Shown: positions 1 through 64,000 of the stretch, in pieces
Position numbering within the stretch: position 1 is the first letter of the stretch
Layout: every line of letters starts with the position of its first letter
Assembly: GCA_002401455.1 (NCBI GenBank)
Contig: NVTE01000002.1
Coordinates: forward strand, 149,860-213,859
DNA from: Alphaproteobacteria bacterium
Lineage (GTDB): Bacteria > Pseudomonadota > Alphaproteobacteria > Sphingomonadales > Emcibacteraceae
Direction: 5' to 3'
DNA length: 64,000 nt
Notes under the pieces: model-generated
The model's database searches: none
What the model was told of the DNA's origin: nothing
The model's input: only the letters and a program-made list of their open reading frames with translations
Made by a program: the position numbers and the translations under genes

Positions 1-936
1 ACGGCCGCTGACATTGACGAAGTGGTTATGGTTGGCGGTATGACCCGTATGCCTAAAGTCACTGAAGTGGTCAAAGAATTCTTTGGTCGCGAGCCTCATA
101 AGGGTGTGAATCCTGACGAAGTTGTCGCCATGGGCGCGGCTATTCAGGCCGGCGTTCTGCAGGGTGACGTCAAAGACGTGCTCTTGCTCGACGTGACCCC
201 CTTGTCTCTGGGTATTGAAACATTGGGCGGTGTCTTCACCCGTCTGATCGACCGTAACACGACGATCCCGACCAAGAAGTCCCAGACCTTCTCCACTGCC
301 GAGGACAACCAGTCTGCGGTAACCATCCGGGTTTTCCAGGGTGAGCGCGAAATGGCGGCTGATAACAAGATGCTCGGCCAGTTTGACCTGGTGGGTATTC
401 CCGCGGCCCCACGCGGTGTGCCCCAGGTGGAAGTGACCTTTGACATTGATGCCAACGGTATCGTCAATGTGTCAGCCAAGGATAAAGGCACAGGCAAGGA
501 ACAGCAGATCCGCATTCAGGCCTCTGGTGGACTTAGCGACGCTGACATTGAGAAAATGGTCAAGGAAGCTGAAGCCAACGCCGAAGACGACAAAAAACGT
601 CGGGAACTGGTCGAAGTCCGCAACCAGGCTGAAGGAACCGCCCATTCTGCGGAAAGCCAGTTGAAAGAGCATGGTGACAAAATTGAAGCGGCCGATAAAT
701 CCGCCATCGAAGATGCCATCAAAGCTGTGAAAGAAGTTGCAGAAAAAGACGATGTAGAGGCCATTAAAGCCGCCCTCGAAATTTTGCAGCAGGCGTCTAT
801 GAAGCTCGGCGAAGCGATCTATAAGGATCAGGGCGATGGTGCCGGACCCGACGCAGGTGCAGAGGCTGCCTCAGGACCTGCAGATGATGATGTTGTTGAC
901 GCCGACTTTGAAGAAGTTGAAGACGACAAAAAATAA
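1..936 (+). CDS. dnaK: Chaperone DnaK (Hsp70), C-terminal part
   Basis: The reading frame is open from the first base, so the N-terminal half lies outside the window; 311 codons remain. Visible are the end of the ATPase domain (VGGMTRMP), the interdomain linker ending in the hydrophobic [14 protein letters not shown] segment that couples ATP hydrolysis to substrate grip, the beta-sandwich substrate-binding domain, the helical lid and an acidic tail ([12 protein letters not shown]) typical of bacterial DnaK. It refolds unfolded polypeptides in the cytoplasm with DnaJ and GrpE. The partner dnaJ follows 108 bases downstream on the same strand, the classic pairing. The heat-shock promoter would be upstream of the window. 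Confidence 0.98.
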
Positions 937-1044
937 TCGGGTCTCAAGACCACATTATTTAATCATCACATTGTAACGTGACTAACTGCCGTTCTGCCCT
1001 ATGCAGGACGGCAGGCATATCTAAGGTAGAATACCGGGATTATC

Positions 1045-2181
1045 ATGGCAAAAACCTGTTTTTATGAAATACTTGAAGTAGAACGCAGCGTATCAGCGGG
1101 CGATCTTAAAAAATCCTATCGCAAGAAGGCCATGCAGCATCACCCTGACCGCAATCTGGATGACGCTGAATCCGAAGCTAAATTCAAGGAAGTCAGCGAA
1201 GCCTACGAAATCCTGAAAGACGAACAGAAGCGCGCAGCCTATGATCAATACGGCCATGCCGCTTTTGAAAATGGCGGTCCCGGTGGTATGGGCGGCGGCA
1301 TGGGCGGTGGCTTTGACAGCTCCTTTTCCGATATTTTTGAAGACCTGTTTGGCATGGGCGGTGGCAGCCGTGGGGGGCGCAGCAGCGGACCGAGCCGGGG
1401 CGCCGATCTGCGCTATAACCTGACCATCACCCTGGAAGATGCCTTTACGGGCAAACAAGAGAAAATCACCATTCCGACCACGGTTTCCTGCGACGACTGT
1501 GACGGCAGCGGGGCTGAGGCTGGCTCCAAACCAGAAACCTGTAACAGTTGCGGCGGCATTGGCAAGGTCAGGACTCAGCAGGGCTTCTTTACCGTTGAGC
1601 GCACCTGCCCCCGGTGCCAGGGCCAGGGCATGGTCATTTCTAATCCCTGCGGCGAATGTCACGGCGCGGGCAGCAAACAGAAAAATAAATCCCTGTCCGT
1701 CAAAATCCCCCCAGGGGTCGAAGACGGCACTAGAATCCGGCTTCAGGGTGAAGGTGAAAGTGGTGCCCGCAACGGCCCCAGCGGCGACCTGTATATTTTC
1801 ATCTCCATTGAATATCACCCCATATTTCAGCGCGATGGCGCGACCATCTTTTGTAATGTACCCATTGCCCTGACGGCGGCGGCGCTGGGTGGCGATATCA
1901 ATGTGCCGACGGTTAACGGCAAAAAAGCCAAGGTCAAAATCAACGCCGGCAACCAGACCGGCAAGCAATATCGCCTGCGCGGCAAAGGCATGCCGATCCT
2001 GCATTCCCAACAGTTTGGTGATATGGTCATCCAGACCACAGTTGAAACGCCGGTCAATATGACCAAGAAGCAAAAAGAACTGCTGCGCGCCTTCGCCGAT
2101 GAATGTGGCGATAACGTCAGCCCGGAATCGTCCGGTTTCTTTGATAAGGTCAAAGAACTGTGGGACGACCTGACGGATTAA
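1045..2181 (+). CDS. dnaJ: Chaperone protein DnaJ (Hsp40), type I
   Basis: This 378-residue co-chaperone stimulates DnaK ATPase activity and delivers substrates. Domains in order: J domain (about residues 4-70) with the essential HPD tripeptide at 33-35; a Gly/Phe-rich linker (about 75-115, several GGGMGGG runs); a zinc-finger region (about 150-215) with all four CxxCxGxG repeats ([32 protein letters not shown]); and the C-terminal substrate-binding and dimerisation domain. Length matches the family. It follows dnaK and ends in a strong intrinsic terminator, so the pair probably forms one transcription unit. Confidence 0.98.
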
Positions 2182-2206
2182 TTTCCCCGCATCTTTCGAA
2201 AAATAC

Positions 2207-2244
2207 AAAACCCGCCTATTGATATGATAGGCGGGTTTTATTTT
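2207..2244 (+). terminator. Intrinsic terminator after dnaJ
   Basis: A perfect 13-base stem (2207-2219 with 2227-2239, GC core cccgcc/ggcggg) with a 7-base loop is followed by a T-rich tract. It lies 25 bases after the dnaJ stop codon. Confidence 0.93.
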
Positions 2245-2296
2245 GCAAAAGGGACAAGTGTCAAATAGCAAAGAACATAATTAATAGTAAAAACCT

Positions 2297-2764
2297 TTAA
2301 GCTTCAATGCCCGCCAGGTCTTTTTTGAAGCCGGTGAAGACATCGATCAGGCCATCAATTTTGTCATCTTCAATGGTGCCCAAGAGCTCATCGACCCAGC
2401 CCTTATGGATACTAATGGCGTGTTTTAATGTCTTGCGACCTTCACTGGTCATGGCAACACTATAGACCCGCCGGTCGGTCGGCAAGGCCCATTTTTCTAC
2501 CAGGCCATCTTTCATCAGACGGCTGACCATGCCGGTGGTGTTGGCATTGGATACCAGCAGCATCCGAGACAACTCGCTCATGGTAATGACACCGCCCGGA
2601 GCCCGGTCAATGGCCACTAGCACATCGAATTTTGCCAAGGTCAGTGGGGTGTGCTTTTTCATGCGTTTATTCAGAACCTGAGTAACCCGCGTCGAACTGG
2701 CCAACATCCTGACCCAGAGCTTTAACTGTTTTTGCTCACCGCTTTCAATATTCTCTTTCATCAT
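2297..2764 (-). CDS. MarR-family transcriptional regulator
   Basis: This 155-residue protein has the MarR layout: an N-terminal dimerisation helix, a winged helix-turn-helix in the middle (KFDVLVAIDRAPGGVITMSELSRMLLVSNANTTGMVSRL), the wing with the conserved DRRVYSVAMTSEG, and C-terminal helices. Such proteins are dimeric repressors, often released by aromatic or phenolic ligands. The gene is transcribed away from the flavin oxidoreductase at 3002, and the shared 237-base intergenic region holds two palindromes that could be its operators. Control of that neighbour is therefore likely, though inferred. The ligand cannot be read from sequence. Confidence 0.9.
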   Translation of the reverse strand: MMKENIESGEQKQLKLWVRMLASSTRVTQVLNKRMKKHTPLTLAKFDVLVAIDRAPGGVITMSELSRMLLVSNANTTGMVSRLMKDGLVEKWALPTDRRVYSVAMTSEGRKTLKHAISIHKGWVDELLGTIEDDKIDGLIDVFTGFKKDLAGIEA

Positions 2765-2813
2765 TACTGGCCTTACCCCTTTCCAAATCTGTTAAAATAA
2801 TTGTCAAATCCAA

Positions 2814-2830
2814 TTCATTACCTGAATGAA
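2814..2830. promoter_or_regulatory. Inverted repeat, candidate MarR operator 1
   Basis: ttcatt-N5-aatgaa is a perfect 6-base inverted repeat between the divergent marR and OYE genes, close to the marR start. The size fits a MarR dimer site; binding is inferred. Confidence 0.4.
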
Positions 2831-2847
2831 ATACTAACCTTTTAGAC

Positions 2848-2866
2848 ATAGAATAAATTGTTCTAT
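2848..2866. promoter_or_regulatory. Inverted repeat, candidate MarR operator 2
   Basis: atagaa-N7-ttctat is a perfect 6-base-arm palindrome spanning 19 bases in the marR/OYE divergent region. It is the size of a typical MarR box. The surrounding DNA is AT-rich and promoter-like. Confidence 0.45.
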
Positions 2867-3001
2867 ATCAAGTTCTGAAAAATTTAAGCCCACGCTACAA
2901 TTTTAGCCGGCTACTTTTCCGGGGGATAACATTTTATTTCATAAGTTAACTATTTTCTTTTAAGCTTAAAATGAATCTGTTACAGTTAGGGAAATCAACA
3001 A

Positions 3002-4465
3002 ATGGAAAACCACATGCGCGATCATATTCTGGCCCCTATTGTTATTAATAAGTTACAGGTCCCCAACCGGACGGTGGTTCCGGCCATGGTTACGAGGCTT
3101 TCCGGTGAAGATGGATATGTGAACCAGGCAATCATTGACCGTTATGTCAGTTATGCCAAGGGCAATGTGGGCCTGATCATTGTCGAGGCAATGGCCATTC
3201 ATCAGTCAAAATCCGGGCCGCTGTTGCGGATTTCTGATGATGACTTCATCGCCGGCCATAAAAAACTGACCACGGCCATTCATGCTGTCAGCGATTCAAA
3301 AGTTATTCCCCAGATCATCCATTTCATGAAGGTCGCCCGTTCCGGCTGGCGCCAGACCATCGACATGCTGTCAGAGGATGATATCCGCGCTATCATCCGT
3401 GATTTTGGCGATGCCGCCCTGCGTGCCAAGGAAGCAGGCTATGATGGCATTGAGCTGCATTCCGCCCATGCCTATACCCTGTCGTCCTTTCTGTCGCGCC
3501 ATAACAAACGCCGGGACCGCTATGATGGCCGCTCCCTTGAAGGTCGGCTGCGCATGTTCGGCGATGTCATGGCCGAGGTTCGGTCCAAGGTTGGCCCTGA
3601 CTTTGCCGTTGGGGTGCGCTTCCTGGCGGATGAGATGATCAAGGACGGCTATACTCTGGAAGACAGCCGGCTGATTGCCCTGCGCATGGCCCAGCTCGGG
3701 GTTGATTATATTTCCTTATCCGTCGGCGGAAAATTTGAGGATGCCATCAAACGCGAGGGCCTGCCGCCCTACCCCTATACCGGTTATTCCGGGGAGCGCT
3801 GTATGCCGGGGGCCAGCTTCCCCAAGATGCCCCATGTGCATTATGCCGCCGCCATCAAGGAACTGATCAATTCCAAAGGCTATGACATCCCGGTAATCTC
3901 CGTCGGTAAGATCAATGCCCCCGAAGACGCTGAACAGCTTTTGCGCGATGGCAAGGCCGACATGATCGGCATGGCCCGGCAATTGCTCGCCGACCCTAAC
4001 TGGCCGAAAAAGGTCGCCATGGGCGCCGAGGATGATATCGTGCGCTGCGTCTATTGCAATGTCTGCAAGCAGTTGGATGAAAAATTCAAGGAGGTCACCT
4101 GCTTCCTGTGGCCCAAAAAATATCTTCAGGCCCCGGATTATGATCCCATGGGCACGGCCCCGGTCTGGGCCGATGAGGCTGCCCTAAGCGCCAGCTATGT
4201 GGATGGTGTCGTCAAGCTGAAATGGCAGAAGGCTACGGGTGAGATATCGGGCTATGACCTCTACCGGACTGAGGACCATGGTGAGGTGACGATCATTGAA
4301 GCCAAAAAAGGCGGCAAATTTGATGACAAGTCCGTGCTTGGTGGCCTGACCTACAGCTATTACATCCGGGCCTATACCAAATCCGGTCAGAACAGTGCGC
4401 CGTCCAATATCATTAAACTTGACCTGCCCATGGAAGAATTCAACCCTCAGGAATCTGTGATCTAG
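3002..4465 (+). CDS. Old Yellow Enzyme-type NADH:flavin oxidoreductase with C-terminal fibronectin III domain
   Basis: This 487-residue protein starts with an FMN-binding TIM barrel (about 1-345) of the OYE/2,4-dienoyl-CoA reductase type. The barrel shows the ELHSAHAYTLSSFLS substrate/flavin loop and the GMARQLLADPNW phosphate-binding end. A cysteine cluster at C349, C352, C355 and C367 would hold a [4Fe-4S] cluster as in 2,4-dienoyl-CoA reductases. In that family an FAD/NAD(P)H domain normally follows; here residues of about 385-475 instead read as a fibronectin type III fold (KLKWQKA, GYDLYRTED, YSYYIRAYTKSGQNSAPSN). There is no signal peptide, so it is cytoplasmic. It probably reduces an activated C=C bond; the substrate is unknown. 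A gggaaa ribosome binding site supports the first ATG. Confidence 0.85.
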   Translation: MENHMRDHILAPIVINKLQVPNRTVVPAMVTRLSGEDGYVNQAIIDRYVSYAKGNVGLIIVEAMAIHQSKSGPLLRISDDDFIAGHKKLTTAIHAVSDSKVIPQIIHFMKVARSGWRQTIDMLSEDDIRAIIRDFGDAALRAKEAGYDGIELHSAHAYTLSSFLSRHNKRRDRYDGRSLEGRLRMFGDVMAEVRSKVGPDFAVGVRFLADEMIKDGYTLEDSRLIALRMAQLGVDYISLSVGGKFEDAIKREGLPPYPYTGYSGERCMPGASFPKMPHVHYAAAIKELINSKGYDIPVISVGKINAPEDAEQLLRDGKADMIGMARQLLADPNWPKKVAMGAEDDIVRCVYCNVCKQLDEKFKEVTCFLWPKKYLQAPDYDPMGTAPVWADEAALSASYVDGVVKLKWQKATGEISGYDLYRTEDHGEVTIIEAKKGGKFDDKSVLGGLTYSYYIRAYTKSGQNSAPSNIIKLDLPMEEFNPQESVI

Positions 4466-4498
4466 TTTCCTGAGCCCTCTTCTGATATAAGAGCCCTC

Positions 4499-5950
4499 AT
4501 GAAAAATGACACAGAAATTTTCCGGGCCGATGCTGATCTTGTCAGCCAGGCCCTGCAGGAGTATATCGACCAGTCACGGGCAAAAGAAGCCCCGGTTATC
4601 ACGCAGAAGCCAGGCGAATATCTGGCGGAGCTGTTACAGCTTGACGACCTGGTCACCGGCGGCGGCCTGACCGGCGACCGGCTGAAACAGTTTCTGGGCG
4701 ATTACCTGGCCAACACCACCCGCCTGCACCACCCGGGCTATCTGGCCCATCAGGTGGCAACCTCCCACCCCACGGGTGCGCTGGGGGCGTTCATTGATGC
4801 CACCACCAATAACCCCATGGCCATTAACGAGATGGGACCCGCCGCCGCCAGTATCGAATATTTCATGGTCAACTGGATGCTGAAGAAGGTCGGCTGGACA
4901 ACTGTCCCGACCCCCCGGCAGCTTGACCCTGCCTCCGACCACGCAGCAGGGGTCCTGACCCACGGCGGCTCACTGGCTAATCTGACGGCTCTTCTGGCCG
5001 CCCGCAGTGCCATGGTTCCCGATTTCTGGCAGGAGGGCAACCCCGGCAACCTGGTGGTCCTGGTCCCGGAACAGTCCCATTATTCCATGAAGCGGTCCGT
5101 GGCCATTCTGGGCATTGGCGAGAAGAACTGCCTGAGCCTGCCGGCGGACAAGGATGGCCGAGTACTGGCTGACAAGATTCCAGCTCTGATCGATCAGCTG
5201 ACGGCGGACGGCAAAAGGGTCATCGCCCTGGTTGCCAATGCCTGTGGCACGGCGGCCGGGCTCTATGACCCTCTGCCTGAGATCGCCCAGGTCTGCCGGG
5301 CCTATAATATCTGGCTCCATGTGGATGCCGCCCATGGTGGCGGGGCGCTGGTGTCAGAAAAATACCGTTATCTGGTCAAGGGGATTGAGCAGGCGGATTC
5401 GATTATCTGGGATGCCCATAAGATGCTCCGGACTCCCAGCGTCTGTGCCGCTGTCCTGGTCAGGAACCATCGCCACCTTGATCAGGCCTTCGCTCAGGAA
5501 GCCAGCTATCTATTCCATAAAAAGGACCAGCCCGGCTTTGATTTTATGTCGCGCACAGTGGAGTGCACCAAGGCGGGACTGGGACTGCGCCTGTTTATGA
5601 CCCTGGCCGCCATGGGCGAACGGGGGCTTGAAGATCATGTGAACCATCTGATCGACATGGCCAAGCAGGCTGCCGTTTATATTGCGAAACAGAACGACTT
5701 TGAGGTCGCCATCCCCCCGGAAACCAATATTCTGTGCTTTCGAACCACCCGCCACAATGGCGAATATGACAATGAAGACATACAGTTGGAAATCCGCCGC
5801 CGCCTGCTGGAGAAAGGTGATTTCTTTATCTCTACAACCCTATACCGGGGCAACCGGTGGCTGCGTCTGGTGTTCATGAATCCGGTGGTCACCCTGGAAG
5901 ACATCGAAGAGCTGATCGCCGAAATTCGTCAGATCAAAGCAAGTCTTTAA
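4499..5950 (+). CDS. Group II PLP-dependent decarboxylase
   Basis: This 483-residue enzyme belongs to the glutamate/diaminobutyrate/aromatic-amino-acid decarboxylase fold. Visible are the PLP-phosphate region (LTHGGSLANLTALLAAR), the cofactor-stacking HVDAAHGGGAL motif with its Asp, and the Schiff-base lysine K308 in WDAHKML. It would remove CO2 from an L-amino acid to give an amine; sequence alone does not tell which. It lies 33 bases after the OYE-fibronectin gene on the same strand, so co-transcription is likely. Its stop is 6 bases from the stop of the convergent DUF819 gene. Confidence 0.85.
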   Translation: MKNDTEIFRADADLVSQALQEYIDQSRAKEAPVITQKPGEYLAELLQLDDLVTGGGLTGDRLKQFLGDYLANTTRLHHPGYLAHQVATSHPTGALGAFIDATTNNPMAINEMGPAAASIEYFMVNWMLKKVGWTTVPTPRQLDPASDHAAGVLTHGGSLANLTALLAARSAMVPDFWQEGNPGNLVVLVPEQSHYSMKRSVAILGIGEKNCLSLPADKDGRVLADKIPALIDQLTADGKRVIALVANACGTAAGLYDPLPEIAQVCRAYNIWLHVDAAHGGGALVSEKYRYLVKGIEQADSIIWDAHKMLRTPSVCAAVLVRNHRHLDQAFAQEASYLFHKKDQPGFDFMSRTVECTKAGLGLRLFMTLAAMGERGLEDHVNHLIDMAKQAAVYIAKQNDFEVAIPPETNILCFRTTRHNGEYDNEDIQLEIRRRLLEKGDFFISTTLYRGNRWLRLVFMNPVVTLEDIEELIAEIRQIKASL

Positions 5951-5956
5951 CCTCCC

Positions 5957-7207
5957 TTAAAGCGGCACAGCCGCCGCAACCGGGGCCGCCATTTCCATTA
6001 ATTTTCCGGTCAGCAGCGCCCCGTAAGTGCCAATTACATAACCAAGAACCGCCAGCAACACCCCAACCGGGGCCAGGGACGGATGGAACGCCGCCGCCAA
6101 GACCGGGGCCGACGCCGCCCCGCCGATATTGGCTTTACTACCCATGGCCAGAAAGAATATGGGCGCATTGATCATCCGGCGCACCAGGAACAACAGGCCA
6201 ATATGGATCAGTATCCAGATACCGCCGATCACGAACAACTGCCAGTTATGGACGATCTCCTTGACATCCATCTTCAGGCCGATGGTCGCCACCAGGATGA
6301 AGATAAACACCGTGCCAATATTGGACGCCCCGACTCCCTCCAGATTTTTGGCCCTGGTGAAGGACAGAATCAATCCAACCGTGGTCGCGATCACCACCAT
6401 CCAGAAAAAATGGCTGGCATAGGGCGAGCCCTGCATTCCCTCAAGATGGCTGATAGAGCCCGTGATCACTGTCGCGCCGAAATGGGCCAGACCGGTGGCC
6501 CCGAAGCCCACGGCCAGCAGGATCATCAGGTCTTTAGTGGTCGGGATGCGGGCGATCTTGTTGTGAAAAGCCTCCACCGTATCAACCAGCTTATCAATGG
6601 CCTTTACATCGGCCCCGCTTTTGGCATCAATCTCGCCATGACGGGCCGCCATCACCAGCAGAAATGCCATCCAGACCTCAGCCACGATCACATCAACTGT
6701 CACCATAACCGAGAATAATTTGTCACTGACCTGAAAGGTCTCTTTCATGGCCAGTTGGTTGGCACCGCCGCCAATCCATGAGCCGGCAATGGTCGTCATG
6801 CCTTTCCAGACCGCGTCCGGCCCCTGCCCGCCAACCATTGACGGATCAAAGGCGGATATAATCAGGATCGCCAGCGGTCCACCGATGATGACGCCGATGG
6901 TGCCGGTGGCAAACATGATCAGGGCTTTCGGCCCCAGGGCATAGATGCGTTTAAAATCCACACTGAGGGTTAAATACACCAGACAGGCCGGCAACAGATA
7001 GCGCGAGGCGACAAAATAAAGCTGTGACTGAGACGGGTCCACAATGTCAAACGTATTCAGCAGAGAGGGCAAAAAATAACACATGAGAATCATCGGAATA
7101 AAGGTATAAAATTTCTTCCAGAAGGGCGTTTTCAGTGACGATGTATAAAATACTCCCCCGAGAATTACCGCCAATACGCCCATAAGAACCGCATCATTCG
7201 TAATCAT
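5957..7207 (-). CDS. DUF819-family integral membrane protein
   Basis: This 416-residue protein is almost entirely hydrophobic, with about ten to twelve transmembrane segments, and matches the DUF819 (YjcL-like) family in length and in conserved stretches such as AGSWIGGGANQLAMKE and FLAMGSKANIGGAASAPV. The family is thought to be transporter-like; no substrate is established. It is transcribed divergently from the MarR-type regulator at 7465, which makes it that regulator's most likely neighbour target. It ends tail-to-tail with the decarboxylase gene. Confidence 0.85.
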   Translation of the reverse strand: MITNDAVLMGVLAVILGGVFYTSSLKTPFWKKFYTFIPMILMCYFLPSLLNTFDIVDPSQSQLYFVASRYLLPACLVYLTLSVDFKRIYALGPKALIMFATGTIGVIIGGPLAILIISAFDPSMVGGQGPDAVWKGMTTIAGSWIGGGANQLAMKETFQVSDKLFSVMVTVDVIVAEVWMAFLLVMAARHGEIDAKSGADVKAIDKLVDTVEAFHNKIARIPTTKDLMILLAVGFGATGLAHFGATVITGSISHLEGMQGSPYASHFFWMVVIATTVGLILSFTRAKNLEGVGASNIGTVFIFILVATIGLKMDVKEIVHNWQLFVIGGIWILIHIGLLFLVRRMINAPIFFLAMGSKANIGGAASAPVLAAAFHPSLAPVGVLLAVLGYVIGTYGALLTGKLMEMAAPVAAAVPL

Positions 7208-7269
7208 TTCCCACTATCCCTTATTATATTATCATTGTCATTTTGGACTGTAGAGCATTGTTTGCTCTA

Positions 7270-7294
7270 GGGTCAATAAGATGATTTTTGACCC
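7270..7294. promoter_or_regulatory. Inverted repeat in divergent DUF819/regulator promoter region
   Basis: gggtcaa-N11-ttgaccc is a perfect 7-base inverted repeat about 63 bases upstream of the DUF819 gene. It could be an operator for the adjacent winged-helix regulator (inference). Confidence 0.4.
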
Positions 7295-7464
7295 AGCTTA
7301 TTTCTTTGATTTGACAGAAAAATGCTATATATTTTGAAAATACACAGTATTTTACACTTAAATTCATTGTATAATGATCAATTAACTGGCATATTTTTTA
7401 CTTCAATATACAATTAACTATTGAATTCCGTCTCGAGCCTATTACCCTGTTTATGGGAAATATA

Positions 7465-8067
7465 ATGAGAGTTAAACATGATATGTCAGAAGACGATAAA
7501 TTGACGACGACAGTAAACGTAACAGAGGGAACTTTGGAATTGGACCGACATTGGCATCTGGCGACCAATGATCATGAGATCGCCCTGACCGAACTAGAAT
7601 ATTCCTTGTTTCGCTCTTATGAGAGCTTTTCCCGCTGGATGAAGGAATGCACCGTCGCCGCCTCTGGCTTCAATATGAGTGCCAATGACTGTGCCATCCT
7701 CAATTTGATTGCCATGCGCGATCGGCCCAAGGGTATTACGGAAATTGCCCGCCTGCTGAACCGGGACGACAATACCAACATTCAATATACCATCCGCAAA
7801 CTGACAACCGATAAACTGGTCGAAAAAACATCGACAGACAACCGGCGCAAGGGGGTCCGTTACCGCACCACACCGGCGGGAAATAGAGTTATCGAACGCT
7901 TTGTCGCCCTGCGCAAAGGCTTGCTGATTGAAATGACCAAGTCCATCCGGTCCATGGATGAGCAATTGGGCAACGGCAGTAAAGTTCTGGACCTGATGAC
8001 CGGTATGTATGAACAGGCCGCCAGGGTGGCCGCCACGCACCGACCGACTTTTGACGAAGAAGATTAA
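7465..8067 (+). CDS. MarR-like winged-helix transcriptional regulator
   Basis: This protein of 200 residues has a winged helix around residues 75-150 (SANDCAILNLIAMRD, GITEIARLLNRDD, IQYTIRKLTTDKLVEK, then a RYRTTPAG wing) and about 60 residues of N-terminal extension. It resembles the larger MarR-like winged-helix regulators. I chose the ATG at 7465 because ggga lies 6-9 bases upstream; the in-frame ATG at 7453 has no such site. The neighbours are a divergent DUF819 membrane protein and the downstream GMC dehydrogenase genes. Either could be regulated by it. Confidence 0.82.
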   Translation: MRVKHDMSEDDKLTTTVNVTEGTLELDRHWHLATNDHEIALTELEYSLFRSYESFSRWMKECTVAASGFNMSANDCAILNLIAMRDRPKGITEIARLLNRDDNTNIQYTIRKLTTDKLVEKTSTDNRRKGVRYRTTPAGNRVIERFVALRKGLLIEMTKSIRSMDEQLGNGSKVLDLMTGMYEQAARVAATHRPTFDEED

Positions 8068-8125
8068 ACCAGCCCCCCAACACCCGGCCGATTTTTCCGC
8101 CGCACAGAAAGATGATCCTGTTTCT

Positions 8126-8698
8126 ATGAAAATCACCCGGCGAAATTTCTCCCTCACCGGCGGCGCCCTTTCTTTGTCTTTTTTGCTGAACGGCGGGATA
8201 ATCCATCTCAGCCCGGCCCAGGCCAAAGAACGTGCACTGCCCTATCAGACCTTAACCCCCGGCCAGGCCGCCCTGATTGACCTGCTGGGCGATGCCATTG
8301 TTCCCGGGGCAAAATCCGCGGGCCTGTCCTATTATATTGACCATCAGTTGTCAGCCGAATTTCAGGACAATCTCCTGATCCTGCGTTACCTACGTGTTCC
8401 GGCTCCTTTTGATGGTTTTTATGCCTCATCTCTGGCCGCTTTCGAGAGCGCTATAAGCCAAAAATATAACAAGAAACCCCGGGACCTGACCGAAACAGAA
8501 ATGACCGCATTTATCACCGCCATGATGCAGAGCAATCCCGACGGCTGGCAGCATGCCCCGCCGGCCCCCTTCTTCTATTTTGTCCTGCGCAGTGATGCCA
8601 TTGATGTGACCTACGGCACCATGGACGCCTTCGACAGCCTGGACATCCCCTATATGGCCCATATTGAACCCGGCCACACATGGGAGGTCAACCCATGA
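8126..8698 (+). CDS. Gluconate 2-dehydrogenase subunit 3-like, Tat-exported small subunit
   Basis: This 190-residue protein begins with a twin-arginine leader (TRRNFSLTGG, then a hydrophobic stretch ending near SPAQA). The mature part resembles the gamma (subunit 3) family that partners membrane GMC dehydrogenases and carries their FAD subunit through the Tat pathway. The ATG at 8126 was preferred over an upstream in-frame start because it places the RR motif at the N-terminus. Its stop overlaps the next gene's start in ATGA, so the two are translationally coupled and very probably form one complex. Confidence 0.85.
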   Translation: MKITRRNFSLTGGALSLSFLLNGGIIHLSPAQAKERALPYQTLTPGQAALIDLLGDAIVPGAKSAGLSYYIDHQLSAEFQDNLLILRYLRVPAPFDGFYASSLAAFESAISQKYNKKPRDLTETEMTAFITAMMQSNPDGWQHAPPAPFFYFVLRSDAIDVTYGTMDAFDSLDIPYMAHIEPGHTWEVNP

Positions 8699-10248
8699 CG
8701 ATATCTCCTGAAAAAATCGATGTTGTCATTGTTGGTTCCGGGGCTGCTGGCAGCCTGATGGCAGCCAAGCTTAGCCAAGCCGGTAAAAAGGTCCTCATCC
8801 TCGAGGCGGGTCCCGAACGAAAATTACAGGACCTGACCAGTTCCCAGATACACGCCCGTCGCCTGAAATGGGCCGGTGATGCGGTGACGGAACAGGGGGC
8901 TCAGCCCGTGGGCAACGGCTTTAATTCCGGTTATGGCACCGGTGGTTCTGCCCTGCATCACTATGGGGTCTGGCCTAGGCTTCATAGCGAAGACTTCAAG
9001 GTTAAAAGCCTGTTTGGCAAAGGCCTCGACTGGCCGATCAACTACGGTGACCTGCAGCCCTATTATGACCGTATCCAGCAGGAAGTTGGCATATCCGGCG
9101 ACCATCAGGCCGAAGTCTGGCGTCCGGACGGCGCGGCCTATCCCCTGCCCCCGGTGCCGGCTTTTCAGCAGAGCGAGATCATCGCCCGTGGCTTCACCAA
9201 GCTCGGCAAGACCACATCACCGCTGCCCATGGCCCTCAACAGCCACGAATATAACGACCGCCCCGGCTGCCTGTGGGATGGTTGGTGCGATGCCGGTTGT
9301 CCGACCAAGGCCCTGGCCAATCCTCTGGCGGTCTATCTACCCGAGGCCGACAAACAGGGCGCTAAAATCATTCATCAGGCCACCGTCAGCCGGATCCTGA
9401 CCGACAAAAGCGGTAAGAAGGCCACCGGTGTGACCTACCGGACGGCGGCGGGTGACGAAGTGACCCAACTGGCCGGCATGGTTGTCCTCGCGGCATTTGC
9501 CATCCAGACTCCGCGCCTGTTACTCAATAGTGGCCTAGCCAACCGTAGCGGTCTGGTCGGCTCCTACATCATGAGCCATAGTGCAGCCTCGGTCTTCGGC
9601 CTGTTCGAAGACGAGACCGCCCCCTATATGGGACCGACCGGCGGCCAGATGCTCAATCAGGATTCCTATGACCATAAGGACCAACGGCCCCAGGGCTTTG
9701 GCAGTTATCAGTGGATGATTGGCCTGGCGGTAAAACCCAATGACCTGTTGGGCATTGGTGGCAGCAACCCCGGATTATTCGGCGCTAAACTGACCGACTT
9801 CATGAAGACGGCAGCCCAACATTTCGGCAATATGACCGCCTGTGTCGAAGACCTGCCGCTGGCCCAGAACCGGGTCACCCTGTCGACGGAGACCGATCAA
9901 TATGGCCTGCCGCTGGCCACCGTCCACCATAGCGCCGATGCCGCGTCGATGGCGCTGTGGCAGGGGGCGCTTGAGGAAGGCAAACAAATTTTCAAGGCCG
10001 CTGATGCCCGGGAAATCTGGACCGGCCCGCTCGGCCCCATGCATATCATGGGCGGCACCATCATGGGTGAGACGGCAGAGACTTCGGTGACCAATTCCTA
10101 CGGCCAGTGCCACGATATTGATAATCTGTTCATCGCCGGCCCCGGCCTGTTCCCGACCAGCGGCGGGGTCAATCCGACCTTCACCGTTCATGCCCTGGCC
10201 CTGCGGTCAACGGATTACATGCTGAAGAACTGGTCGAGCCTGACCTGA
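8695..10248 (+). CDS. GMC-family FAD oxidoreductase, large subunit
   Basis: This protein of 517 residues has an N-terminal Rossmann FAD motif (VVIVGSGAAGSLMAAKL, Gly-14, 16 and 19), the GMC flavin-attachment region and a C-terminal NPTFTVHALALRSTDYM segment with the catalytic-base region of gluconate/sorbitol dehydrogenase-type GMC enzymes. It probably oxidises a sugar, polyol or alcohol on the periplasmic side after riding through Tat with the preceding subunit. The start at 8695 follows GGAGG by 8 bases; an in-frame ATG at 8680 lies before that site. The usual third subunit, a multi-heme cytochrome c, is not adjacent, so the electron acceptor is unclear. Confidence 0.88.
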   Translation: MTISPEKIDVVIVGSGAAGSLMAAKLSQAGKKVLILEAGPERKLQDLTSSQIHARRLKWAGDAVTEQGAQPVGNGFNSGYGTGGSALHHYGVWPRLHSEDFKVKSLFGKGLDWPINYGDLQPYYDRIQQEVGISGDHQAEVWRPDGAAYPLPPVPAFQQSEIIARGFTKLGKTTSPLPMALNSHEYNDRPGCLWDGWCDAGCPTKALANPLAVYLPEADKQGAKIIHQATVSRILTDKSGKKATGVTYRTAAGDEVTQLAGMVVLAAFAIQTPRLLLNSGLANRSGLVGSYIMSHSAASVFGLFEDETAPYMGPTGGQMLNQDSYDHKDQRPQGFGSYQWMIGLAVKPNDLLGIGGSNPGLFGAKLTDFMKTAAQHFGNMTACVEDLPLAQNRVTLSTETDQYGLPLATVHHSADAASMALWQGALEEGKQIFKAADAREIWTGPLGPMHIMGGTIMGETAETSVTNSYGQCHDIDNLFIAGPGLFPTSGGVNPTFTVHALALRSTDYMLKNWSSLT

Positions 10249-10260
10249 CACTGCTAACAT

Positions 10261-10285
10261 AAAAAAAGGGAGCCAACCGGCTCCC
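10261..10285 (-). terminator. Intrinsic terminator (minus strand)
   Basis: gggagcc-aacc-ggctccc stem-loop (10268-10285), with seven A bases on the plus strand that become the U tract of a minus-strand transcript. It serves the oxidoreductase gene ending at 10295. Confidence 0.9.
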
Positions 10286-10294
10286 TTACATTGC

Positions 10295-11257
10295 TTACAT
10301 ATCCTGAATATGCAGGACCATTTTACCCCTGGTCTGCCAGCTTTCTGATCGGCGGTGCGCCTCAGCAGCCTCTTCCAGTTTCATGACCTCAATGTGGGGT
10401 ATGCTCAATTTCTCTTCGGCATATAACGCCATAATCTGCCCCAGCATCTGGCCATCCGGGCGGTGATGCAAAAATTCAGTCTTGATATTTTTTTGTTTTA
10501 TTTCAGCCATCTCTGGCGGCTCATTATTCATATAAGGCACCGCGCCACCGGCTTTGACAAGATGAATGGCCGCCGTAATCGCCGCCTCATGAGTCACGGA
10601 TTCCAAAACAACGTCAAGACCATCCGGTTCTCTTTCCCGGATCACCTCAGCATAATCAGAAGTGGTATAATCAATGACAACATCAGCGCCGCGGGATTTG
10701 ACATAATCGAAATTATGCTCCCGGGCCGTGGTATAGACATAGGCACCTATATGTTTAGCAATGGCAATGGCCACACTGCCAAGCCCCCCTGCTCCGGCCT
10801 GAATAAGAACCTTCTGACCGGCTTTCAGGTCTGAGAATTCAACCAGCGCCTGCCAGGCAGTCAGGCAAACCAAGGGCAAGGCCGCCCCTTCGATAAAGGA
10901 TATATTCTTGGGCTTTGCGGCGATTGAGGCCACATCGACAGCCACATACTCGGCATAAGTTCCCCCATGGAGAAACCAGCTGAACGCCAGCCCGACCACG
11001 TCCTGATCAACCGTCCAGCCTGAAACCTCGCTGCCGACCTCCACGATCCGGCCGGAAAAGTCCCAGCCCGGAATAATCGGCCATTCTCTTTCGAAAAAAT
11101 CCTGCAACTCACCGGAGCGAAGCCGGCGATCTATGGGGTTTACCGCAGCTGCGGCAACCTGAACCAATACCTGGCCCGCCTTGAGGGATGGTTTTGGCAT
11201 CGTGCCAAACTTCAATACATCCGCAGACCCAAATTCTTCATAATAGATGGCACGCAT
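10295..11257 (-). CDS. NADP-dependent quinone oxidoreductase-like MDR enzyme
   Basis: This 320-residue member of the medium-chain dehydrogenase/reductase family has a GroES-like N-terminal domain (AAAAVNPIDRRLRSG, PIIPGWDFSG) and a Rossmann domain with the nucleotide motif (VLIQAGAGGLGSVAIAIAKH). The catalytic and structural zinc ligands of alcohol dehydrogenases are absent, which places it with quinone-oxidoreductase-type enzymes that reduce quinones or activated double bonds with NAD(P)H. It sits alone between terminators, downstream of the TonB receptor gene on the same strand. The substrate is unknown. Confidence 0.85.
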   Translation of the reverse strand: MRAIYYEEFGSADVLKFGTMPKPSLKAGQVLVQVAAAAVNPIDRRLRSGELQDFFEREWPIIPGWDFSGRIVEVGSEVSGWTVDQDVVGLAFSWFLHGGTYAEYVAVDVASIAAKPKNISFIEGAALPLVCLTAWQALVEFSDLKAGQKVLIQAGAGGLGSVAIAIAKHIGAYVYTTAREHNFDYVKSRGADVVIDYTTSDYAEVIREREPDGLDVVLESVTHEAAITAAIHLVKAGGAVPYMNNEPPEMAEIKQKNIKTEFLHHRPDGQMLGQIMALYAEEKLSIPHIEVMKLEEAAEAHRRSESWQTRGKMVLHIQDM

Positions 11258-11290
11258 TTCATTCCTCCTGTCGTTGTTTATGGACCATTA

Positions 11291-11320
11291 AAAAAGGGGA
11301 GACAACTGCCCCCCCTTTTT
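11291..11320 (-). terminator. Intrinsic terminator after TonB receptor gene (minus strand)
   Basis: aaaaagggg pairs with cccccttttt around a loop of about 12 bases. It lies just beyond the receptor stop codon, in front of the next minus-strand gene. Confidence 0.8.
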
Positions 11321-11339
11321 CATGTCTTTTATCTAGCCC

Positions 11340-13844
11340 TTACTCGAAGGTATATTTAACATTAATCCCGAACCAGCGTGGAGCCCGGTACGCGACTTCG
11401 TTACAACCACATAAGGTGGCAAGATCGAAGCCCTGAGTTCCGGCACGGACATCAGTCAGATTACGCGCCTGAAGGGCCACTTCAAACGTATCATCCGCAT
11501 TGCTCCATCCCAAGCGAGCGTTCATCATGAAATAGCTATCAAATTGGTCAGCGTCAAAATTTCTCAGATTATAGAAGAACGAATCTGACCATGACGCATC
11601 AGCCAACACTGACATCAGGCCGCCAAACGCATCCCATTCATAGCGAACCAATCCAGAGAACTGGAACTTGGGGGTATAGGTCGGATCAACGTCACGGACA
11701 ATCGGTCCGCCGATACGCATAGGAACATCCTTGACGACCGCATCAATCCAGGACCCGGAAATCTGGGTTAACAAACCCGGGAACGGCGTGGCCTGCAACT
11801 CGAAATCAGCCCCGATATATCGGGCATCAGCATTAACAACAATCCCGGAAACCCCCGTGAACAGGAAGGCCTGGTAATCATTGTAATCATAATAAAAGAC
11901 GTTGGCGTTAAACCGGGCACGGCCATCGGCGAAGGATTTTTTGAAACCCGCTTCATAACTATACAGAACCTCTTCATCATAAGGTATTGCCTGTTCCAGA
12001 TCAGGAACCGGTAATCCCCCAGCTAATTGAGCGTTAAAGCTGCCGGCTTTTACCCCGCGTTTCAGGGATGCAAAAACCAGCAAGTCATCATTTGGACGAT
12101 ATTCCACCCGAAGATTGCCCGCCCAGAGCGTATCACTTGTGTTGCCAAAGAAGGTTGAGGGAACACCACCGGGATAAATCGGACCAATCTGGAAAGGGTC
12201 GCCCTGATGAATTTCAAAGGAACTCTGTGTCGGATAAATATTCTGAGAAAATTCGTAATCTTTCTTTTCAGAAATGACACGAAGACCGGCAATCAACGTC
12301 AATTGATCTGTCACGTCATATTCCACCTGACCAAAGGCAGAATAGGAATTGGTCTTAAGTTTGGCATCAGACCCAAGGTCATACGGTGCCCCGGGAACCA
12401 CACTCCCGACGGGAAATTTCAAGCCGTTATCGGCATCATTGTCAATATTCAGGTAAAATGCCCCGACAACCCAGCGCGTTTTATCGCCTTCACCATTAAC
12501 CCGAATTTCCTGGGTAAAACTAGTGGCATCGACACCGGCATAGTTGGCAGATTGATTGACAGGCGCGGCATCCACATCAATGAACAGCAGTTTTTCATAA
12601 CTCTTAAAGTCAGAAATAGCTGTTAAGGTCATGGTGTCGTTAAGATCCCAACCGATATTCAGGTTAACACCATAGGTATCGATCGTCCCGTGATCTTCAA
12701 AGGCAAAATCACTTGATGTGGTAAAGTCAGCGCCATCAGGATCAAGGTAGCCAAAGAAATCAGTGCCAGCGCCAAAACGGGAGGTCAGGAAAGCATCAGC
12801 TGGGTCATTGTCTCCTATTCCAAACTTACCGTTATTGTCCAGGTCAGAGCCCAAATCTTCCCCATCAGAACCAATAGTGAGCCGCGTTTCACCCGCTGCC
12901 ACATCAATAACATTTGTCAGCTCCTCGACCCCGTCAATTTTTTCGAAAACAGCAATAGTTGGTTTTGACTGGTAAGGGCCCGTGCCCAGAGTACTGGTCG
13001 AGTAATTGCCGGAAAGACGAATGGACAGGGTATCTTTCGGTTCAAACAGGAAGGTTGCCCGGGCAGAAAATGTATCGTCGCTGCCTAAATTAGCGCCTGC
13101 GCCCTCACCCGGGGAGCCGCCAAATTGACCCGCAGGGTAATTATTTTTCAGAAACCCGTCATACTTCCGGTATTTAACCGCAAATCTTGCCGCCGCCTTG
13201 TCTGAGAAAGGCACATTCACAGCCCCTGTCAGATCAACGCCGTCAGCATTGGCCGGCGTATCAAACAGACCATAGGTCACATCAAGATAACCGCCAAAAG
13301 CATCAAAGGTTGGCTGACGACTGACATAATGGATCAATCCGCCGGTGGCATTCCGACCAAAAAGCGTGCCCTGTGGGCCCTTGAGAATTTCCACCCGGTC
13401 AATATCAAACGTCGCAAAGGACTGGGCCTGGGCAATGGCGATATAGCCTTCATCCAGATAAACCGCATTGGGAGATTCCACAATGTCATTGAAGTCATTC
13501 TGCGTAACACCCCGAATGGTAAACTGGGTATTCTGGCCCGCAAGGTTACCACTGATGTGGACGCCCGGAACAAGATCAGCAACTTCGGAACTTTGCGTTA
13601 CACCCATTTTGTCCAGCATGCCGCCGGAAAAGGCCGAGATGGCGATGCCGACATCCTGCAAATTTTGTGAGCGTTTTTGTGCGGTAACGGTAATTTCTTC
13701 CAGCATATTCGCTGGTTTTACCGCTTCCCCTTCAGCCTGTGCGAAAGCAGTTCCGCTAGTGGCCAGTACGATACCGGCTAGGGCACTATAGCCCAACAGC
13801 TGGTTTACCAGATGAGTTTTTTTTCTAAAAAATTTGTGAGTCAC
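11340..13844 (-). CDS. TonB-dependent outer-membrane receptor
   Basis: This protein of about 834 residues imports an unknown ligand through the outer membrane using TonB energy. It has a signal peptide (ending near GTAFAQA), a TonB box-like stretch (EEITVTAQKR), a plug domain (VGIAISAFSGGMLDKMG ... VEILKGPQGTLFGRNATGG) and a C-terminal beta-barrel ending in aromatic Phe (INVKYTFE). I chose GTG at 13844 because gggaga lies 6 bases upstream; the longer frame would begin at TTG 13871 inside the leader. It is single-gene, bounded by terminators, next to ridA-korB-korA and close to the benzoyl-CoA reductase operon, so uptake of an aromatic compound is a reasonable guess only. Confidence 0.93.
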   Translation of the reverse strand: MTHKFFRKKTHLVNQLLGYSALAGIVLATSGTAFAQAEGEAVKPANMLEEITVTAQKRSQNLQDVGIAISAFSGGMLDKMGVTQSSEVADLVPGVHISGNLAGQNTQFTIRGVTQNDFNDIVESPNAVYLDEGYIAIAQAQSFATFDIDRVEILKGPQGTLFGRNATGGLIHYVSRQPTFDAFGGYLDVTYGLFDTPANADGVDLTGAVNVPFSDKAAARFAVKYRKYDGFLKNNYPAGQFGGSPGEGAGANLGSDDTFSARATFLFEPKDTLSIRLSGNYSTSTLGTGPYQSKPTIAVFEKIDGVEELTNVIDVAAGETRLTIGSDGEDLGSDLDNNGKFGIGDNDPADAFLTSRFGAGTDFFGYLDPDGADFTTSSDFAFEDHGTIDTYGVNLNIGWDLNDTMTLTAISDFKSYEKLLFIDVDAAPVNQSANYAGVDATSFTQEIRVNGEGDKTRWVVGAFYLNIDNDADNGLKFPVGSVVPGAPYDLGSDAKLKTNSYSAFGQVEYDVTDQLTLIAGLRVISEKKDYEFSQNIYPTQSSFEIHQGDPFQIGPIYPGGVPSTFFGNTSDTLWAGNLRVEYRPNDDLLVFASLKRGVKAGSFNAQLAGGLPVPDLEQAIPYDEEVLYSYEAGFKKSFADGRARFNANVFYYDYNDYQAFLFTGVSGIVVNADARYIGADFELQATPFPGLLTQISGSWIDAVVKDVPMRIGGPIVRDVDPTYTPKFQFSGLVRYEWDAFGGLMSVLADASWSDSFFYNLRNFDADQFDSYFMMNARLGWSNADDTFEVALQARNLTDVRAGTQGFDLATLCGCNEVAYRAPRWFGINVKYTFE

Positions 13845-14045
13845 TATATTTCTCCCTGTCTTATAAGACAATATATTATCATTTGCTGACCATTCAAATC
13901 AGCAATACCCGAATTTTACTATTAATTTTTAAATACTTTTTTTACTGAACTTAAGTTTTGTTTTTATATGCATTCTTATTATTAATTTAAACTTAAAATA
14001 AATACACCCACTTTGTCAACCAGAATTTCTTAGGCCCCATCAAAC

Positions 14046-14082
14046 AAAAAAAGCCCGATGGACCTATTGTCATCCATCGGGC
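14046..14082 (-). terminator. Intrinsic terminator after ridA (minus strand)
   Basis: A perfect 10-base stem (14053-14062 with 14073-14082, gcccgatgga/tccatcgggc) is followed in the minus direction by a seven-U tract. It closes the korA-korB-ridA unit. Confidence 0.92.
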
Positions 14083-14112
14083 GGGGTATAATTACTTTAG
14101 ATATTTACTTTT

Positions 14113-14499
14113 TTAAACCATTGCAGTTGCTTCGATTTCTATTTTCGCCCCCTGCTCTACAAGTCCAGCAATCTGGATGAGCGACATGACCGGGTAAGTA
14201 TTTCCCATCACCTCACGATAGACCGCACCGAGTTGTTTCTGGTTATCCAGATATTCCTGCTTATGGGTCACGAACCAGGTCAGTCGAACAATATGTTCCG
14301 GCCCGGCATCACATTCTTTCAACACGCTGAGAATATTTTTCAAAGCCTGCTTCACCTGATCCACCAAGGCATCTGACTCAAACTCTTCCTTCTCGTTCCA
14401 GCCCACCTGACCGGCAACAAAAACCATATCACCTTTGGCCTTGATGCCGTTTGAATAGCCTTTAGGCCGGGGCCAGTTTGGCGGTTGCAATATTTCCAT
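14113..14499 (-). CDS. RidA/YjgF-family protein
   Basis: This 128-residue protein has the RidA fold signature (FVAGQVGWNEKEEFE near the N-terminus, C-terminal VMSLIQIAGLVEQGAKIEIEATAMV). Family members hydrolyse reactive enamine/imine intermediates, but several paralogues act in degradation pathways with unknown chemistry. The start ATG follows GGAGAG. It lies 28 bases after korB on the same strand and before the terminator, so it is probably co-transcribed with the 2-oxoacid:ferredoxin oxidoreductase. I cannot confirm the deaminase arginine without an alignment. Confidence 0.88.
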   Translation of the reverse strand: MEILQPPNWPRPKGYSNGIKAKGDMVFVAGQVGWNEKEEFESDALVDQVKQALKNILSVLKECDAGPEHIVRLTWFVTHKQEYLDNQKQLGAVYREVMGNTYPVMSLIQIAGLVEQGAKIEIEATAMV

Positions 14500-14527
14500 T
14501 TTTTTTACTCTCCGTTAGGGTGAGGCC

Positions 14528-15361
14528 TCAAACCTCAAATTGTTTTTGAATTTCCGTGATATCGCCTTTTTCCTCACCGCATGAAAAACGGTAGGGCTCC
14601 CGAGTTCCCCGGTAAAGAACACCTGTGTTAAAGCCGTCATCGGACATGAGACGCCGGGCCGCCCGCGCCGGGTCATCGGTCTCCGGCACCATGGCCTCAT
14701 GAACTTTTTCTTTCCAGGCCTTCTGATCCGGCCGGAAGGTGACACAGGGACTTAATATCTGAACAAAGGAAAATCCGGGATGCTCGATCGCGTCGGCAAT
14801 GACACTTGCCGTACCCTTCACATCACCGGAAAAGGTCCGGGCTATGAAGTTGGCCCCGGAAGCCAAAGCAATCACCAAGGGGTGAAACGGCGACAGGCCG
14901 GTGCCGCCCGGGGATAAGGCACTGTCCCAGCTGGGATCTGTGGTCGGGGACGGCTGCCCCTTGGTCATGCCATAAACCTCATTATCCATAACGATATAGG
15001 TCATATCCGTATTGCGCCTGCAAGCATGTAGGAAATGGTTGCCGCCAATGGAAAAACCATCCCCGTCGCCGCCGGCGGCAATCACCGTAAGCTCTGGACG
15101 GGCGACCTTAACCCCGGTCGCCACTGCCAGCCCCCGGCCATGAATGGTATGAAAGCCGTAGGTATTGGTATAGGCCGGTATCCGGGATGAACAGCCAATC
15201 CCAGAGATGACAGCGATATTTTTCGGGTCCAGTTTCAGCTTGGCAAACGCCTGGGTCACTGACATCAGAACATGATAATCACCGCAACCCGAACACCATA
15301 CCGGCTTCAGTTTGGTTTTATAGTCACTGGCTTTGAATTTTTTTGGGGTTAACTCGTTCAT
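14528..15361 (-). CDS. korB: 2-oxoacid:ferredoxin oxidoreductase, beta subunit
   Basis: This 277-residue thiamine-diphosphate-binding subunit belongs to the KorB family. Cysteines in WCSGCGD, GIGCSSR and ILSPCVTF are placed to bind the [4Fe-4S] cluster, and GGDGDGFSIGG plus the following DNEVYGMTKGQPSPT form the ThDP/Mg and catalytic-loop region. With the alpha subunit it oxidatively decarboxylates a 2-oxoacid, most likely 2-oxoglutarate, to the CoA ester and reduces ferredoxin. Its ATG at 15361 overlaps the korA stop in ATGA, indicating translational coupling. It is divergent from the benzoyl-CoA reductase operon, where reduced ferredoxin is consumed. Confidence 0.92.
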   Translation of the reverse strand: MNELTPKKFKASDYKTKLKPVWCSGCGDYHVLMSVTQAFAKLKLDPKNIAVISGIGCSSRIPAYTNTYGFHTIHGRGLAVATGVKVARPELTVIAAGGDGDGFSIGGNHFLHACRRNTDMTYIVMDNEVYGMTKGQPSPTTDPSWDSALSPGGTGLSPFHPLVIALASGANFIARTFSGDVKGTASVIADAIEHPGFSFVQILSPCVTFRPDQKAWKEKVHEAMVPETDDPARAARRLMSDDGFNTGVLYRGTREPYRFSCGEEKGDITEIQKQFEV

Positions 15362-17106
15362 AGCGCGTTCCATTCTTTAAGGATATCAACAATTTCTCCG
15401 GGTCGAATAATCAGCGGTCCGGGTCGGCGGAAGGACTTGATTTCACCCGGCATATCGTAATGTGCCCGCAGCAGTTTTAGAAACTGCCCGGAATGGCTCT
15501 GCTCAACGACAAGTATACGTTTTGCGCCTTTCAGGGCCTGATCGAATTGCAGCGGCAACGCCGGCAACAACAGACGAATAGCCACCAGCTTGCAGTCAAT
15601 GCCCTCTGCCTTCAGACGCTCAATGCCTTCACGCACGGCATTAGTCGTCGAGCCCCAGGTCAGCACCACAAGCTCACACCCCTCATCACCTTCCACATCG
15701 GCCCAATGGTCGCCGTAATTGAAATCGGCAACCTTTCGGTCCCTCTTATCCATCTGGTCCCGGTGATCTTCCATCAGGGTAGAGGGCAGGCCCTTGGGGT
15801 TATGCTCCAGCCCGTCCGCGGTATATTGCCCACCCGGCGTGCCCGGCAGGGTCATGGCCGAGACCCCATCCGCGGTCACCGCGTAGCGCAGGTAATCCTC
15901 TGTCGGTGCTTTTTCCACAAGGCGCTGGGCCATGAAGGAAATATTGGCTGGCGGATCAATGATGGTACTGGCTTGGCCCATAAACTGATCGGACAGAACG
16001 ATGGCCGCCGTCTGCATGGCTTCCGCCAGATAAACAGACCACTGGGTGGTGAAAATACAATCCTCAACCGAGGTCGCCGCCGTCACAATATGAGGCGCAT
16101 CCCCGTGCAGGCCGTAAACCGCAATATTCAGATCCGTCTGCTCAGATTTGGTCGGCACACCCGTTGATGGCCCACCCCGCATCACATTGACAATCACCAC
16201 CGGCGTTTCCGATGACACCGCAAGGCCAATGCCTTCCATCATCAGGGAAAGCCCCGGGCCTGAGGTTGCGGTCAGGGAAGGTCGGCCGCCGAAAGACGCA
16301 CCAATGGCCATATTGATAGAGGCCAGTTCGTCCTCGGCCTGGACCAGTGTACCTCCCACCTTTTGCAGGTTCGGGGACATCCATTCCAGGACCTCGGTCG
16401 CCGGCGTGATGGGATACGCCGCCACAAACCGAATGCCGCCCCGAAGAGCGCCAAAACCGGCGGCCTGATTGCCACTGATCAGCCATCTTTTAGGGTGACC
16501 TGTGTCGTCGTCGCTAATCGTTGCCACTTTTACCGGCGATGTCACCTCAACCGCCGCCTGATAACCGGCCCGGACCGCCGCCCGACTGGCTGTTACAGCG
16601 GCGTCACCCTTTTTTCTGAGTTTCTTGGCAATTATCTCATTAATCGGAGCTTCTGAAAGCCCAATCAGGGCAGCGACCAATCCCAGTATAACCATATTGG
16701 CCCGCCCGCCATCCACTGCGGCCGCCAGCTCCCCGATGGGAACCTCAACCACCCGTGCGCCCGAGGCTGTAAGAATTTCCGGAATATCGCCGGTCGCCGG
16801 ATCGGTAATGATCAGACTGTGTGGACCCAGAGGAACTTCCCCGGCAAAACGCTCCGCCCCTTTCCAGTCTACCGCCACCAGAATATCAAAGGTATCATCG
16901 ACACAATGAACCGGTCGGCTGGATAACCGCAGCAGGGCAGCCGCCTCGCCACCCCTGATCTGTGGCCCTACGGTCCGGGTCATCAGGCCGTAAAGGCCGG
17001 CCTTGGTTGCCGCCTCCAGCATCATATTTCCCGCCGTCATCACACCGGCTCCGCCACTGCCGACCATGGCCACTGAGACAGACGTATTTTGATCTCCTTC
17101 GGTCAT
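15358..17106 (-). CDS. korA: 2-oxoacid:ferredoxin oxidoreductase, fused gamma-alpha subunit
   Basis: This 582-residue protein has an N-terminal gamma domain (about 1-185: VGSGGAGVMTAG, TVGPQIRGGEAAALLR) fused to the pyrimidine-binding alpha domain (about 205-580: FVAAYPITPATEVLEWM, EDELASINMAIGASFGG, TSGPGLSLMMEG). This gamma-alpha fusion with a separate beta subunit is the architecture of KorAB-type enzymes, including the one that supplies ferredoxin electrons to benzoyl-CoA reductase in Thauera (established). Here the gene faces away from oah-bcrCBAD-fdx across a 356-base regulatory region. The substrate, 2-oxoglutarate, is inferred from family and context. Confidence 0.92.
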   Translation of the reverse strand: MTEGDQNTSVSVAMVGSGGAGVMTAGNMMLEAATKAGLYGLMTRTVGPQIRGGEAAALLRLSSRPVHCVDDTFDILVAVDWKGAERFAGEVPLGPHSLIITDPATGDIPEILTASGARVVEVPIGELAAAVDGGRANMVILGLVAALIGLSEAPINEIIAKKLRKKGDAAVTASRAAVRAGYQAAVEVTSPVKVATISDDDTGHPKRWLISGNQAAGFGALRGGIRFVAAYPITPATEVLEWMSPNLQKVGGTLVQAEDELASINMAIGASFGGRPSLTATSGPGLSLMMEGIGLAVSSETPVVIVNVMRGGPSTGVPTKSEQTDLNIAVYGLHGDAPHIVTAATSVEDCIFTTQWSVYLAEAMQTAAIVLSDQFMGQASTIIDPPANISFMAQRLVEKAPTEDYLRYAVTADGVSAMTLPGTPGGQYTADGLEHNPKGLPSTLMEDHRDQMDKRDRKVADFNYGDHWADVEGDEGCELVVLTWGSTTNAVREGIERLKAEGIDCKLVAIRLLLPALPLQFDQALKGAKRILVVEQSHSGQFLKLLRAHYDMPGEIKSFRRPGPLIIRPGEIVDILKEWNAL

Positions 17107-17369
17107 ATCACTCTTCCTCTTCTTCCTGTCATTGGTTTCTTTATGTGCAAACTTTTCAATGCATCACTGAAAATCTGTCAATTTTGATTTCAACCTGAAG
17201 TATTTTGAAAATTTATTATTTCAGGCCTTGACCTTTAATTCGGTATTGTGGTACTTAATTACTACTTTAATGAGTCATTGCCGCTTCGTCAACCACTGTT
17301 ACACAATAAAAAAGAGATGACAGAAGAGAAGCAGAGCAATTGGACCGACAGAATTAATCAGGGCACTTA

Positions 17370-17386
17370 ATGGGTCGTACACCCAT
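17370..17386. promoter_or_regulatory. Inverted repeat upstream of oah-bcr operon
   Basis: atgggt-N5-acccat is a perfect 6-base inverted repeat about 77 bases before the oah start codon. It is a candidate operator, for example for a MarR-type (BadR-like) regulator (inference). Confidence 0.4.
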
Positions 17387-17405
17387 CATTACGAATGTTG
17401 AGCAG

Positions 17406-17417
17406 TGTGATGTCACA
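17406..17417. promoter_or_regulatory. tgtga-tg-tcaca palindrome upstream of oah
   Basis: A short perfect inverted repeat (5-base arms, 2-base spacer) lies 45 bases before the oah start. It shares half-sites with CRP-type boxes but the 2-base spacer is too short for a standard CRP site (N6). It may be a different operator. Confidence 0.35.
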
Positions 17418-17462
17418 ACTGCAAATGGATATATTTGGAAAAAAGTGAAGGAGCCTTGAGTT

Positions 17463-18575
17463 ATGTCGTCTATCGATCTGGTAAATCATAATCTGGTAAG
17501 TGAAATTGACACGCCGGGCGTTATCATAGAAAAGCGCCCCGCGAAAACCCCTGAGGGGCAAGTGGTCGAGGGCCTTTATAACTATTGGATCATCCTGGAC
17601 AATCCCGCCCAATATAACTCTTACACCACAGAAATGGTGAAAGCCGTTATCCTCGCCTTCCGGGAAGCCAGCACTGCCCGCGATGTGGTCGCCGTCGTCT
17701 TTACCGGCGCCGGAGACAAGGCCTTCTGCACCGGCGGCAATACAAAGGAATATGCCGAATATTATGCCGGCAACCCTCAGGAATATCGTCAGTATATGCG
17801 CCTGTTCAATGATATGGTCAGCGCCATCTTAGGCTGTGACAAGCCGGTGATCTGCCGGGTGAACGGCATGCGCATTGGCGGTGGCCAGGAAATCGGCATG
17901 GCCTGTGACTTTTCCATCACCCATGATCTGGCGAAGTTTGGCCAGGCCGGACCAAAACATGGCTCAGCCCCCATCGGCGGCGCCACCGACTTTCTGCCCC
18001 TCATGATCGGCTGTGAACAGGCCATGGTATCGGGCACCCTGTGTGAACCCTGGTCAGCCCATAAAGCTTACCGCATGGGCATCGTGGCGGACATCGTTCC
18101 GGCCCTGAAAGTGGACGGCGAATTTGTTGCCAACCCCCTGGTGGTGACGGAACAATATCTGGATGGATTTGGCAAAATCATTCTGGGGGAAGCCAAATCC
18201 GGTGACGCGTTGGCCAAGGGCAAAAATATGTTGAGATCTGGTGAAGTTGACCTGAGCCTGCTTGACGCGAAGGTCGAGGAATTCTGTTCTAAATTTGTCA
18301 ACACCTTCCCCGACTGTATGACCAAAACCCTGGAAGAACTGCGCAAGCCCAAGATTGATGCCTGGAATGCCAACAAGGAAAATTCCCGCGCCTGGCTTGC
18401 CCTGAACATGATGACGGAGGCCAGAGCCGGTTTTCGTGCCTTTAACGAACCTGTGGGACGGGACCGGGAAATTGACTTTGTCGCCCTACGTCAGGCATTA
18501 GCCCAAGGGCAACCCTGGACTTCTGAATTCACGGAAAGCCTGATGCCTGCGGCAAAAACAACCAAGGAGAAATGA
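17463..18575 (+). CDS. oah: 6-oxocyclohex-1-ene-1-carbonyl-CoA hydrolase
   Basis: This 370-residue enzyme of the crotonase superfamily matches the Oah/BamA ring-opening hydrolase in length and motifs: NPAQYNSYTTEMVK, the first oxyanion-hole loop (AFCTGGNTKEYAEYYAGNP) and GMRIGGGQEIGMACDFS. It hydrolyses the cyclic oxo-enoyl-CoA to 3-hydroxypimelyl-CoA, the ring cleavage of anaerobic benzoyl-CoA degradation. A consensus AAGGAG precedes the ATG. It is the first gene of the run oah-bcrC-bcrB-bcrA-bcrD-fdx. BamA-type genes are established markers of anaerobic aromatic degradation. Confidence 0.93.
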   Translation: MSSIDLVNHNLVSEIDTPGVIIEKRPAKTPEGQVVEGLYNYWIILDNPAQYNSYTTEMVKAVILAFREASTARDVVAVVFTGAGDKAFCTGGNTKEYAEYYAGNPQEYRQYMRLFNDMVSAILGCDKPVICRVNGMRIGGGQEIGMACDFSITHDLAKFGQAGPKHGSAPIGGATDFLPLMIGCEQAMVSGTLCEPWSAHKAYRMGIVADIVPALKVDGEFVANPLVVTEQYLDGFGKIILGEAKSGDALAKGKNMLRSGEVDLSLLDAKVEEFCSKFVNTFPDCMTKTLEELRKPKIDAWNANKENSRAWLALNMMTEARAGFRAFNEPVGRDREIDFVALRQALAQGQPWTSEFTESLMPAAKTTKEK

Positions 18576-18578
18576 GAC

Positions 18579-19742
18579 ATGGCAACCAGAGAAGATATTA
18601 TCACCCGCTGTCAGGCCCTCTATGATGACCTTGACTTCACCGCCGCACGCGACTGGAAAGATGCCAAGGAAGGACGCCATGTCATCGGTTTTATGCCCAT
18701 GTATGTGGCCCGCGAAATTATCCATGCTGCCGGCATGCTGCCTCTTGGTATTCTGGGTGGCGGCGATCAGCTGGAAGTTATTCAGGGCGACGCCTATTAT
18801 CAGAGTTATATCTGTCGCATTCCGCGCTCGACCGTTGAACTTTTACTCACCGACCGTCTGGACTTTGTCGACGGCATGCTGTTCCCCAGCATCTGCGATG
18901 TGATCCGCAACCTGTCGGGCATGTGGAAGATGCTGCGCCCTGAAGTTTACTCGCATTATTTCGACGTTCCGCAAAACTATATGAGAGATGTGGGCGGTGA
19001 GTTCTATATGCATGAGCTTAATGTTCTCCGGCATGATCTGGAAAAAATCGGCGACATTACAATTACCGATGAGGCCCTGAAGAATTCCATCGTGGTTTAT
19101 AATGAAAACCGCCGCCTGACCCGCGAACTCTATAAATTCCGGTCAGACACGCCGTGGCTGGCCCCCTCGTCCGAGGTTTACCTGATTAACCGCGCTGGTA
19201 TGCTAATTCCCGTGGAAGATCACAATCAGCTGATCAAGGACTATATTGAAGCCGCCTCTATTGAAGATCGTCCGAAACGCGATAACAGCCGGGTTGTTGT
19301 CTCTGGTTCCTTCTGCGAGCAACCACCGCTCAACCTGATCAAGTCCATTGAGATGTCAGGCTGTTATGTGGTCGATGATGATTACATGCTGGTCAATCGC
19401 TGGTTTACCAAGGAAGTCCCGACAGATTGCGACCCCATTCAGGCCCTGTCCTATACCTTCCTAGAAGCCTCGGTCAAGATGCCGTCCTGCTTTGAGCCGG
19501 ATGAAGACATCAAAGGCCTATATCTGGTGGATACCGTCCGGGAGAATAATGCCGAGGGCGTGATCTTCGCCGCGGCCAGCTTCTGCGATCCGGCGTTGCT
19601 GGAACGGCCTCTCCTTCAGGATGTCCTCAATGATGCGGACATTCCCCACATCAGTTTCAAATACGCTGAAAACACCGGGCAGATGCAGCCCATCCGTGAA
19701 CAGGCAGGTACCTTTGCCGATTCGATCAAACTTTGGAGTTAA
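18579..19742 (+). CDS. bcrC: Benzoyl-CoA reductase subunit C (BadD-type)
   Basis: This 387-residue protein belongs to the 2-hydroxyacyl-CoA dehydratase (HgdB/FldC-like) superfamily. Cluster-binding cysteines are visible in SYICRIPRST, FPSICDVIRN and AASFCDPALLERP, and the family's terminal signature is ENTGQMQPIREQAGTF. With BcrB it forms the reductase module that passes single electrons at very low potential onto the benzoyl-CoA ring. Length agrees with Thauera BcrC and Rhodopseudomonas BadD (about 386). It starts 3 bases after oah, with GGAGA upstream. Confidence 0.94.
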   Translation: MATREDIITRCQALYDDLDFTAARDWKDAKEGRHVIGFMPMYVAREIIHAAGMLPLGILGGGDQLEVIQGDAYYQSYICRIPRSTVELLLTDRLDFVDGMLFPSICDVIRNLSGMWKMLRPEVYSHYFDVPQNYMRDVGGEFYMHELNVLRHDLEKIGDITITDEALKNSIVVYNENRRLTRELYKFRSDTPWLAPSSEVYLINRAGMLIPVEDHNQLIKDYIEAASIEDRPKRDNSRVVVSGSFCEQPPLNLIKSIEMSGCYVVDDDYMLVNRWFTKEVPTDCDPIQALSYTFLEASVKMPSCFEPDEDIKGLYLVDTVRENNAEGVIFAAASFCDPALLERPLLQDVLNDADIPHISFKYAENTGQMQPIREQAGTFADSIKLWS

Positions 19743-19746
19743 TTCT

Positions 19747-21042
19747 ATGAGTGCACCCGTAAGAAAACCGTCAACTGACGTGCAAAAAGATGCCTCCATG
19801 GCCAAACAGAAGGACATGATTGAAAGCAACTTTAACCGGCTTGGCAATGTAAAAAATACCGGCGAGAAAGTCTCCTATACTTTTGTCCCCGGCAACCTAA
19901 ATGAACTGATCATGTGTTTTGACATGGTCGGCAATTACCCCGAAATCAATGCCATTCAGAACGGCCTGCGCAAAAAGTCGGGCGGCATGATCATGGAAGC
20001 TGAAAAATGGGGCCATTCCGAAGATGTCTGTACCTATGTTAAATCCGACATCGGCATGATGCGCAAAGGTAATATTGGTCCCACAGGCCTGCCCATTCCG
20101 GAACCTGACATCCTGATGCTCAGCTATACAGGCTGTTATACCTTCCTGAAATGGTTTGAACTTCTGCGCCATGAATATAAATGTGAAACCGCCATGCTGC
20201 ATGTGCCCTATACCGCCGATGGTGTGATCACAAAATCCATGACTGACTATGTGGTCAAGCAGTTGAAAGAGGAAGTGATCCCCAAATACGAAAAAGTCAG
20301 TGGCATTAAATTTGATATTGACCGTTTGCGGGAGAATATGGCCCTTTCCGCCAAGGCAGAAGATGATTTTGTCTGGGTACTGGAATCAGCCAAAAACAAG
20401 CCCTCACCCATTGATGCCTATTTTGGCGGCATCTATTATATCGGGCCAATTTTCACCGCCTTCCGGGGGACGGAACTGGCCGTAGATTACTATAAAACCC
20501 TGCGGTCGGAAATCGAAGAACGTATCCGCAAAGGTCAGGGCCCAATCACCCCAGAAGGTGAGATGAAGACTGAAAAATACCGTATCGTCACCGAAGGACC
20601 ACCCAACTATACCAGCATGCGCGAATTCTGGAAAATGTTCTATGACGAAGGCGCGGTCGTCGTTGCCAGCACCTATACCAAAGTGGGCGGCACTTATGAT
20701 TACGGTTTCCGCCATGATCCGTCACGGCCGCTGGAAAGCCTGGCTGAGTATTGCATGCATTGTTACACCAACCGCAACCTGCCCGAACGGACCCGGATGC
20801 TGGAAGGATATATCAATGATTATGAAGCCGATGGTCTGCTGATCAACTCGATAAAAAGCTGCAACAGTTTTGCCGCCGGGGAGTTGATGATGATGCGCGA
20901 AGTTGAGAAACGCACCGGCAAACCAGCCGCGTTTGTGGAAACCGACCTGGTTGACCCGCGTTATTTCTCCGCTGCCAACGTCAAGAACCGTCTGGAAAGT
21001 TATTTCCAGATGATCGATCAAAAACGTCGTGCTGGCGTATAG
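19747..21042 (+). CDS. bcrB: Benzoyl-CoA reductase subunit B (BadE-type)
   Basis: This 431-residue second subunit of the reductase module has the HgdA/B-like fold with cysteines in LSYTGCYTFLKW, EYCMHCYTNRN and NSIKSCNSFAAGE. With BcrC it binds the substrate ring and a [4Fe-4S] cluster. The chosen ATG at 19747, 4 bases after the bcrC stop, fits operon spacing; a longer in-frame extension back to 19621 would overlap bcrC deeply and is not needed by the family length. Confidence 0.94.
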   Translation: MSAPVRKPSTDVQKDASMAKQKDMIESNFNRLGNVKNTGEKVSYTFVPGNLNELIMCFDMVGNYPEINAIQNGLRKKSGGMIMEAEKWGHSEDVCTYVKSDIGMMRKGNIGPTGLPIPEPDILMLSYTGCYTFLKWFELLRHEYKCETAMLHVPYTADGVITKSMTDYVVKQLKEEVIPKYEKVSGIKFDIDRLRENMALSAKAEDDFVWVLESAKNKPSPIDAYFGGIYYIGPIFTAFRGTELAVDYYKTLRSEIEERIRKGQGPITPEGEMKTEKYRIVTEGPPNYTSMREFWKMFYDEGAVVVASTYTKVGGTYDYGFRHDPSRPLESLAEYCMHCYTNRNLPERTRMLEGYINDYEADGLLINSIKSCNSFAAGELMMMREVEKRTGKPAAFVETDLVDPRYFSAANVKNRLESYFQMIDQKRRAGV

Positions 21043-21057
21043 GAAAGGGAACAAGAC

Positions 21058-22374
21058 ATGAAATGTTTTATTGGAATTGACCTCGGCTCGACAACCACCA
21101 AAGCGGTTATCATGACAGAGGACAGAGAGATCATCGGACGGGGGATTACCAACTCCCGGTCAAACTATGACACCGCCAGCCGAGTGGCAAAGCAGGAAGC
21201 CATGATTGGTGCTCGCTTTACCCTGCTGCGCAGAAACCTTAAAGGCAATAAAAAGCTTGGCGACCGGCAGGAGGCGTTCCTGGATGATCTGGAACGTAAT
21301 TTTCGCCGGGAGCAGTTCGTTGAACAGCTGGACGACCTGAAAGCCACCTGTCTGCGCAGTTCAGAAGGCGAGCGGTTCGATGACGTCAGGTCAACCCTGA
21401 CAGAAGTTCTGGACAAAGTATTTGTTCAGTTACGGGAAGAATCCCTTGAGCTTTTTGCCAAGGGCGCGACCCGCAAATCAGACTTCTTCCGCGACATCGC
21501 GGGGGGACGTTTCCTGTCCCTGTCTGAAGAAATTTCAAGAGATGCGGGCCTGAAATATGATTATGCCCTCAATGTGTATGATAAATCGATCATTGAGGTC
21601 GAAAACCGACCGCCAGCAGATAACCTTGAAGGAAAATTCCTTAACGGCCTGCAAAATCTGATTAATGAATCCCCGGAGCTGGGCATTAGTTTCGACGATG
21701 TCCAGGGGCCTGTTAAAGATGCCTTGTCCGTCGAGCTGGAAGAAACCTTTGTCGTCGGCACCGGCTACGGGCGGGTTCGCCTGCCCTTCCCCAAAGAGCA
21801 TATCCGGTCAGAAATCCTCTGCCATGGACTGGGCGCCCATATGATGTATCCCGGCACCCGTACCGTGCTTGATATTGGTGGGCAGGACACCAAATCCATT
21901 CAGATAGATCAAAACGGCGTGGTCGATAACTTTCAGATGAATGACCGCTGTGCCGCTGGTTGTGGCCGTTACCTTGGCTATATCGCCGATGAAATGAACA
22001 TGGGTTTGCATGAACTGGGACCCATCGCCATGAAATCCACCAAGGCGGTTAAGATCAACTCAACCTGCACCGTATTTGCCGGTGCGGAATTGCGCGACAG
22101 GCTGGCACTGGGTGAAAAACGGGAAGATATTCTGGCCGGGCTTCACCGGTCCATCATCCTGCGGGCCATGTCGATCATCGCACGGTCCGGCGGCATCACG
22201 GATGAATTCACCTTCACCGGCGGCGTGGCCAAGAATGAGGCGGCCGTGAAGGCGCTGCGTGAGCTGGTCAAAGAAAACTACGGCGACGTCACCATCAATA
22301 TCGATCCTGATTCAATTTACACCGGTGCGCTGGGCGGCGCCGAATTCGCCCGCCGCGCAGTAATGGAGGCTTAA
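21058..22374 (+). CDS. bcrA: Benzoyl-CoA reductase subunit A, ATPase/activator (BadF-type)
   Basis: This 438-residue protein of the acetate/sugar kinase-Hsc70-actin (ASKHA) fold starts with the phosphate-binding [15 protein letters not shown]. Cysteines in [12 protein letters not shown] and [13 protein letters not shown] are placed to bridge a [4Fe-4S] cluster with BcrD. Residues of about 50-215 form a charged helical insertion not present in BcrD; it is characteristic of the large Thauera/Rhodopseudomonas-type A subunit and separates it from the Azoarcus Bzd type. It hydrolyses ATP to drive electrons from ferredoxin to BcrBC. The final [12 protein letters not shown] is the family's C-terminal motif. 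Confidence 0.94.
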
Positions 22375-22375
22375 A

Positions 22376-23218
22376 ATGACATTAACAATAGGAATTGACG
22401 TAGGTACAGGTGCTGTAAAAACTGCCCTTTTTGAATTTAACGGCGATCAGATTACCTGGATTGACAAAATAACTGACCGGATCAGAAACCGGGAGCCCTT
22501 CAAGCTCGCTGAAGCCGCCTTTGACCATCTGCTGGAGAAGCACGGCTATACCCGCGATGACATTGACTATGTGGCAACAACCGGGGATGCGGAAAATATC
22601 CCCTATTCCACGGGTCATTTTTATTCCATGACCAGCCATGCCCGGGGGGCATTGTACCTGAACCCCAAAGCCCGGTCCCTGATGGATATTGGTGCCCTGA
22701 ACGGCAAAGCCATCAGCATGGACGAGCGCGGCAAAGTGCTGAAATATAAGATGACCAGCCAATGCGCCTCCGGGTCCGGACAATTCCTCGAGAATATTGC
22801 CAGGTACCTGGGCATTGGCCAGGATGAAATCGGCGAACTCAGCCAGAGAGCAGACAACCCGGAAGTTGTTTCCGGCATTTGCGCCGTGCTGGCGGAAACC
22901 GATGTCATTAACATGGTGTCCCGCAGCATTTCAGCGGAAAACATCCTCAAGGGTATTCATATTTCTATGGCAGCCCGCCTGATCAAACTGTTAAAATCCC
23001 TGAAGGTCAAGGAGGGTATCGTGATGTGCACCGGCGGGCTGGCCCTGGATACCGGACTGGTCCTGGCCCTGAACGAAGCCATGGCCAGGAATAAAATGGA
23101 TATGCCCGTAGTATCCCATGAGGATTCTATTTATGCCGGCGCCATTGGGGCCGCCATCTGGGGAAACTTCCGCCATAACAAGCTGGCCGAACTTGAAAAT
23201 CTGGCAAAAGCATCCTGA
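22376..23218 (+). CDS. bcrD: Benzoyl-CoA reductase subunit D, ATPase (BadG-type)
   Basis: This 280-residue ASKHA-fold ATPase begins IGIDVGTGAVKTALFEF and carries the cluster cysteines in TSQCASGSGQFLE and GICAVLAETD. It forms the electron-activating heterodimer with BcrA around one [4Fe-4S] cluster. The ATG starts one base after the bcrA stop, behind GGAGG. Length matches BcrD/BadG (about 280). Confidence 0.94.
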   Translation: MTLTIGIDVGTGAVKTALFEFNGDQITWIDKITDRIRNREPFKLAEAAFDHLLEKHGYTRDDIDYVATTGDAENIPYSTGHFYSMTSHARGALYLNPKARSLMDIGALNGKAISMDERGKVLKYKMTSQCASGSGQFLENIARYLGIGQDEIGELSQRADNPEVVSGICAVLAETDVINMVSRSISAENILKGIHISMAARLIKLLKSLKVKEGIVMCTGGLALDTGLVLALNEAMARNKMDMPVVSHEDSIYAGAIGAAIWGNFRHNKLAELENLAKAS

Positions 23219-23267
23219 TCAGGATTTAAATCAACCTGTGTGACCAATAATAAGAAAGGAAAAGATT

Positions 23268-23510
23268 ATGGCGTTAATGATCGTAGAAGCTTGCACCGCC
23301 TGTGATGCCTGTGAGCCAGCCTGCCCCAATGAAGCAATCAAGGAAGGCGATCCCATGTATATCATCGACCCCTTCAAATGCACGGAATGTGTCGGGGCCG
23401 ACGATGAGCCGCAATGCGTGCTGGTCTGCCCGGATGAATGCATCATCCCGAACCCTGAATTTGTCGAAAGTGAAGACGACCTCCAGGCAAAATATGACGC
23501 GATGAATTAA
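23268..23510 (+). CDS. fdx: 2[4Fe-4S] ferredoxin, benzoyl-CoA pathway type
   Basis: This 80-residue protein has two cluster motifs: CTACDACEPACP and CTECVGADDEPQCVLVCP. The widened second motif (CxxCx8CxxxCP) and acidic C-terminal extension are those of the Allochromatium-type low-potential ferredoxins. In Thauera such a ferredoxin carries electrons from KorAB to benzoyl-CoA reductase (established). It is the last gene of the oah-bcr run, 49 bases after bcrD with its own AAGGAAA ribosome binding site. I see no clear intrinsic terminator behind it. Confidence 0.92.
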   Translation: MALMIVEACTACDACEPACPNEAIKEGDPMYIIDPFKCTECVGADDEPQCVLVCPDECIIPNPEFVESEDDLQAKYDAMN

Positions 23511-23607
23511 AAAACAGCCTCATAGGAAAGTTACAATTGCTTCTTTCAAAGGTTGCCTTGCCAGAGCCGCTCTTGGGCCATAGGGGTCCGGGTTTGGGGC
23601 ACCCCAT

Positions 23608-23862
23608 TTATAGGGAGGCGGAGTGAATGAGGGTTTCTTTCTGTTGACGGGTGAGTTTTTTGATGGCGAACTCCCGCTTTGACGCGGCGCTGCGGTCGGG
23701 ATGGGCTTCCTTGTGCATCACCTCAAACGGCCCCCGTCCCCGGGTATATTTCGCCCCGGCCCCGGCCTCATGGTCGGCCAGACGCTTCTCCAGGTCATTG
23801 GTGATCCCGGTATAATAACTGCCATCACGGCATTTCAGGATATAGACGGTCCACAGGGACAT
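23608..23862 (-). CDS. GIY-YIG nuclease family protein
   Basis: This 84-residue single-domain protein shows the family core: WTVYILKCRDGSYYTGIT (the GIY/YIG strands), DLEKRLADHEAG with the catalytic Arg, and GRGPFEVMHKEAHPDRSAASKRE with the catalytic Glu region. It resembles the small YhbQ/UPF0213 proteins, whose cellular role is unclear (DNA repair suspected). It stands alone between the ferredoxin gene and ilvC, on the minus strand. Confidence 0.88.
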   Translation of the reverse strand: MSLWTVYILKCRDGSYYTGITNDLEKRLADHEAGAGAKYTRGRGPFEVMHKEAHPDRSAASKREFAIKKLTRQQKETLIHSASL

Positions 23863-24015
23863 AGAGGGTCTTTCGGTTGCGGTCAGGAGGCTCTGTTCCA
23901 GTAATAAACAAGAACCCCACCCCCGTCACCTTGAATTTTGGTTGGGGATATGTTTGATATGTCTCTAGGCTCCTGGTCGCTCCTGCACAGGAATGACATT
24001 TCCTTACCAATCCAC

Positions 24016-24046
24016 AAAAAAGCCCCCTCAGTTTCTTGAGGAGGCT
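24016..24046 (-). terminator. Intrinsic terminator after ilvC (minus strand)
   Basis: A 10-base stem (24021-24030 with 24037-24046, one G-U pair) with a 6-base loop is followed in the minus direction by a U run. It lies 26 bases after the ilvC stop. Confidence 0.88.
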
Positions 24047-24071
24047 TTAATCTTTAAACCGGGAGAAAGAA

Positions 24072-25133
<1,062 letters not shown>

Positions 25134-25146
25134 TCAGTAATGTCTT

Positions 25147-25671
25147 TTATAAGGCGTCTGATCCCCGGGTCAGGGCCGCAACCCCGGTCCGCACGGCTTC
25201 CACCAGACCCACATCTTCCATCAGACGGATGAAGGCTTTGATCTTGTCGGTCTTGCCCGTCACTTCAAAGATATAGCTGTCAAAGCTGCTGTCGACGATC
25301 TTGGCCCGGAAGGCCTCAGCAATGCGCAGGGCCGCCTGTTGCTTCTCGCCCTGGCAATGAACCTTGATCAGCGCCAGTTCCCGCTCCACATGGGGGCCAT
25401 TCTCTGTCAGGTCACCGACCCTGTGCACCGGAACCAGCCGGTCGAGCTGGGCCTTGATCTGTTCAATGACCGGCGGTGTGCCGATGGTGACCACGGTGAT
25501 CCTGGACTCGGTCCCCTGTAGGTCAACCGGTGCCACGGTCAGATGTTCAATGTTATAGCCCCGGCCGGAAAATAGGCCAATCACCCGGGCCAGAACCCCG
25601 GCCTCATTATCGACAATGATCGACAGGGTATGACGGGCGGTAAGTTCGATTTCTTTATGAGTATGATGCAT
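25147..25671 (-). CDS. ilvH: Acetolactate synthase small (regulatory) subunit
   Basis: This 174-residue protein has an N-terminal ACT domain (TLSIIVDNEAGVLARVIGLFSGRGYNIEHL), the valine-feedback site, and the small-subunit C-terminal domain (EVTGKTDKIKAFIRLM). It activates the catalytic subunit and confers feedback inhibition. A GGGAG site precedes the ATG. It lies between ilvB (21 bases upstream) and ilvC. Confidence 0.96.
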   Translation of the reverse strand: MHHTHKEIELTARHTLSIIVDNEAGVLARVIGLFSGRGYNIEHLTVAPVDLQGTESRITVVTIGTPPVIEQIKAQLDRLVPVHRVGDLTENGPHVERELALIKVHCQGEKQQAALRIAEAFRAKIVDSSFDSYIFEVTGKTDKIKAFIRLMEDVGLVEAVRTGVAALTRGSDAL

Positions 25672-25692
25672 GTTTTTTTCTCCCGCAGTCGC

Positions 25693-27447
25693 TTATACCA
25701 GCGCCGCGCCGCCTTCAAATTCTGTTACGTCTTCTTCATCAGCCAAAATCATTTCGTTATGGGCTGCCCCGCTGGGCACCATGGGGAAACAATTGGCCAT
25801 CTTCGCCACCCGGCAATCGACAATCACCAGGCCCGGGGTTTCAATCATTTCCATAATGGCTGCGTCCAGGTCTTCCGGCTTTTCGACGAGAATACCGTGA
25901 GCACCGTAAGCCTTGGCCAGGGCAACAAAGTCCGGCAGGCCTTCTGAATAGGTCTCGGAATGGCGGCCGCCATGGTTCAGGTCCTGCCACTGGCGGACCA
26001 TGCCCATATATTCATTGTTGAGGATAAAAATCTTCACCGGCAGTTTATATTGCGCTGTTGTGCCCAGCTCCTGAATATTCATCTGGATCGAGGCCTCACC
26101 GGCCACATCAATCACCAGAGCATCCGGATGGGCGATCTGAACCCCGACCGCGGCCGGAAAGCCGTAGCCCATAGTGCCGAGCCCGCCGGAAGTCATCCAG
26201 CGGTTCGGATCTTCAAATTTCAGATACTGCGCCGCCCACATCTGATGCTGGCCAACCTCGGTGGTGAAATAAGTGTCCTTGTCCTGGGTCAGGGCCTGCA
26301 GACGCTCCAGGGCATATTGCGGCATGATGACATCATCGGATTGGCGATATTTCAGGCACTCCCGAGCACGCCAGCCTTCAATATCTGCCCACCAGTCATC
26401 ATAGGACTGCTGGCCTTCTTCCAGGACCGCCGCTTTCCATAATTTCAGCATATCCTCCAGAACATGGGCCACATCACCAACAACCGGCACATCGACCCGG
26501 ACGGTCTTGTTGATGGACGAGCGGTCAATATCGATATGAATTTTCTTGGAATTTGGCGAGAAGGCATCCAGCCGCCCGGTGACCCGGTCATCAAACCGCG
26601 CCCCGACACAGATCATCACATCACAGTCATGCATGGCATGGTTGGCTTCAAAGGTGCCGTGCATGCCGAGCATGCCCAAAAACTGTCTGTCGGACGCGGG
26701 ATAAGCCCCCAGCCCCATCAGGGTGCTGGTGATCGGGGCCCCGGTCAGCCGCACCAGTTCACGCAGCAATTGGGACGCCGCCGGACCGGAATTGATCACG
26801 CCGCCGCCGCTATAGAAAATCGGCTTCTTGGCCTTGACCATTAGCGCGACCGCCTCTTTGATCGCGTTGAGATCACCTTTTAATTCAGGCCGGTAGCTGC
26901 GATGTTTGATCGGGCCGCTATGGAGGTTGCTGCTGGTGAAAATCTGGACATCTTTTGGAATATCAACCACGACCGGACCCGGACGGCCACTGGTCGCCAC
27001 ATAAAAGGCCTCATGAATGACCTGGGACAGATTATCCACATCGCGCACCAGATAGTTATGCTTGGTACAGTGACGCGTGATGCCCACGGTATCGGCTTCC
27101 TGAAAGGCGTCACTGCCGATCAGATGAACCGGAACCTGGCCGGTCAGACAGATCACCGGGATCGAATCGAGCATGGCATCGGTCAGGCCGGTCACCGCAT
27201 TGGTCGCCCCGGGACCAGAGGTCACCAGAACCACACCCGGCTTACCGGTGGAGCGGGCATAGCCCTCTGCCGCATGGACGGCGGCCTGTTCGTGGCGCAC
27301 CAGAATATGGCGGATCTTATCCTGCTGAAAAATGGCATCATAAAGCGGAAGCACAGCACCACCGGGATAGCCGAAAATAACCTCGACACCCAAATCCACC
27401 AGGGAATTGATGATGATCTCTGCGCCGCTATACTCTTTGCCGGACAT
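25693..27447 (-). CDS. ilvB: Acetolactate synthase large (catalytic) subunit
   Basis: This 584-residue ThDP enzyme condenses pyruvate with pyruvate or 2-oxobutyrate. It has the N-terminal pyrimidine-binding domain with the catalytic Glu ([15 protein letters not shown]), the central FAD-binding domain, and the C-terminal diphosphate-binding domain. The motif usually read GDGS appears here as [15 protein letters not shown], a form I know from alphaproteobacterial enzymes, so it is not a defect. First gene of ilvB-ilvH-ilvC. The 254 bases upstream, up to miaA, are AT-rich and promoter-like; I see no obvious leader-peptide attenuator. Confidence 0.96.
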
Positions 27448-27701
27448 GATGAACCTTTCTTAATCCAATTATCAGTTTCTCCGAAGAATATTCAAAATAT
27501 CCGCCCAGAGACAAAATTTAAACACCTCTTATGCGCACATAAGAAAAGAAAGCATTGTATATCGGTTTCTTAGCCGCATGGCAACAGAAACGACGATATA
27601 GATTGCTCTCTCCTAAAATACACAGTAATGACCGATTATTGCTTAGTCAAGCGGTATTGTTGTAATAATAATTCAATATATTTAAATTTTATATGCAAAT
27701 A

Positions 27702-28586
27702 TTACAATTTAATCTGAGTCCAGTCACCGCACTGATTGCGAAACCAGGTCATTTGGCGCTTGGCAAATTGCCGGGTCGCGGCCTGGCTGAGGGTGATGGT
27801 TTCCGCAAGATCGATTTCCCCGGCCAGATGGCGGCTGATTTGGGGCACACCGAGGGATTTCATCACTGGCAAACTTGAAGGATAATTCAGGGTCAGCAGG
27901 GCCCGCACTTCTTCGATCGCACCCCCCTCTTCGATCATCATCCGAAAGCGCAGGTCACAGCGGGCATAGAGCTCGACCCGGTCGCGGGTGATGACATTGC
28001 GTTCAATCTCAACATCATCCCGGTCGTACAGCCCGCCGGTCGGGGGAATGTCCTGCCAGTATTTCAGCGACTTGCCGGTGGACAGGATGACCTCCAAGGC
28101 CCGGGACACCCGCTGGCTATCCCCAGGGGCCAGTCGCGCGGCCATTTCCGGGTCAATCTCCTGCAAACGCTGATGGGCTTCGGGCGCGGTCTCAGAGGTC
28201 ACGGTCGACCGGATGTCCTGGCGAATGGCGGGATCGATTTCCGGCACTTCCGACAGGCCGACGGTCAGGCTTTTGAAATACAGCCCGGTGCCACCGACCA
28301 CAATCGGTACCGCGCCGCGCTGCCAGATATCCTCAATCATCGGCAGGGCCAGATCGCGCCAGCGTTCCGCCGAACAGGGGTCATCGCCGGCCAGCGTGCC
28401 ATACAGATGGTGGGGACAGCGCCCCTCCTCCACCGCCGAGGGCCGCGCCGTCAACTGGTTCAGTTCCCGGTAGACCTGCATACTGTCGGCATTGACAATC
28501 TCGCCGCCAAACTTGTCCGCCCAGTCCAGGGCAGTAGACGATTTACCGCTGGCGGTTGGCCCGGCCAGTAAAATTATTTTTTTCAT
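27702..28586 (-). CDS. miaA: tRNA dimethylallyltransferase
   Basis: This 294-residue enzyme adds the isopentenyl group to A37 of tRNAs reading UNN codons. It has the P-loop (LLAGPTASGKSSTA), DSMQVYREL (the catalytic Asp region) and PIVVGGTGLYFKSL, all family hallmarks. The ATG at 28586 has ggaaaa upstream and is preferred to the ATG four codons earlier. It is divergent from serB across about 68 bases. Confidence 0.96.
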   Translation of the reverse strand: MKKIILLAGPTASGKSSTALDWADKFGGEIVNADSMQVYRELNQLTARPSAVEEGRCPHHLYGTLAGDDPCSAERWRDLALPMIEDIWQRGAVPIVVGGTGLYFKSLTVGLSEVPEIDPAIRQDIRSTVTSETAPEAHQRLQEIDPEMAARLAPGDSQRVSRALEVILSTGKSLKYWQDIPPTGGLYDRDDVEIERNVITRDRVELYARCDLRFRMMIEEGGAIEEVRALLTLNYPSSLPVMKSLGVPQISRHLAGEIDLAETITLSQAATRQFAKRQMTWFRNQCGDWTQIKL

Positions 28587-28654
28587 GCTTTTTTCCATAG
28601 CTTTGAACTATATATAAGTTCGACTCCCGATAACAGCAAAACAGGTTCCAGACT

Positions 28655-29542
28655 ATGCAAAACCTTCTGACATTAATTTCCAATCCGGCGGCCCCGACCT
28701 TAACCGATGACATCGTTGCCGTCTATGTGTCCCAACTGGAAGATGTCAGCGCCGTCACCTGGCTGTCAGAAGGCGTCGCGGTCGACATACTCTTTGACGG
28801 AGGGCTTGACGCGGCCAAAGCCAGCCTGACCCCTGACCTGCTGAATGAGGATTTCGATTTTGGCTTTCAGGTCGCCGCAACCCGGGTTAAGAAACTTCTG
28901 GTCGCCGATATGGACAGCACCATCATCCAATGTGAATGCATTGATGAGCTGGCCGATTTTGCCGGCCTGAAGAAAGAAGTCTCGGCCATTACCGAGGCCG
29001 CCATGCAGGGCCATCTTGATTTTGAACAGACCCTGAGAGACCGTGTCGCCCTGTTGGTCGGTATGGATGAGGGAGTTCTGGAGCGCACCTATAAAGAACG
29101 GGTGAAACTGATGCCGGGCGCGGTGACCCTGATCAAGACCATGAATGCTAACGGTGCCAATACGGTTCTGGTCTCGGGTGGCTTTACCTACTTTACCTCA
29201 CGCATTGCCGCGATTACCGGCTTTCAGACCAACCGAGCCAATGTGCTCGACATCAAAGACGGCAAGCTGACCGGCAAGGTGATCCCGCCCATCGTGGACA
29301 GCCATACCAAGCGGGACAGCCTGCTGGAATTTAAAGCCCTGGCCGGACTGTCTGACGATGACATCATGGCAGTCGGTGACGGCGCAAATGACATCCCGAT
29401 GATTCAGGAAGCCGGGGTCGGCATCGCCTATCACGGCAAGACCGCAGTAACCGAAGCCGCCAACATCAGCCTTCGCCACGCCGACCTGACCGCCTTGCTT
29501 TATTTGCAGGGCTATTCAGATACAGATTTTGTCACGGAGTGA
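28655..29542 (+). CDS. serB: Phosphoserine phosphatase
   Basis: This 295-residue HAD-family enzyme makes serine from phosphoserine. An N-terminal ACT-like region (about 1-75) precedes the catalytic domain with motif I VADMDSTIIQCECIDELAD, motif II VLVSGGFTYF, and motifs III/IV AVGDGANDIPMIQEAG. miaA-serB adjacency, with degP/hflCK nearby, is a familiar alphaproteobacterial neighbourhood. No clear terminator follows; a palindromic non-coding stretch and an AT-rich gene come next. Confidence 0.96.
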   Translation: MQNLLTLISNPAAPTLTDDIVAVYVSQLEDVSAVTWLSEGVAVDILFDGGLDAAKASLTPDLLNEDFDFGFQVAATRVKKLLVADMDSTIIQCECIDELADFAGLKKEVSAITEAAMQGHLDFEQTLRDRVALLVGMDEGVLERTYKERVKLMPGAVTLIKTMNANGANTVLVSGGFTYFTSRIAAITGFQTNRANVLDIKDGKLTGKVIPPIVDSHTKRDSLLEFKALAGLSDDDIMAVGDGANDIPMIQEAGVGIAYHGKTAVTEAANISLRHADLTALLYLQGYSDTDFVTE

Positions 29543-29618
29543 GGGGTAAGGCCGCTAGATTTGGTTAGAGCGGGGGCTGAAGCGGTATGCTTAGGTTTTG
29601 CGAAACGGCCTGAAGCTA

Positions 29619-29648
29619 AATGTCTGCTTCCAGCCAACAGCGGACATT
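29619..29648. repeat. Imperfect palindrome at left edge of AT-rich insert
   Basis: aatgtctgct and agcggacatt (one mismatch) form a 30-base stem-loop that touches the stop codon of the HEPN-like gene. It resembles dispersed proteobacterial palindromic relics and may mark an insertion edge. A related-looking gctttgggtcgg stretch lies at the other side, near 30684. Confidence 0.45.
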
Positions 29649-30631
29649 CAACTATTCTTCACTTCGGTTTGAGTTTCGGAGGCATACGTAGCATCAACCT
29701 CTTTAGCAATTTCTTCAAAATGTTTATGCTGTTCGCACATATAGAAGTGATATATCCTTGCGTCGCTCTCGGACATATGATGTTCACTGCCCTCAAGATA
29801 TGCTTCCAACATGGACAGAGCGTGTTTGTATTCATCAAGGTCGTATTGTGTATAAGATGTTAAATCACCGCGCTCCTTCAGAGCATTTTCGAATTTAAGA
29901 TAAGTTTTCTGCACACTTTTAAGCCTGGAAAGCCCGAATTGAATATTGCTTGAGTTGGGGGAATAAATACCTTCTCCAATTTTTTCAAAATGGTATCCAA
30001 TGATTGAGTGAAAAATATTAATTAAAAGGTCATCTTTGTATTTTTCTTTGTGCATTTTGTCAGCCTCTTTTAGTATAACTACTATAGCCTCGCATCCAGA
30101 TTTAATTTCATCAAGTTGATTGTCAATAATTTTGAATAAGTCGACATCAAGAAATTCTATTTTTCTTTGATCATAACATTTCATCAATCTAAAGCCATTT
30201 TTGGATAACGTCATTCTTGAAATGTAGTTGAAATGTGTTTGACCGTTAGGCGTTCCTTGGTTTTGTTTTGTTGGGTGCCCAATTGCAGAATTCCTTATGT
30301 AACGTATTCCATAAAGAACTTCACTTATTTTGTACGTTACCTTAAATGCCTTAGACAAATGTAACATTGCATCTTGTTGAATAATTAGCGCTTGAAGCAA
30401 GCCGTAGGTATATATGTATTTTAAACCCATTTTGCTGGGATAGTCAGATTCAATATAATCGCTGATGGAGTATGATGTATCGCCAATTGTATCTAATGAG
30501 CAGCAGATTTGATTCCAGTTGTCTGAATCACTGATAAGATCGTTTTGGTAACGTGTAGTATTAATGTGTTTTCGAACAGCAGATTCCAAAGAGCATAACT
30601 GATTTATTTTCTCTATAATCTGTTTAGACAT
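29648..30631 (-). CDS. Unrecognised AT-rich gene with HEPN-type RNxxxxH motif
   Basis: I do not recognise this protein of 327 residues. It is predicted mostly alpha-helical and soluble. Residues RNSAIGH within GIRYIRNSAIGHPTKQ fit the R-[NDH]-x4-H motif of HEPN RNases and nucleotidyl-transfer toxins, preceded by a helix rich in hydrophobics (YGLLQALIIQQDAMLHL), as in HEPN folds. Codon use is strikingly AT-rich (many AAA, ATA, AAT) compared with the flanking GC-richer serB and peroxiredoxin genes, which suggests horizontal transfer. I favour ATG 30631; a GTG at 30670 is in frame upstream. No antitoxin-like partner is adjacent. Role in defence or stress is conjecture. Confidence 0.6.
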   Translation of the reverse strand: MSKQIIEKINQLCSLESAVRKHINTTRYQNDLISDSDNWNQICCSLDTIGDTSYSISDYIESDYPSKMGLKYIYTYGLLQALIIQQDAMLHLSKAFKVTYKISEVLYGIRYIRNSAIGHPTKQNQGTPNGQTHFNYISRMTLSKNGFRLMKCYDQRKIEFLDVDLFKIIDNQLDEIKSGCEAIVVILKEADKMHKEKYKDDLLINIFHSIIGYHFEKIGEGIYSPNSSNIQFGLSRLKSVQKTYLKFENALKERGDLTSYTQYDLDEYKHALSMLEAYLEGSEHHMSESDARIYHFYMCEQHKHFEEIAKEVDATYASETQTEVKNS

Positions 30632-31092
30632 TTTACCAATCCATATATTACTTTGGCGGGAATAATTCACTCTATAAACGGCCGCTTTGGGTCGGAATCT
30701 GCCCCTTGAACCTGACTACTACCTACCCGTTATTAGTACGATAAAGCACCATCATTTGCAAACAAGAGTTGATAGACGTCTATCAGACCACCCCCGCCTC
30801 AAGCCCCCCCTCGTCACTCCTGCCCAAAACTTGGCGAAGGCAGGAGTCTAGTCTTCTTAAAAAACTGGCTTCCTGCCTGCGCAGGAAAGACGGCGGGCTG
30901 GGGAAAGTAACGAGACATTAAATAAAAACCTCTCACTTCGTCATGCCGGACGTGATCCGGTATCCATTTTTATATCACAACAACCATAGGCCTGTAATAG
31001 TGATATCTATATAGATATGGACCCCGGATCAAGTCCGGGGTGACGGGTGTCGGGCCGGGATGACGGGTGTGAAATAGTGAAACGCCCCCCAC
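30632..31092. repeat. Non-coding repeat-rich interval
   Basis: About 460 bases without a credible gene. It holds a perfect 16-base palindrome (30770-30785), a 9-base-arm hairpin (30816-30847, actcctgcc/ggcaggagt), a ttcctgc-ctgc-gcaggaa hairpin (30870-30887), and a large inverted element (30949-31045). Related tcctgcacagga DNA occurs near 23985. The interval looks like an accumulation site for small palindromic elements. Confidence 0.6.
30949..31045. repeat. Dispersed inverted-repeat element (gtcatgccggac type)
   Basis: cgtcatgccggacgtgatcc (30949 onward) is matched in reverse complement by the arm ending at 31045 (cggatcaagtccggggtgacg), about 29 bases per arm with a few mismatches. Between them lies a short palindrome atctatatagat. 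Such elements are common in alphaproteobacterial intergenic DNA. Confidence 0.65.
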
Positions 31093-31127
31093 AAAAAAAG
31101 GCCATGACCCGGGGGCCATGACCTTTT
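31093..31127 (-). terminator. Intrinsic terminator after peroxiredoxin gene (minus strand)
   Basis: A 15-base stem (31096-31110 with 31113-31127, two G-U pairs) with a very short loop, followed by a seven-U tract on the minus-strand transcript. Confidence 0.88.
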
Positions 31128-31146
31128 CATTCTGTGTCTGAAAAGC

Positions 31147-31665
31147 TTAGCCTTTCAGGTGAGCCAGCATCGTGTCGGCATCGGATACTTCGAAAGGATC
31201 AGCACCAAAGTTGTCGCTGAAGCCTTCTTCAACAAACATCTTGGTAATCTCGCCGTCTTCAACGACCATGGAATAACGCCAGCTGCGGAAACCAAAGCCC
31301 ACATTGTCTTTATTAACCAGCATGCCCATTTTGCGGCTGAATTCGCCACTGCCGTCGGGCAGCAGGAAGACGTTTTCCGCTTTCTGGGCCTGGCCCCAGC
31401 TGTACATGACAAAAGCATCATTGACGGACAGACAAACAACGCTGTCAACACCCAGAGCCTGGAACTCTTCAAAATGCTTTTCGTAACCCGGCAGATGCGT
31501 TGTTGAACAGGTCGGGGTAAACGCACCCGGCAGAGCAAACAGAACAACTTTTTTGCCTTTGAAGATTTCGTCCGTGGTCAGCTGCTTCCATTCAAATGGA
31601 TTTGGGCCTTCCAGGGCATCGTTGCGCACGCGGGTCATGAAGGTTACGTCAGGTACTCTGGTCAT
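31147..31665 (-). CDS. Peroxiredoxin, Prx5-like
   Basis: This 172-residue thiol peroxidase has the peroxidatic cysteine in [17 protein letters not shown], the Prx5-group form of the PxxxTxxC motif, and the active-site Arg region ([15 protein letters not shown]). It reduces hydrogen peroxide and organic hydroperoxides using glutathione/glutaredoxin or thioredoxin. An AAAGGAAA site precedes the ATG. It is monocistronic with its own terminator. Useful in an organism that carries oxygen-sensitive low-potential iron-sulfur enzymes, though that link is inference. Confidence 0.93.
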
Positions 31666-31896
31666 GGTAATTTCCTTTGAGTTAAATAGGGATCAAGAGT
31701 CGAAAATTCAGCTATATCTATACAACAGGATTCGCCAGAAGGCAAATTAGAACCAATCAATTATATGAAATAACTGTTTATAACTTAAAGGTTTTAATTT
31801 TTACCAGCCTGGCCAAAAGCTTACAAAAATTCCAATTCGAAGTATACATCATTCTGTCCGCTTTATCCATGATCCCTGATCCATAATCCTGGGCAT

Positions 31897-31929
31897 AAAA
31901 AAAGACCGGATCGCGAGACCCGGCCTTTT
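31897..31929 (-). terminator. Intrinsic terminator after degP (minus strand)
   Basis: An 8-base stem aagaccgg/ccggcctt (one G-U pair) is followed in the minus direction by seven U. It lies about 35 bases downstream of the protease stop codon. The roughly 230 bases from here to the peroxiredoxin promoter show nothing else. Confidence 0.82.
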
Positions 31930-31964
31930 CAATTGTTATGAAATTAAGCGATCACTCTGATTGA

Positions 31965-33437
31965 TCACTCGTCCTCATCAAATTTAACCGTCACAAAGGC
32001 GACATTGCCCCGACGGATAATTTTGAGCAGGATGTTCTTGCGGCCTTTTTTCTTCAGCTTGGCAATGCGGTCCATGGCCCCCTCGACGGTGGTCACAGTT
32101 TCCTGGGTGATCTCCAGGATAACATCCCCCCGGCGCAGGGCTTTCTCACCGGCCGGACTGTTGCGGTCAACGGCGGCAATCAGCACACCTTTCACATCAT
32201 CTTCCAGTTTCAGGGCTTTACGGGCCTTGTCAGTGATCGGCTCCATGGTCATGCCCAGGACCTCCTGGCCCTCGGTGTCCTCGTCGTCATCATCGGACAT
32301 GGCAGGCTCATCTTCGTCAGCCTCATTTTCCTCAAGCTCGTCGATCACCAGGGTCAGTTTCTTTCTCTTGCCCTTGCGCAGAACCACCAGCTTCACCTTC
32401 TTGCCGATTTCCGTATTGGCGACCCAGATCGGCAGGTCATTGCGTTCCTCAATCACCCGGCCTTCAAATTCAATGATGATGTCACCGGCCAAAATTCCGG
32501 CCTTATCCGCCGGTCCGCCGTCAACAACGGAAGAAACCATGGCACCCTGACTATTCTTCATACCCAGACTCTCGGCCGTGTCATCGGTAACCTGCTGAAA
32601 GCTAATGCCGATCCGGCCGCGCTTGGTATGACCATATTTACGCAACTGGTTGATCACATGCTGGGCCTGATTGGAGGGAATGGCAAAACCAATGCCGATA
32701 TTGCCGCCGGAAGGCGAGAAGATCGCGGTATTGATGCCGATCACTTCCCCGTCCATATTGAACATAGGGCCGCCGCTGTTGCCGCGGTTGATGGAGGCAT
32801 CGGTCTGAATATATTTATCATAGGGCCCCGAATTGATGTCCCGGTTGCGGGCAGAAATAATACCGGCGGTAATGGTGCCACCCAGGGAATAGGGATTGCC
32901 AATGGCCAGAACCCAGTCGCCAACCCGGGATTTGGCATCATCGCCAAACTTCACGAACGGCAATGGCTCATCCGTTTCAACTTTCAGCACCGCCAGGTCA
33001 AGTTTGCTGTCCTTACCGATGACGGTGGCTTTGAATTCACGACCATCATGCATCTTGATCATCACTTCATCAGCCTTGTCGATCACATGGTTATTGGTGA
33101 TGATAATGCCGGAGGGATCAATGACAAAACCTGAGCCCAGCGACTGGCGCTTGCGGGTCAGCGGACGGTCTTCGCCATTTTTCTTGCGGCCCTGGTCCCG
33201 TTCGCCTTCGCGGTCAAAACGTTTGAAAAAGTCTTCCATGCCCGGAATTTTCGGCATGGAGCGCCGCTCAATCTTAATGGTCTGGGTTGTGTTGACATTA
33301 ACCACAGCTGGTAATAATTTTTCCGCCAGATCAGCAAAGCTGTCCGGGGCACCTTTGGCCAGCGCCGCAACGGGCGAGATAACCATGGTGGTGGCGACGA
33401 TAACCACCGCCATAAATAATTTGTTTAATTCACGCAT
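31965..33437 (-). CDS. degP: Do-family periplasmic serine endopeptidase (DegP/DegQ)
   Basis: This 490-residue protein has a signal peptide (start to PVAALAKG), then the trypsin-like domain with His in IITNNHVIDKADEV, Asp in DSKLDLAVLKVE and Ser in RGNSGGPMFN, then two PDZ domains. It degrades and refolds misfolded envelope proteins. Between the PDZ domains is an unusually acidic linker (NEADEDEPAMSDDDDEDTEG). The start at 33437 follows AGGA and gives a proper signal peptide; the open frame continues 75 codons upstream through a tandem repeat and is rejected. It lies downstream of hflK-hflC. Confidence 0.94.
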   Translation of the reverse strand: MRELNKLFMAVVIVATTMVISPVAALAKGAPDSFADLAEKLLPAVVNVNTTQTIKIERRSMPKIPGMEDFFKRFDREGERDQGRKKNGEDRPLTRKRQSLGSGFVIDPSGIIITNNHVIDKADEVMIKMHDGREFKATVIGKDSKLDLAVLKVETDEPLPFVKFGDDAKSRVGDWVLAIGNPYSLGGTITAGIISARNRDINSGPYDKYIQTDASINRGNSGGPMFNMDGEVIGINTAIFSPSGGNIGIGFAIPSNQAQHVINQLRKYGHTKRGRIGISFQQVTDDTAESLGMKNSQGAMVSSVVDGGPADKAGILAGDIIIEFEGRVIEERNDLPIWVANTEIGKKVKLVVLRKGKRKKLTLVIDELEENEADEDEPAMSDDDDEDTEGQEVLGMTMEPITDKARKALKLEDDVKGVLIAAVDRNSPAGEKALRRGDVILEITQETVTTVEGAMDRIAKLKKKGRKNILLKIIRRGNVAFVTVKFDEDE

Positions 33438-33551
33438 ACCAATTCCTGAAATCTTCCAATTGTTTGAGTTTTTATTATTTTTCTTCCCAGAATTTATTCT
33501 TTTAATCCCTCTATCCTTACCATACTTTGTGTCGGAAATGAGAGAGACAAA

Positions 33552-33612
33552 CCCCTTTGGTCGTATTTTTTCCCCCTTTGGTCGTATTTTTCCCCCTTTG
33601 GTCGTATTATTT
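33552..33612. repeat. Three tandem copies of a ~20-base repeat upstream of degP
   Basis: cccctttggtcgtatttttt occurs three times in a row with 21- and 20-base periods, 115-175 bases upstream of the degP start. On the minus strand each unit reads as an atacgaccaaagggg motif, which could be an array of binding sites for a regulator of degP. Confidence 0.8.
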
Positions 33613-33660
33613 ATGGCTTCGTCGCATAAAGGCCCCCTATTAGACCCAAACGCAAAAGCC

Positions 33661-33698
33661 AAAAAAGAGGATAAGGCCCCCTGACCCTATCCTCTTTT
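33661..33698 (-). terminator. Intrinsic terminator after hflC (minus strand)
   Basis: A perfect 11-base stem (33663-33673 with 33688-33698) with a 14-base loop and A/T tracts on both sides. It separates hflC from degP. Confidence 0.88.
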
Positions 33699-33712
33699 AT
33701 TAAATATCCGGT

Positions 33713-34597
33713 TTATTTCTTCTTTTTAGTTGCGCCGTTCATATCGCCAAAATACTTGAAGAAATCACTGGTCGGTGACAAGATCATCGTTGTGTTCTTC
33801 TCGCGGAAAGCAACATTATAGGCCCGCATGGACCGATAGAAGGCATAGAACTCCGGGTCCTGATTATAGGCATCGGCGAAGACCTTGGCCGCAGTCGCGT
33901 CACCATCCCCGCGCAGCTTCTGAGCTTCACGTTCGGCTTCGGCCAGCATAACCACTTTGTCGCGGTTGGCTTTTGACTTGATGCGGATCGCTTGCTCTTC
34001 ACCACGGGCACGGATTTCACGGGCCACTTGCTGACGTTCAGCGATCATGCTGTCAAAAATCGGCTTGCTGTTTTCTGCCGGCAGGTCGGTGCGTTTAATG
34101 CGCACATCAACCACGGTAATGCCGAGGGCTTCAGCTTCTTCTTTCACCGCATCGGAAATCGCCTTACGCAGGGACTTCCGTTCGCCGGACAGGGCGTCGG
34201 AGAAATCCCGCTGGCCAAAAACCTTACGCAGATTGGAGTTGATGATGATCGACAGCCGGGGCTTTGCGCCCTGGACATTCCGAACCGCCTGAAAAACTTT
34301 CAGGGGATCGTTAACCCGGAACTGCGTGAACGCATCAACCTGGATCCGTTTCTGATCCTTGGTGATGACGGTCAGTTCAGGCGTATCAAGCAACAAAATC
34401 CGTTTGTCGAAATAAATCACATCCTGAACAAAGGGAGTCTTGAAATGCAGACCGGGTTCTTTAACGGTTTGCTTCCATTTCCCCAGTTCAAGAACCAGGG
34501 CCTGTTGAGTTTCGCTGACCGTGAACACAGATGCACCGAGCACGATAACGCTGACACCCAGGACGGCCAGTAGAAGTAAAGTCTTTATATTATTCAT
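33713..34597 (-). CDS. hflC: FtsH-regulating membrane protein HflC
   Basis: This 294-residue SPFH/band-7 protein has an N-terminal membrane anchor (LLLLAVLGVSVIVLGASVF) and then the prohibitin domain on the periplasmic side (FTVSETQQALVLELGKW; DVRIKRTDLP), followed by a coiled coil rich in Glu/Arg/Ala. With HflK it forms a large cage around the FtsH protease and tunes its activity. It starts 15 bases after hflK on the same strand. Confidence 0.95.
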   Translation of the reverse strand: MNNIKTLLLLAVLGVSVIVLGASVFTVSETQQALVLELGKWKQTVKEPGLHFKTPFVQDVIYFDKRILLLDTPELTVITKDQKRIQVDAFTQFRVNDPLKVFQAVRNVQGAKPRLSIIINSNLRKVFGQRDFSDALSGERKSLRKAISDAVKEEAEALGITVVDVRIKRTDLPAENSKPIFDSMIAERQQVAREIRARGEEQAIRIKSKANRDKVVMLAEAEREAQKLRGDGDATAAKVFADAYNQDPEFYAFYRSMRAYNVAFREKNTTMILSPTSDFFKYFGDMNGATKKKK

Positions 34598-34612
34598 TGT
34601 CTTTATCCTGTC

Positions 34613-35647
34613 CTAGTTCTGTTTCTTAATGGCCGGCAGCGGCAGATAGGGCAACACGCCCGTGTTGCCACTTTCCAGAATGACCTTGTCGGTATTGCCC
34701 AGGATTTTTTCCATGGTTTCCAGGTACAGACGGCGACGGGTCACATCCTTAGCCAGCTTATATTGCTCATAAACCGCCAGAAAGCGGGCGCTTTCACCCT
34801 CAGCCTTGGTGATCGCCTTGGCTTTATAAGCCAGGGCCTGCTGGTTCATTTGCTCCGCTTCACCACGGGCTTTAGGCACGATTTCATTCTGATATTTCCG
34901 GGCTTCGTTGATGTATTTATCGCGGTCGGCCTCAGCCTTCTGTACATCATTGAAGGCATCAGATACCTGAGCGGGCGGGTCAACCCGGTCGAGCTTGATC
35001 TGGGTGATCTCAATCCCGGCTTCATAATTATCCAGAACCGTCTGCATAATCTCCCGCACTTCGATTTCAATACTCTGACGTTCAGAGGTCATGATCTGCT
35101 GAATATTAGTTTTCGCCACAACTTCACGCATGGCACTTTCAGAGACAGACTTGATACTCTGCTCTTTCTGTTCCAGATTAAACAAGAAGCGCGCCGGGTC
35201 CATGATCCGCCACAGGATGGAATATTGCACGTCGACGATATTCTCGTCCCCGGTCAGCATCTGGCGTTCTTTTTTCTGATTGCCTACGTCGATCTGATGA
35301 ACGGCGGTGACTTTGGGTTTATAGAGCTTGTCCATGGGCGGCCAATGGATATGGACGCCGGTGCCAACCGTTTCCTGAATCTTGCCAAAGCGCAGAACCA
35401 CGCCGGCCTCATCGGGCTGGACTTTATATATAGCCCCATAGAGATAACCGACAACCAAAACCGCCGCGATGATCAGGAACATACCTTTGCCCCCGCCTTT
35501 GCCTTTGCCGCCGCCAAAGGCGTCGCGGAATTTATCCTGGCCTTTGCGAATCAGTTCGTCAATATTTGGTGGCTCCTGGCCCCCACCGGGTCCACTGCCC
35601 CAAGGTCCCCGGTCCCTACCATCATTATTATTATTCTGCCAAGACAT
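34613..35647 (-). CDS. hflK: FtsH-regulating membrane protein HflK
   Basis: This 344-residue partner of HflC has the typical Gly-rich cytoplasmic N-terminus (GPWGSGPGGGQEPPN, FGGGKGKGGGK), one transmembrane helix (MFLIIAAVLVVGYLYGAIY), the SPFH domain (VQPDEAGVVLRFGK; ITQIKLDRVDPP) and a coiled-coil tail. First gene of hflK-hflC. It is divergent from apbC across about 140 bases of AT-rich promoter DNA. Confidence 0.95.
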   Translation of the reverse strand: MSWQNNNNDGRDRGPWGSGPGGGQEPPNIDELIRKGQDKFRDAFGGGKGKGGGKGMFLIIAAVLVVGYLYGAIYKVQPDEAGVVLRFGKIQETVGTGVHIHWPPMDKLYKPKVTAVHQIDVGNQKKERQMLTGDENIVDVQYSILWRIMDPARFLFNLEQKEQSIKSVSESAMREVVAKTNIQQIMTSERQSIEIEVREIMQTVLDNYEAGIEITQIKLDRVDPPAQVSDAFNDVQKAEADRDKYINEARKYQNEIVPKARGEAEQMNQQALAYKAKAITKAEGESARFLAVYEQYKLAKDVTRRRLYLETMEKILGNTDKVILESGNTGVLPYLPLPAIKKQN

Positions 35648-35788
35648 ATATATGCTCCTTCAAAGAAAAAAATCATCCTACAACGGGGAAAAATTCACAT
35701 TCCCTTTGTAAATAAAGTCCTAAACCTTATATTCCAAGTAGGGGCGGTGAACAACCGTATAATAACCAAAGTTATAGATAGGTACTTA

Positions 35789-36877
35789 ATGTCTGAGATC
35801 AAGCGCGAACAACTCCTTAATATCCTGAAATCCATTGCCCACCCGACCAAAGGCGCGGACATTGTCTCACTCGGCATGGTGGAAGGACTTGTGATCAAGG
35901 CAGGCGAGGTCGGTTTTGCCCTCAGCATCAACCCGGTTGAGGCCGAAATGATGGAGCAGATTCGCAAAACCTGCGATGCCAAACTGCTGGAACTCGCGGG
36001 CGTGACCAAGGTGACCTCTGTGCTGACAGCGGAACGGCAACAGACAGCGGGGACAGCCCCCCAAAAACCTAAACCCCACCCCCATACCCAAACGCCGGTC
36101 AAGAACATCCGCAAAATCGACGGCGTCAAGCATGTGGTCGCGGTCGCCAGTGGCAAGGGCGGGGTCGGCAAGTCCACCACCGCCGTCAACCTGGCCCTCG
36201 CCCTGCAGAGCTTGGGCCTGAAAACCGGTATTTTTGATGTGGACATCTATGGCCCCTCGATCCCGATGATGCTGGGCGTTACGGAAAAACCAACCCAGGA
36301 CAAAGACAAAAACATCATCCCGATCATCAAGCACGGCCTGGTCAGCATGTCTCTGGGCTACCTCATGAAACAGGATACCGCCACCATCTGGCGCGGCCCC
36401 ATGGTCATGAGCGCGGTAAAACAGATGATTGCCGACACCAAATGGGATGTGGATGGCGAGCTGGACGTATTGGTGCTCGACCTGCCGCCGGGCACCGGTG
36501 ATGTGCAACTGACCCTGGCCCAGAATGTGGCCATGGACGGCGCCGTGGTCGTCTCCACCCCCCAGGACATTGCCCTGACTGATGCCCGCAAGGGTCTGGA
36601 CATGTTCCAGAAAACCGATGTCACCGTTTTCGGCATCGTGGAAAATATGAGCTACTTCCTCTGCCCCTCCTGTGGTGACCGGTCGGATATTTTCGGCCAT
36701 GGCGGCGCCCGTGACGTGGCGGAGAAGCTCGGGGTTGATTTCCTCGGCGAAATCCCCCTGCATATGGATATCCGAACCACATCGGACAATGGCACCCCAA
36801 TTGTCATCCATCAGCCCGACAGCCCCCATAGCGCCATCTATATTGACATCGCCCGCAAGGTCGCCGCCAAGTTATGA
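35789..36877 (+). CDS. apbC: Mrp/NBP35-type iron-sulfur cluster carrier ATPase (ApbC)
   Basis: This 362-residue protein has an N-terminal MIP18/DUF59 domain (about 1-80), a Pro-rich linker, and a P-loop NTPase domain with the deviant Walker A ASGKGGVGKSTTAVNL, FDVDIYGPSIP and VLDLPPGTGDVQLTL. The cluster-binding CxxC is in FLCPSCG. It transfers [4Fe-4S] clusters to apoproteins. I chose ATG 35789; the open frame runs back about 1 kb over hflK in antisense, which is coincidental. Its 3' end overlaps the next gene in ATGA. Confidence 0.95.
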   Translation: MSEIKREQLLNILKSIAHPTKGADIVSLGMVEGLVIKAGEVGFALSINPVEAEMMEQIRKTCDAKLLELAGVTKVTSVLTAERQQTAGTAPQKPKPHPHTQTPVKNIRKIDGVKHVVAVASGKGGVGKSTTAVNLALALQSLGLKTGIFDVDIYGPSIPMMLGVTEKPTQDKDKNIIPIIKHGLVSMSLGYLMKQDTATIWRGPMVMSAVKQMIADTKWDVDGELDVLVLDLPPGTGDVQLTLAQNVAMDGAVVVSTPQDIALTDARKGLDMFQKTDVTVFGIVENMSYFLCPSCGDRSDIFGHGGARDVAEKLGVDFLGEIPLHMDIRTTSDNGTPIVIHQPDSPHSAIYIDIARKVAAKL

Positions 36878-37290
36878 AGGGTCAGGGCCTGAGGGAGATT
36901 CTGACCTCTGTCAGATCCATAGCCCTGATCGGGGCGAGCCGCAATCCGGAACGGCCGTCCCACCGGGTGATGGCATTCCTCATCAATCAGGGCTATGACG
37001 TCTATCCGGTCAATCCGGGCCTGAGCGGCTCCGAATTATTGGGCCGCAAGGTCTATGCCAGCCTGTCCGACATCCCTGCCCCCATCGACATGATCGATAT
37101 CTTCCGCCAACCGGACGCCGTCGGCCCACTGGTAGAGGCGGCCATTGCCCAGGGGGTCAAGGTGGTCTGGACCCAACTCGGCGTGATTAACACCGCCGCC
37201 GCCGAGGTCGCCGAACGGGCCGGACTGAAGGTGGTCATGGACCGCTGCCCGGCCATTGAAATCCCCAGGCTCGGGCTGTTGAAAACTTAG
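36874..37290 (+). CDS. CoA-binding domain protein (YccU-like)
   Basis: This 138-residue protein is a single Rossmann-type CoA-binding domain (IALIGASRNPERPSHRVMAFL, YDVYPVNPGL, KVVWTQLGVIN, VVMDRCPAIE) like the first domain of succinyl-CoA synthetase alpha. The molecular role of the YccU family is not settled. It overlaps the apbC stop in ATGA, so translation is coupled. Confidence 0.88.
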   Translation: MKGQGLREILTSVRSIALIGASRNPERPSHRVMAFLINQGYDVYPVNPGLSGSELLGRKVYASLSDIPAPIDMIDIFRQPDAVGPLVEAAIAQGVKVVWTQLGVINTAAAEVAERAGLKVVMDRCPAIEIPRLGLLKT

Positions 37291-37407
37291 AGCAATATTA
37301 AAAGCCGGTACATCATGAGTCTTGGCCAACAAATCTTGAATGTAGACTTTTAGGCTGGGGAGGATTATTCTTCCCCCCTGACGTGACTTAAACTTAGGAG
37401 ATCAGTA

Positions 37408-37785
37408 ATGAAACTTATAACCTTATGTTTTTTGACGCTTATGTTCATGCCGTCTTTGGTCCTGGCTTCCGAGCCGATAAATACCATGGCGACCGTGCTG
37501 GTGGACTTAAATCATTACCCCTCAGCTGAGCATAAAAAATCCCTGACCGCTATTATCGGAAACTCCACAAGCACCGAAAGTGAGAAACTGCTCGCGACCA
37601 TAATCACCCGTATCGCCCATAAAGCCAGCGATGCCGACAAAATACTCTTGAGCAAAATATTGAGTGACGAGAGTGAACCTGAAGCCATTAAGACCCTGGC
37701 AAAGGCGATCCTCAACATAAAACACAAACCGCAGGGCGACGATATTGAAGCCTTGAAGGCCCTGATGGGCACCAGCCCAAATTAA
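37408..37785 (+). CDS. Small exported protein of unknown function
   Basis: This 125-residue protein is not recognised. It has a clear signal peptide (KLITLCFLTLMFMPSLVLAS) and a mature helical part with repeated Lys/Ile/Leu-rich segments (KLLATIITRIAHKASDADKI; KTLAKAILNIKHK) that look like short alpha-helical repeats. The ATG has aggag about 9 bases upstream. Its TAA shares bases with the stop of the convergent small gene. Confidence 0.65.
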   Translation: MKLITLCFLTLMFMPSLVLASEPINTMATVLVDLNHYPSAEHKKSLTAIIGNSTSTESEKLLATIITRIAHKASDADKILLSKILSDESEPEAIKTLAKAILNIKHKPQGDDIEALKALMGTSPN

Positions 37786-37994
37786 CCAGGTCGCTTGGGG
37801 GCGTCTCGGGCCTTCGCCCTGCTCAGGAGTTCATCGCGCAGGACCTCCGGCAGAATATCGCTATACTCCTGCAGCAGCGCCACCCCGCCGTCCTCGGGCA
37901 GATCATATTCCGGATGTTTCCTGAGTTCCCGCAGCAGATCATCCAGCGATGTGCATCGCTCGGCAAGCTCCAGGATTTTCCATCTCATCACCAT
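37782..37994 (-). CDS. Small hypothetical protein
   Basis: This 70-residue acidic, probably helical protein (SLDDLLRELRKHPEYDLPEDGG; LPEVLRDELLSRAKARDAP) has an aagga site before its ATG. I do not recognise a family. Its stop codon interlocks with that of the preceding plus-strand gene. It could be a real small cytoplasmic protein; the codon use is like its neighbours. Confidence 0.5.
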   Translation of the reverse strand: MVMRWKILELAERCTSLDDLLRELRKHPEYDLPEDGGVALLQEYSDILPEVLRDELLSRAKARDAPKRPG

Positions 37995-38119
37995 ATCAGT
38001 TATCCTTCACAGCCCCCGGAATGACGTAATCGACATACCGCCCTAGTGTAGCCTAAACGGGGTAAAAAGAACAGCCACTCCCTGGGACCAGAAGGACAGC
38101 CCCAGGAAGCTATTGCGTC

Positions 38120-40234
38120 TTATTCACCGCCCAGCTGACGCCAGAGGTAGACATATTCCATGGCCCGCATGCTGGCTTCCTGGTCATAGTTGGTATTGCC
38201 CTTATGACCGCCTTCCATATTCTCAAAGTAATAGAAGTCATGGCCCTGGGCCTCCATCTTCGCCGCCATTTTGCGGGCATGGCCCGGATGAACCCGGTCA
38301 TCCTTGGTCGAGGTGAAGAAATAGACCTTCGGGTATGATTTATCCTTATCCAGATTCTGCAGCGGGGAATATTTGCTGATATAGTCCCAGTCATCAGTAT
38401 CCGGATTGCCATATTCAGCCATCCAGCTAGCCCCGGCGAGCAATTTGTTATAACGCTTCATATCGAGCAGCGGCACACCGCAGATGATGGCATTGAACAA
38501 GTCAGGTCGCTGGGTGAAGCTGACGCCCATCAACAGACCGCCGTTGCTGCGCCCATCCGCGCCGTAATGCTCTGGTGAACTCAGGCCAGAATTTTGCACA
38601 TCCTCGGCCACGGCATAAAAGTCCTCGTACGCCCGCTGACGGTTTTCATGCAGGGCCGATTGGTGCCAGCGCGGACCATATTCGCCGCCGCCGCGAATAT
38701 TGGCGATGACATAGGCCCCGCCCTTTTCCATCCATAGTTTGCCGCGCAAGGCCCGGTAATGGGGCAGGATCGAAATCTCAAACCCCCCATAGCCATATTG
38801 CAGGACCGGGGTCTTCTTGTTAAGCTTGGTGCCTTTTTTGGTGACGATAAAATAAGGAACCTTGGTGCCGTCCTTGCTGGTGGCCAGGCGTTTTTCCAAT
38901 TTCAGGTCCGAGGCATCAAACCGGGGCGTCAGGGCTTGCAGTTTAATCTCTGTACCGTCCTCAAAATTGACAAAATATAGGCTGGGTGGGGTCAACAGGC
39001 CATCCCGTTTCATGAGCATGTCATTGCTGCTGCCGCTGAATGAGCTGATGGAGAAGACATCTTCGCCGCCAAAGTCGAGGCTACGGCTGATCCAGGCGGT
39101 GCCGTCAAAGGACATTTCCCGGATCCGGCTGGAGACATGCTCCAGACCGACGGTATAGACCTTGTCTCTGGTCACCGTTACCGTAGATATGGTGCCGGTC
39201 AGGCCCGGATCATAAACCGGGGTAATCTTGGAAATACCCCCCATTGCCCGGAAGTCTTCCAGGTCGAAACTGACCAGACTGCCCGACTTATGGCCGCGCC
39301 AGTCTTCTTTCAGCGACACCAGGACCTGGCCCTGATACAGGCCCTCAAGGCTCGATTTTTTCGGCAGGGGCAGTTCCTGCAATCCGCCATCTTTTGTCAC
39401 CAGATAATAGGTGAAATGATAAAAATCATGGCCCCGCAGGACAAAGACCGCTTTATCCTCCGGCCGGGTAAAACTCATGGGGAAAGAGAAGGTTTCCTCT
39501 GCATCCATTTCCAGAACCGATGTGGCCGCGGTCAACTGATCACCCCGGTGCCAGCGTTTCATAATCCGCGGATAGCCGGAAGTGTTCATGCTCGACACCC
39601 CGTCCCCATCTGGCCCCCAGTCGGTGGCGATCAGCAGGGTATCTTTATCTTCCCATCCCAGATTTGTTTTCGACAACGGCACCTGGAATCCATTTTTGAC
39701 AAAAGACTTCTCGGTAATATCAAATTCCCGGTAGGTGGTGGCATCCGTACCGCCCGGAGACAGACTGATCAGGCAACGGGTATAGTCCGGGGCCAGGCAA
39801 TCAGCGCTTTTATAGATCCAGTTCTGGTCCTCGACCTTGGCCAAGGCATCCACATCCATCAGCACATCCCAGGTGGGGGTGCCGGATTTATAGCTGTCGA
39901 CCGTTGCCCGACGCCAGATGCCGCGCACATGGGCCTGGTCCCGCCAGAAATTATAAACATAACCGCCCCGAATGGTGCCGTAGGTAATCCGGTCAGAGGC
40001 GGTGAGGATGTCATAAGCCTGTTTTTTATAGCCTTCAAACAGGGGGTCATTGGTCAGCACGTCCAGAGTTTTTTTATTCTGTCCCCGCACCCAGTCGAGC
40101 GCTTTCTCGCCGTCAACTTCCTCCAGCCACAGCAGGGATCGGTCATTATCTTCTGCCCAGGTGGCCGGTGAAGAAACAACGGAAATCGCAACGATGGCAC
40201 TGACAACAATACCCCTCCAACAAACAGACGTCAT
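38120..40234 (-). CDS. Prolyl oligopeptidase family serine peptidase (S9A), exported
   Basis: This 704-residue protein has a signal peptide (ending near SSPATWAE), a seven-bladed propeller (about 70-420) and a C-terminal alpha/beta-hydrolase domain. The nucleophile Ser is in GRSNGGLLMG, the Asp in TKDDRVHPGH and the His in EGGHKGNT. It cleaves short proline-containing peptides, here most likely in the periplasm. The ATG follows AGGAGG. It is monocistronic; upstream is 180 bases of AT-rich DNA before the divergent HIG1 gene. Confidence 0.93.
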   Translation of the reverse strand: MTSVCWRGIVVSAIVAISVVSSPATWAEDNDRSLLWLEEVDGEKALDWVRGQNKKTLDVLTNDPLFEGYKKQAYDILTASDRITYGTIRGGYVYNFWRDQAHVRGIWRRATVDSYKSGTPTWDVLMDVDALAKVEDQNWIYKSADCLAPDYTRCLISLSPGGTDATTYREFDITEKSFVKNGFQVPLSKTNLGWEDKDTLLIATDWGPDGDGVSSMNTSGYPRIMKRWHRGDQLTAATSVLEMDAEETFSFPMSFTRPEDKAVFVLRGHDFYHFTYYLVTKDGGLQELPLPKKSSLEGLYQGQVLVSLKEDWRGHKSGSLVSFDLEDFRAMGGISKITPVYDPGLTGTISTVTVTRDKVYTVGLEHVSSRIREMSFDGTAWISRSLDFGGEDVFSISSFSGSSNDMLMKRDGLLTPPSLYFVNFEDGTEIKLQALTPRFDASDLKLEKRLATSKDGTKVPYFIVTKKGTKLNKKTPVLQYGYGGFEISILPHYRALRGKLWMEKGGAYVIANIRGGGEYGPRWHQSALHENRQRAYEDFYAVAEDVQNSGLSSPEHYGADGRSNGGLLMGVSFTQRPDLFNAIICGVPLLDMKRYNKLLAGASWMAEYGNPDTDDWDYISKYSPLQNLDKDKSYPKVYFFTSTKDDRVHPGHARKMAAKMEAQGHDFYYFENMEGGHKGNTNYDQEASMRAMEYVYLWRQLGGE

Positions 40235-40414
40235 GTAATCCTCCTCAACATTATGTACTAATTTTCTTTCTCTTTAGGCAAAAACACTATATTCTAATGA
40301 TTGAAATGCCAAGGAAATATGGCATATATTTTGACTGACGAAATAATATGCATTTTTCCGTATTTAATGGCGGATATTGTCTCGTAAAAGAACAAAAAAA
40401 AGGAGTATATTCAA

Positions 40415-40606
40415 ATGAACTGGCTTCTAATCCTGATTGTTATTGGCGTGTTAGTCACCGGCGGCATTATGTTTATGGGCGTTGCCTCCATGAGCCAGGG
40501 CGGAAAATTTGACGACAAAAACAGCAACAAATTCATGCAGGCACGGGTTGTTGCCCAATTTGCCACCCTGATCCTTGTGGTGCTCTACCTCTATCTTTAC
40601 ACCTGA
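40415..40606 (+). CDS. HIG1-domain twin transmembrane protein
   Basis: This 63-residue protein has two membrane helices (LLILIVIGVLVTGGIMFMGV and VAQFATLILVVLYLYLY) joined by a short polar loop with NKFMQARVVAQ, matching small bacterial HIG1-type proteins. Eukaryotic relatives assist assembly of respiratory complexes; bacterial function is not settled. AAGGAG precedes the ATG. It lies 11 bases before the adenosyltransferase gene, and the pairing probably reflects one transcript. Confidence 0.85.
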   Translation: MNWLLILIVIGVLVTGGIMFMGVASMSQGGKFDDKNSNKFMQARVVAQFATLILVVLYLYLYT

Positions 40607-40617
40607 GATTAAACACG

Positions 40618-41193
40618 ATGGTTAAACTGACCAAGATTTATACCCGTGGTGGTGACAAGGGCCAGACTTCCCTGTCCGATGGAAGCCGCCAGCCGAAATA
40701 TGCCCCGCGTATTGAAGCCTATGGCACCATTGATGAGGCCAATTCGGCCTACGGCCTGGCCCGGCTGCATACGGCCAAGCTGAAGCAAGGGCAGTATGAT
40801 GACATGTTGTCCCGCATCCAGAATGACCTGTTTGATGCCGGGGCCGATGTCTCGACACCGGCAGGCTCGGTCAAGGCGGAATATGAGCTGAGAATCATTG
40901 ATTCCCAAGTCGTTAGGCTTGAGCAGGAAATCGACCAGATGAATGCCGACCTGGCCCCGCTGAATTCCTTCATTCTGCCCGGTGGCAGTGCGGCAGCGGC
41001 CTATCTGCATCTGTGCCGGACTATTGTTCGCCGCGCCGAACGGCTGCTGGTCCAGACGGCGGAAAATGAAGAGATCAACCCGGTGGTGATCCGTTACCTG
41101 AACCGCCTGTCTGACCACGCCTTTGTCATGAGCCGGGTGCTCAACAACAATGGTGCCGACGATGTGCTCTGGGTTCCCGGGGCCAACCGATAA
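40618..41193 (+). CDS. Cob(I)yrinic acid a,c-diamide adenosyltransferase, PduO type
   Basis: This 191-residue enzyme makes adenosylcobalamin from cob(I)alamin and ATP. The ATP-binding N-terminus YTRGGDKGQTSLSDGSR and the later RRAERLL, NRLSDHAFVMSR motifs are diagnostic of the PduO fold. It implies a B12-dependent enzyme somewhere in the genome, such as methylmalonyl-CoA mutase. Followed by a VOC-family gene 16 bases on. Confidence 0.94.
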   Translation: MVKLTKIYTRGGDKGQTSLSDGSRQPKYAPRIEAYGTIDEANSAYGLARLHTAKLKQGQYDDMLSRIQNDLFDAGADVSTPAGSVKAEYELRIIDSQVVRLEQEIDQMNADLAPLNSFILPGGSAAAAYLHLCRTIVRRAERLLVQTAENEEINPVVIRYLNRLSDHAFVMSRVLNNNGADDVLWVPGANR

Positions 41194-41209
41194 CCTGAAA
41201 GGCTATATC

Positions 41210-41611
41210 ATGGCCCCTGAATTGACTGGAATCGACCATTTACATGTCTATGTTCCCGACCGGAAACAGGCGGCAGAATGGTTTAAGACCGTTATGGGAT
41301 TCCACATTGTCGAGGCCTTTAAATTCTGGGCGGAAAATGACCAGGGACCCTTAACTATCGAAGACCCTTCGGGCACAGTTCATCTTGCCCTGTTCCAGCG
41401 GCAGGATTTCATCCCCTCGACCGTCATCGCTTTTGGGGCCAGCGGGGCGGAATTCCTCAATTGGATAGCCCACCTTGAGGCGCTTGATCTCGTCGACAGA
41501 TTGGCGGATCACACCAAAGCCTGGTCGCTTTATTTCCGCGACCCCTATGGCAACAGCTATGAAATCACAACGCTCCACTATGAGCATGTTGCCGACCAAA
41601 TGAAGACCTGA
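41210..41611 (+). CDS. VOC-family (glyoxalase/dioxygenase fold) protein
   Basis: This 133-residue protein has the vicinal-oxygen-chelate pattern: a His near the N-terminus (GIDHLHVYVPD), an internal betaalphabetabetabeta repeat, and FRDPYGNSYEITTLHYE with the terminal metal-binding Glu. Function is not assignable within the superfamily (glyoxalase, extradiol dioxygenase, antibiotic binding). I chose ATG 41210; an upstream in-frame ATG lies inside the adenosyltransferase gene. Confidence 0.82.
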   Translation: MAPELTGIDHLHVYVPDRKQAAEWFKTVMGFHIVEAFKFWAENDQGPLTIEDPSGTVHLALFQRQDFIPSTVIAFGASGAEFLNWIAHLEALDLVDRLADHTKAWSLYFRDPYGNSYEITTLHYEHVADQMKT

Positions 41612-41718
41612 GTATCGGTCCTTTATCAGTCTAGTTTTTTTGTACGTTACACTTCAGTTTTTCCGAGGGATATCATCTGTCTTGTAAATGGGACAGCAAC
41701 AAACAAAAGGACGAGGAT

Positions 41719-42354
41719 ATGACCAAACCCAACCGAAGAGTATTCCTTAAACTTGGCGCCGCCAGTGGCGCGGCCGGCCTGTTTTTAACGCCCGCCCAGG
41801 CTACCACGCTGACCCCATCAGAAGAAGCAGGCCCCTTCTATCCCGTGGTCGCTCAAAAAGACAAGGATCTTGACCTGACCAGGGTAGCGGGTCAGCAGGG
41901 CGTGGCCAAAGGGCCCGTCATCATCATAGAAGGACAGGTGCTGGATACCGATGGCCAGCCCCTCGAAAACGCCACGATAGACCTGTGGCAGGCAAATGCC
42001 GCAGGCCGGTATGCGCATCCCCATGACACCAACCCAGCGCCCCTGGACCCAAACTTTCAGGGGTGGGCGATCCTGCAGAGCAACAAGCAGGGCAAATTCC
42101 GTATCATAACAATCTACCCGGGGGCCTATCCCGCATCTGAAACATGGACGCGGCCACCACATATACATTTTAAGGTCAGCCGGAAAGAATATATTGAACT
42201 GACGACCCAGATGTATTTTCCAGATCAAAACCTTCATGAGGCGGACCATTTGCTGAAACGAAAAAGCAAAGAAGAAGCCAAACTTATGACAGCGTCAAAA
42301 ATTCTGGTCAGTCCGGAGACATATACCTACACCATTGTCCTGCAGAAGGCATAA
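41719..42354 (+). CDS. Tat-exported intradiol dioxygenase-like protein
   Basis: This 211-residue protein has a twin-arginine leader (NRRVFLKLGAASGAAGLF, cleavage near PAQA) and a mature beta-sandwich of the intradiol ring-cleavage dioxygenase family (TPSEEAGPFYPV; VLDTDGQPLENATIDLWQAN). Candidate Fe(III) ligands are present: Tyr in AGRYAHPHD, Tyr in YPGAYPAS, and both His of RPPHIHFKV. Known protocatechuate 3,4-dioxygenases are cytoplasmic, so a Tat-exported copy is less usual; exported family members of unknown substrate exist. AGGACGAGG precedes the ATG. Confidence 0.87.
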   Translation: MTKPNRRVFLKLGAASGAAGLFLTPAQATTLTPSEEAGPFYPVVAQKDKDLDLTRVAGQQGVAKGPVIIIEGQVLDTDGQPLENATIDLWQANAAGRYAHPHDTNPAPLDPNFQGWAILQSNKQGKFRIITIYPGAYPASETWTRPPHIHFKVSRKEYIELTTQMYFPDQNLHEADHLLKRKSKEEAKLMTASKILVSPETYTYTIVLQKA

Positions 42355-42439
42355 ATACCTCTTCGCCCGACAAGGTAATACCTGAGAGGAGGGGAAGCCA
42401 ACCACTGTCATGGCGACTCTCTCTTTTGACGCCGACAGC

Positions 42440-42847
42440 TTATTTGGCTTTTAATTCATTATAGAGGCTGTCGGACAGGATGGTGCGCAAGGCATCCAGA
42501 CCCTTGACCCAGGCGGTCATTTCTTCGCTGCCGTTGATCTTTTTACTATCGGCGGCAAATTCACTGAGGTCCTTCCATTCAACCGTAACCACAACGGTGC
42601 CGGTTTCCGGTCCAGCAAAAGACGCGTACCACACCCGGATTTCGCCTTTGGCTTTTAGTTTTTTTAGGATTTTCTTACCGGTTTCAAGTTCCTGGACATA
42701 AGCGGCAGGGTGATCTGATTTCACCACCAAGACTCGGATTACAGGATCTGCGGCATAAGATACGGAGCCAAAAACAGTTAGAACCAGGCCAATAATGACA
42801 CCAAAAAAAACGATCTTCATACTCATAAAACGTAACGGGCAAGTCAT
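42440..42847 (-). CDS. Exported hypothetical protein, possibly NIPSNAP/dimeric alpha-beta barrel
   Basis: This 135-residue protein begins with an uncleaved-looking or long signal peptide (MKIVFFGVIIGLVLTVFGSVSYAAD at 10-34). The mature part (VIRVLVVKSDHPAAYVQELE; VWYASFAGPETGTVVVTVEW; SEFAADSKKINGSEEM) has the alternating pattern of a ferredoxin-like dimeric alpha-beta barrel, as in NIPSNAP-type proteins. The first ATG has GGAGAG upstream. Function unknown. Confidence 0.6.
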   Translation of the reverse strand: MTCPLRFMSMKIVFFGVIIGLVLTVFGSVSYAADPVIRVLVVKSDHPAAYVQELETGKKILKKLKAKGEIRVWYASFAGPETGTVVVTVEWKDLSEFAADSKKINGSEEMTAWVKGLDALRTILSDSLYNELKAK

Positions 42848-43081
42848 CAGACTCTCCTATTTTTTGAGATTTAAAACGGTATTGGTATGAAAAGAAGCTC
42901 TATATTAGCATATATTAATTCAATGAACAACGGGGGACGGCCTGCCTTGGCAATAACCCTAGAAAGATACCGCCCTATTTAACAATATTTTTATGTTTTA
43001 TTAATCTTATAGGTTGTATTGTTCGTTAACGCAGGAAAACCTGTCAACAGATGTCATCAGTAAAAGAGAAAACTAAGGGAT

Positions 43082-43399
43082 ATGGCTTTTTTACGCATAG
43101 AATTGATCACACATTTGGAAAGAACCCTGGCCATCACCCTGGTCAAGGATATCATCCTCAATGCTGAGGGTTGGATTGTCAGCCATCAATTTTTCTCTAA
43201 TACCTTCGCGTCGCTCAATTTTGAGATACCCTATGCTACAATCGACAGTCTCCTCACCTGCCTGAAAGCCGAAGACTTTACCTTCACCCTAATCGAAGAC
43301 TGCCCACGGGGAAAAAAGGGCGATGTCTGCGGGGGCGTCTCCCTAACATTTGTTCACAATAAACCCGATATGAACCGGGAAGTTCCGCCCTTCGGCTAG
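43082..43399 (+). CDS. Hypothetical protein
   Basis: This 105-residue protein is not recognised. It is soluble, with mixed alpha/beta pattern (RIELITHLERTLAITLVKDI; FTFTLIEDCPRGKKGDVCGG; VSLTFVHNK). An aaggga site precedes the ATG. It stands alone, convergent with tdk, and the 230 bases upstream are AT-rich and look like a promoter. Confidence 0.55.
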   Translation: MAFLRIELITHLERTLAITLVKDIILNAEGWIVSHQFFSNTFASLNFEIPYATIDSLLTCLKAEDFTFTLIEDCPRGKKGDVCGGVSLTFVHNKPDMNREVPPFG

Positions 43400-43424
43400 C
43401 CCGGACTACCAAACTACCTCTTTG

Positions 43425-44000
43425 TCAAAAAGCCTGTTCCATGAAGTGCTTGCGGCAGAGAACGATATAGCGGTCATTGCCGCCAATTTCGGTTTGCTCG
43501 CCTTCCCGGATCACTTTACCCTGCTCATCGGTCCGTAGGTTCATGGTCGCCTTACGGCCGCATTTGCAGATGGTTTTCAATTCCCTGAGCTCATCCGCAA
43601 GAGCCAGAAGATGCATACTGCCTTCAAACAGATTGGCCTGAAAATCGGTCCTGAGGCCATAGGTTAACACCGGAATCCCGATACGGTCACAGATCGCCGC
43701 CAGTTGAAAGACCTGATCCCGGGTCAGGAACTGAGCCTCATCAATCAGCAGGCAATTGAGGTTGCGCTTTTTCAGTTCTTCGGTGACCTGTCGGTAAATA
43801 TCGGTTTTGTCATCAAAGGTATGGGCCTTTTCCTCCAGCCCGATCCGGGAGGCAATTACCCCGCGGCCATAGCGATCATCCAGCGCCGCCGTAAACAGCA
43901 TGGTTTCCATGCCCCGTTCCCGGTAGTTAAAGCTGGATTGCAGCAGAGTGGTTGATTTTCCAGCATTCATGGATGAATAATAGAAATATAATTTTGCCAT
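43425..44000 (-). CDS. tdk: Thymidine kinase
   Basis: This 191-residue type II thymidine kinase has the P-loop [16 protein letters not shown], the Walker-B-like [10 protein letters not shown], a lid region ([15 protein letters not shown]) and the zinc-binding cysteines of [10 protein letters not shown] and VLCRKHF. It salvages thymidine to dTMP. I chose ATG 44000, which gives the canonical MAKLYFYYS start; the longer frame adds 18 codons with no family support. Confidence 0.95.
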
Positions 44001-44027
44001 AACGTTCCCGAATCCCACTATACCGTT

Positions 44028-44070
44028 CTGAAAAGTAAATATAGCCCAGGGCACTTACCCTGAGCTATAT
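44028..44070 (-). terminator. Intrinsic terminator after qhpB (minus strand)
   Basis: A 13-base stem (44039-44051 with 44058-44070, one G-U pair) is followed in the minus direction by tttacttttc. It ends the qhpADCB operon, so no further qhp gene is read through from it. Confidence 0.88.
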
Positions 44071-44158
44071 GTCTTCAAATTTCACCATACGGTATATATA
44101 TCTGATCGTAAACTGGAAATTAGATTACCCTCGAACCCGATGGGTGACAGAGAGTTTT

Positions 44159-45259
44159 CTACTTCAGAGTCTCCCTCTGGATCATCCGCATGGATGACGT
44201 ACTTTGATCTCCGCAGCCCTTGGGCAGAAAAATCTGACCGGTTTTTGTCAGGGTATCAGGATCATAGGTCGCCACATCACAGGCGGCTCCGCCCACATAA
44301 ACTTGCTTCCCATCCGCCGAAATATTGACGGCATAATAGGTATGGTCCTGATCAATGCGCCCGGCCAGGGTGTGGGTCTCAAGATCAATTTTGGTCAGCT
44401 GGGTATAGGTCCCAAAGGCATGCTTGCCGGTGGGACTAACCACGGTGGAGAAAATCAGCACCGACGTATCTTCAAAATCATTGATCTCATATTTCCCCGT
44501 ATCCAGGTCCAATGTCATCAAACCGGTTTTATAGGCCCCGGGATCATCAGCGGCTTTATCGGTTTTCACCGAATAGACCGGCGTCGAGAAAATGTCCGTC
44601 TGATCCCACAGCGGCCAGAAATCAAGCACATCCGGCAATGACCGGTTTTTCAGGCTCCAGTTCCGCAGGGGAAGAGTCTCGACAATTTCGCCGGTCTGCG
44701 GGTTCATTTTATAGATATCAAAGCCCAGGGCATAAAGCCATTTATCATCCGTTGATTTCATCAGCATATGAATACGGCGCGGGGCCTCAAATGTACGAAT
44801 GGGCTCAGCCTTCAGGCCCGAAGATGTATCATAGACCGCAATCCGAGTCGGCAGCTGTTGATATTCCGACAGCATGATCCGGGTCGACAGCTGATAGACA
44901 TAAAGCTCCTTGCCGTCCCGGCTGATGTCAAAGGCATAAAAGGCCTGACGCCGGATATCACCTTTGATGAAGTCGGCGCGAAACACCTGCTCCCCAGTAT
45001 CAATATCAAGGCCAACGATGGACTTCATACGATTGGTCAGCACATAGACGATTTTGCCATCGGGTGACGGGGCGAAAGAAAATACCGTTCGCCCGGCGTT
45101 GGGAATTTCATGGCTGCGGACAACTTTTTGTTTTTTCATATCCAGAATATGAATAAAACCCGGCTTGGTCCCGGTGATCAGATATTCAGTATTTTCCGCC
45201 TGAACCCCTGTGGATAACAGAAAGACAGCCCCCAGAAACATCACTATTTTACGCATCAT
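44159..45259 (-). CDS. qhpB: Quinohemoprotein amine dehydrogenase, beta subunit
   Basis: This 366-residue protein has a signal peptide (ending near STGVQAEN) and a series of about seven WD-like propeller repeats (YLITGTKPGFIHILDM; FSFAPSPDGKIVYVLTN; VNISADGKQVYVGG), the fold of the QHNDH beta subunit that packs against the CTQ-bearing gamma subunit. The enzyme oxidises primary amines to aldehydes in the periplasm. Last gene of the operon, 15 bases after qhpC. Confidence 0.92.
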   Translation of the reverse strand: MMRKIVMFLGAVFLLSTGVQAENTEYLITGTKPGFIHILDMKKQKVVRSHEIPNAGRTVFSFAPSPDGKIVYVLTNRMKSIVGLDIDTGEQVFRADFIKGDIRRQAFYAFDISRDGKELYVYQLSTRIMLSEYQQLPTRIAVYDTSSGLKAEPIRTFEAPRRIHMLMKSTDDKWLYALGFDIYKMNPQTGEIVETLPLRNWSLKNRSLPDVLDFWPLWDQTDIFSTPVYSVKTDKAADDPGAYKTGLMTLDLDTGKYEINDFEDTSVLIFSTVVSPTGKHAFGTYTQLTKIDLETHTLAGRIDQDHTYYAVNISADGKQVYVGGAACDVATYDPDTLTKTGQIFLPKGCGDQSTSSMRMIQRETLK

Positions 45260-45274
45260 TTTATCCTGTTTATC

Positions 45275-45595
45275 TTATCGCTTCGGAAAGACATTGCCCA
45301 GCTCACGCCAATCGGCACCAGCACTGGATTTATTGGCATCCCAGTCCGGATAGCTATTCATCACATCGGGCACCTGGGCTGGCCACCAGCAGGGGTCGGA
45401 ACAGCCATAAAGATCGGCCTCCATAGGCTGACAGAGGGCCGCAACGCCACCAAAGGCATCCACTTCCCAGCCCGGGTCCATGGTTGACGCACAGCCGGCG
45501 ACGGTCTGCATGGCGACAACTTCCATCCTGTCCCCTTCACTGGGCGCGGTGGTCAGGGCGTGGGCTTTCAAATTAATCGGCTTTAAATGCTTCAT
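45275..45595 (-). CDS. qhpC: Quinohemoprotein amine dehydrogenase, gamma subunit precursor (CTQ-bearing)
   Basis: This 106-residue precursor carries an N-terminal leader of about 28 residues and all residues of the crosslinked mature subunit. Relative to the known mature numbering (offset 28) I see C35-E44, C55-D61 and C69-D77 for the three Cys-to-carboxylate thioethers, and C65-W71 for the cysteine tryptophylquinone cofactor, within the conserved [17 protein letters not shown]. It is a ribosomally made, heavily modified enzyme subunit. It starts 2 bases after qhpD, the radical SAM enzyme that installs the thioethers. Confidence 0.96.
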
Positions 45596-45597
45596 GG

Positions 45598-47070
45598 TTA
45601 TTTCCCCATATCAAGTGGGTTAAAGGTACGGTTGGTATTGAGCAGGGTACGCGGGCTGACATGCTGTTCAAAATAGCTCGGATTCTTATGGAGTATCTTG
45701 GTATAGACCCCGATGCCAAAATCAATCCAGTCGCGCATCAAATCACAATAGTGATAAGTCGGTTTGGTGATGTCGTCATAGGTGGCATAGGATTCATGAT
45801 AACAGCCGCCAGAACAGAGGTTCCTGATCCGGCAGGTATCGCACCAGGTGCCGTCCCGGTCGGCGCGCCCCTCAAGGAAGGCGCCGAGTTCTTTTTTCTT
45901 GATGCCCGTATCCACATTGCCGTATGTCTCAATGTCGGAGCCCGTGAACCGATGACAAAGGTTGAGCTCACCTTCGTGGTCCACCGCCAGCAATCCGATA
46001 CCCGCCCCGCAGGGCAAGGCTTTCTTGGTGCCTTCATAAAGATCGGTCATCATCTGATGCATGTTGGAGAAACCGTTGTTGCGGCCTTCCAGCGCCTCTG
46101 ACAGATAATGTTCGCCAAGCTTTTTCATATTCTCGAACACCTCATGCAATTCGTCATTGCTCAGGTTAAACATCGTCATATCGCCGGAGGTAACCGGGGC
46201 AAAGCCAACCTCGGCAAACCCAAGGTCATATTTCAGATGCTGGTGAATATCGACCACATTCGTCACCCCGGCGGTCAGGGTGACCCGGGCGCCGACCGGC
46301 CGGGCGGTATAACGCTCCAGCAGCATCCGGGCTTTCTTTGACACCACATCGTAGGTGCCCTTGCCGCCGATGGTCTTGCGGTTTTTGTCATGAACCGCCT
46401 TGGGTCCGTCCATGCTGATGGCAATGCCAAATCTATGGTCGTTCATGAAATCAATGATATCTTCAGTCAGCAGGGTGGCATTGGTGGTCACAGAGAAGTC
46501 GACCTTCTTGCCTTCTTCCGCACAGCGTTTTTCCGCATAGGCCACCGCGCTTTTGATCAACGGCATATTACTCAGCGGCTCGCCACCAAAAAACACCACA
46601 TTAACCCGGTCGCGGCTTTTGCCTTCCTTCAGCAAAAGATCAATGGATTTCTTCGCCACATCAAAGCCCATCAATTCACCCTTGGCCGGGGTCGTCAGGT
46701 CTTCCTTGTAACAATAGGTACAGCCCAGATTACAGCCGGTATTGACATTAAGAATGATGGTGCTGAGCGGGTAATTCTCAATCTTGATTTTATTATAATC
46801 CGCCCGGGCCGGCCCATCGCCCTTGATGATGTCCATTTCCAGGAAGTCCTCGATCACTTCCTTAATCAGATCAGGTGAGATCTTGTCCCGGAACCGGGCT
46901 TCCACATCGGCCTGACTGACGGTGCCTTTTTCCTTGAACAGGTCCAGAACCTGCCCTGAAACCCCGTCCAGGTCAAACAGGGACGTGGTCGGGATATGAA
47001 ATAATATTCGTTTGTCCCCCACGGTGACATCATGGGCGTTATGGGCGATATATTGTAGTCCTGTGGTCAT
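45598..47070 (-). CDS. qhpD: Radical SAM thioether-forming maturase QhpD
   Basis: This 490-residue radical SAM/SPASM enzyme has the SAM cluster motif [15 protein letters not shown] and a C-terminal SPASM cysteine series ([28 protein letters not shown]). It forms intrapeptide Cys-to-Asp/Glu thioether bonds in the QhpC precursor (established for Paracoccus QhpD). The ATG follows AGGA. It lies between qhpA and qhpC with spacings of 14 and 2 bases, so co-expression with its substrate is tight. Confidence 0.95.
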
Positions 47071-47084
47071 TCAACTATCCTGTC

Positions 47085-48650
47085 TTAACGAATTGGCGGC
47101 GTGTTCCAGCGCTGTACGGTGACAATCAGCTGGGCCTCGCCAGAAATTATTGTGTCCCCATCTGTAACCTGCGCGACAATCTTCAGATTCCCGGCATTAT
47201 TAGTGGCATATTTCCGGCTTGGATTTGGTCCGGCCGCCCCGGGCATAAAGGTGCCCTGCGCATTAATGGTTCCGGCGAATTCCACGTCCTTCATATGCTC
47301 AGCTTCTTCATCAAAGGCATGAAGCTGCCAGTCCGCCGACATTACACCGATTTTAATGTCACCGTCCTTGCCCGTCATATAGGCAACCGCCTCAAACTGT
47401 GCGGTGACCGGCGGGGTTTTACCGCCACCAAGCCGCGCGATAGTCCAGTCCGGCGTGACCTGAAGCCGGTCTATTTTATCATAAACAATAATTTCCGTTA
47501 CCGCTTGTCCCACAGTGACCACATAGGCCCCGGGCGACATATTTTTTCCCGCCGTGATCTTTACGGTCACGGACGTCGCATCCTGGCGGGTGACGTTCAG
47601 GCCAAGTCCCTTATCCGACGAGACTTTTCCCGTCAGGCCAATCCCATGCAGGGTAATTTCTTTCTCTTGACCAACACGGATATAGTCAGATGATTTAGCC
47701 AGGACTTGTGCCTCTGCGCCTGCCATACGGACCGCCTGAAACTCGCCGCCAATGTCATAATGAGCCGCCTGGTGCCAGCGCCCTGTCATCCGCATGCCGT
47801 CTTCGGATAGGGCATAGACTTCACGGGTTTCCGCGCCGTTCAGCATGCCTGAGGCCCGCCATTCATAGCCGGTATAGATCACCGCCTTGCTGTCCCCGGA
47901 CAGGGCACCCCCGGTCATGTCATACAAATCATAATCAGCCTTGTAAAAGTCGCCGTCCCGGGTGACTGTCATCATCCCTTGATAACCACCGATTCCCGGA
48001 CGATAGCCCGTAACCCGCCAGGACCCGGCGGGGCTTTTGTGATCCGCCCCCTTCCACGTGTCCCAGGCGTCGGTCTTGAACGGATAGAGTTCCGCCAGTT
48101 CCTTATAAGTTTCTGTGGTCACTTCCTGCCACCAGAAACGATCCCGGGAGCGGGCCTGATATTCCAGGGACGGAAATTGTCCCACATGGAAATGCATATG
48201 TTTCAGCCAGTCTTTTTCCGTCCGCCGTTGCAGCCCATAACGGGCATTGGTGTGACATCGACCACACAGAGCATCCAGATCGTCATTAACCGCAATATCA
48301 TTAAAGTGCGCCCGTTGTTCCAAAACATAACGGAAAGGTTCTGATTCTGACGGGGACAGACCATATTCTGCGGAGAGATATTTGATGATCGCAAAACGCT
48401 CATCACTGTCAATTTCCAGACCGTGGAGATTTTGCATCCGGAAGAGGGTCATGTCCCAGCCTTCCGGTGTCTTACGCACGTCGGATATGCGAGCCAGTCC
48501 GCCATCATCGGTTTCCGCATGGCAGGCGGTGCAATAATCATTGACCAGAGCCTTGCCTTGGACATCCTTTGCCAAGGAAGAAGAAGGTGAAAATGCGGAT
48601 AATGCCACCAGCATTACCCCAGATATAAACAGACGCGCTTTCCCGGACAT
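47085..48650 (-). CDS. qhpA: Quinohemoprotein amine dehydrogenase, alpha subunit (diheme cytochrome c)
   Basis: This 521-residue exported subunit has a signal peptide (ending near SSSLAKD) and two heme c motifs, CTACH and CGRCH, in the N-terminal cytochrome domain. Several beta domains follow (about residues 200-520), as in the crystallised enzymes. It transfers electrons from the gamma-subunit CTQ to an external cytochrome or cupredoxin. I chose ATG 48650, with gggaaa upstream; the ATG four codons earlier lacks such a site. First of qhpA-D-C-B. Confidence 0.93.
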   Translation of the reverse strand: MSGKARLFISGVMLVALSAFSPSSSLAKDVQGKALVNDYCTACHAETDDGGLARISDVRKTPEGWDMTLFRMQNLHGLEIDSDERFAIIKYLSAEYGLSPSESEPFRYVLEQRAHFNDIAVNDDLDALCGRCHTNARYGLQRRTEKDWLKHMHFHVGQFPSLEYQARSRDRFWWQEVTTETYKELAELYPFKTDAWDTWKGADHKSPAGSWRVTGYRPGIGGYQGMMTVTRDGDFYKADYDLYDMTGGALSGDSKAVIYTGYEWRASGMLNGAETREVYALSEDGMRMTGRWHQAAHYDIGGEFQAVRMAGAEAQVLAKSSDYIRVGQEKEITLHGIGLTGKVSSDKGLGLNVTRQDATSVTVKITAGKNMSPGAYVVTVGQAVTEIIVYDKIDRLQVTPDWTIARLGGGKTPPVTAQFEAVAYMTGKDGDIKIGVMSADWQLHAFDEEAEHMKDVEFAGTINAQGTFMPGAAGPNPSRKYATNNAGNLKIVAQVTDGDTIISGEAQLIVTVQRWNTPPIR

Positions 48651-48698
48651 GGATTTTCCCATATTTTGATATTAGATTTTTTTAATAGTATTGTAGAC

Positions 48699-48730
48699 GG
48701 CAGCCTTCCTGTCAAAACAAAAAGGCTGCC
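48699..48730. promoter_or_regulatory. Hairpin between TonB receptor gene and qhpA
   Basis: A perfect 9-base stem (ggcagcctt/aaggctgcc) with a 14-base loop lies in the 92-base gap between two same-strand genes. In the minus direction no U run follows, so it may be a weak terminator, RNA-stabilising hairpin or processing site rather than a full stop. Confidence 0.5.
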
Positions 48731-48742
48731 TCTCTTAAAAAA

Positions 48743-51100
48743 TTAGAAGTTATAAGACACATTCACACCCCAGGTCCGCGGACGACCATAATATTGTTCA
48801 GTGATACCGAACAAGCCACCACCGGCCAAAGATCCACCCAGATCAAAGGTTTGCACCAGATATTCTTCATCGGTGATGTTTTTCACGAACAGACGCAGGC
48901 TCCAGTCATTGTCCCCTTCGGGAAGATAGGTGATCGAAGCATTGCCGACAAAATAACCATTCTCTGTTAACGCCGGGGTACTCAACAAGCCAAAGACATG
49001 CTCGGACCGGTATTGACCGTCGACCTGGAGGGCAATGGCCCCAGACGCAACTTTAAATTCATGACGGACCAGGCCATTGAAGTTCCATTTCGGGGTATTC
49101 ACAGGGCGCAGAACAGCACCCGGCAGGATGGCCTCAATAGTCCCTAAATCTGTTTCCACATCAATGGTAATACCGGGAACATCCTTAACGTCCGCATCAA
49201 TATAACCTACACCCAGTTGGACATCCAAGCCGTCGGTCGGATTAAGTTTCAGTTCAAGCTCGAAGCCCTTGTTCTTTGAATCCGCATTGAGGGTAAAGGT
49301 ATCCAGACCAAGGATAGCGAAGGCCTGATAATCATTATAATCATAATAATATGCTGACCCATTCAGGCGCGCCCGACCCTCGGCGAAATCCCATTTAAAT
49401 CCAACCTCATAGGCATCAAGTTTCTCCGGGCGGTAATTCATCAACTGTTCTGTGACAAACTCTGCCGTCGGTAGTAAAGGCGCATTGAAGCCACCGGATT
49501 TCACGCCCCGGTTCCAACTGGCATAAAACAAGGTATCTTCGTTCGGGCGGTAATTTACCTGTGCCCGCGCAGACCACACCTTATCATGCCGTTTTCCGTC
49601 ATAAGGCGTTACAAAATCAACGACTTCTGTGGCATTGGGGTCAATACCGCTAACCGATGTTGACGGGAACCAATAAGCAATGTCACGGTAGCCATGACTT
49701 TTCTTTTCATCAATATACCGGAAGCCGGCAATCACACTGACCTGATCATTGACTTCATATTCAACCTGACCAAACAAAGACCATGTCTTGACATCCGTCT
49801 GATAGGGATTTCTTAGGCCATTGAAACCAAATTCAGCCGGGTCAGTAAAAGCCGGGATTGACCCATCCTGAACTTCTGGTGTCACAAGGTTAACAAAATC
49901 AAGCAGGAAACCTGGGGCAATAATACCGTTGGTATCATTAATATCCAGGTCCATATAATAGAAACCCGTCACCCATTTCATGTTGTCCGTTTCGCCCGCC
50001 AGACGCAGTTCTTCTGAAAACTGCTTCGCATCTGTGGTCAGGAAAAACCGGAAATAATCAACCGGAGACGCATCGGAATCTTCGATATAGTCTCTGTTAA
50101 CAGACTGATAATCCGTAATACTGGTTAATTCGACCGAGCCCATATTCCAATTCAGAGTACCACTAAATCCATAAGTGCTCAGTTTATTGCGGCCCGGCGC
50201 ATCATAATCACCGGCATAAACATCACCATCATTATCCAGATAGCCGCCAAGCGATACATTCGGCACTGTTGGGGTCAAAACCCCATCAGGGTTTGCCTCA
50301 GACACATTTTCAAAGAAACCTGTGCGAATATCCTGTTGACCAAAACGGACATTCAGCAGAATTTCCACATCATCATTGGGGGTAAACAAGGCCTGTATCC
50401 GACCGGCCGATTCATTGGCATTATTCAACTTGCTGTTCGGCTGCAGACGGTTGGTGATATAGCCATCGCCCTGATGGGTAGAGGCAGAGGCGCGGATGGC
50501 CAGCTTGTCATTGATCGGCAGGTTAATGGCACCCTGGAATTTAATCCGGTCAAAACTACCATAACTCAGGCTACCGTAACCGCCAAATTCCTGGTCCGGT
50601 TTTGCGGTGACATAATGAACAAGACCGCCTGTGGCATTCCTGCCAAACAGGGTTCCCTGTGGCCCGCGCAATACTTCAACCCGTTCAATATCAAACATCA
50701 TAAATCCGGCGCCGGACATTTGGGAGATATAAACCTCATCCACATAAATCGCGACCGGGCTTTCCACATTGGTGGTGAAATCATTATTGGCAACGCCGCG
50801 GATACCGATCGAATAGTTGGCTTCTCCGTTGGGCTGCATGGTGGTGACCCCCGGCGCCATGGCGGTCACTTCCTGGGCATTGGTGTAGCCCATGGCCTCC
50901 AATTGTGATCTGGAAAATGCAGAAATGGATATGCCCACATCCTGGGCGGACTGGGCACGTTTCTGCGCCGTCACCACCACTTCATCCATTAACAATTGTG
51001 CCGAGGCCGGGCTTGCGGCTCCCAGAGTGGCAATCATTGCCCCCCCGGTCAGCAAGGCGGCTTTATACGACAAGCGGCTATTCTTTTTAGTCTTCATCAT
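48743..51100 (-). CDS. TonB-dependent outer-membrane receptor (upstream of qhp operon)
   Basis: This 785-residue receptor has a signal peptide (ending near SPASAQ), a TonB box (DEVVVTAQKR), a plug (VGISISAFSRSQLEAMGY; VEVLRGPQGTLFGRNATGG) and a beta-barrel ending in VNVSYNF. It shares the short barrel motif YYDYNDYQAF with the receptor at 11340, so the two belong to the same subfamily. GGGAGA precedes the ATG. It lies just upstream of qhpADCB on the same strand and could import an amine-containing nutrient, which is inference. Confidence 0.93.
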   Translation of the reverse strand: MMKTKKNSRLSYKAALLTGGAMIATLGAASPASAQLLMDEVVVTAQKRAQSAQDVGISISAFSRSQLEAMGYTNAQEVTAMAPGVTTMQPNGEANYSIGIRGVANNDFTTNVESPVAIYVDEVYISQMSGAGFMMFDIERVEVLRGPQGTLFGRNATGGLVHYVTAKPDQEFGGYGSLSYGSFDRIKFQGAINLPINDKLAIRASASTHQGDGYITNRLQPNSKLNNANESAGRIQALFTPNDDVEILLNVRFGQQDIRTGFFENVSEANPDGVLTPTVPNVSLGGYLDNDGDVYAGDYDAPGRNKLSTYGFSGTLNWNMGSVELTSITDYQSVNRDYIEDSDASPVDYFRFFLTTDAKQFSEELRLAGETDNMKWVTGFYYMDLDINDTNGIIAPGFLLDFVNLVTPEVQDGSIPAFTDPAEFGFNGLRNPYQTDVKTWSLFGQVEYEVNDQVSVIAGFRYIDEKKSHGYRDIAYWFPSTSVSGIDPNATEVVDFVTPYDGKRHDKVWSARAQVNYRPNEDTLFYASWNRGVKSGGFNAPLLPTAEFVTEQLMNYRPEKLDAYEVGFKWDFAEGRARLNGSAYYYDYNDYQAFAILGLDTFTLNADSKNKGFELELKLNPTDGLDVQLGVGYIDADVKDVPGITIDVETDLGTIEAILPGAVLRPVNTPKWNFNGLVRHEFKVASGAIALQVDGQYRSEHVFGLLSTPALTENGYFVGNASITYLPEGDNDWSLRLFVKNITDEEYLVQTFDLGGSLAGGGLFGITEQYYGRPRTWGVNVSYNF

Positions 51101-51455
51101 GTGTCTTCTCCCTAAGTATACAATTCTGACTGTTATTCTTCCAACCAGTTATCATCTTCCAATGTGGCCGGACCTCCCTGAAACGAGCCATAAGTATCTT
51201 GTGAAAATATTATGGTTTTCGCATCTTTCAGAAGGATACCCACTTGCCCCACCCGGGCCAACCTAGACAAAGGCAGCATAGGGGGAAGCCCCTAATACTA
51301 TAGTATCATACCCTTGCTGACACCCACCTAATCAGCGATAAACAGCCAGATACCCCGTCCATATTATCCTCTCCCCCCTGATGCCAAGGTCTCATTTCTT
51401 TATGCCCGCCATCATGAGATAGTTAACTTGATTTTTAAATATGGGAGCCCTGTCA
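51101..51455. promoter_or_regulatory. Divergent promoter region TonB receptor / aldehyde dehydrogenase
   Basis: This 355-base gap without genes contains a perfect 12-base palindrome atactatagtat at 51295-51306, immediately preceded by a small ggggaagcccc hairpin. It is well placed to be bound by a regulator controlling both the receptor-qhp side and the aldehyde dehydrogenase side. Otherwise I see nothing. Confidence 0.45.
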
Positions 51456-52964
51456 ATGACACAAGAAGAAACCAGTATGAATAGCCTTAGCGATAAAGTC
51501 AGGGATTTTATATCCAGTCCCCGAAAGATGCTCATCAATGGCCAATGGACGGAAGCCGCCAGTGGCAAGAGGTTTGATACCCTTGACCCCTCCACCGGCG
51601 AGACCATCGTTGCTGTAGCCGAAGGCGACAAGGAAGACATCAACCGGGCCGTCATGGCTGCCCGCGCCGCCTTTGACGATGGTCCCTGGTCCCGCATGAA
51701 CCCCACCGAGCGTGAGCGCTGCATGCACCGCCTGGCCAACCTGATGGAAGAAAACGCCGACGCCCTGTCTGAACTGGAAGCTCTGGATAACGGCAAAAAC
51801 ATTGCCGTCGCCCGGGCCGTTGATGTTCAGGTGGCCATCGATTACATCCGTTATATGGCTGGCTGGCCGACCAAAATCACCGGCCATACCCTGCCCCTGT
51901 CGGTACCCTATGCGCCCGATGCCAAATTTATGGGCTATACCCTGAAAGAACCCGTGGGTGTTGTCGGACAGATCATTCCGTGGAACTTTCCGGTCCTGAT
52001 GGTCGCCTGGAAAATTGGCCCGGCCCTGGCCACCGGCTGCACAATTGTCCTAAAGCCAGCCGAAGAAACCCCGCTGGCCGCGCTGTATATTGGAGAACTC
52101 ATTTGTCAGGCCGGTTTCCCCGACGGCGTCGTTAATATCATTCCAGGTTACGGCCATACCGCCGGTGCCGCCCTCACCGTTCATGAAGAAGTTGATAAAA
52201 TTGCCTTTACCGGCTCAACCGATGTCGGCAAGATCATTGTCAAAGCCGCCGCCGATACCATGAAGAATGTCTCCATGGAGCTCGGCGGCAAGTCCCCGGC
52301 GATCATCCTGCCCGATGCCGACCTTGATATTGCCATCCCTGGTGCCGCCAGTGCCATCTTCTTTAACCAGGGACAGGTCTGTTGTGCTGGATCTCGTCTG
52401 TTTGTCCCCGACAGCCTTTATGACAAAGTGGTTGAAGGCCTGGCAGAGGCGGCAAACGCCATGAAAATCGGCCCCGGGCTCAACCCGGAAAACATGATTA
52501 ATCCTCTGGTTTCTCAGACCCAGTTTGACAAGGTCATGGGGTATATTGACAGCGGACGGGCCGAGGGCGCTGACATCGTTGCCGGCGGTGGACGCAGTGG
52601 CGATAAAGGCTATTTCGTCCAACCAACCATATTGGGCAATACCAACCGCGACATGAAAGTAGTCCGCGAAGAAATCTTTGGTCCGGTGGTCTGTGTCCAG
52701 CGCTATACCGACATTGCTGACATTCCGAAATTTGCCAATGACACCGCTTACGGACTTGGTGCCAGCATCTGGACCCGGGATGTGGGCAATATTATCAACA
52801 TTGTGCCGAAGATCAGGTCCGGCAGTGTCTGGGTCAATTGTCATAATATCCTTGATGTGGCCATGCCTTTTGGCGGCTACAAACAATCCGGTTTTGGCAA
52901 GGATATGGGCGAAGAAGCCCTCGACGCTTATCTGGAAACTAAATCTGTCTGTATCATGGCCTAA
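51456..52964 (+). CDS. NAD(P)+-dependent aldehyde dehydrogenase
   Basis: This protein of 502 residues has all the family marks: GQIIPWNFPVLMVAWKIGPAL, the catalytic Glu in MELGGKSPAI, the catalytic Cys in FFNQGQVCCAGSRLF and EEIFGPVV. It oxidises an aldehyde to the acid in the cytoplasm. It resembles acetaldehyde/betaine-aldehyde/phenylacetaldehyde-type class 1/2 enzymes. I chose ATG 51456, 8 bases after ggga; ATGs at 51441 and 51477 are in frame. Divergent from the TonB-qhp block, it fits as consumer of the aldehyde made by amine oxidation (inference). Confidence 0.93.
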   Translation: MTQEETSMNSLSDKVRDFISSPRKMLINGQWTEAASGKRFDTLDPSTGETIVAVAEGDKEDINRAVMAARAAFDDGPWSRMNPTERERCMHRLANLMEENADALSELEALDNGKNIAVARAVDVQVAIDYIRYMAGWPTKITGHTLPLSVPYAPDAKFMGYTLKEPVGVVGQIIPWNFPVLMVAWKIGPALATGCTIVLKPAEETPLAALYIGELICQAGFPDGVVNIIPGYGHTAGAALTVHEEVDKIAFTGSTDVGKIIVKAAADTMKNVSMELGGKSPAIILPDADLDIAIPGAASAIFFNQGQVCCAGSRLFVPDSLYDKVVEGLAEAANAMKIGPGLNPENMINPLVSQTQFDKVMGYIDSGRAEGADIVAGGGRSGDKGYFVQPTILGNTNRDMKVVREEIFGPVVCVQRYTDIADIPKFANDTAYGLGASIWTRDVGNIINIVPKIRSGSVWVNCHNILDVAMPFGGYKQSGFGKDMGEEALDAYLETKSVCIMA

Positions 52965-53005
52965 AGCCTGATCACTCTCCTTTTTCGATATTTTTATTTC
53001 CATTT

Positions 53006-53046
53006 AATCCGGACAAGCCCCCACTTGTCCGGATTTCTTCTTTCTA
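53006..53046 (+). terminator. Intrinsic terminator after aldehyde dehydrogenase gene
   Basis: A perfect 12-base stem (53006-53017 with 53024-53035, aatccggacaag/cttgtccggatt) with a 6-base loop and a T-rich tail. Confidence 0.92.
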
Positions 53047-53087
53047 AAGCAGAGGTCATATCCTAAACTGTTCCAGAAAAGGGAAAC

Positions 53088-54242
53088 ATGATGACATCGG
53101 TAAAAAGTGCTGTATCCACCTGCAAAGATGAACAACAGGCCGTAAGGGAGCTGTTTGGACAACTGTGCGAAGAAGGCAACGATCCGGCCCTGTGCCTGTT
53201 CTTCTGCTCGCCCCGCTATGACCTGGGCAAACTGAAGAAGGAATTTTCCCAGTATTTCGCTGATATCCCGATGGTCGGCTGCACAACGGCAGGGGAAATT
53301 ACTCCGATTGGTTATCTTGAGGACAGCATCACCGCCATCGCCTTTTCAAAAGACAGCTTTCAAATCATCACCCACTGCATTGATCACATCGGCCAGATAA
53401 AACTTCAGGACTGTATCGACAGCAGCGCGGCTCTTGTCGCCGATCTGAAACAGCAAATTCCCCAGGCCAATGGCCATAACACCTTTGCCTTCATGCTGAT
53501 TGACGGTCTGAGCAATGCCGAGGAAATGGTCACCGCCGCCATCGGTAGTCAGCTGGGTGATATCCCCCTGATCGGAGGCTCCACCGCCGATGACTGGGAC
53601 CTGAAAGAAACCAGTATTTTTTATGACGGACAGTTCAAACGCGATATGGCCATCGTCATTCTGGTCCATACCGACCTGCCCTTTCAGGTCCATTACACCC
53701 ATCATTATGTCGCCGGGGATGCCAAAGCGGTGATTACCGAGGCCGATTCCGTCAATCGCGTCGTCTCGGAAATTAATGGCCTGCCGGCAACTCAGGAATA
53801 TGCCAGATTGTGCGGTATCGATGAAAGTGAGTTGAATATTTCAGTCTGCAGCAACCATCCGATTCTGATGAAAATTGGCGGCAAACATTATTCCCGCGGC
53901 GTGGTTGAGGTCTGCCATGACACGCAGTCCATCCGCTTTGCCTGTGCCATTGATAAGGGCGTGGTCTGTACCATTGCCCGGCCCTCTGAGCCGACGGAAA
54001 ATACCAGAAGAATGTTTCAGCAAATTCGCGACGAGATTGGCCCGGTCCAGCTGGTTCTGGGCTGTGATTGTGCGGCGCGGAAAATGATCTGTGAAGAACA
54101 GGGAATCATGGAAGAAATGTCTGAAATATACAAAGAAAACAATGTGGTCGGCTTTGCCACCTTCGGCGAGCAATATCACACGATCCATATGAACAACTCC
54201 TTCTGTTGCATTGCCATCGGCAAAGAGACTACCCATGACTGA
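53088..54242 (+). CDS. FIST-domain signal transduction protein
   Basis: This 384-residue protein has a FIST N domain (about 30-215: DPALCLFFCSPRYDLGKLKK; VGCTTAGEI; IGGSTADDW) and a FIST C domain (about 225-370: SNHPILMKIGGKHYSRGV; FCCIAIGKETTHD). FIST proteins are thought to be sensors of small ligands, perhaps amino acids or their derivatives. It has no membrane segment. It overlaps the downstream kinase gene by 8 bases, so they act as a translationally coupled pair. Confidence 0.93.
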   Translation: MMTSVKSAVSTCKDEQQAVRELFGQLCEEGNDPALCLFFCSPRYDLGKLKKEFSQYFADIPMVGCTTAGEITPIGYLEDSITAIAFSKDSFQIITHCIDHIGQIKLQDCIDSSAALVADLKQQIPQANGHNTFAFMLIDGLSNAEEMVTAAIGSQLGDIPLIGGSTADDWDLKETSIFYDGQFKRDMAIVILVHTDLPFQVHYTHHYVAGDAKAVITEADSVNRVVSEINGLPATQEYARLCGIDESELNISVCSNHPILMKIGGKHYSRGVVEVCHDTQSIRFACAIDKGVVCTIARPSEPTENTRRMFQQIRDEIGPVQLVLGCDCAARKMICEEQGIMEEMSEIYKENNVVGFATFGEQYHTIHMNNSFCCIAIGKETTHD

Positions 54243-55638
54243 TCCCAAGCACCGGCTGACCGATGATGAAATCAAACGCCTGATCATGGAAAATGCTCGC
54301 CTGAACAAAACGGTTCAGGTCCTGATGGACCGGGTCGAAAATGAAATGGATCAGCAGCAGGACAGTTTCACCATCTTTCAAACCGCCATCAAGCTGGAAG
54401 AAACCGTCAATCTGCGCACCAATGAACTGAGCATCCTCAACAACCGCCTGCGGACCGAACTGGCCGAACGGGAAAAGATCGAGAAAAAGCTCCAGATTAC
54501 CAAACGTCAGGCCGAAGAAGCCAACCGGAGCAAGACCACATTTCTTGCCACCGCCAGCCATGACCTGCGCCAGCCCCTGAATGCGGCCCGACTGTTCATC
54601 GAAAGCCTGTCGGCGGCCAATATCGGCCCGGAGAATGACCATTATGTCACCCGGATCGCCAGTTCCCTTGATACCCTTGATGACCTGCTGAGTATTCTGC
54701 TTAATATTTCCCAACTGGACTCCGGCGGTATCCAGCCCAATTTTTGCCATTTCAGCTTACAGGAACTGCTGGACCGGATTGTGCCCGACTATATCAGCAC
54801 CGGGGACAATCGCGGCCTGCGGGTGCGCATGGTGAAAACTTCCGCCCTGGTCCACAGCGACCCGCGCCTGTTGGAAACCATCCTGCGTAATTTCCTCAGC
54901 AATGCGGTCCGCTATACCAAATCCGGCGGCGTGCTGATCGGCTGCCGCATCCGGGGGGACAAAGTCATCATCCAGGTTATCGACAGCGGCATCGGCATGC
55001 GCGCCGATCAGCTAGATGATATTTTTGATGAATTCACCCAGGTCCATGAGGACCTCTCCGTCGGGGGCCGGGGCATCGGCCTCGGGCTCAGCATCGTCCA
55101 GAGAATTTCCCGCCTTCTCCATGCCAAAGTCAATGTCAAATCCCGCCCGGATAGCGGCTCCAGCTTCCACATCACCCTGCCCCTGGGTGATCCGGACCAC
55201 TGCATCAACCCCTGGGAAAGAACCACCGCAAAACTGTTACCCAACAGTCTGTCCGGCCGCACCATCGCCGTGATCGATAATGATGAAGATGTGCTGGACG
55301 GCATGCAGACATTGCTCGGCAAATGGGGCTGCGAGATATATGTCGGCATCTCCGCCGATCTGTGCCTGGCCCAGCTCATCGAGCATGACATCTGTCCCGA
55401 CATCATCATCGCCGATTATCATCTGAGTACCAGCAAGACCGGCATTTCAGCTATCCGGGAAATTCGCACTGAGTTTCCGGAAGGGCACCTGGGCCCTATT
55501 CCGGCGATCGTGATCACCAGTGACCGGGACCCGGAACTGGAAAAAACCCTGAAAGCAGAAAATCTGCCGCTGATCCATAAGCCGGTGGCCGTTGCCAGCC
55601 TTCATGCCCTGATCCAGCATCTGCTGCCCCAAAGTTGA
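54235..55638 (+). CDS. Hybrid sensor histidine kinase, NahK/ErcS'-like
   Basis: This protein of 467 residues has no transmembrane helix. Domains in order: N-terminal coiled coil (about 15-95); HisKA with phospho-His H109 in ATASHDLRQPLNAARLF; HATPase (NAVRYTKSGGVLIGC; GIGLGLSIVQR); C-terminal receiver with acceptor D394 in IIIADYHLST. The coiled coil plus SHDLxQPLNAARLF resembles Pseudomonas NahK/ErcS' kinases of the ethanol-oxidation regulatory network. It is coupled to the FIST gene and meets the LuxR regulator gene tail to tail with 3 bases between them. It probably phosphorylates that regulator (inference). Confidence 0.92.
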   Translation: MTDPKHRLTDDEIKRLIMENARLNKTVQVLMDRVENEMDQQQDSFTIFQTAIKLEETVNLRTNELSILNNRLRTELAEREKIEKKLQITKRQAEEANRSKTTFLATASHDLRQPLNAARLFIESLSAANIGPENDHYVTRIASSLDTLDDLLSILLNISQLDSGGIQPNFCHFSLQELLDRIVPDYISTGDNRGLRVRMVKTSALVHSDPRLLETILRNFLSNAVRYTKSGGVLIGCRIRGDKVIIQVIDSGIGMRADQLDDIFDEFTQVHEDLSVGGRGIGLGLSIVQRISRLLHAKVNVKSRPDSGSSFHITLPLGDPDHCINPWERTTAKLLPNSLSGRTIAVIDNDEDVLDGMQTLLGKWGCEIYVGISADLCLAQLIEHDICPDIIIADYHLSTSKTGISAIREIRTEFPEGHLGPIPAIVITSDRDPELEKTLKAENLPLIHKPVAVASLHALIQHLLPQS

Positions 55639-55641
55639 GAC

Positions 55642-56325
55642 TTATCCGGAGAGGCCTTTGGCGGCAATGACCGCCTGCAGGCGGTTGCTGACCCCCAATT
55701 TACGCAGGATGGCCGAGACATGGGCCTTGACGGTGATTTCGCTGATCTCCAGCTCATAGGCGATGATCTTGTTGGCCTTGCCCTCGCCCAGAAGGTCCAG
55801 AACCGCCAGCTGACGCGGGGTCAGGGTTGATTTCCGGGAGCTGTCGTCTTTAATCTCTGCCTTGAGCCGGCCCCGCGGTTCCGGGGACATTCTACCCAGC
55901 CCCCCCATACTTCCCAGACCTCCAAGAGCCTCTGTCGGGATATAATTGCTGCCGGACATCACCAGGCGGATGGCGTTTTTCATCACCTCCTGAGACGATG
56001 ATTTCGGCAGATAGCCCATAGCGCCGTGGGAGAAGCTCTCGCGCACAGTGGCTTCATTATCGGTGGAGGAGACCATCATCACCGGTACGGACGGTACTTT
56101 ACTACGAATGGCGATCAGGCAGGAAAAGCCCTCGGCCCCGGGCAGGTTAAGGTCCAGCAGGATCAGGTCGAAGGGCGGCAGCTGGTCCAGCGCCTCCATT
56201 GTCTCGCGGGTGGTTGAGGTACAGACACATTCGGAGCCGGGCGCGAACACCCCGAGGGCGACACCCTTCAACGCCTCATGAAAAAGCGGATGGTCATCGG
56301 CGATCAAAACACGTTTGCAGTCCAT
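55642..56325 (-). CDS. LuxR/NarL-type response regulator
   Basis: This 227-residue protein has a receiver domain with the acidic pocket VLIADDHPLF and phospho-acceptor Asp in LILLDLNLPGAEG, a Gly/Met-rich linker (GGLGSMGGLGRM), and a LuxR helix-turn-helix (LTPRQLAVLDLLGEGKANKI; EITVKAHVSAILRKLGV). I chose ATG 56325; the frame extends 11 codons to a GTG. Likely output of the FIST-kinase module beside it. Possible targets are the aldehyde dehydrogenase and qhp promoters nearby (inference). Confidence 0.92.
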   Translation of the reverse strand: MDCKRVLIADDHPLFHEALKGVALGVFAPGSECVCTSTTRETMEALDQLPPFDLILLDLNLPGAEGFSCLIAIRSKVPSVPVMMVSSTDNEATVRESFSHGAMGYLPKSSSQEVMKNAIRLVMSGSNYIPTEALGGLGSMGGLGRMSPEPRGRLKAEIKDDSSRKSTLTPRQLAVLDLLGEGKANKIIAYELEISEITVKAHVSAILRKLGVSNRLQAVIAAKGLSG

Positions 56326-56423
56326 AGTGTAAGCTACCCTAATTTTTCCCGCCCCCACTATAAACCCTCTCCCCGAACAGACAATCCTTATATTTCGGTA
56401 GGTGTGTTTTTCCTGTGTCGCTG

Positions 56424-57356
56424 TTATTTGGGGAAAACATACATTGACGCAATACCCTTGAGAGTTCCCAGTTCAACGAAGAATGGTTTCTCATCTAAAC
56501 CAAGTCCAGGTTTGGTCCAAACCATACGGAATTCCTGTTGATACCAATACCTGAAATCTTTGACTAAATGACCGGGAATATGTGCAGGATCGGGCTTATA
56601 TGGATCATAATAAACAACTTCAGAAGCCGTCATTTTTAGGTCTGGTCGAACGGCATTTACCGCCCGCTCCAGACGCTTTTGGAAACGTCGTGGATTTGTG
56701 ATAATCAACAACCCGTCCCCATCGAAATCATCTAATTGTCGAGGTTGGTATTGTTGAGTGAGGCAAAGCACAAAAAAATTGTCATTAATATCCCTTGTAA
56801 TAGTCAAATCGCCTAAGGGTTCAAAAGGTGCGCCTATTATTTTCCCACTAAATTCATCAATCTTTTGTATAAGGACACCCTTACGGCTTAGAATTGTCTT
56901 AACCTTAAGTTCATCGTCCCGAATTGCAATATTCAGACTAGGGTCCGAATATGATACAGCAGGTGCAATGCGTATCCGTCCTCGGCTATAAGCATCAATA
57001 ATATGTTGTCGTTGACCAATACGGACAAGATATGGCTGATCTGGCAATGCCTGCCCCTTCAATATTCTCAGACCTCTAGGTGGTTCCGGATGACTTACCC
57101 TTGGCAGATTATCCATAATTTTCAGTGTACGGAAATCTAATCCTCGAAGAATAATTTCCTCTTGAATATGCGTCCCCAGTTTCATCCACTCTACGCCTCC
57201 AGCATCAGTATGAATTGAGATTTGCCCATTGTCATTCACTGTTAAAGAGTTGAAATTAATTTCTTGTGAACGTTTTTCAATCTCTGAAATGGAGGCCGTT
57301 TCTAAATAGCGATCCCCCCGATATTTCATTCTCCAATATTCGTGTCTTTTCATCAT
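56424..57356 (-). CDS. Unrecognised soluble protein, AT-richer than neighbours
   Basis: I do not recognise this protein of about 310 residues. It is soluble and mixed alpha/beta, with an N-terminal EYWRMKYRGDRYLE and a C-terminal half rich in aromatic and basic residues (YYDPYKPDPAHIPGHLVKDF; YWYQQEFRMVWTKPGLG). Base composition is lower in GC than the flanking genes, which hints at acquisition. ATG 57356 (or 57353) starts the soluble part; the frame extends 74 codons further to TTG/other starts but that part is hydrophobic nonsense overlapping the next gene's promoter. The ribosome binding site is weak. Confidence 0.6.
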   Translation of the reverse strand: MMKRHEYWRMKYRGDRYLETASISEIEKRSQEINFNSLTVNDNGQISIHTDAGGVEWMKLGTHIQEEIILRGLDFRTLKIMDNLPRVSHPEPPRGLRILKGQALPDQPYLVRIGQRQHIIDAYSRGRIRIAPAVSYSDPSLNIAIRDDELKVKTILSRKGVLIQKIDEFSGKIIGAPFEPLGDLTITRDINDNFFVLCLTQQYQPRQLDDFDGDGLLIITNPRRFQKRLERAVNAVRPDLKMTASEVVYYDPYKPDPAHIPGHLVKDFRYWYQQEFRMVWTKPGLGLDEKPFFVELGTLKGIASMYVFPK

Positions 57357-57577
57357 AAGGCTGTATATATGTACTTTGACGTGTACTTCAATGTAGAAAT
57401 TGAAAGTATTACGTTTTGCAAAAACTAATTGAATGGAAACCAATGTCAATACCCTTGCTTCAAAAACACTGTCACAAGCCACCCACATTGTCCTCACAAA
57501 GCCCTTGTATCTCACCATAAATAATGATTGAATGGCAAAAAACACACACTCATTAAAACGGCTAGAGGAGCAGGGCA

Positions 57578-58036
57578 ATGTATCAGGTTACCATTAATGG
57601 AAAACAGCATCAGGTTGATGTGGACGGGGATACGCCGCTACTCTGGGTGATCCGCGATGAACTGGACCTCACCGGCACCAAATTCGGCTGTGGTATTTCA
57701 GCATGCGGGGCCTGTACGGTGCTGGTCGACGGGGTGCCTGAGCGCTCCTGCCAGATTCCGATCGAGGACGCACGCGACATGAGCATCACCACCATCGAGG
57801 CGGTCTCGGGCAAGGTCGCCCAGGCAGTACAGGACGCCTGGCGGGAGAAGGACGTGGTGCAATGCGGCTATTGCCAGTCGGGACAGATCGTTCAGGCCAT
57901 CGGCCTGCTCAAAGAAAATTCTGCGCCGACCGACAGTGAAATTGACGCCTATATGTCGGGCAATGCCTGTCGCTGCGCCACCTATCACCGCATCCGCGCC
58001 GCCATCCATGTCGCCGCACAGAAACTGGAGGGTTAA
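57578..58036 (+). CDS. Isoquinoline 1-oxidoreductase-type 2Fe-2S subunit
   Basis: This 152-residue small subunit of a molybdenum hydroxylase has a plant-type [2Fe-2S] domain (KFGCGISACGACTVLVDG, then C in ERSCQIP) and the helical second cluster domain (VVQCGYCQSGQI; GNACRCATYHRI). It carries electrons from the molybdenum subunit encoded next, 3 bases downstream. GAGGAG precedes the ATG. Acceptor in vivo is probably a cytochrome c or quinone on the periplasmic side, since the partner has a Tat leader. Confidence 0.93.
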   Translation: MYQVTINGKQHQVDVDGDTPLLWVIRDELDLTGTKFGCGISACGACTVLVDGVPERSCQIPIEDARDMSITTIEAVSGKVAQAVQDAWREKDVVQCGYCQSGQIVQAIGLLKENSAPTDSEIDAYMSGNACRCATYHRIRAAIHVAAQKLEG

Positions 58037-58039
58037 GCC

Positions 58040-60190
58040 ATGACAAGCACAACTTCACGCCGCGGATTTTTAAAAGGCTCTGCTGCCGCCGGTGCCACCC
58101 TGGTCATCGGTTTTAACCTGGCCGGACAGCTGACGGTTCAGGCCGGCGAGACTGTCGTTAAATCCTTCAACCCCTTCATCAAAATTCGCTCCGACAATAC
58201 CATCATCGCGGTGATCAAGCATTTTGAAATGGGTCAGGGCACCACCACCGGCCTGACCACGATCCTGGCCGAGGAACTGGACGCCGACTGGGACAGCATG
58301 GTGCCCGAATTCGCCCCCGCTGACCGTAAACGCTATGCCAACCTGTTCTGGGGCGGTGCCCAGGGCACCGGTGGTTCATCAGCCATCGCCAACTCCTTTA
58401 TGCAGTACCGCCAGGCCGGGGCCGTGGCCCGGGATATGCTGGTTCGTGCCGCCGCTGCCACATGGCAGGTGCCGGCCGCTGACATCACCACCCTGAAAGG
58501 GGTTCTGTCCCATGCCGGGTCTGGCAAATCGGCCACCTATGGTCAGATGGTCGGCGCGGCCGCTAAACTGACTCCGGCAGAAGATGTGCCGCTGAAGAAA
58601 CCCGAAGACTTCACCCTGATCGGCAAGGATTATCTGCCGCGCAAGGATTCGAATGCCAAAACAGACGGCTCCGCGATCTTTGCCATGGATGTTAAAATCC
58701 CCAATATGGTCTATGTGGTTGTCGCCCGACCGCCGCGCTTTGGCGGCAAGGTTAAAAGCTTTGACGACAGCAAGGCCCGCGCCGTTCGCGGTGTGGTCGA
58801 TGTCCAGAAAATCCCCCGGGGTATTGCGGTCTATGCCAAGAATACCTGGGCGGCGCTTAAGGGCCGGGACGCCCTGATCCTGACCTGGGATTTCTCGGAA
58901 GCCGAAAACAGATCAACCGATGAGATGCTGACCCAGTACCGGGACGCCATGAAAAAGACCGGCAATATTGCCCTGGACAAGGGTGATGCGGCGGCGGCCT
59001 CGGACTCAGCAGAGCAGAAAACCTCGCTCGAATTTGTCTTTCCGTTTCTTGCCCATGCGCCCATGGAGCCGCAGAATTGTGTCATCCGCTATGTGGAAGG
59101 CAAATCGGCGGAACTCTGGGACGGCTGTCAGTCGCCCTCCATGACCCAGGATGTGGTCGCCAAAATTCTCGACCTGAAGATCGACGATGTCAAAGTTAAC
59201 ACGGTCTATGCCGGCGGCTCCTTTGGGCGGCGGGTGACCGGCGATGCTGATTATGGTGGCGAGGCAGCCATGGCGGCCAAGGCCATCAAAGGAAAATATG
59301 CCGTTAAGCTGGTCTGGACCCGGGAAGACGACCTCAAAGGCGGCTTCTACCGGCCGATGCATGTGGAAAAACTCGATCTCGCCCTGAATCAGGACAAGGT
59401 CCCGACCCTGTGGCGGCACAGCGTCACCGGCATTCCGTTTTTCCCAATACCAGCCGATAAACTGGACGGTTCCGCGGTCGAGGGCCTGCAGAACCTGCCC
59501 TATGACATTGCCAACATCAAGGTCGACCAGCATAACATCGACAGCAAAGTCACGACCCTGTGGTGGCGTTCGGTCGGGCATAGCCACACCGCCTATTCAA
59601 AAGAGGTTGGCATTGATGTGATGGCCGAGATGGCCGGGGCTGATCCGCTGGACTTTCGCCTGAAGCTGCTGAAAGACCACCCCCGGGAGGCGGCTGTGCT
59701 GAAACTGGCCGCGGAGAAAGCCGGCTGGGGCGATAAAATGGCCCCGGGAAAAGGCCGCGGCATTGCCGTCCACGAATCCTTCAACAGCTTTGTCGCCCAG
59801 GTGGTTGATGTCTCAAAAGACAAAGACGGCGCGATCAAGGTTGACCGGGTTGTCTGCGTCATTGATTGCGGCATTGTCATCAACCCCGATGTGGTTCGGG
59901 CCCAGATGGAAGGCGGTATCGGCTATGGCCTGGGTGCGGTGATGCGCAACAAGATCAGCTTTGACAATGGCGAGGTGGAGCAGAATAACTTCCCCGATTA
60001 CCTGCCCCTGAGAATGTCTGACATGCCGGTCGTCGAGGTTCATATCATACCGTCCGGTGAGAAACCGACCGGGGTTGGCGAACCAGGCCTGCCGCCCCTG
60101 GCCCCGGCCCTGAGCAATGCTATCTTCCAGGTCACCGGCAAGCGGATCACTGCCCTGCCCATGACCGACAGCGGTATTGATTTTGCGTAA
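58040..60190 (+). CDS. Molybdopterin-binding hydroxylase large subunit (IorB/aldehyde-oxidase type), Tat-exported
   Basis: This 716-residue protein has a twin-arginine leader ([19 protein letters not shown]) and the IorB-type arrangement of the xanthine oxidase family. It shows [34 protein letters not shown] and the C-terminal [19 protein letters not shown] with the catalytic Glu. It hydroxylates an N-heteroaromatic or oxidises an aldehyde. The pair has the two-subunit form without a FAD subunit. No XdhC-like maturation chaperone is adjacent, so it must be elsewhere. Confidence 0.92.
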
Positions 60191-60220
60191 CCCTTATCAA
60201 GGGGCGGAAGTGGACATAGT

Positions 60221-60517
60221 ATGATGGAAGATCAAAGAGGGGACATGTTGGCACAAAGCCGGTTGTTCCACGATAGGGTTGAACAGGAATATCTGAATAA
60301 CCCTGCGGCAAAAGGCGATGACGACTGGCAGGAAAAACAAAGGCTTCTGTTGGCCGACATGGCCCTGCATTTGTTTCAGACAGCCCTGAGGCCCGGAGGC
60401 CTCAGGCCGGACAAATTGCGCAATAATATCTATGCCATCCTGACCATTGCTGATCAGTTCCTGCCCGAGGCCGACCTTGCCACCGCCAAGGAGAAGCTTT
60501 TCAACAACCAACGTTAA
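60221..60517 (+). CDS. Small hypothetical protein
   Basis: This 98-residue, helical, charged protein (HDRVEQEYLNNPAAKGDDDW; LLLADMALHLFQTALRP; YAILTIADQFLPEADLATAKEK) has ggaag upstream of its ATG. I recognise no family. It lies 30 bases after the molybdenum hydroxylase gene on the same strand and may be co-transcribed with it. Confidence 0.55.
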   Translation: MMEDQRGDMLAQSRLFHDRVEQEYLNNPAAKGDDDWQEKQRLLLADMALHLFQTALRPGGLRPDKLRNNIYAILTIADQFLPEADLATAKEKLFNNQR

Positions 60518-60522
60518 AGACC

Positions 60523-60555
60523 GTTGCCAAATGAATGTGATTTTCATTTGGCAAC
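60523..60555. promoter_or_regulatory. 12-base-arm inverted repeat upstream of manC sigma-54 promoter
   Basis: gttgccaaatga-N9-tcatttggcaac is a perfect inverted repeat centred about 90 bases before the -24 element. It is in the right place for an activator (enhancer-binding protein) site. It is not followed by a T run, so a terminator for the small gene upstream is less likely. Confidence 0.6.
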
Positions 60556-60628
60556 TCAAAATGCATATTTTGGTAGCTTATTTACCATTTTTTCAACCTA
60601 AGCCTTTGATAAATAACAAAATCTAATT

Positions 60629-60645
60629 TGGCACGATTTCTGCTC
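60629..60645 (+). promoter_or_regulatory. Sigma-54 (RpoN) promoter for manC
   Basis: ttggcacgatttctgct matches the -24/-12 consensus TGGCACG-N4-TTGCW with one mismatch, and GG (60630-60631) and GC (60642-60643) have exactly 10 bases between them. It lies about 40 bases before the manC ATG. Confidence 0.8.
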
Positions 60646-60685
60646 CATTTCTTCATAAGACCCTATTTATTTATGGAGAATTACC

Positions 60686-62122
60686 ATGCCCAATATGAGT
60701 GAAGACACCAGTAATATTATCCCTGTTATTTTAGCCGGGGCGGCCGGTACCCGCCTGTGGCCCATATCCCGCCCGGATTTACCAAAACAATTCCAACCGG
60801 TTATTGGTCGTAAAACCCTATTCCAGCAAACCGTAATCAGATTATCAGAAGCGGGCCTCGGCCAGAAACCAATCATCATGACCAATCAGGAACATATCCA
60901 TCTGGTCACGGCACAACTGGCCCAGATCAATATATTGGACGCCGATATCATTGCTGAACCCTCATCCCAGGATACGGCACCGGCAATTTTAATTGCTGCC
61001 CTGACCGCCTTCAGACGAAACCCCAATAGCCAGATTTTAACCTTCCCGTCGGATCATAGAATTAATAATATTGACGTTTTAAAAGATACCATTGAAAACA
61101 AGAACCTTGACAGAAAGTCATTCATTGCTTTTGGAATTAAAGCCGAAAAACCGTCAAGTTCCTATGGCTATATAAAATATACCAACACATCCGGGGCTTT
61201 TCTTCTGGAGATTATTTCATTCACGGAAAAGCCGGGCCATGACACCGCAAAGTCGTTTATCAAACAGGGAAATTACCTGTGGAACAGTGGTATGTACTTT
61301 TTCCCAACGGCCCTGTTTATTGACAGAATGCAAATTCTGGAGCCGGAAATGGTTCATCATTGCATGGGGGCCATCTTTCGGGGAAAACACAAAAAAAAAA
61401 TATTCACCCTTGATCTCAAAACCTATCGCCAGGCTCGGAAAATATCAATCGATCATGCTTTAATGGAAAAAATTGACGACGCCAAGGTAGTAAAAATTTC
61501 ACTGGACTGGAATGATATTGGGTCCTGGTCATCGGTATGGGAATGCAGTGACCAGGATGAAAAAGGCAATGTCAAACTGGGCAATGTGGTCTGCAGCAAC
61601 TCCCATGGATCCTATATCCGCAGTGACGGAAAATTGACGGCGGTTATCGGGCTTGATGACGTTATTGTTATTACCATGGATGATGCTGTGCTGGTGGCCC
61701 GGAAATCCGAAGCCCAAAACCTGAAACAGCTGATGAGAAAATTAAAAAAACGCCACTGCAAGGAGATCGTCGCCCATTCTTCCGTGGTCCGTCCTTGGGG
61801 AAATTACAAAATCATCCAGGGAGGGGACCAGTTTCAGGTCAAACGCATTCTGGTCAACCCAGGACAAACCCTGTCTCTGCAATATCATCATTTTCGGGCC
61901 GAACACTGGACCATTGTCTCCGGCAAAGCAGATGTCACTGTTGACGGCACCCTGCGCCTCATGAAAGCCAATGATTCTGTCTATATCCCCATAGAAGCCA
62001 CCCACAGAATTGCCAACCCCTATGACAAGCCGGTGGAATTCATCGAAGTTCAATGCGGCAGTTATCTGGGCGAAGACGATATTATCCGGCTGGAGGATGT
62101 CTATGGCCGAGTGGCGGAATAA
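60686..62122 (+). CDS. manC: Mannose-1-phosphate guanylyltransferase / mannose-6-phosphate isomerase
   Basis: This 478-residue bifunctional enzyme makes GDP-mannose for exopolysaccharide or capsule. The N-terminal nucleotidyltransferase domain has AGAAGTRLWPISRPDLPKQF (GTRLWPxSR signature) and TFPSDHRI. The C-terminal cupin isomerase domain has QYHHFRAEHWTIVSGKADV. GGAG lies 9 bases before the ATG. It stands alone behind a sigma-54 promoter, so polysaccharide synthesis is probably switched by an RpoN-dependent activator. Confidence 0.93.
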   Translation: MPNMSEDTSNIIPVILAGAAGTRLWPISRPDLPKQFQPVIGRKTLFQQTVIRLSEAGLGQKPIIMTNQEHIHLVTAQLAQINILDADIIAEPSSQDTAPAILIAALTAFRRNPNSQILTFPSDHRINNIDVLKDTIENKNLDRKSFIAFGIKAEKPSSSYGYIKYTNTSGAFLLEIISFTEKPGHDTAKSFIKQGNYLWNSGMYFFPTALFIDRMQILEPEMVHHCMGAIFRGKHKKKIFTLDLKTYRQARKISIDHALMEKIDDAKVVKISLDWNDIGSWSSVWECSDQDEKGNVKLGNVVCSNSHGSYIRSDGKLTAVIGLDDVIVITMDDAVLVARKSEAQNLKQLMRKLKKRHCKEIVAHSSVVRPWGNYKIIQGGDQFQVKRILVNPGQTLSLQYHHFRAEHWTIVSGKADVTVDGTLRLMKANDSVYIPIEATHRIANPYDKPVEFIEVQCGSYLGEDDIIRLEDVYGRVAE

Positions 62123-62147
62123 ACCCCTTCCCCGGGAATAAGGCCAA

Positions 62148-62585
62148 CTAGCCCTCTTCCCCGCGCAAAGCCTTGAGCAGACTTTCGAACGGCAGGGTGA
62201 CACATGTGAATCGATTCTTGTGATCTGAGACAGGCTGAAAGATATTCAGCGCGGCCCATTTATCGTCGGACCAGATTTTATCCTTCAGGCTATTTTCCGC
62301 CAGATTATGCTGCAAGTCATCATGGATCGCCTGCAGGCTGTGTTCGGTTTCCCCAATTGAGCATTCCCCCAGGATTGAGGCGCTGGCCTGACACAGGACA
62401 CAGGCTTTGGTTTCATGGGAAAAGTCGGAAATTCTGTCCCCCTCCAGATTGACGTAAACGGTAATCCTGTCCCCGCACAGGGGGTTGTGAACCGTTAAAT
62501 TCAGATCCGAGCCCTCACGCTTTCCATGTCCCGTTGCGGCCGCCGCATATCTTAAAATAGCTTTCTGGTACAATTGATCGATCAT
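62148..62585 (-). CDS. NifU/IscU-like iron-sulfur cluster assembly scaffold
   Basis: This 145-residue protein has the U-type scaffold cysteines in HNPLCGDRITV, ETKACVLCQASASIL and NRFTCVTLPFESL, with the family pattern GxxxxxC. It receives sulfur and iron and hands on clusters. The convergent neighbour is manC. In alphaproteobacteria such a small scaffold protein often stands apart from the suf operon. Given the many [4Fe-4S] enzymes here it may be in demand, but no specific link is visible. Confidence 0.9.
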   Translation of the reverse strand: MIDQLYQKAILRYAAAATGHGKREGSDLNLTVHNPLCGDRITVYVNLEGDRISDFSHETKACVLCQASASILGECSIGETEHSLQAIHDDLQHNLAENSLKDKIWSDDKWAALNIFQPVSDHKNRFTCVTLPFESLLKALRGEEG

Positions 62586-62813
62586 GGAAATTTTCTTTAC
62601 TTTAATATAGGAGCTTATAAATTGACTATTCTATTCTTTGCGATCTGTCCAGTCTGGTTGGCAAATCATCTGGCGCATTATTGTTCGGTTTTCCCGATTT
62701 TTTCCGGTTTTGCTTGATTTACCGGTCATTGTAAATGTAAGACAGATAATAATATAAACAGTAAAAAATCACGATCAACAGAATATTCATTCTCAGGAAG
62801 GCTAAATATACTA

Positions 62814-64000
62814 ATGGCTAAATCTATTGCGTCAGGCATGACCAAGAATTTTCTTGGCCATGCACCTGAATGGTACAAACTCACAATTATTGGTTTTCTC
62901 ATCTTAAACCCTGTGGTCCTCTTATCTCTCGGCCTTGAACAGGGCGGATATATTGTCGGCTGGATGCTGGTTATTGAATTTATTTTCACCCTAACCATGG
63001 CGCTGAAATGTTACCCGCTGCTGCCCGGCGGCTTGCTGGCCATTGAAGCCATCTTCATGAAATTATCCACCCCGGCCATGGTTAAACATGAAATTGAACA
63101 GGGCCTGGAAGTGATCCTGCTGCTGGTCTTCATGGTCGCTGGCATTTATTTCATGCAGAAGCTGCTGCTGCTTGTCTTCACCAAGGTTCTGCTGAACGTC
63201 AAATCGAAAACCGTTCTGGGCTTTCTGTTCTGCCTTATCGCCGCTGTTCTGTCCGCCTTCCTTGATGCCCTGACCGTGACCGCAGTGATCATCACGGTGG
63301 CTGTCGGCTTTTATGGCATTTACCACAAAGCGGCCTCCGGCAAGAAATCCCATCATGACCATGACCATTCCGAGGATCACGATGTGGATGAGCTTCACCG
63401 GGAAGACCTGGACCAGTTCCGGGCGTTCCTGCGCAGCCTGATGATGCATGCCCTGGTTGGCACGGCTCTGGGCGGGGTTTGTACCCTGGTTGGCGAACCT
63501 CAGAACCTAATTATTGGTGAGCGCGCCGGTTGGGATTTCATTGAATTCTTCCTGCGCATGTCACCGGTCACTATGCCAGTCCTGGTCATTGGACTGACCA
63601 CTTGTGTGTTTCTTGAGAAAACCGGCATCTTCGGTTATGGCGCCAAACTGCCGGAAAAAGTCCGGCATATTCTGGAAGAATTTGACGCTGAAACAACCGC
63701 AAAAAGAGACAACCGGGATAAAGCCGCCCTGATAGTACAGGTCCTGGTCGCTGTTTGGCTGGTGATTGGCCTAATGTTCCATATGGCTCCCGTGGGCCTG
63801 ATCGGCCTGTCCGTGATTGTCTTGCTGACATCCTTCACCGGGATTTCAGAAGAAAACCAGATCGGCAAGGCCTTTGAAGAAGCCCTGCCCTTCACCTCCC
63901 TGCTGGTGGTCTTCTTCGCCATCGTTGCTGTGATCGCAGACCAGGACCTGTTTGGCGGCGTCATCCGGTATGTTCTGACCCTGGAAGGATCAGAACGGAT
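62814..64000 (+). CDS. nhaB: Na+/H+ antiporter NhaB, N-terminal part
   Basis: This frame runs off the window end with 395 codons present, against a usual length near 500. It is highly hydrophobic, with many transmembrane segments and the NhaB signatures [42 protein letters not shown] and [20 protein letters not shown]. It exports sodium in exchange for protons, fitting a saline or marine habitat. The cytoplasmic loop near residue 185 is rich in His and Asp/Glu ([11 protein letters not shown]). aggaag lies upstream of the ATG. Confidence 0.93.

Follow-up and report, generated by a model that had tools for sequence, protein, structure and literature searches.

The window, a stretch of 64 kb, carries on its forward strand (17463-23510) six genes in the order oah-bcrC-bcrB-bcrA-bcrD-fdx, with korAB oriented divergently on the reverse strand (14528-17106). 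The sequence-only reading had proposed this operon, and curated-model scores bear out both the gene order and the identities.

Gene content of the reductase locus

The first gene, oah (17463-18575, +), encodes the ring-cleaving 6-oxocyclohex-1-ene-1-carbonyl-CoA hydratase/hydrolase (TIGR03200, 668 bits against a cut-off of 464) and is followed on the same strand by the genes for benzoyl-CoA reductase subunits C (bcrC, 18579-19742; TIGR02263, 651 bits against 421) and B (bcrB, 19747-21042; TIGR02260, 810 against 487), for the ATPase/activase subunits A (bcrA, 21058-22374; TIGR02259, 747 against 578) and D (bcrD, 22376-23218; TIGR02261, 443 against 313), and for a 2[4Fe-4S] ferredoxin that is the probable electron donor (fdx, 23268-23510; NF033683, 110 against 86). 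Read from the sequence, the start of bcrB is probably the ATG at 19747 rather than position 19621 of the open reading frame list. All four Bcr subunits exceed the cut-offs of their own Bcr-specific equivalogs, which upholds the Thauera-type class I assignment made earlier. The conserved cysteines noticed in that reading recur across the alignments, with Cys79, 106, 246, 262 and 336 of BcrC invariant in 78 of 78 sequences, four cysteines of BcrB in 84 of 84 and eight cysteines of the ferredoxin in 54 of 54; in the ATPase pair, several cysteines are invariant among 79 aligned BcrA sequences and others among 73 BcrD sequences (72 at the second cysteine). The counts for all four Bcr subunits include the window sequence. 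The long BcrA insertion that had been singled out is indeed present but is nothing unusual, as residues 1-431 align to positions 1-432 of the 432 in TIGR02259 and cover the model end to end; judged by this alignment, such an insertion is usual for the BcrA family. Taken together, these features support the prediction of an ordinary ATP-dependent Bcr-type (Thauera-type) class I benzoyl-CoA reductase. A Bzd-type class I identity was also considered and rejected, with BzdN, BzdO and BzdQ reaching 114 of 454, 70 of 449 and 140 of 380 bits, respectively, all below cut-off.

The divergent genes encode the beta subunit (korB, 14528-15373, -; TIGR02177, 267 bits against 262) and the alpha subunit (korA, 15358-17106, -; TIGR03710, 562 against 483) of a 2-oxoacid:ferredoxin (acceptor) oxidoreductase, so that fdx, korA and korB each exceed a curated cut-off. 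KorAB is linked to BCR in Thauera in one report (PMC9973337), and the pair in the window belongs to the reductase system as the expected ferredoxin-reducing partner, predicted to supply reduced ferredoxin. Beside korB lies a small Rid-family-like protein (14113-14499, -; TIGR00004, 61.8 bits, below the cut-off of 106), homologues of which adjoin korB in several bcr loci. The sequence-only reading contained neither korAB nor the genus-wide split and composite origin described below. The korA-oah intergenic region holds a near-invariant box (17226-17280), a candidate promoter or operator, that is conserved in eight of eight compared genus regions, one of which carries an 8-base insertion. General promoter and terminator scans gave 11 hits against 6.7 expected from shuffling (sd 2.4) and 10 against 7.4 (sd 3.0), respectively; both counts are near expectation and were therefore not used.

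No 16S rRNA gene was found in the assembly, and the placement of the strain is based on its kin in the genus and on seven named contigs that are 94-96% identical to the window in BcrB, four labelled Emcibacter and three only Alphaproteobacteria. All seven match genomes of the genus through shared DNA or, in the case of L042-L047, through individual stretches. Plasmid records gave no match to BcrB at E 1e-40. The named bcr loci used for comparison are the best 80 of 193, ranked by how closely their BcrB resembles that of the window, a set without Thauera and Rhodopseudomonas, and the tree comparison accordingly runs without them. For benzoate-CoA ligase the best hit, L017, reached 368 bits where 375 is the cut-off.

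Search for had and dch in the strain and its relatives

The sequence-only reading had also reported that had and dch are missing from all 64 kb, and this holds: no window open reading frame of at least 50 aa scores above 22 bits with a Had or Dch reference, and the window lacks the canonical arrangement in which dch and had lie beside oah. The wider search of the genome that it had called for located neither gene, with no Had or Dch above cut-off in the strain's assembly, which is 69.42% complete. The same assembly contains no IlvD, though ilvB/N/C lie in the window, and no PF00384 match at E 1e-20 or NuoG-type protein. PF00384 proteins are found in seven of seven relatives, six of which have NuoG-sized open frames and one (G005) a 390-aa piece. 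As IlvD and PF00384 proteins are both absent, sequence must be missing from the assembly. IlvD lies near had-dch' (dch' denoting the genus homologue of dch) in only six of the 12 genus stretches read, and in G008 and G011 it is not nearby and other genes fill several kb on that side, so that its absence marks missing sequence and not necessarily the had-dch' neighbourhood.

Both genes are present in the relatives at a second locus. Had and a Dch homologue occur in all ten other oah-bearing genomes of the genus, at a locus apart from oah, with Had above cut-off in nine and in two pieces in G006; across the genus, Had exceeds the cut-off in 11 of 16 genomes, plus the split copy, and Dch' is also present. 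The had-dch' stretches themselves contain no oah, and in G007 and G009 had and the operon's oah share one contig, with had some 17 kb upstream. Conversely, the operon is without had and dch in six of six genus loci with enough flank, and a second copy in G011 (L199) shows the same split, whereas had-oah-dch lies beside bcr in 37 of the 62 loci from outside the genus that have enough flank (12 of the 80 named loci, in which the DNA ends too close to bcrC, fall outside these counts, and the gene calls come from small custom profiles on open reading frames, which frameshifted genes may escape). An operon lacking had and dch is a trait of the genus. A weight-matrix search for the intergenic box in 26 stretches was positive in three (the window, L172 and L195), always upstream of oah, and in none of the 12 stretches of the genus that carry had or dch (L169-L171, L173-L177, L180-L182, L186); with the box missing from the had-dch' locus, common control of the two loci is unsupported.

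Because all ten oah-bearing relatives have both genes and the genome is 69% complete with essential genes missing, had and dch of this strain are most likely located elsewhere, in sequence that the assembly lacks. Of the two explanations offered earlier, a location elsewhere is thus favoured, and the handling of the intermediates by other enzymes has gained no positive support. The apparent pathway gap is most likely in the main an artefact of assembly, superimposed on a mix-and-match history of the pathway. A true loss of had and dch, with the gap bridged by alcohol dehydrogenases and enoyl-CoA hydratases of generic type or by Oah alone, is improbable. It would agree with the empty search of the assembly and with the reported ability of Thauera Oah alone to process fluorinated dienoyl-CoA, Dch and Had being dispensable for 2-fluorobenzoate (PMC5742626); but the same report found that Oah converts the dienoyl-CoA without fluorine only to a negligible extent, and the retention of both genes throughout the oah-bearing relatives, as well as the missing IlvD and PF00384 sequence, argues against it.

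The had-dch' locus and the ancestry of the pathway

Wherever it is nearly whole in the genus, Dch' scores 167-208 bits against the TIGR03189 cut-off of 292.5, and it keeps 45 of the 58 columns that are near-invariant in canonical Dch; it is a putative dienoyl-CoA hydratase whose exact activity is a prediction. The had-dch' pair is often accompanied by a TetR-like gene, in several genomes by genes for molybdenum hydroxylases resembling 4-hydroxybenzoyl-CoA reductase, and in G007, G009 and G013 by a HadB-like protein that is paired with an activase but has no second subunit alongside. Together with had' and the divergent Dch', the hydroxylase genes and the HadB-like protein could form a second aromatic module in the genus, in which a novel ring reductase or dehydratase, ATP-dependent and made of one subunit, would share the Oah of the window operon. 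This is a speculative and rather unlikely extension, under which two ring-reduction routes of different ancestry would converge on one ring-cleaving enzyme. The hydroxylase and HadB-like genes, together with the score of Dch' below its family cut-off, would also suit the quite improbable case that the operon reduces another aromatic acyl-CoA whose product exits otherwise, while had-dch' acts on another substrate through a HadB-like reductase and activase of its own; however, the had-dch' stretches are without oah and so appear to depend on the Oah of the bcr operon, and the genomes of tree group f2 keep had'-oah-dch' and bcrCBA in one cluster. That the window subunits are 2-hydroxyacyl-CoA dehydratases and no ring reductase can practically be dismissed, for although the superfamily is common to both and there are weak hits to HadB (167 bits against 750) and HadC (187 against 700), BcrB and BcrC far exceed their own cut-offs, BcrA fits its Bcr-specific model throughout and oah lies alongside.

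The two parts of the pathway differ in their affinities. Had and Dch of the genus are 65% and 54% identical to those of f2 versus 45-48% and 36-37% to canonical ones, whereas Oah, BcrB and BcrC are 73-75%, 74-77% and 64-68% identical to canonical sequences versus 58%, 65% and 55% to f2. The branch joining genus and f2 in the Had tree has support of 100/100, and forcing the genus together with canonical f4 rows from the same order is rejected (p-AU 0.001 for Had, 0.0009 for Dch). For Oah, where the f2 branch is very long, a grouping of genus and f2 is compatible with the data (p-AU 0.31), and for BcrB it has p 0.033. The TetR-like gene adjoining dch' is common to genus and f2 at 57% identity. 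Group names were assigned once a first tree had been built, the canonical rows come from the best 80 of 193 loci, with Thauera, Rhodopseudomonas and others missing, and the trees use only open reading frames above a set length, L172 and L185 being omitted as duplicates of L043 and L046. By these comparisons, Had and Dch of the genus fall in a deep lineage that elsewhere is accompanied by a divergent bcr cluster of its own, and Oah and Bcr are canonical. The genus pathway appears to be a composite of a canonical oah-bcrCBAD-fdx operon and a had-dch' pair from a deep, separate lineage. Gene content, the split across the genus and the two affinities rest directly on sequence, while the enzyme activities, the occurrence of had and dch in this strain, and the part acquired and its donor are inferred.

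Proposed pathway and comparison with known systems

The reading that we hold with good confidence is that of an ordinary Bcr operon within a composite genus pathway, with Had and Dch encoded at a second locus in the relatives and most likely here too, in unassembled sequence. KorAB would reduce ferredoxin with 2-oxoglutarate, and ATP hydrolysis by BcrAD would push electrons into BcrBC, which would convert benzoyl-CoA to the 1,5-dienoyl-CoA. Dch would then hydrate the dienoyl-CoA, Had would oxidise the product and Oah would open the ring, with Oah and Bcr drawn from the window operon and Had and Dch from the had-dch' pair at the second locus. The earlier remark that the lineage is not an obvious strict anaerobe is weakened by NarG-sized proteins in seven of seven relatives, one of which was checked as NarG, and this suggests that the relatives respire nitrate. 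An oxygen-independent ring-reduction system is thereby placed, on sequence evidence, in marine Emcibacter-type bacteria; no paper among the CC-licensed PMC texts searched has 'Emcibacter' and 'benzoyl-CoA reductase' together, which is weak evidence of novelty. The case shows how middle-pathway genes of other ancestry can complete a conserved catabolic operon that has been cut, and it is a caution that gaps in a pathway may be assembly effects when the genome is partial.

Among known systems, the Bzd/Mbd-type enzymes (MbdO 9g87, BzdO 8s02) have a homologous BcrB-like subunit but score only 213 and 68 bits, respectively, to the window BcrB. Bcr-type class I clusters, such as that of Thauera aromatica, agree with the window in their subunits, the ferredoxin, Oah and a divergent korBA. 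Paramagnetospirillum kuznetsovii (L107) has korBA and had-oah-dch-bcrCBAD-fdx, in contrast to the genus operon without had and dch. Woeseiaceae L067 (OFTM24) resembles the window in having korBA followed by oah-bcrCBAD-fdx, and its had and dch stand apart as a pair some 6 kb past fdx, but in the tree its Had, unlike that of the genus, falls on the canonical side. The f2 clusters (G050 and G067), from the same order as the window genome, hold the Had' and Dch' that, of all those found, most resemble the genus proteins, and G050 also the most similar TetR-like gene; unlike the genus, they form a single had-oah-dch'-bcrCBA cluster with divergent Oah and Bcr, in which the tetR-like gene lies between dch' and bcrC in G050 and bcrD follows in G067.

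The oah-bcr operon and its divergent neighbours

The plus-strand genes at 17463-23510 form a genuine operon of known kind that encodes, in order, Oah, BcrC, BcrB, BcrA, BcrD and a 2[4Fe-4S] ferredoxin. Oah and the four Bcr proteins exceed their own NCBIfam equivalog cut-offs by wide margins, and gene spacing is tight (oah-bcrC 3 bases, bcrB-bcrA 15, bcrA-bcrD 1 and bcrD-fdx 49). From the sequence, bcrB most likely starts at the ATG at 19747, four bases past the end of bcrC. The BcrA insertion singled out in the sequence-only reading is the norm for this family, whose model is matched end to end. Identities as a bzd-type reductase or a 2-hydroxyacyl-CoA dehydratase were rejected, as the models for both fall far under their cut-offs on the window proteins.

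The korA and korB genes, absent from the gene list of that reading, lie at 14528-17106 on the minus strand, divergent from oah. A passage in PMC9973337 describes KorAB as the source of reducing power for the benzoyl-CoA reductase of Thauera aromatica. Between korA and oah, a box of about 55 bases (17226-17280) is near-unchanged in all eight genus members compared, with diverging flanks, and is a candidate operator; a further stretch (L059) carries a much weaker likeness before oah (6748) and a second at 16763. Divergence of korBA from bcrC is seen in the bcr loci L054, L057, L061, L063, L071, L080, L082, L084, L092, L093 and L097, within which oah, had and dch were not found.

Location of had and dch in the genus

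The reported absence of had and dch from the window is borne out, with the Had and Dch references reaching 22 bits at most against open reading frames of 50 aa or more. Across the whole assembled genome, 2.08 Mb in 17 contigs and 69.42% complete, the best matches to the Had model (97 bits, cut-off 339) and the Dch model (96 bits, cut-off 292.5) are no stronger than generic dehydrogenases and hydratases, respectively, would give. Similar sub-cut-off matches occur in 13 (Had) and 11 (Dch) of 14 control genomes, none of them over cut-off.

For the gene order around bcr, 68 of 80 named loci were classified (12 were dropped for short flanks) from open reading frames and small custom profiles, and frameshifts may have caused a small number of misassignments. 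Of the 62 loci outside the genus, 37 have had, oah and dch all adjacent to bcr, 15 have none of the three near it and 10 have partial sets. Within the genus, oah alone adjoins bcr in all six classified loci, as it does in the window, the second G011 copy (L199) and, as far as the contig reaches, G009 (L195). The operon without had and dch is a real trait of the genus.

BcrB is present in 15 of 196 genomes searched, the window's own included. Had, Dch and Oah were sought in 20 genomes, comprising 16 of the genus (again with the window's own) and four others of the same order. Oah occurs in 11 of the 16, and the ten besides the window's genome all carry both Had (nine over cut-off; the G006 copy in two pieces) and a Dch homologue under the family cut-off, here Dch' (167-208 bits; the G003 copy cut by contig ends). 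Had and Dch' were also found in G001 and G002 (62% and 74% complete; Dch' cut short in G001), where Oah was not found. G010, G014 (with a partial BcrB) and G015 have no Oah, and no Had that exceeds its cut-off. A single contig carries both genes in G007 and in G009, had being about 17 kb upstream of oah; in the other eight of the ten genomes the two are on separate contigs, at least about 395 kb apart in G013 by contig positions. G011, with 5% contamination, has two bcr-oah copies (C36 and C13) and a single had.

Sequence is also missing from the window's assembly. The products of ilvB, ilvN and ilvC (24075-27447) need IlvD, and the G013 IlvD protein (1149 bits, cut-off 710) has no match in this genome; as positive controls, six relatives searched with it by another program yield IlvD at 84-100% identity. 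Likewise, this incomplete genome has no PF00384 match at E 1e-20, versus matches in seven of seven relatives searched. All seven have matching open frames of 1206-1264 aa, six of which start almost alike and the seventh of which (G007) is cut at its start; the one checked against the family model, of 1255 aa in G004, is NarG (2209 bits, cut-off 1084). These NarG-sized proteins suggest a capacity for nitrate respiration in the relatives. NuoG-sized open frames (680-692 aa) occur among the matches in six of the seven, with a 390-aa piece in G005, and the one checked is NuoG (735 bits, cut-off 470). Among the 12 genus stretches read, IlvD lies near the separate had-dch' locus in six (G013, G004, G007, G005, G009 and G002); of the others, four have little sequence on that side or soon reach their end, but G008 and G011 have other genes there for several kb. 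The lack of IlvD is thus evidence of a gap, but only hints that this gap takes in the had-dch' neighbourhood. We infer that had and dch exist in the window's strain.

Contents of the had-dch' locus and other possible aromatic functions

The G007 had-dch' locus also encodes an acyl-CoA-ligase-like protein, a 2-dehydropantoate-reductase-like protein, a fused 3-hydroxyacyl-CoA dehydrogenase/enoyl-CoA hydratase-like protein, an SDR (named by eye), a HadB-like protein (213 of 750 bits), an activase (159, over its cut-off of 125) and three molybdenum hydroxylase subunits. These subunits reach 828 of 995 (alpha), 199 of 405 (beta) and 149 of 258 bits (gamma) with 4-hydroxybenzoyl-CoA reductase models, with a slightly better fit of gamma to a model of glyceraldehyde dehydrogenase (173 of 290). 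A thiolase is present in the G013 locus. Such a gene set would suit both the beta-oxidation of 3-hydroxypimeloyl-CoA and a route of entry for 4-hydroxybenzoate. The G007 Had protein matches the solved Had structures 7qul (380 bits) and 7quy (377 bits). A HadB-like member of the 2-hydroxyacyl-CoA dehydratase family (392 aa) lies with an activase at L171:16141-18137, L169:1-1931 and L195:2583-4576, with no second subunit beside it; molybdenum hydroxylase genes adjoin the pair in L171 and L195.

In the window, a quinohemoprotein amine dehydrogenase set (alpha, beta, gamma and radical-SAM maturase, all four over cut-off) lies at 44162-48662, near an aldehyde dehydrogenase at 51441-52958 that scores best with the phenylacetaldehyde dehydrogenase model (664 of 850 bits). 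These enzymes could supply aromatic acids to the pathway. An intradiol-dioxygenase-like protein at 41719-42351 (148 of 296 bits with the protocatechuate 3,4-dioxygenase beta model) hints at aerobic ring chemistry as well. Emcibacterales is counted in PMC8879329 as one of the orders whose taxa are almost exclusively marine.

Probable composite origin and comparison with canonical pathways

The canonical loci were sampled as the best 80 of 193 by likeness to the window BcrB; f2 (G050 and G067) and f4 are families of the same order. Genus Had and Dch are closer to f2 (65% and 54% identity) than to canonical proteins (45-48% and 36-37%), whereas Oah, BcrB and BcrC are closer to canonical proteins (73-75%, 74-77% and 64-68%) than to f2 (58%, 65% and 55%). 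The Had tree joins the genus with f2 at 100/100 support, and, under hypotheses set after a first quick tree, grouping of the genus with f4 is rejected for Had (p-AU 0.001) and Dch (p-AU 0.0009). Tested likewise, grouping with f2 gives p 0.033 for BcrB and is not rejected for Oah (p-AU 0.31), owing to the great length of the f2 branch and the lack of an outgroup. Candidates for the canonical sister of the genus differ by gene, with f4 favoured for BcrB (89/75), loci from gammaproteobacteria in a quick tree of BcrC and no resolution for Oah.

A TetR-like gene, named by eye and without an NCBIfam match, adjoins dch' in G050 and seven genus genomes but not in G007, G005 and G009; the 57% identity of its G013 and G050 copies is in line with joint inheritance. 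The f2 loci L178 (G050) and L196 (G067) represent a deep-branching bcr lineage with the order had-oah-dch'-bcrCBA, followed by bcrD in L196 and by a contig end shortly past bcrA in L178.

Taken together, the missing had and dch most likely reflect the incompleteness of the genome, added to a true division of the operon that runs through the genus and has a composite history. In denitrifiers, as outlined in sections of PMC5742626, a class I reductase forms the 1,5-dienoyl-CoA, which Dch hydrates and Had oxidises before Oah yields 3-hydroxypimeloyl-CoA. The same sections report that Oah alone can handle fluorinated dienoyl-CoA, with negligible conversion of plain dienoyl-CoA, and an operon that lacks dch and had would therefore be insufficient on its own to complete the benzoate pathway. 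With enzyme families assigned from sequence, benzoyl-CoA reductase, Dch, Had and Oah would be expected to act in that order, as in denitrifiers.
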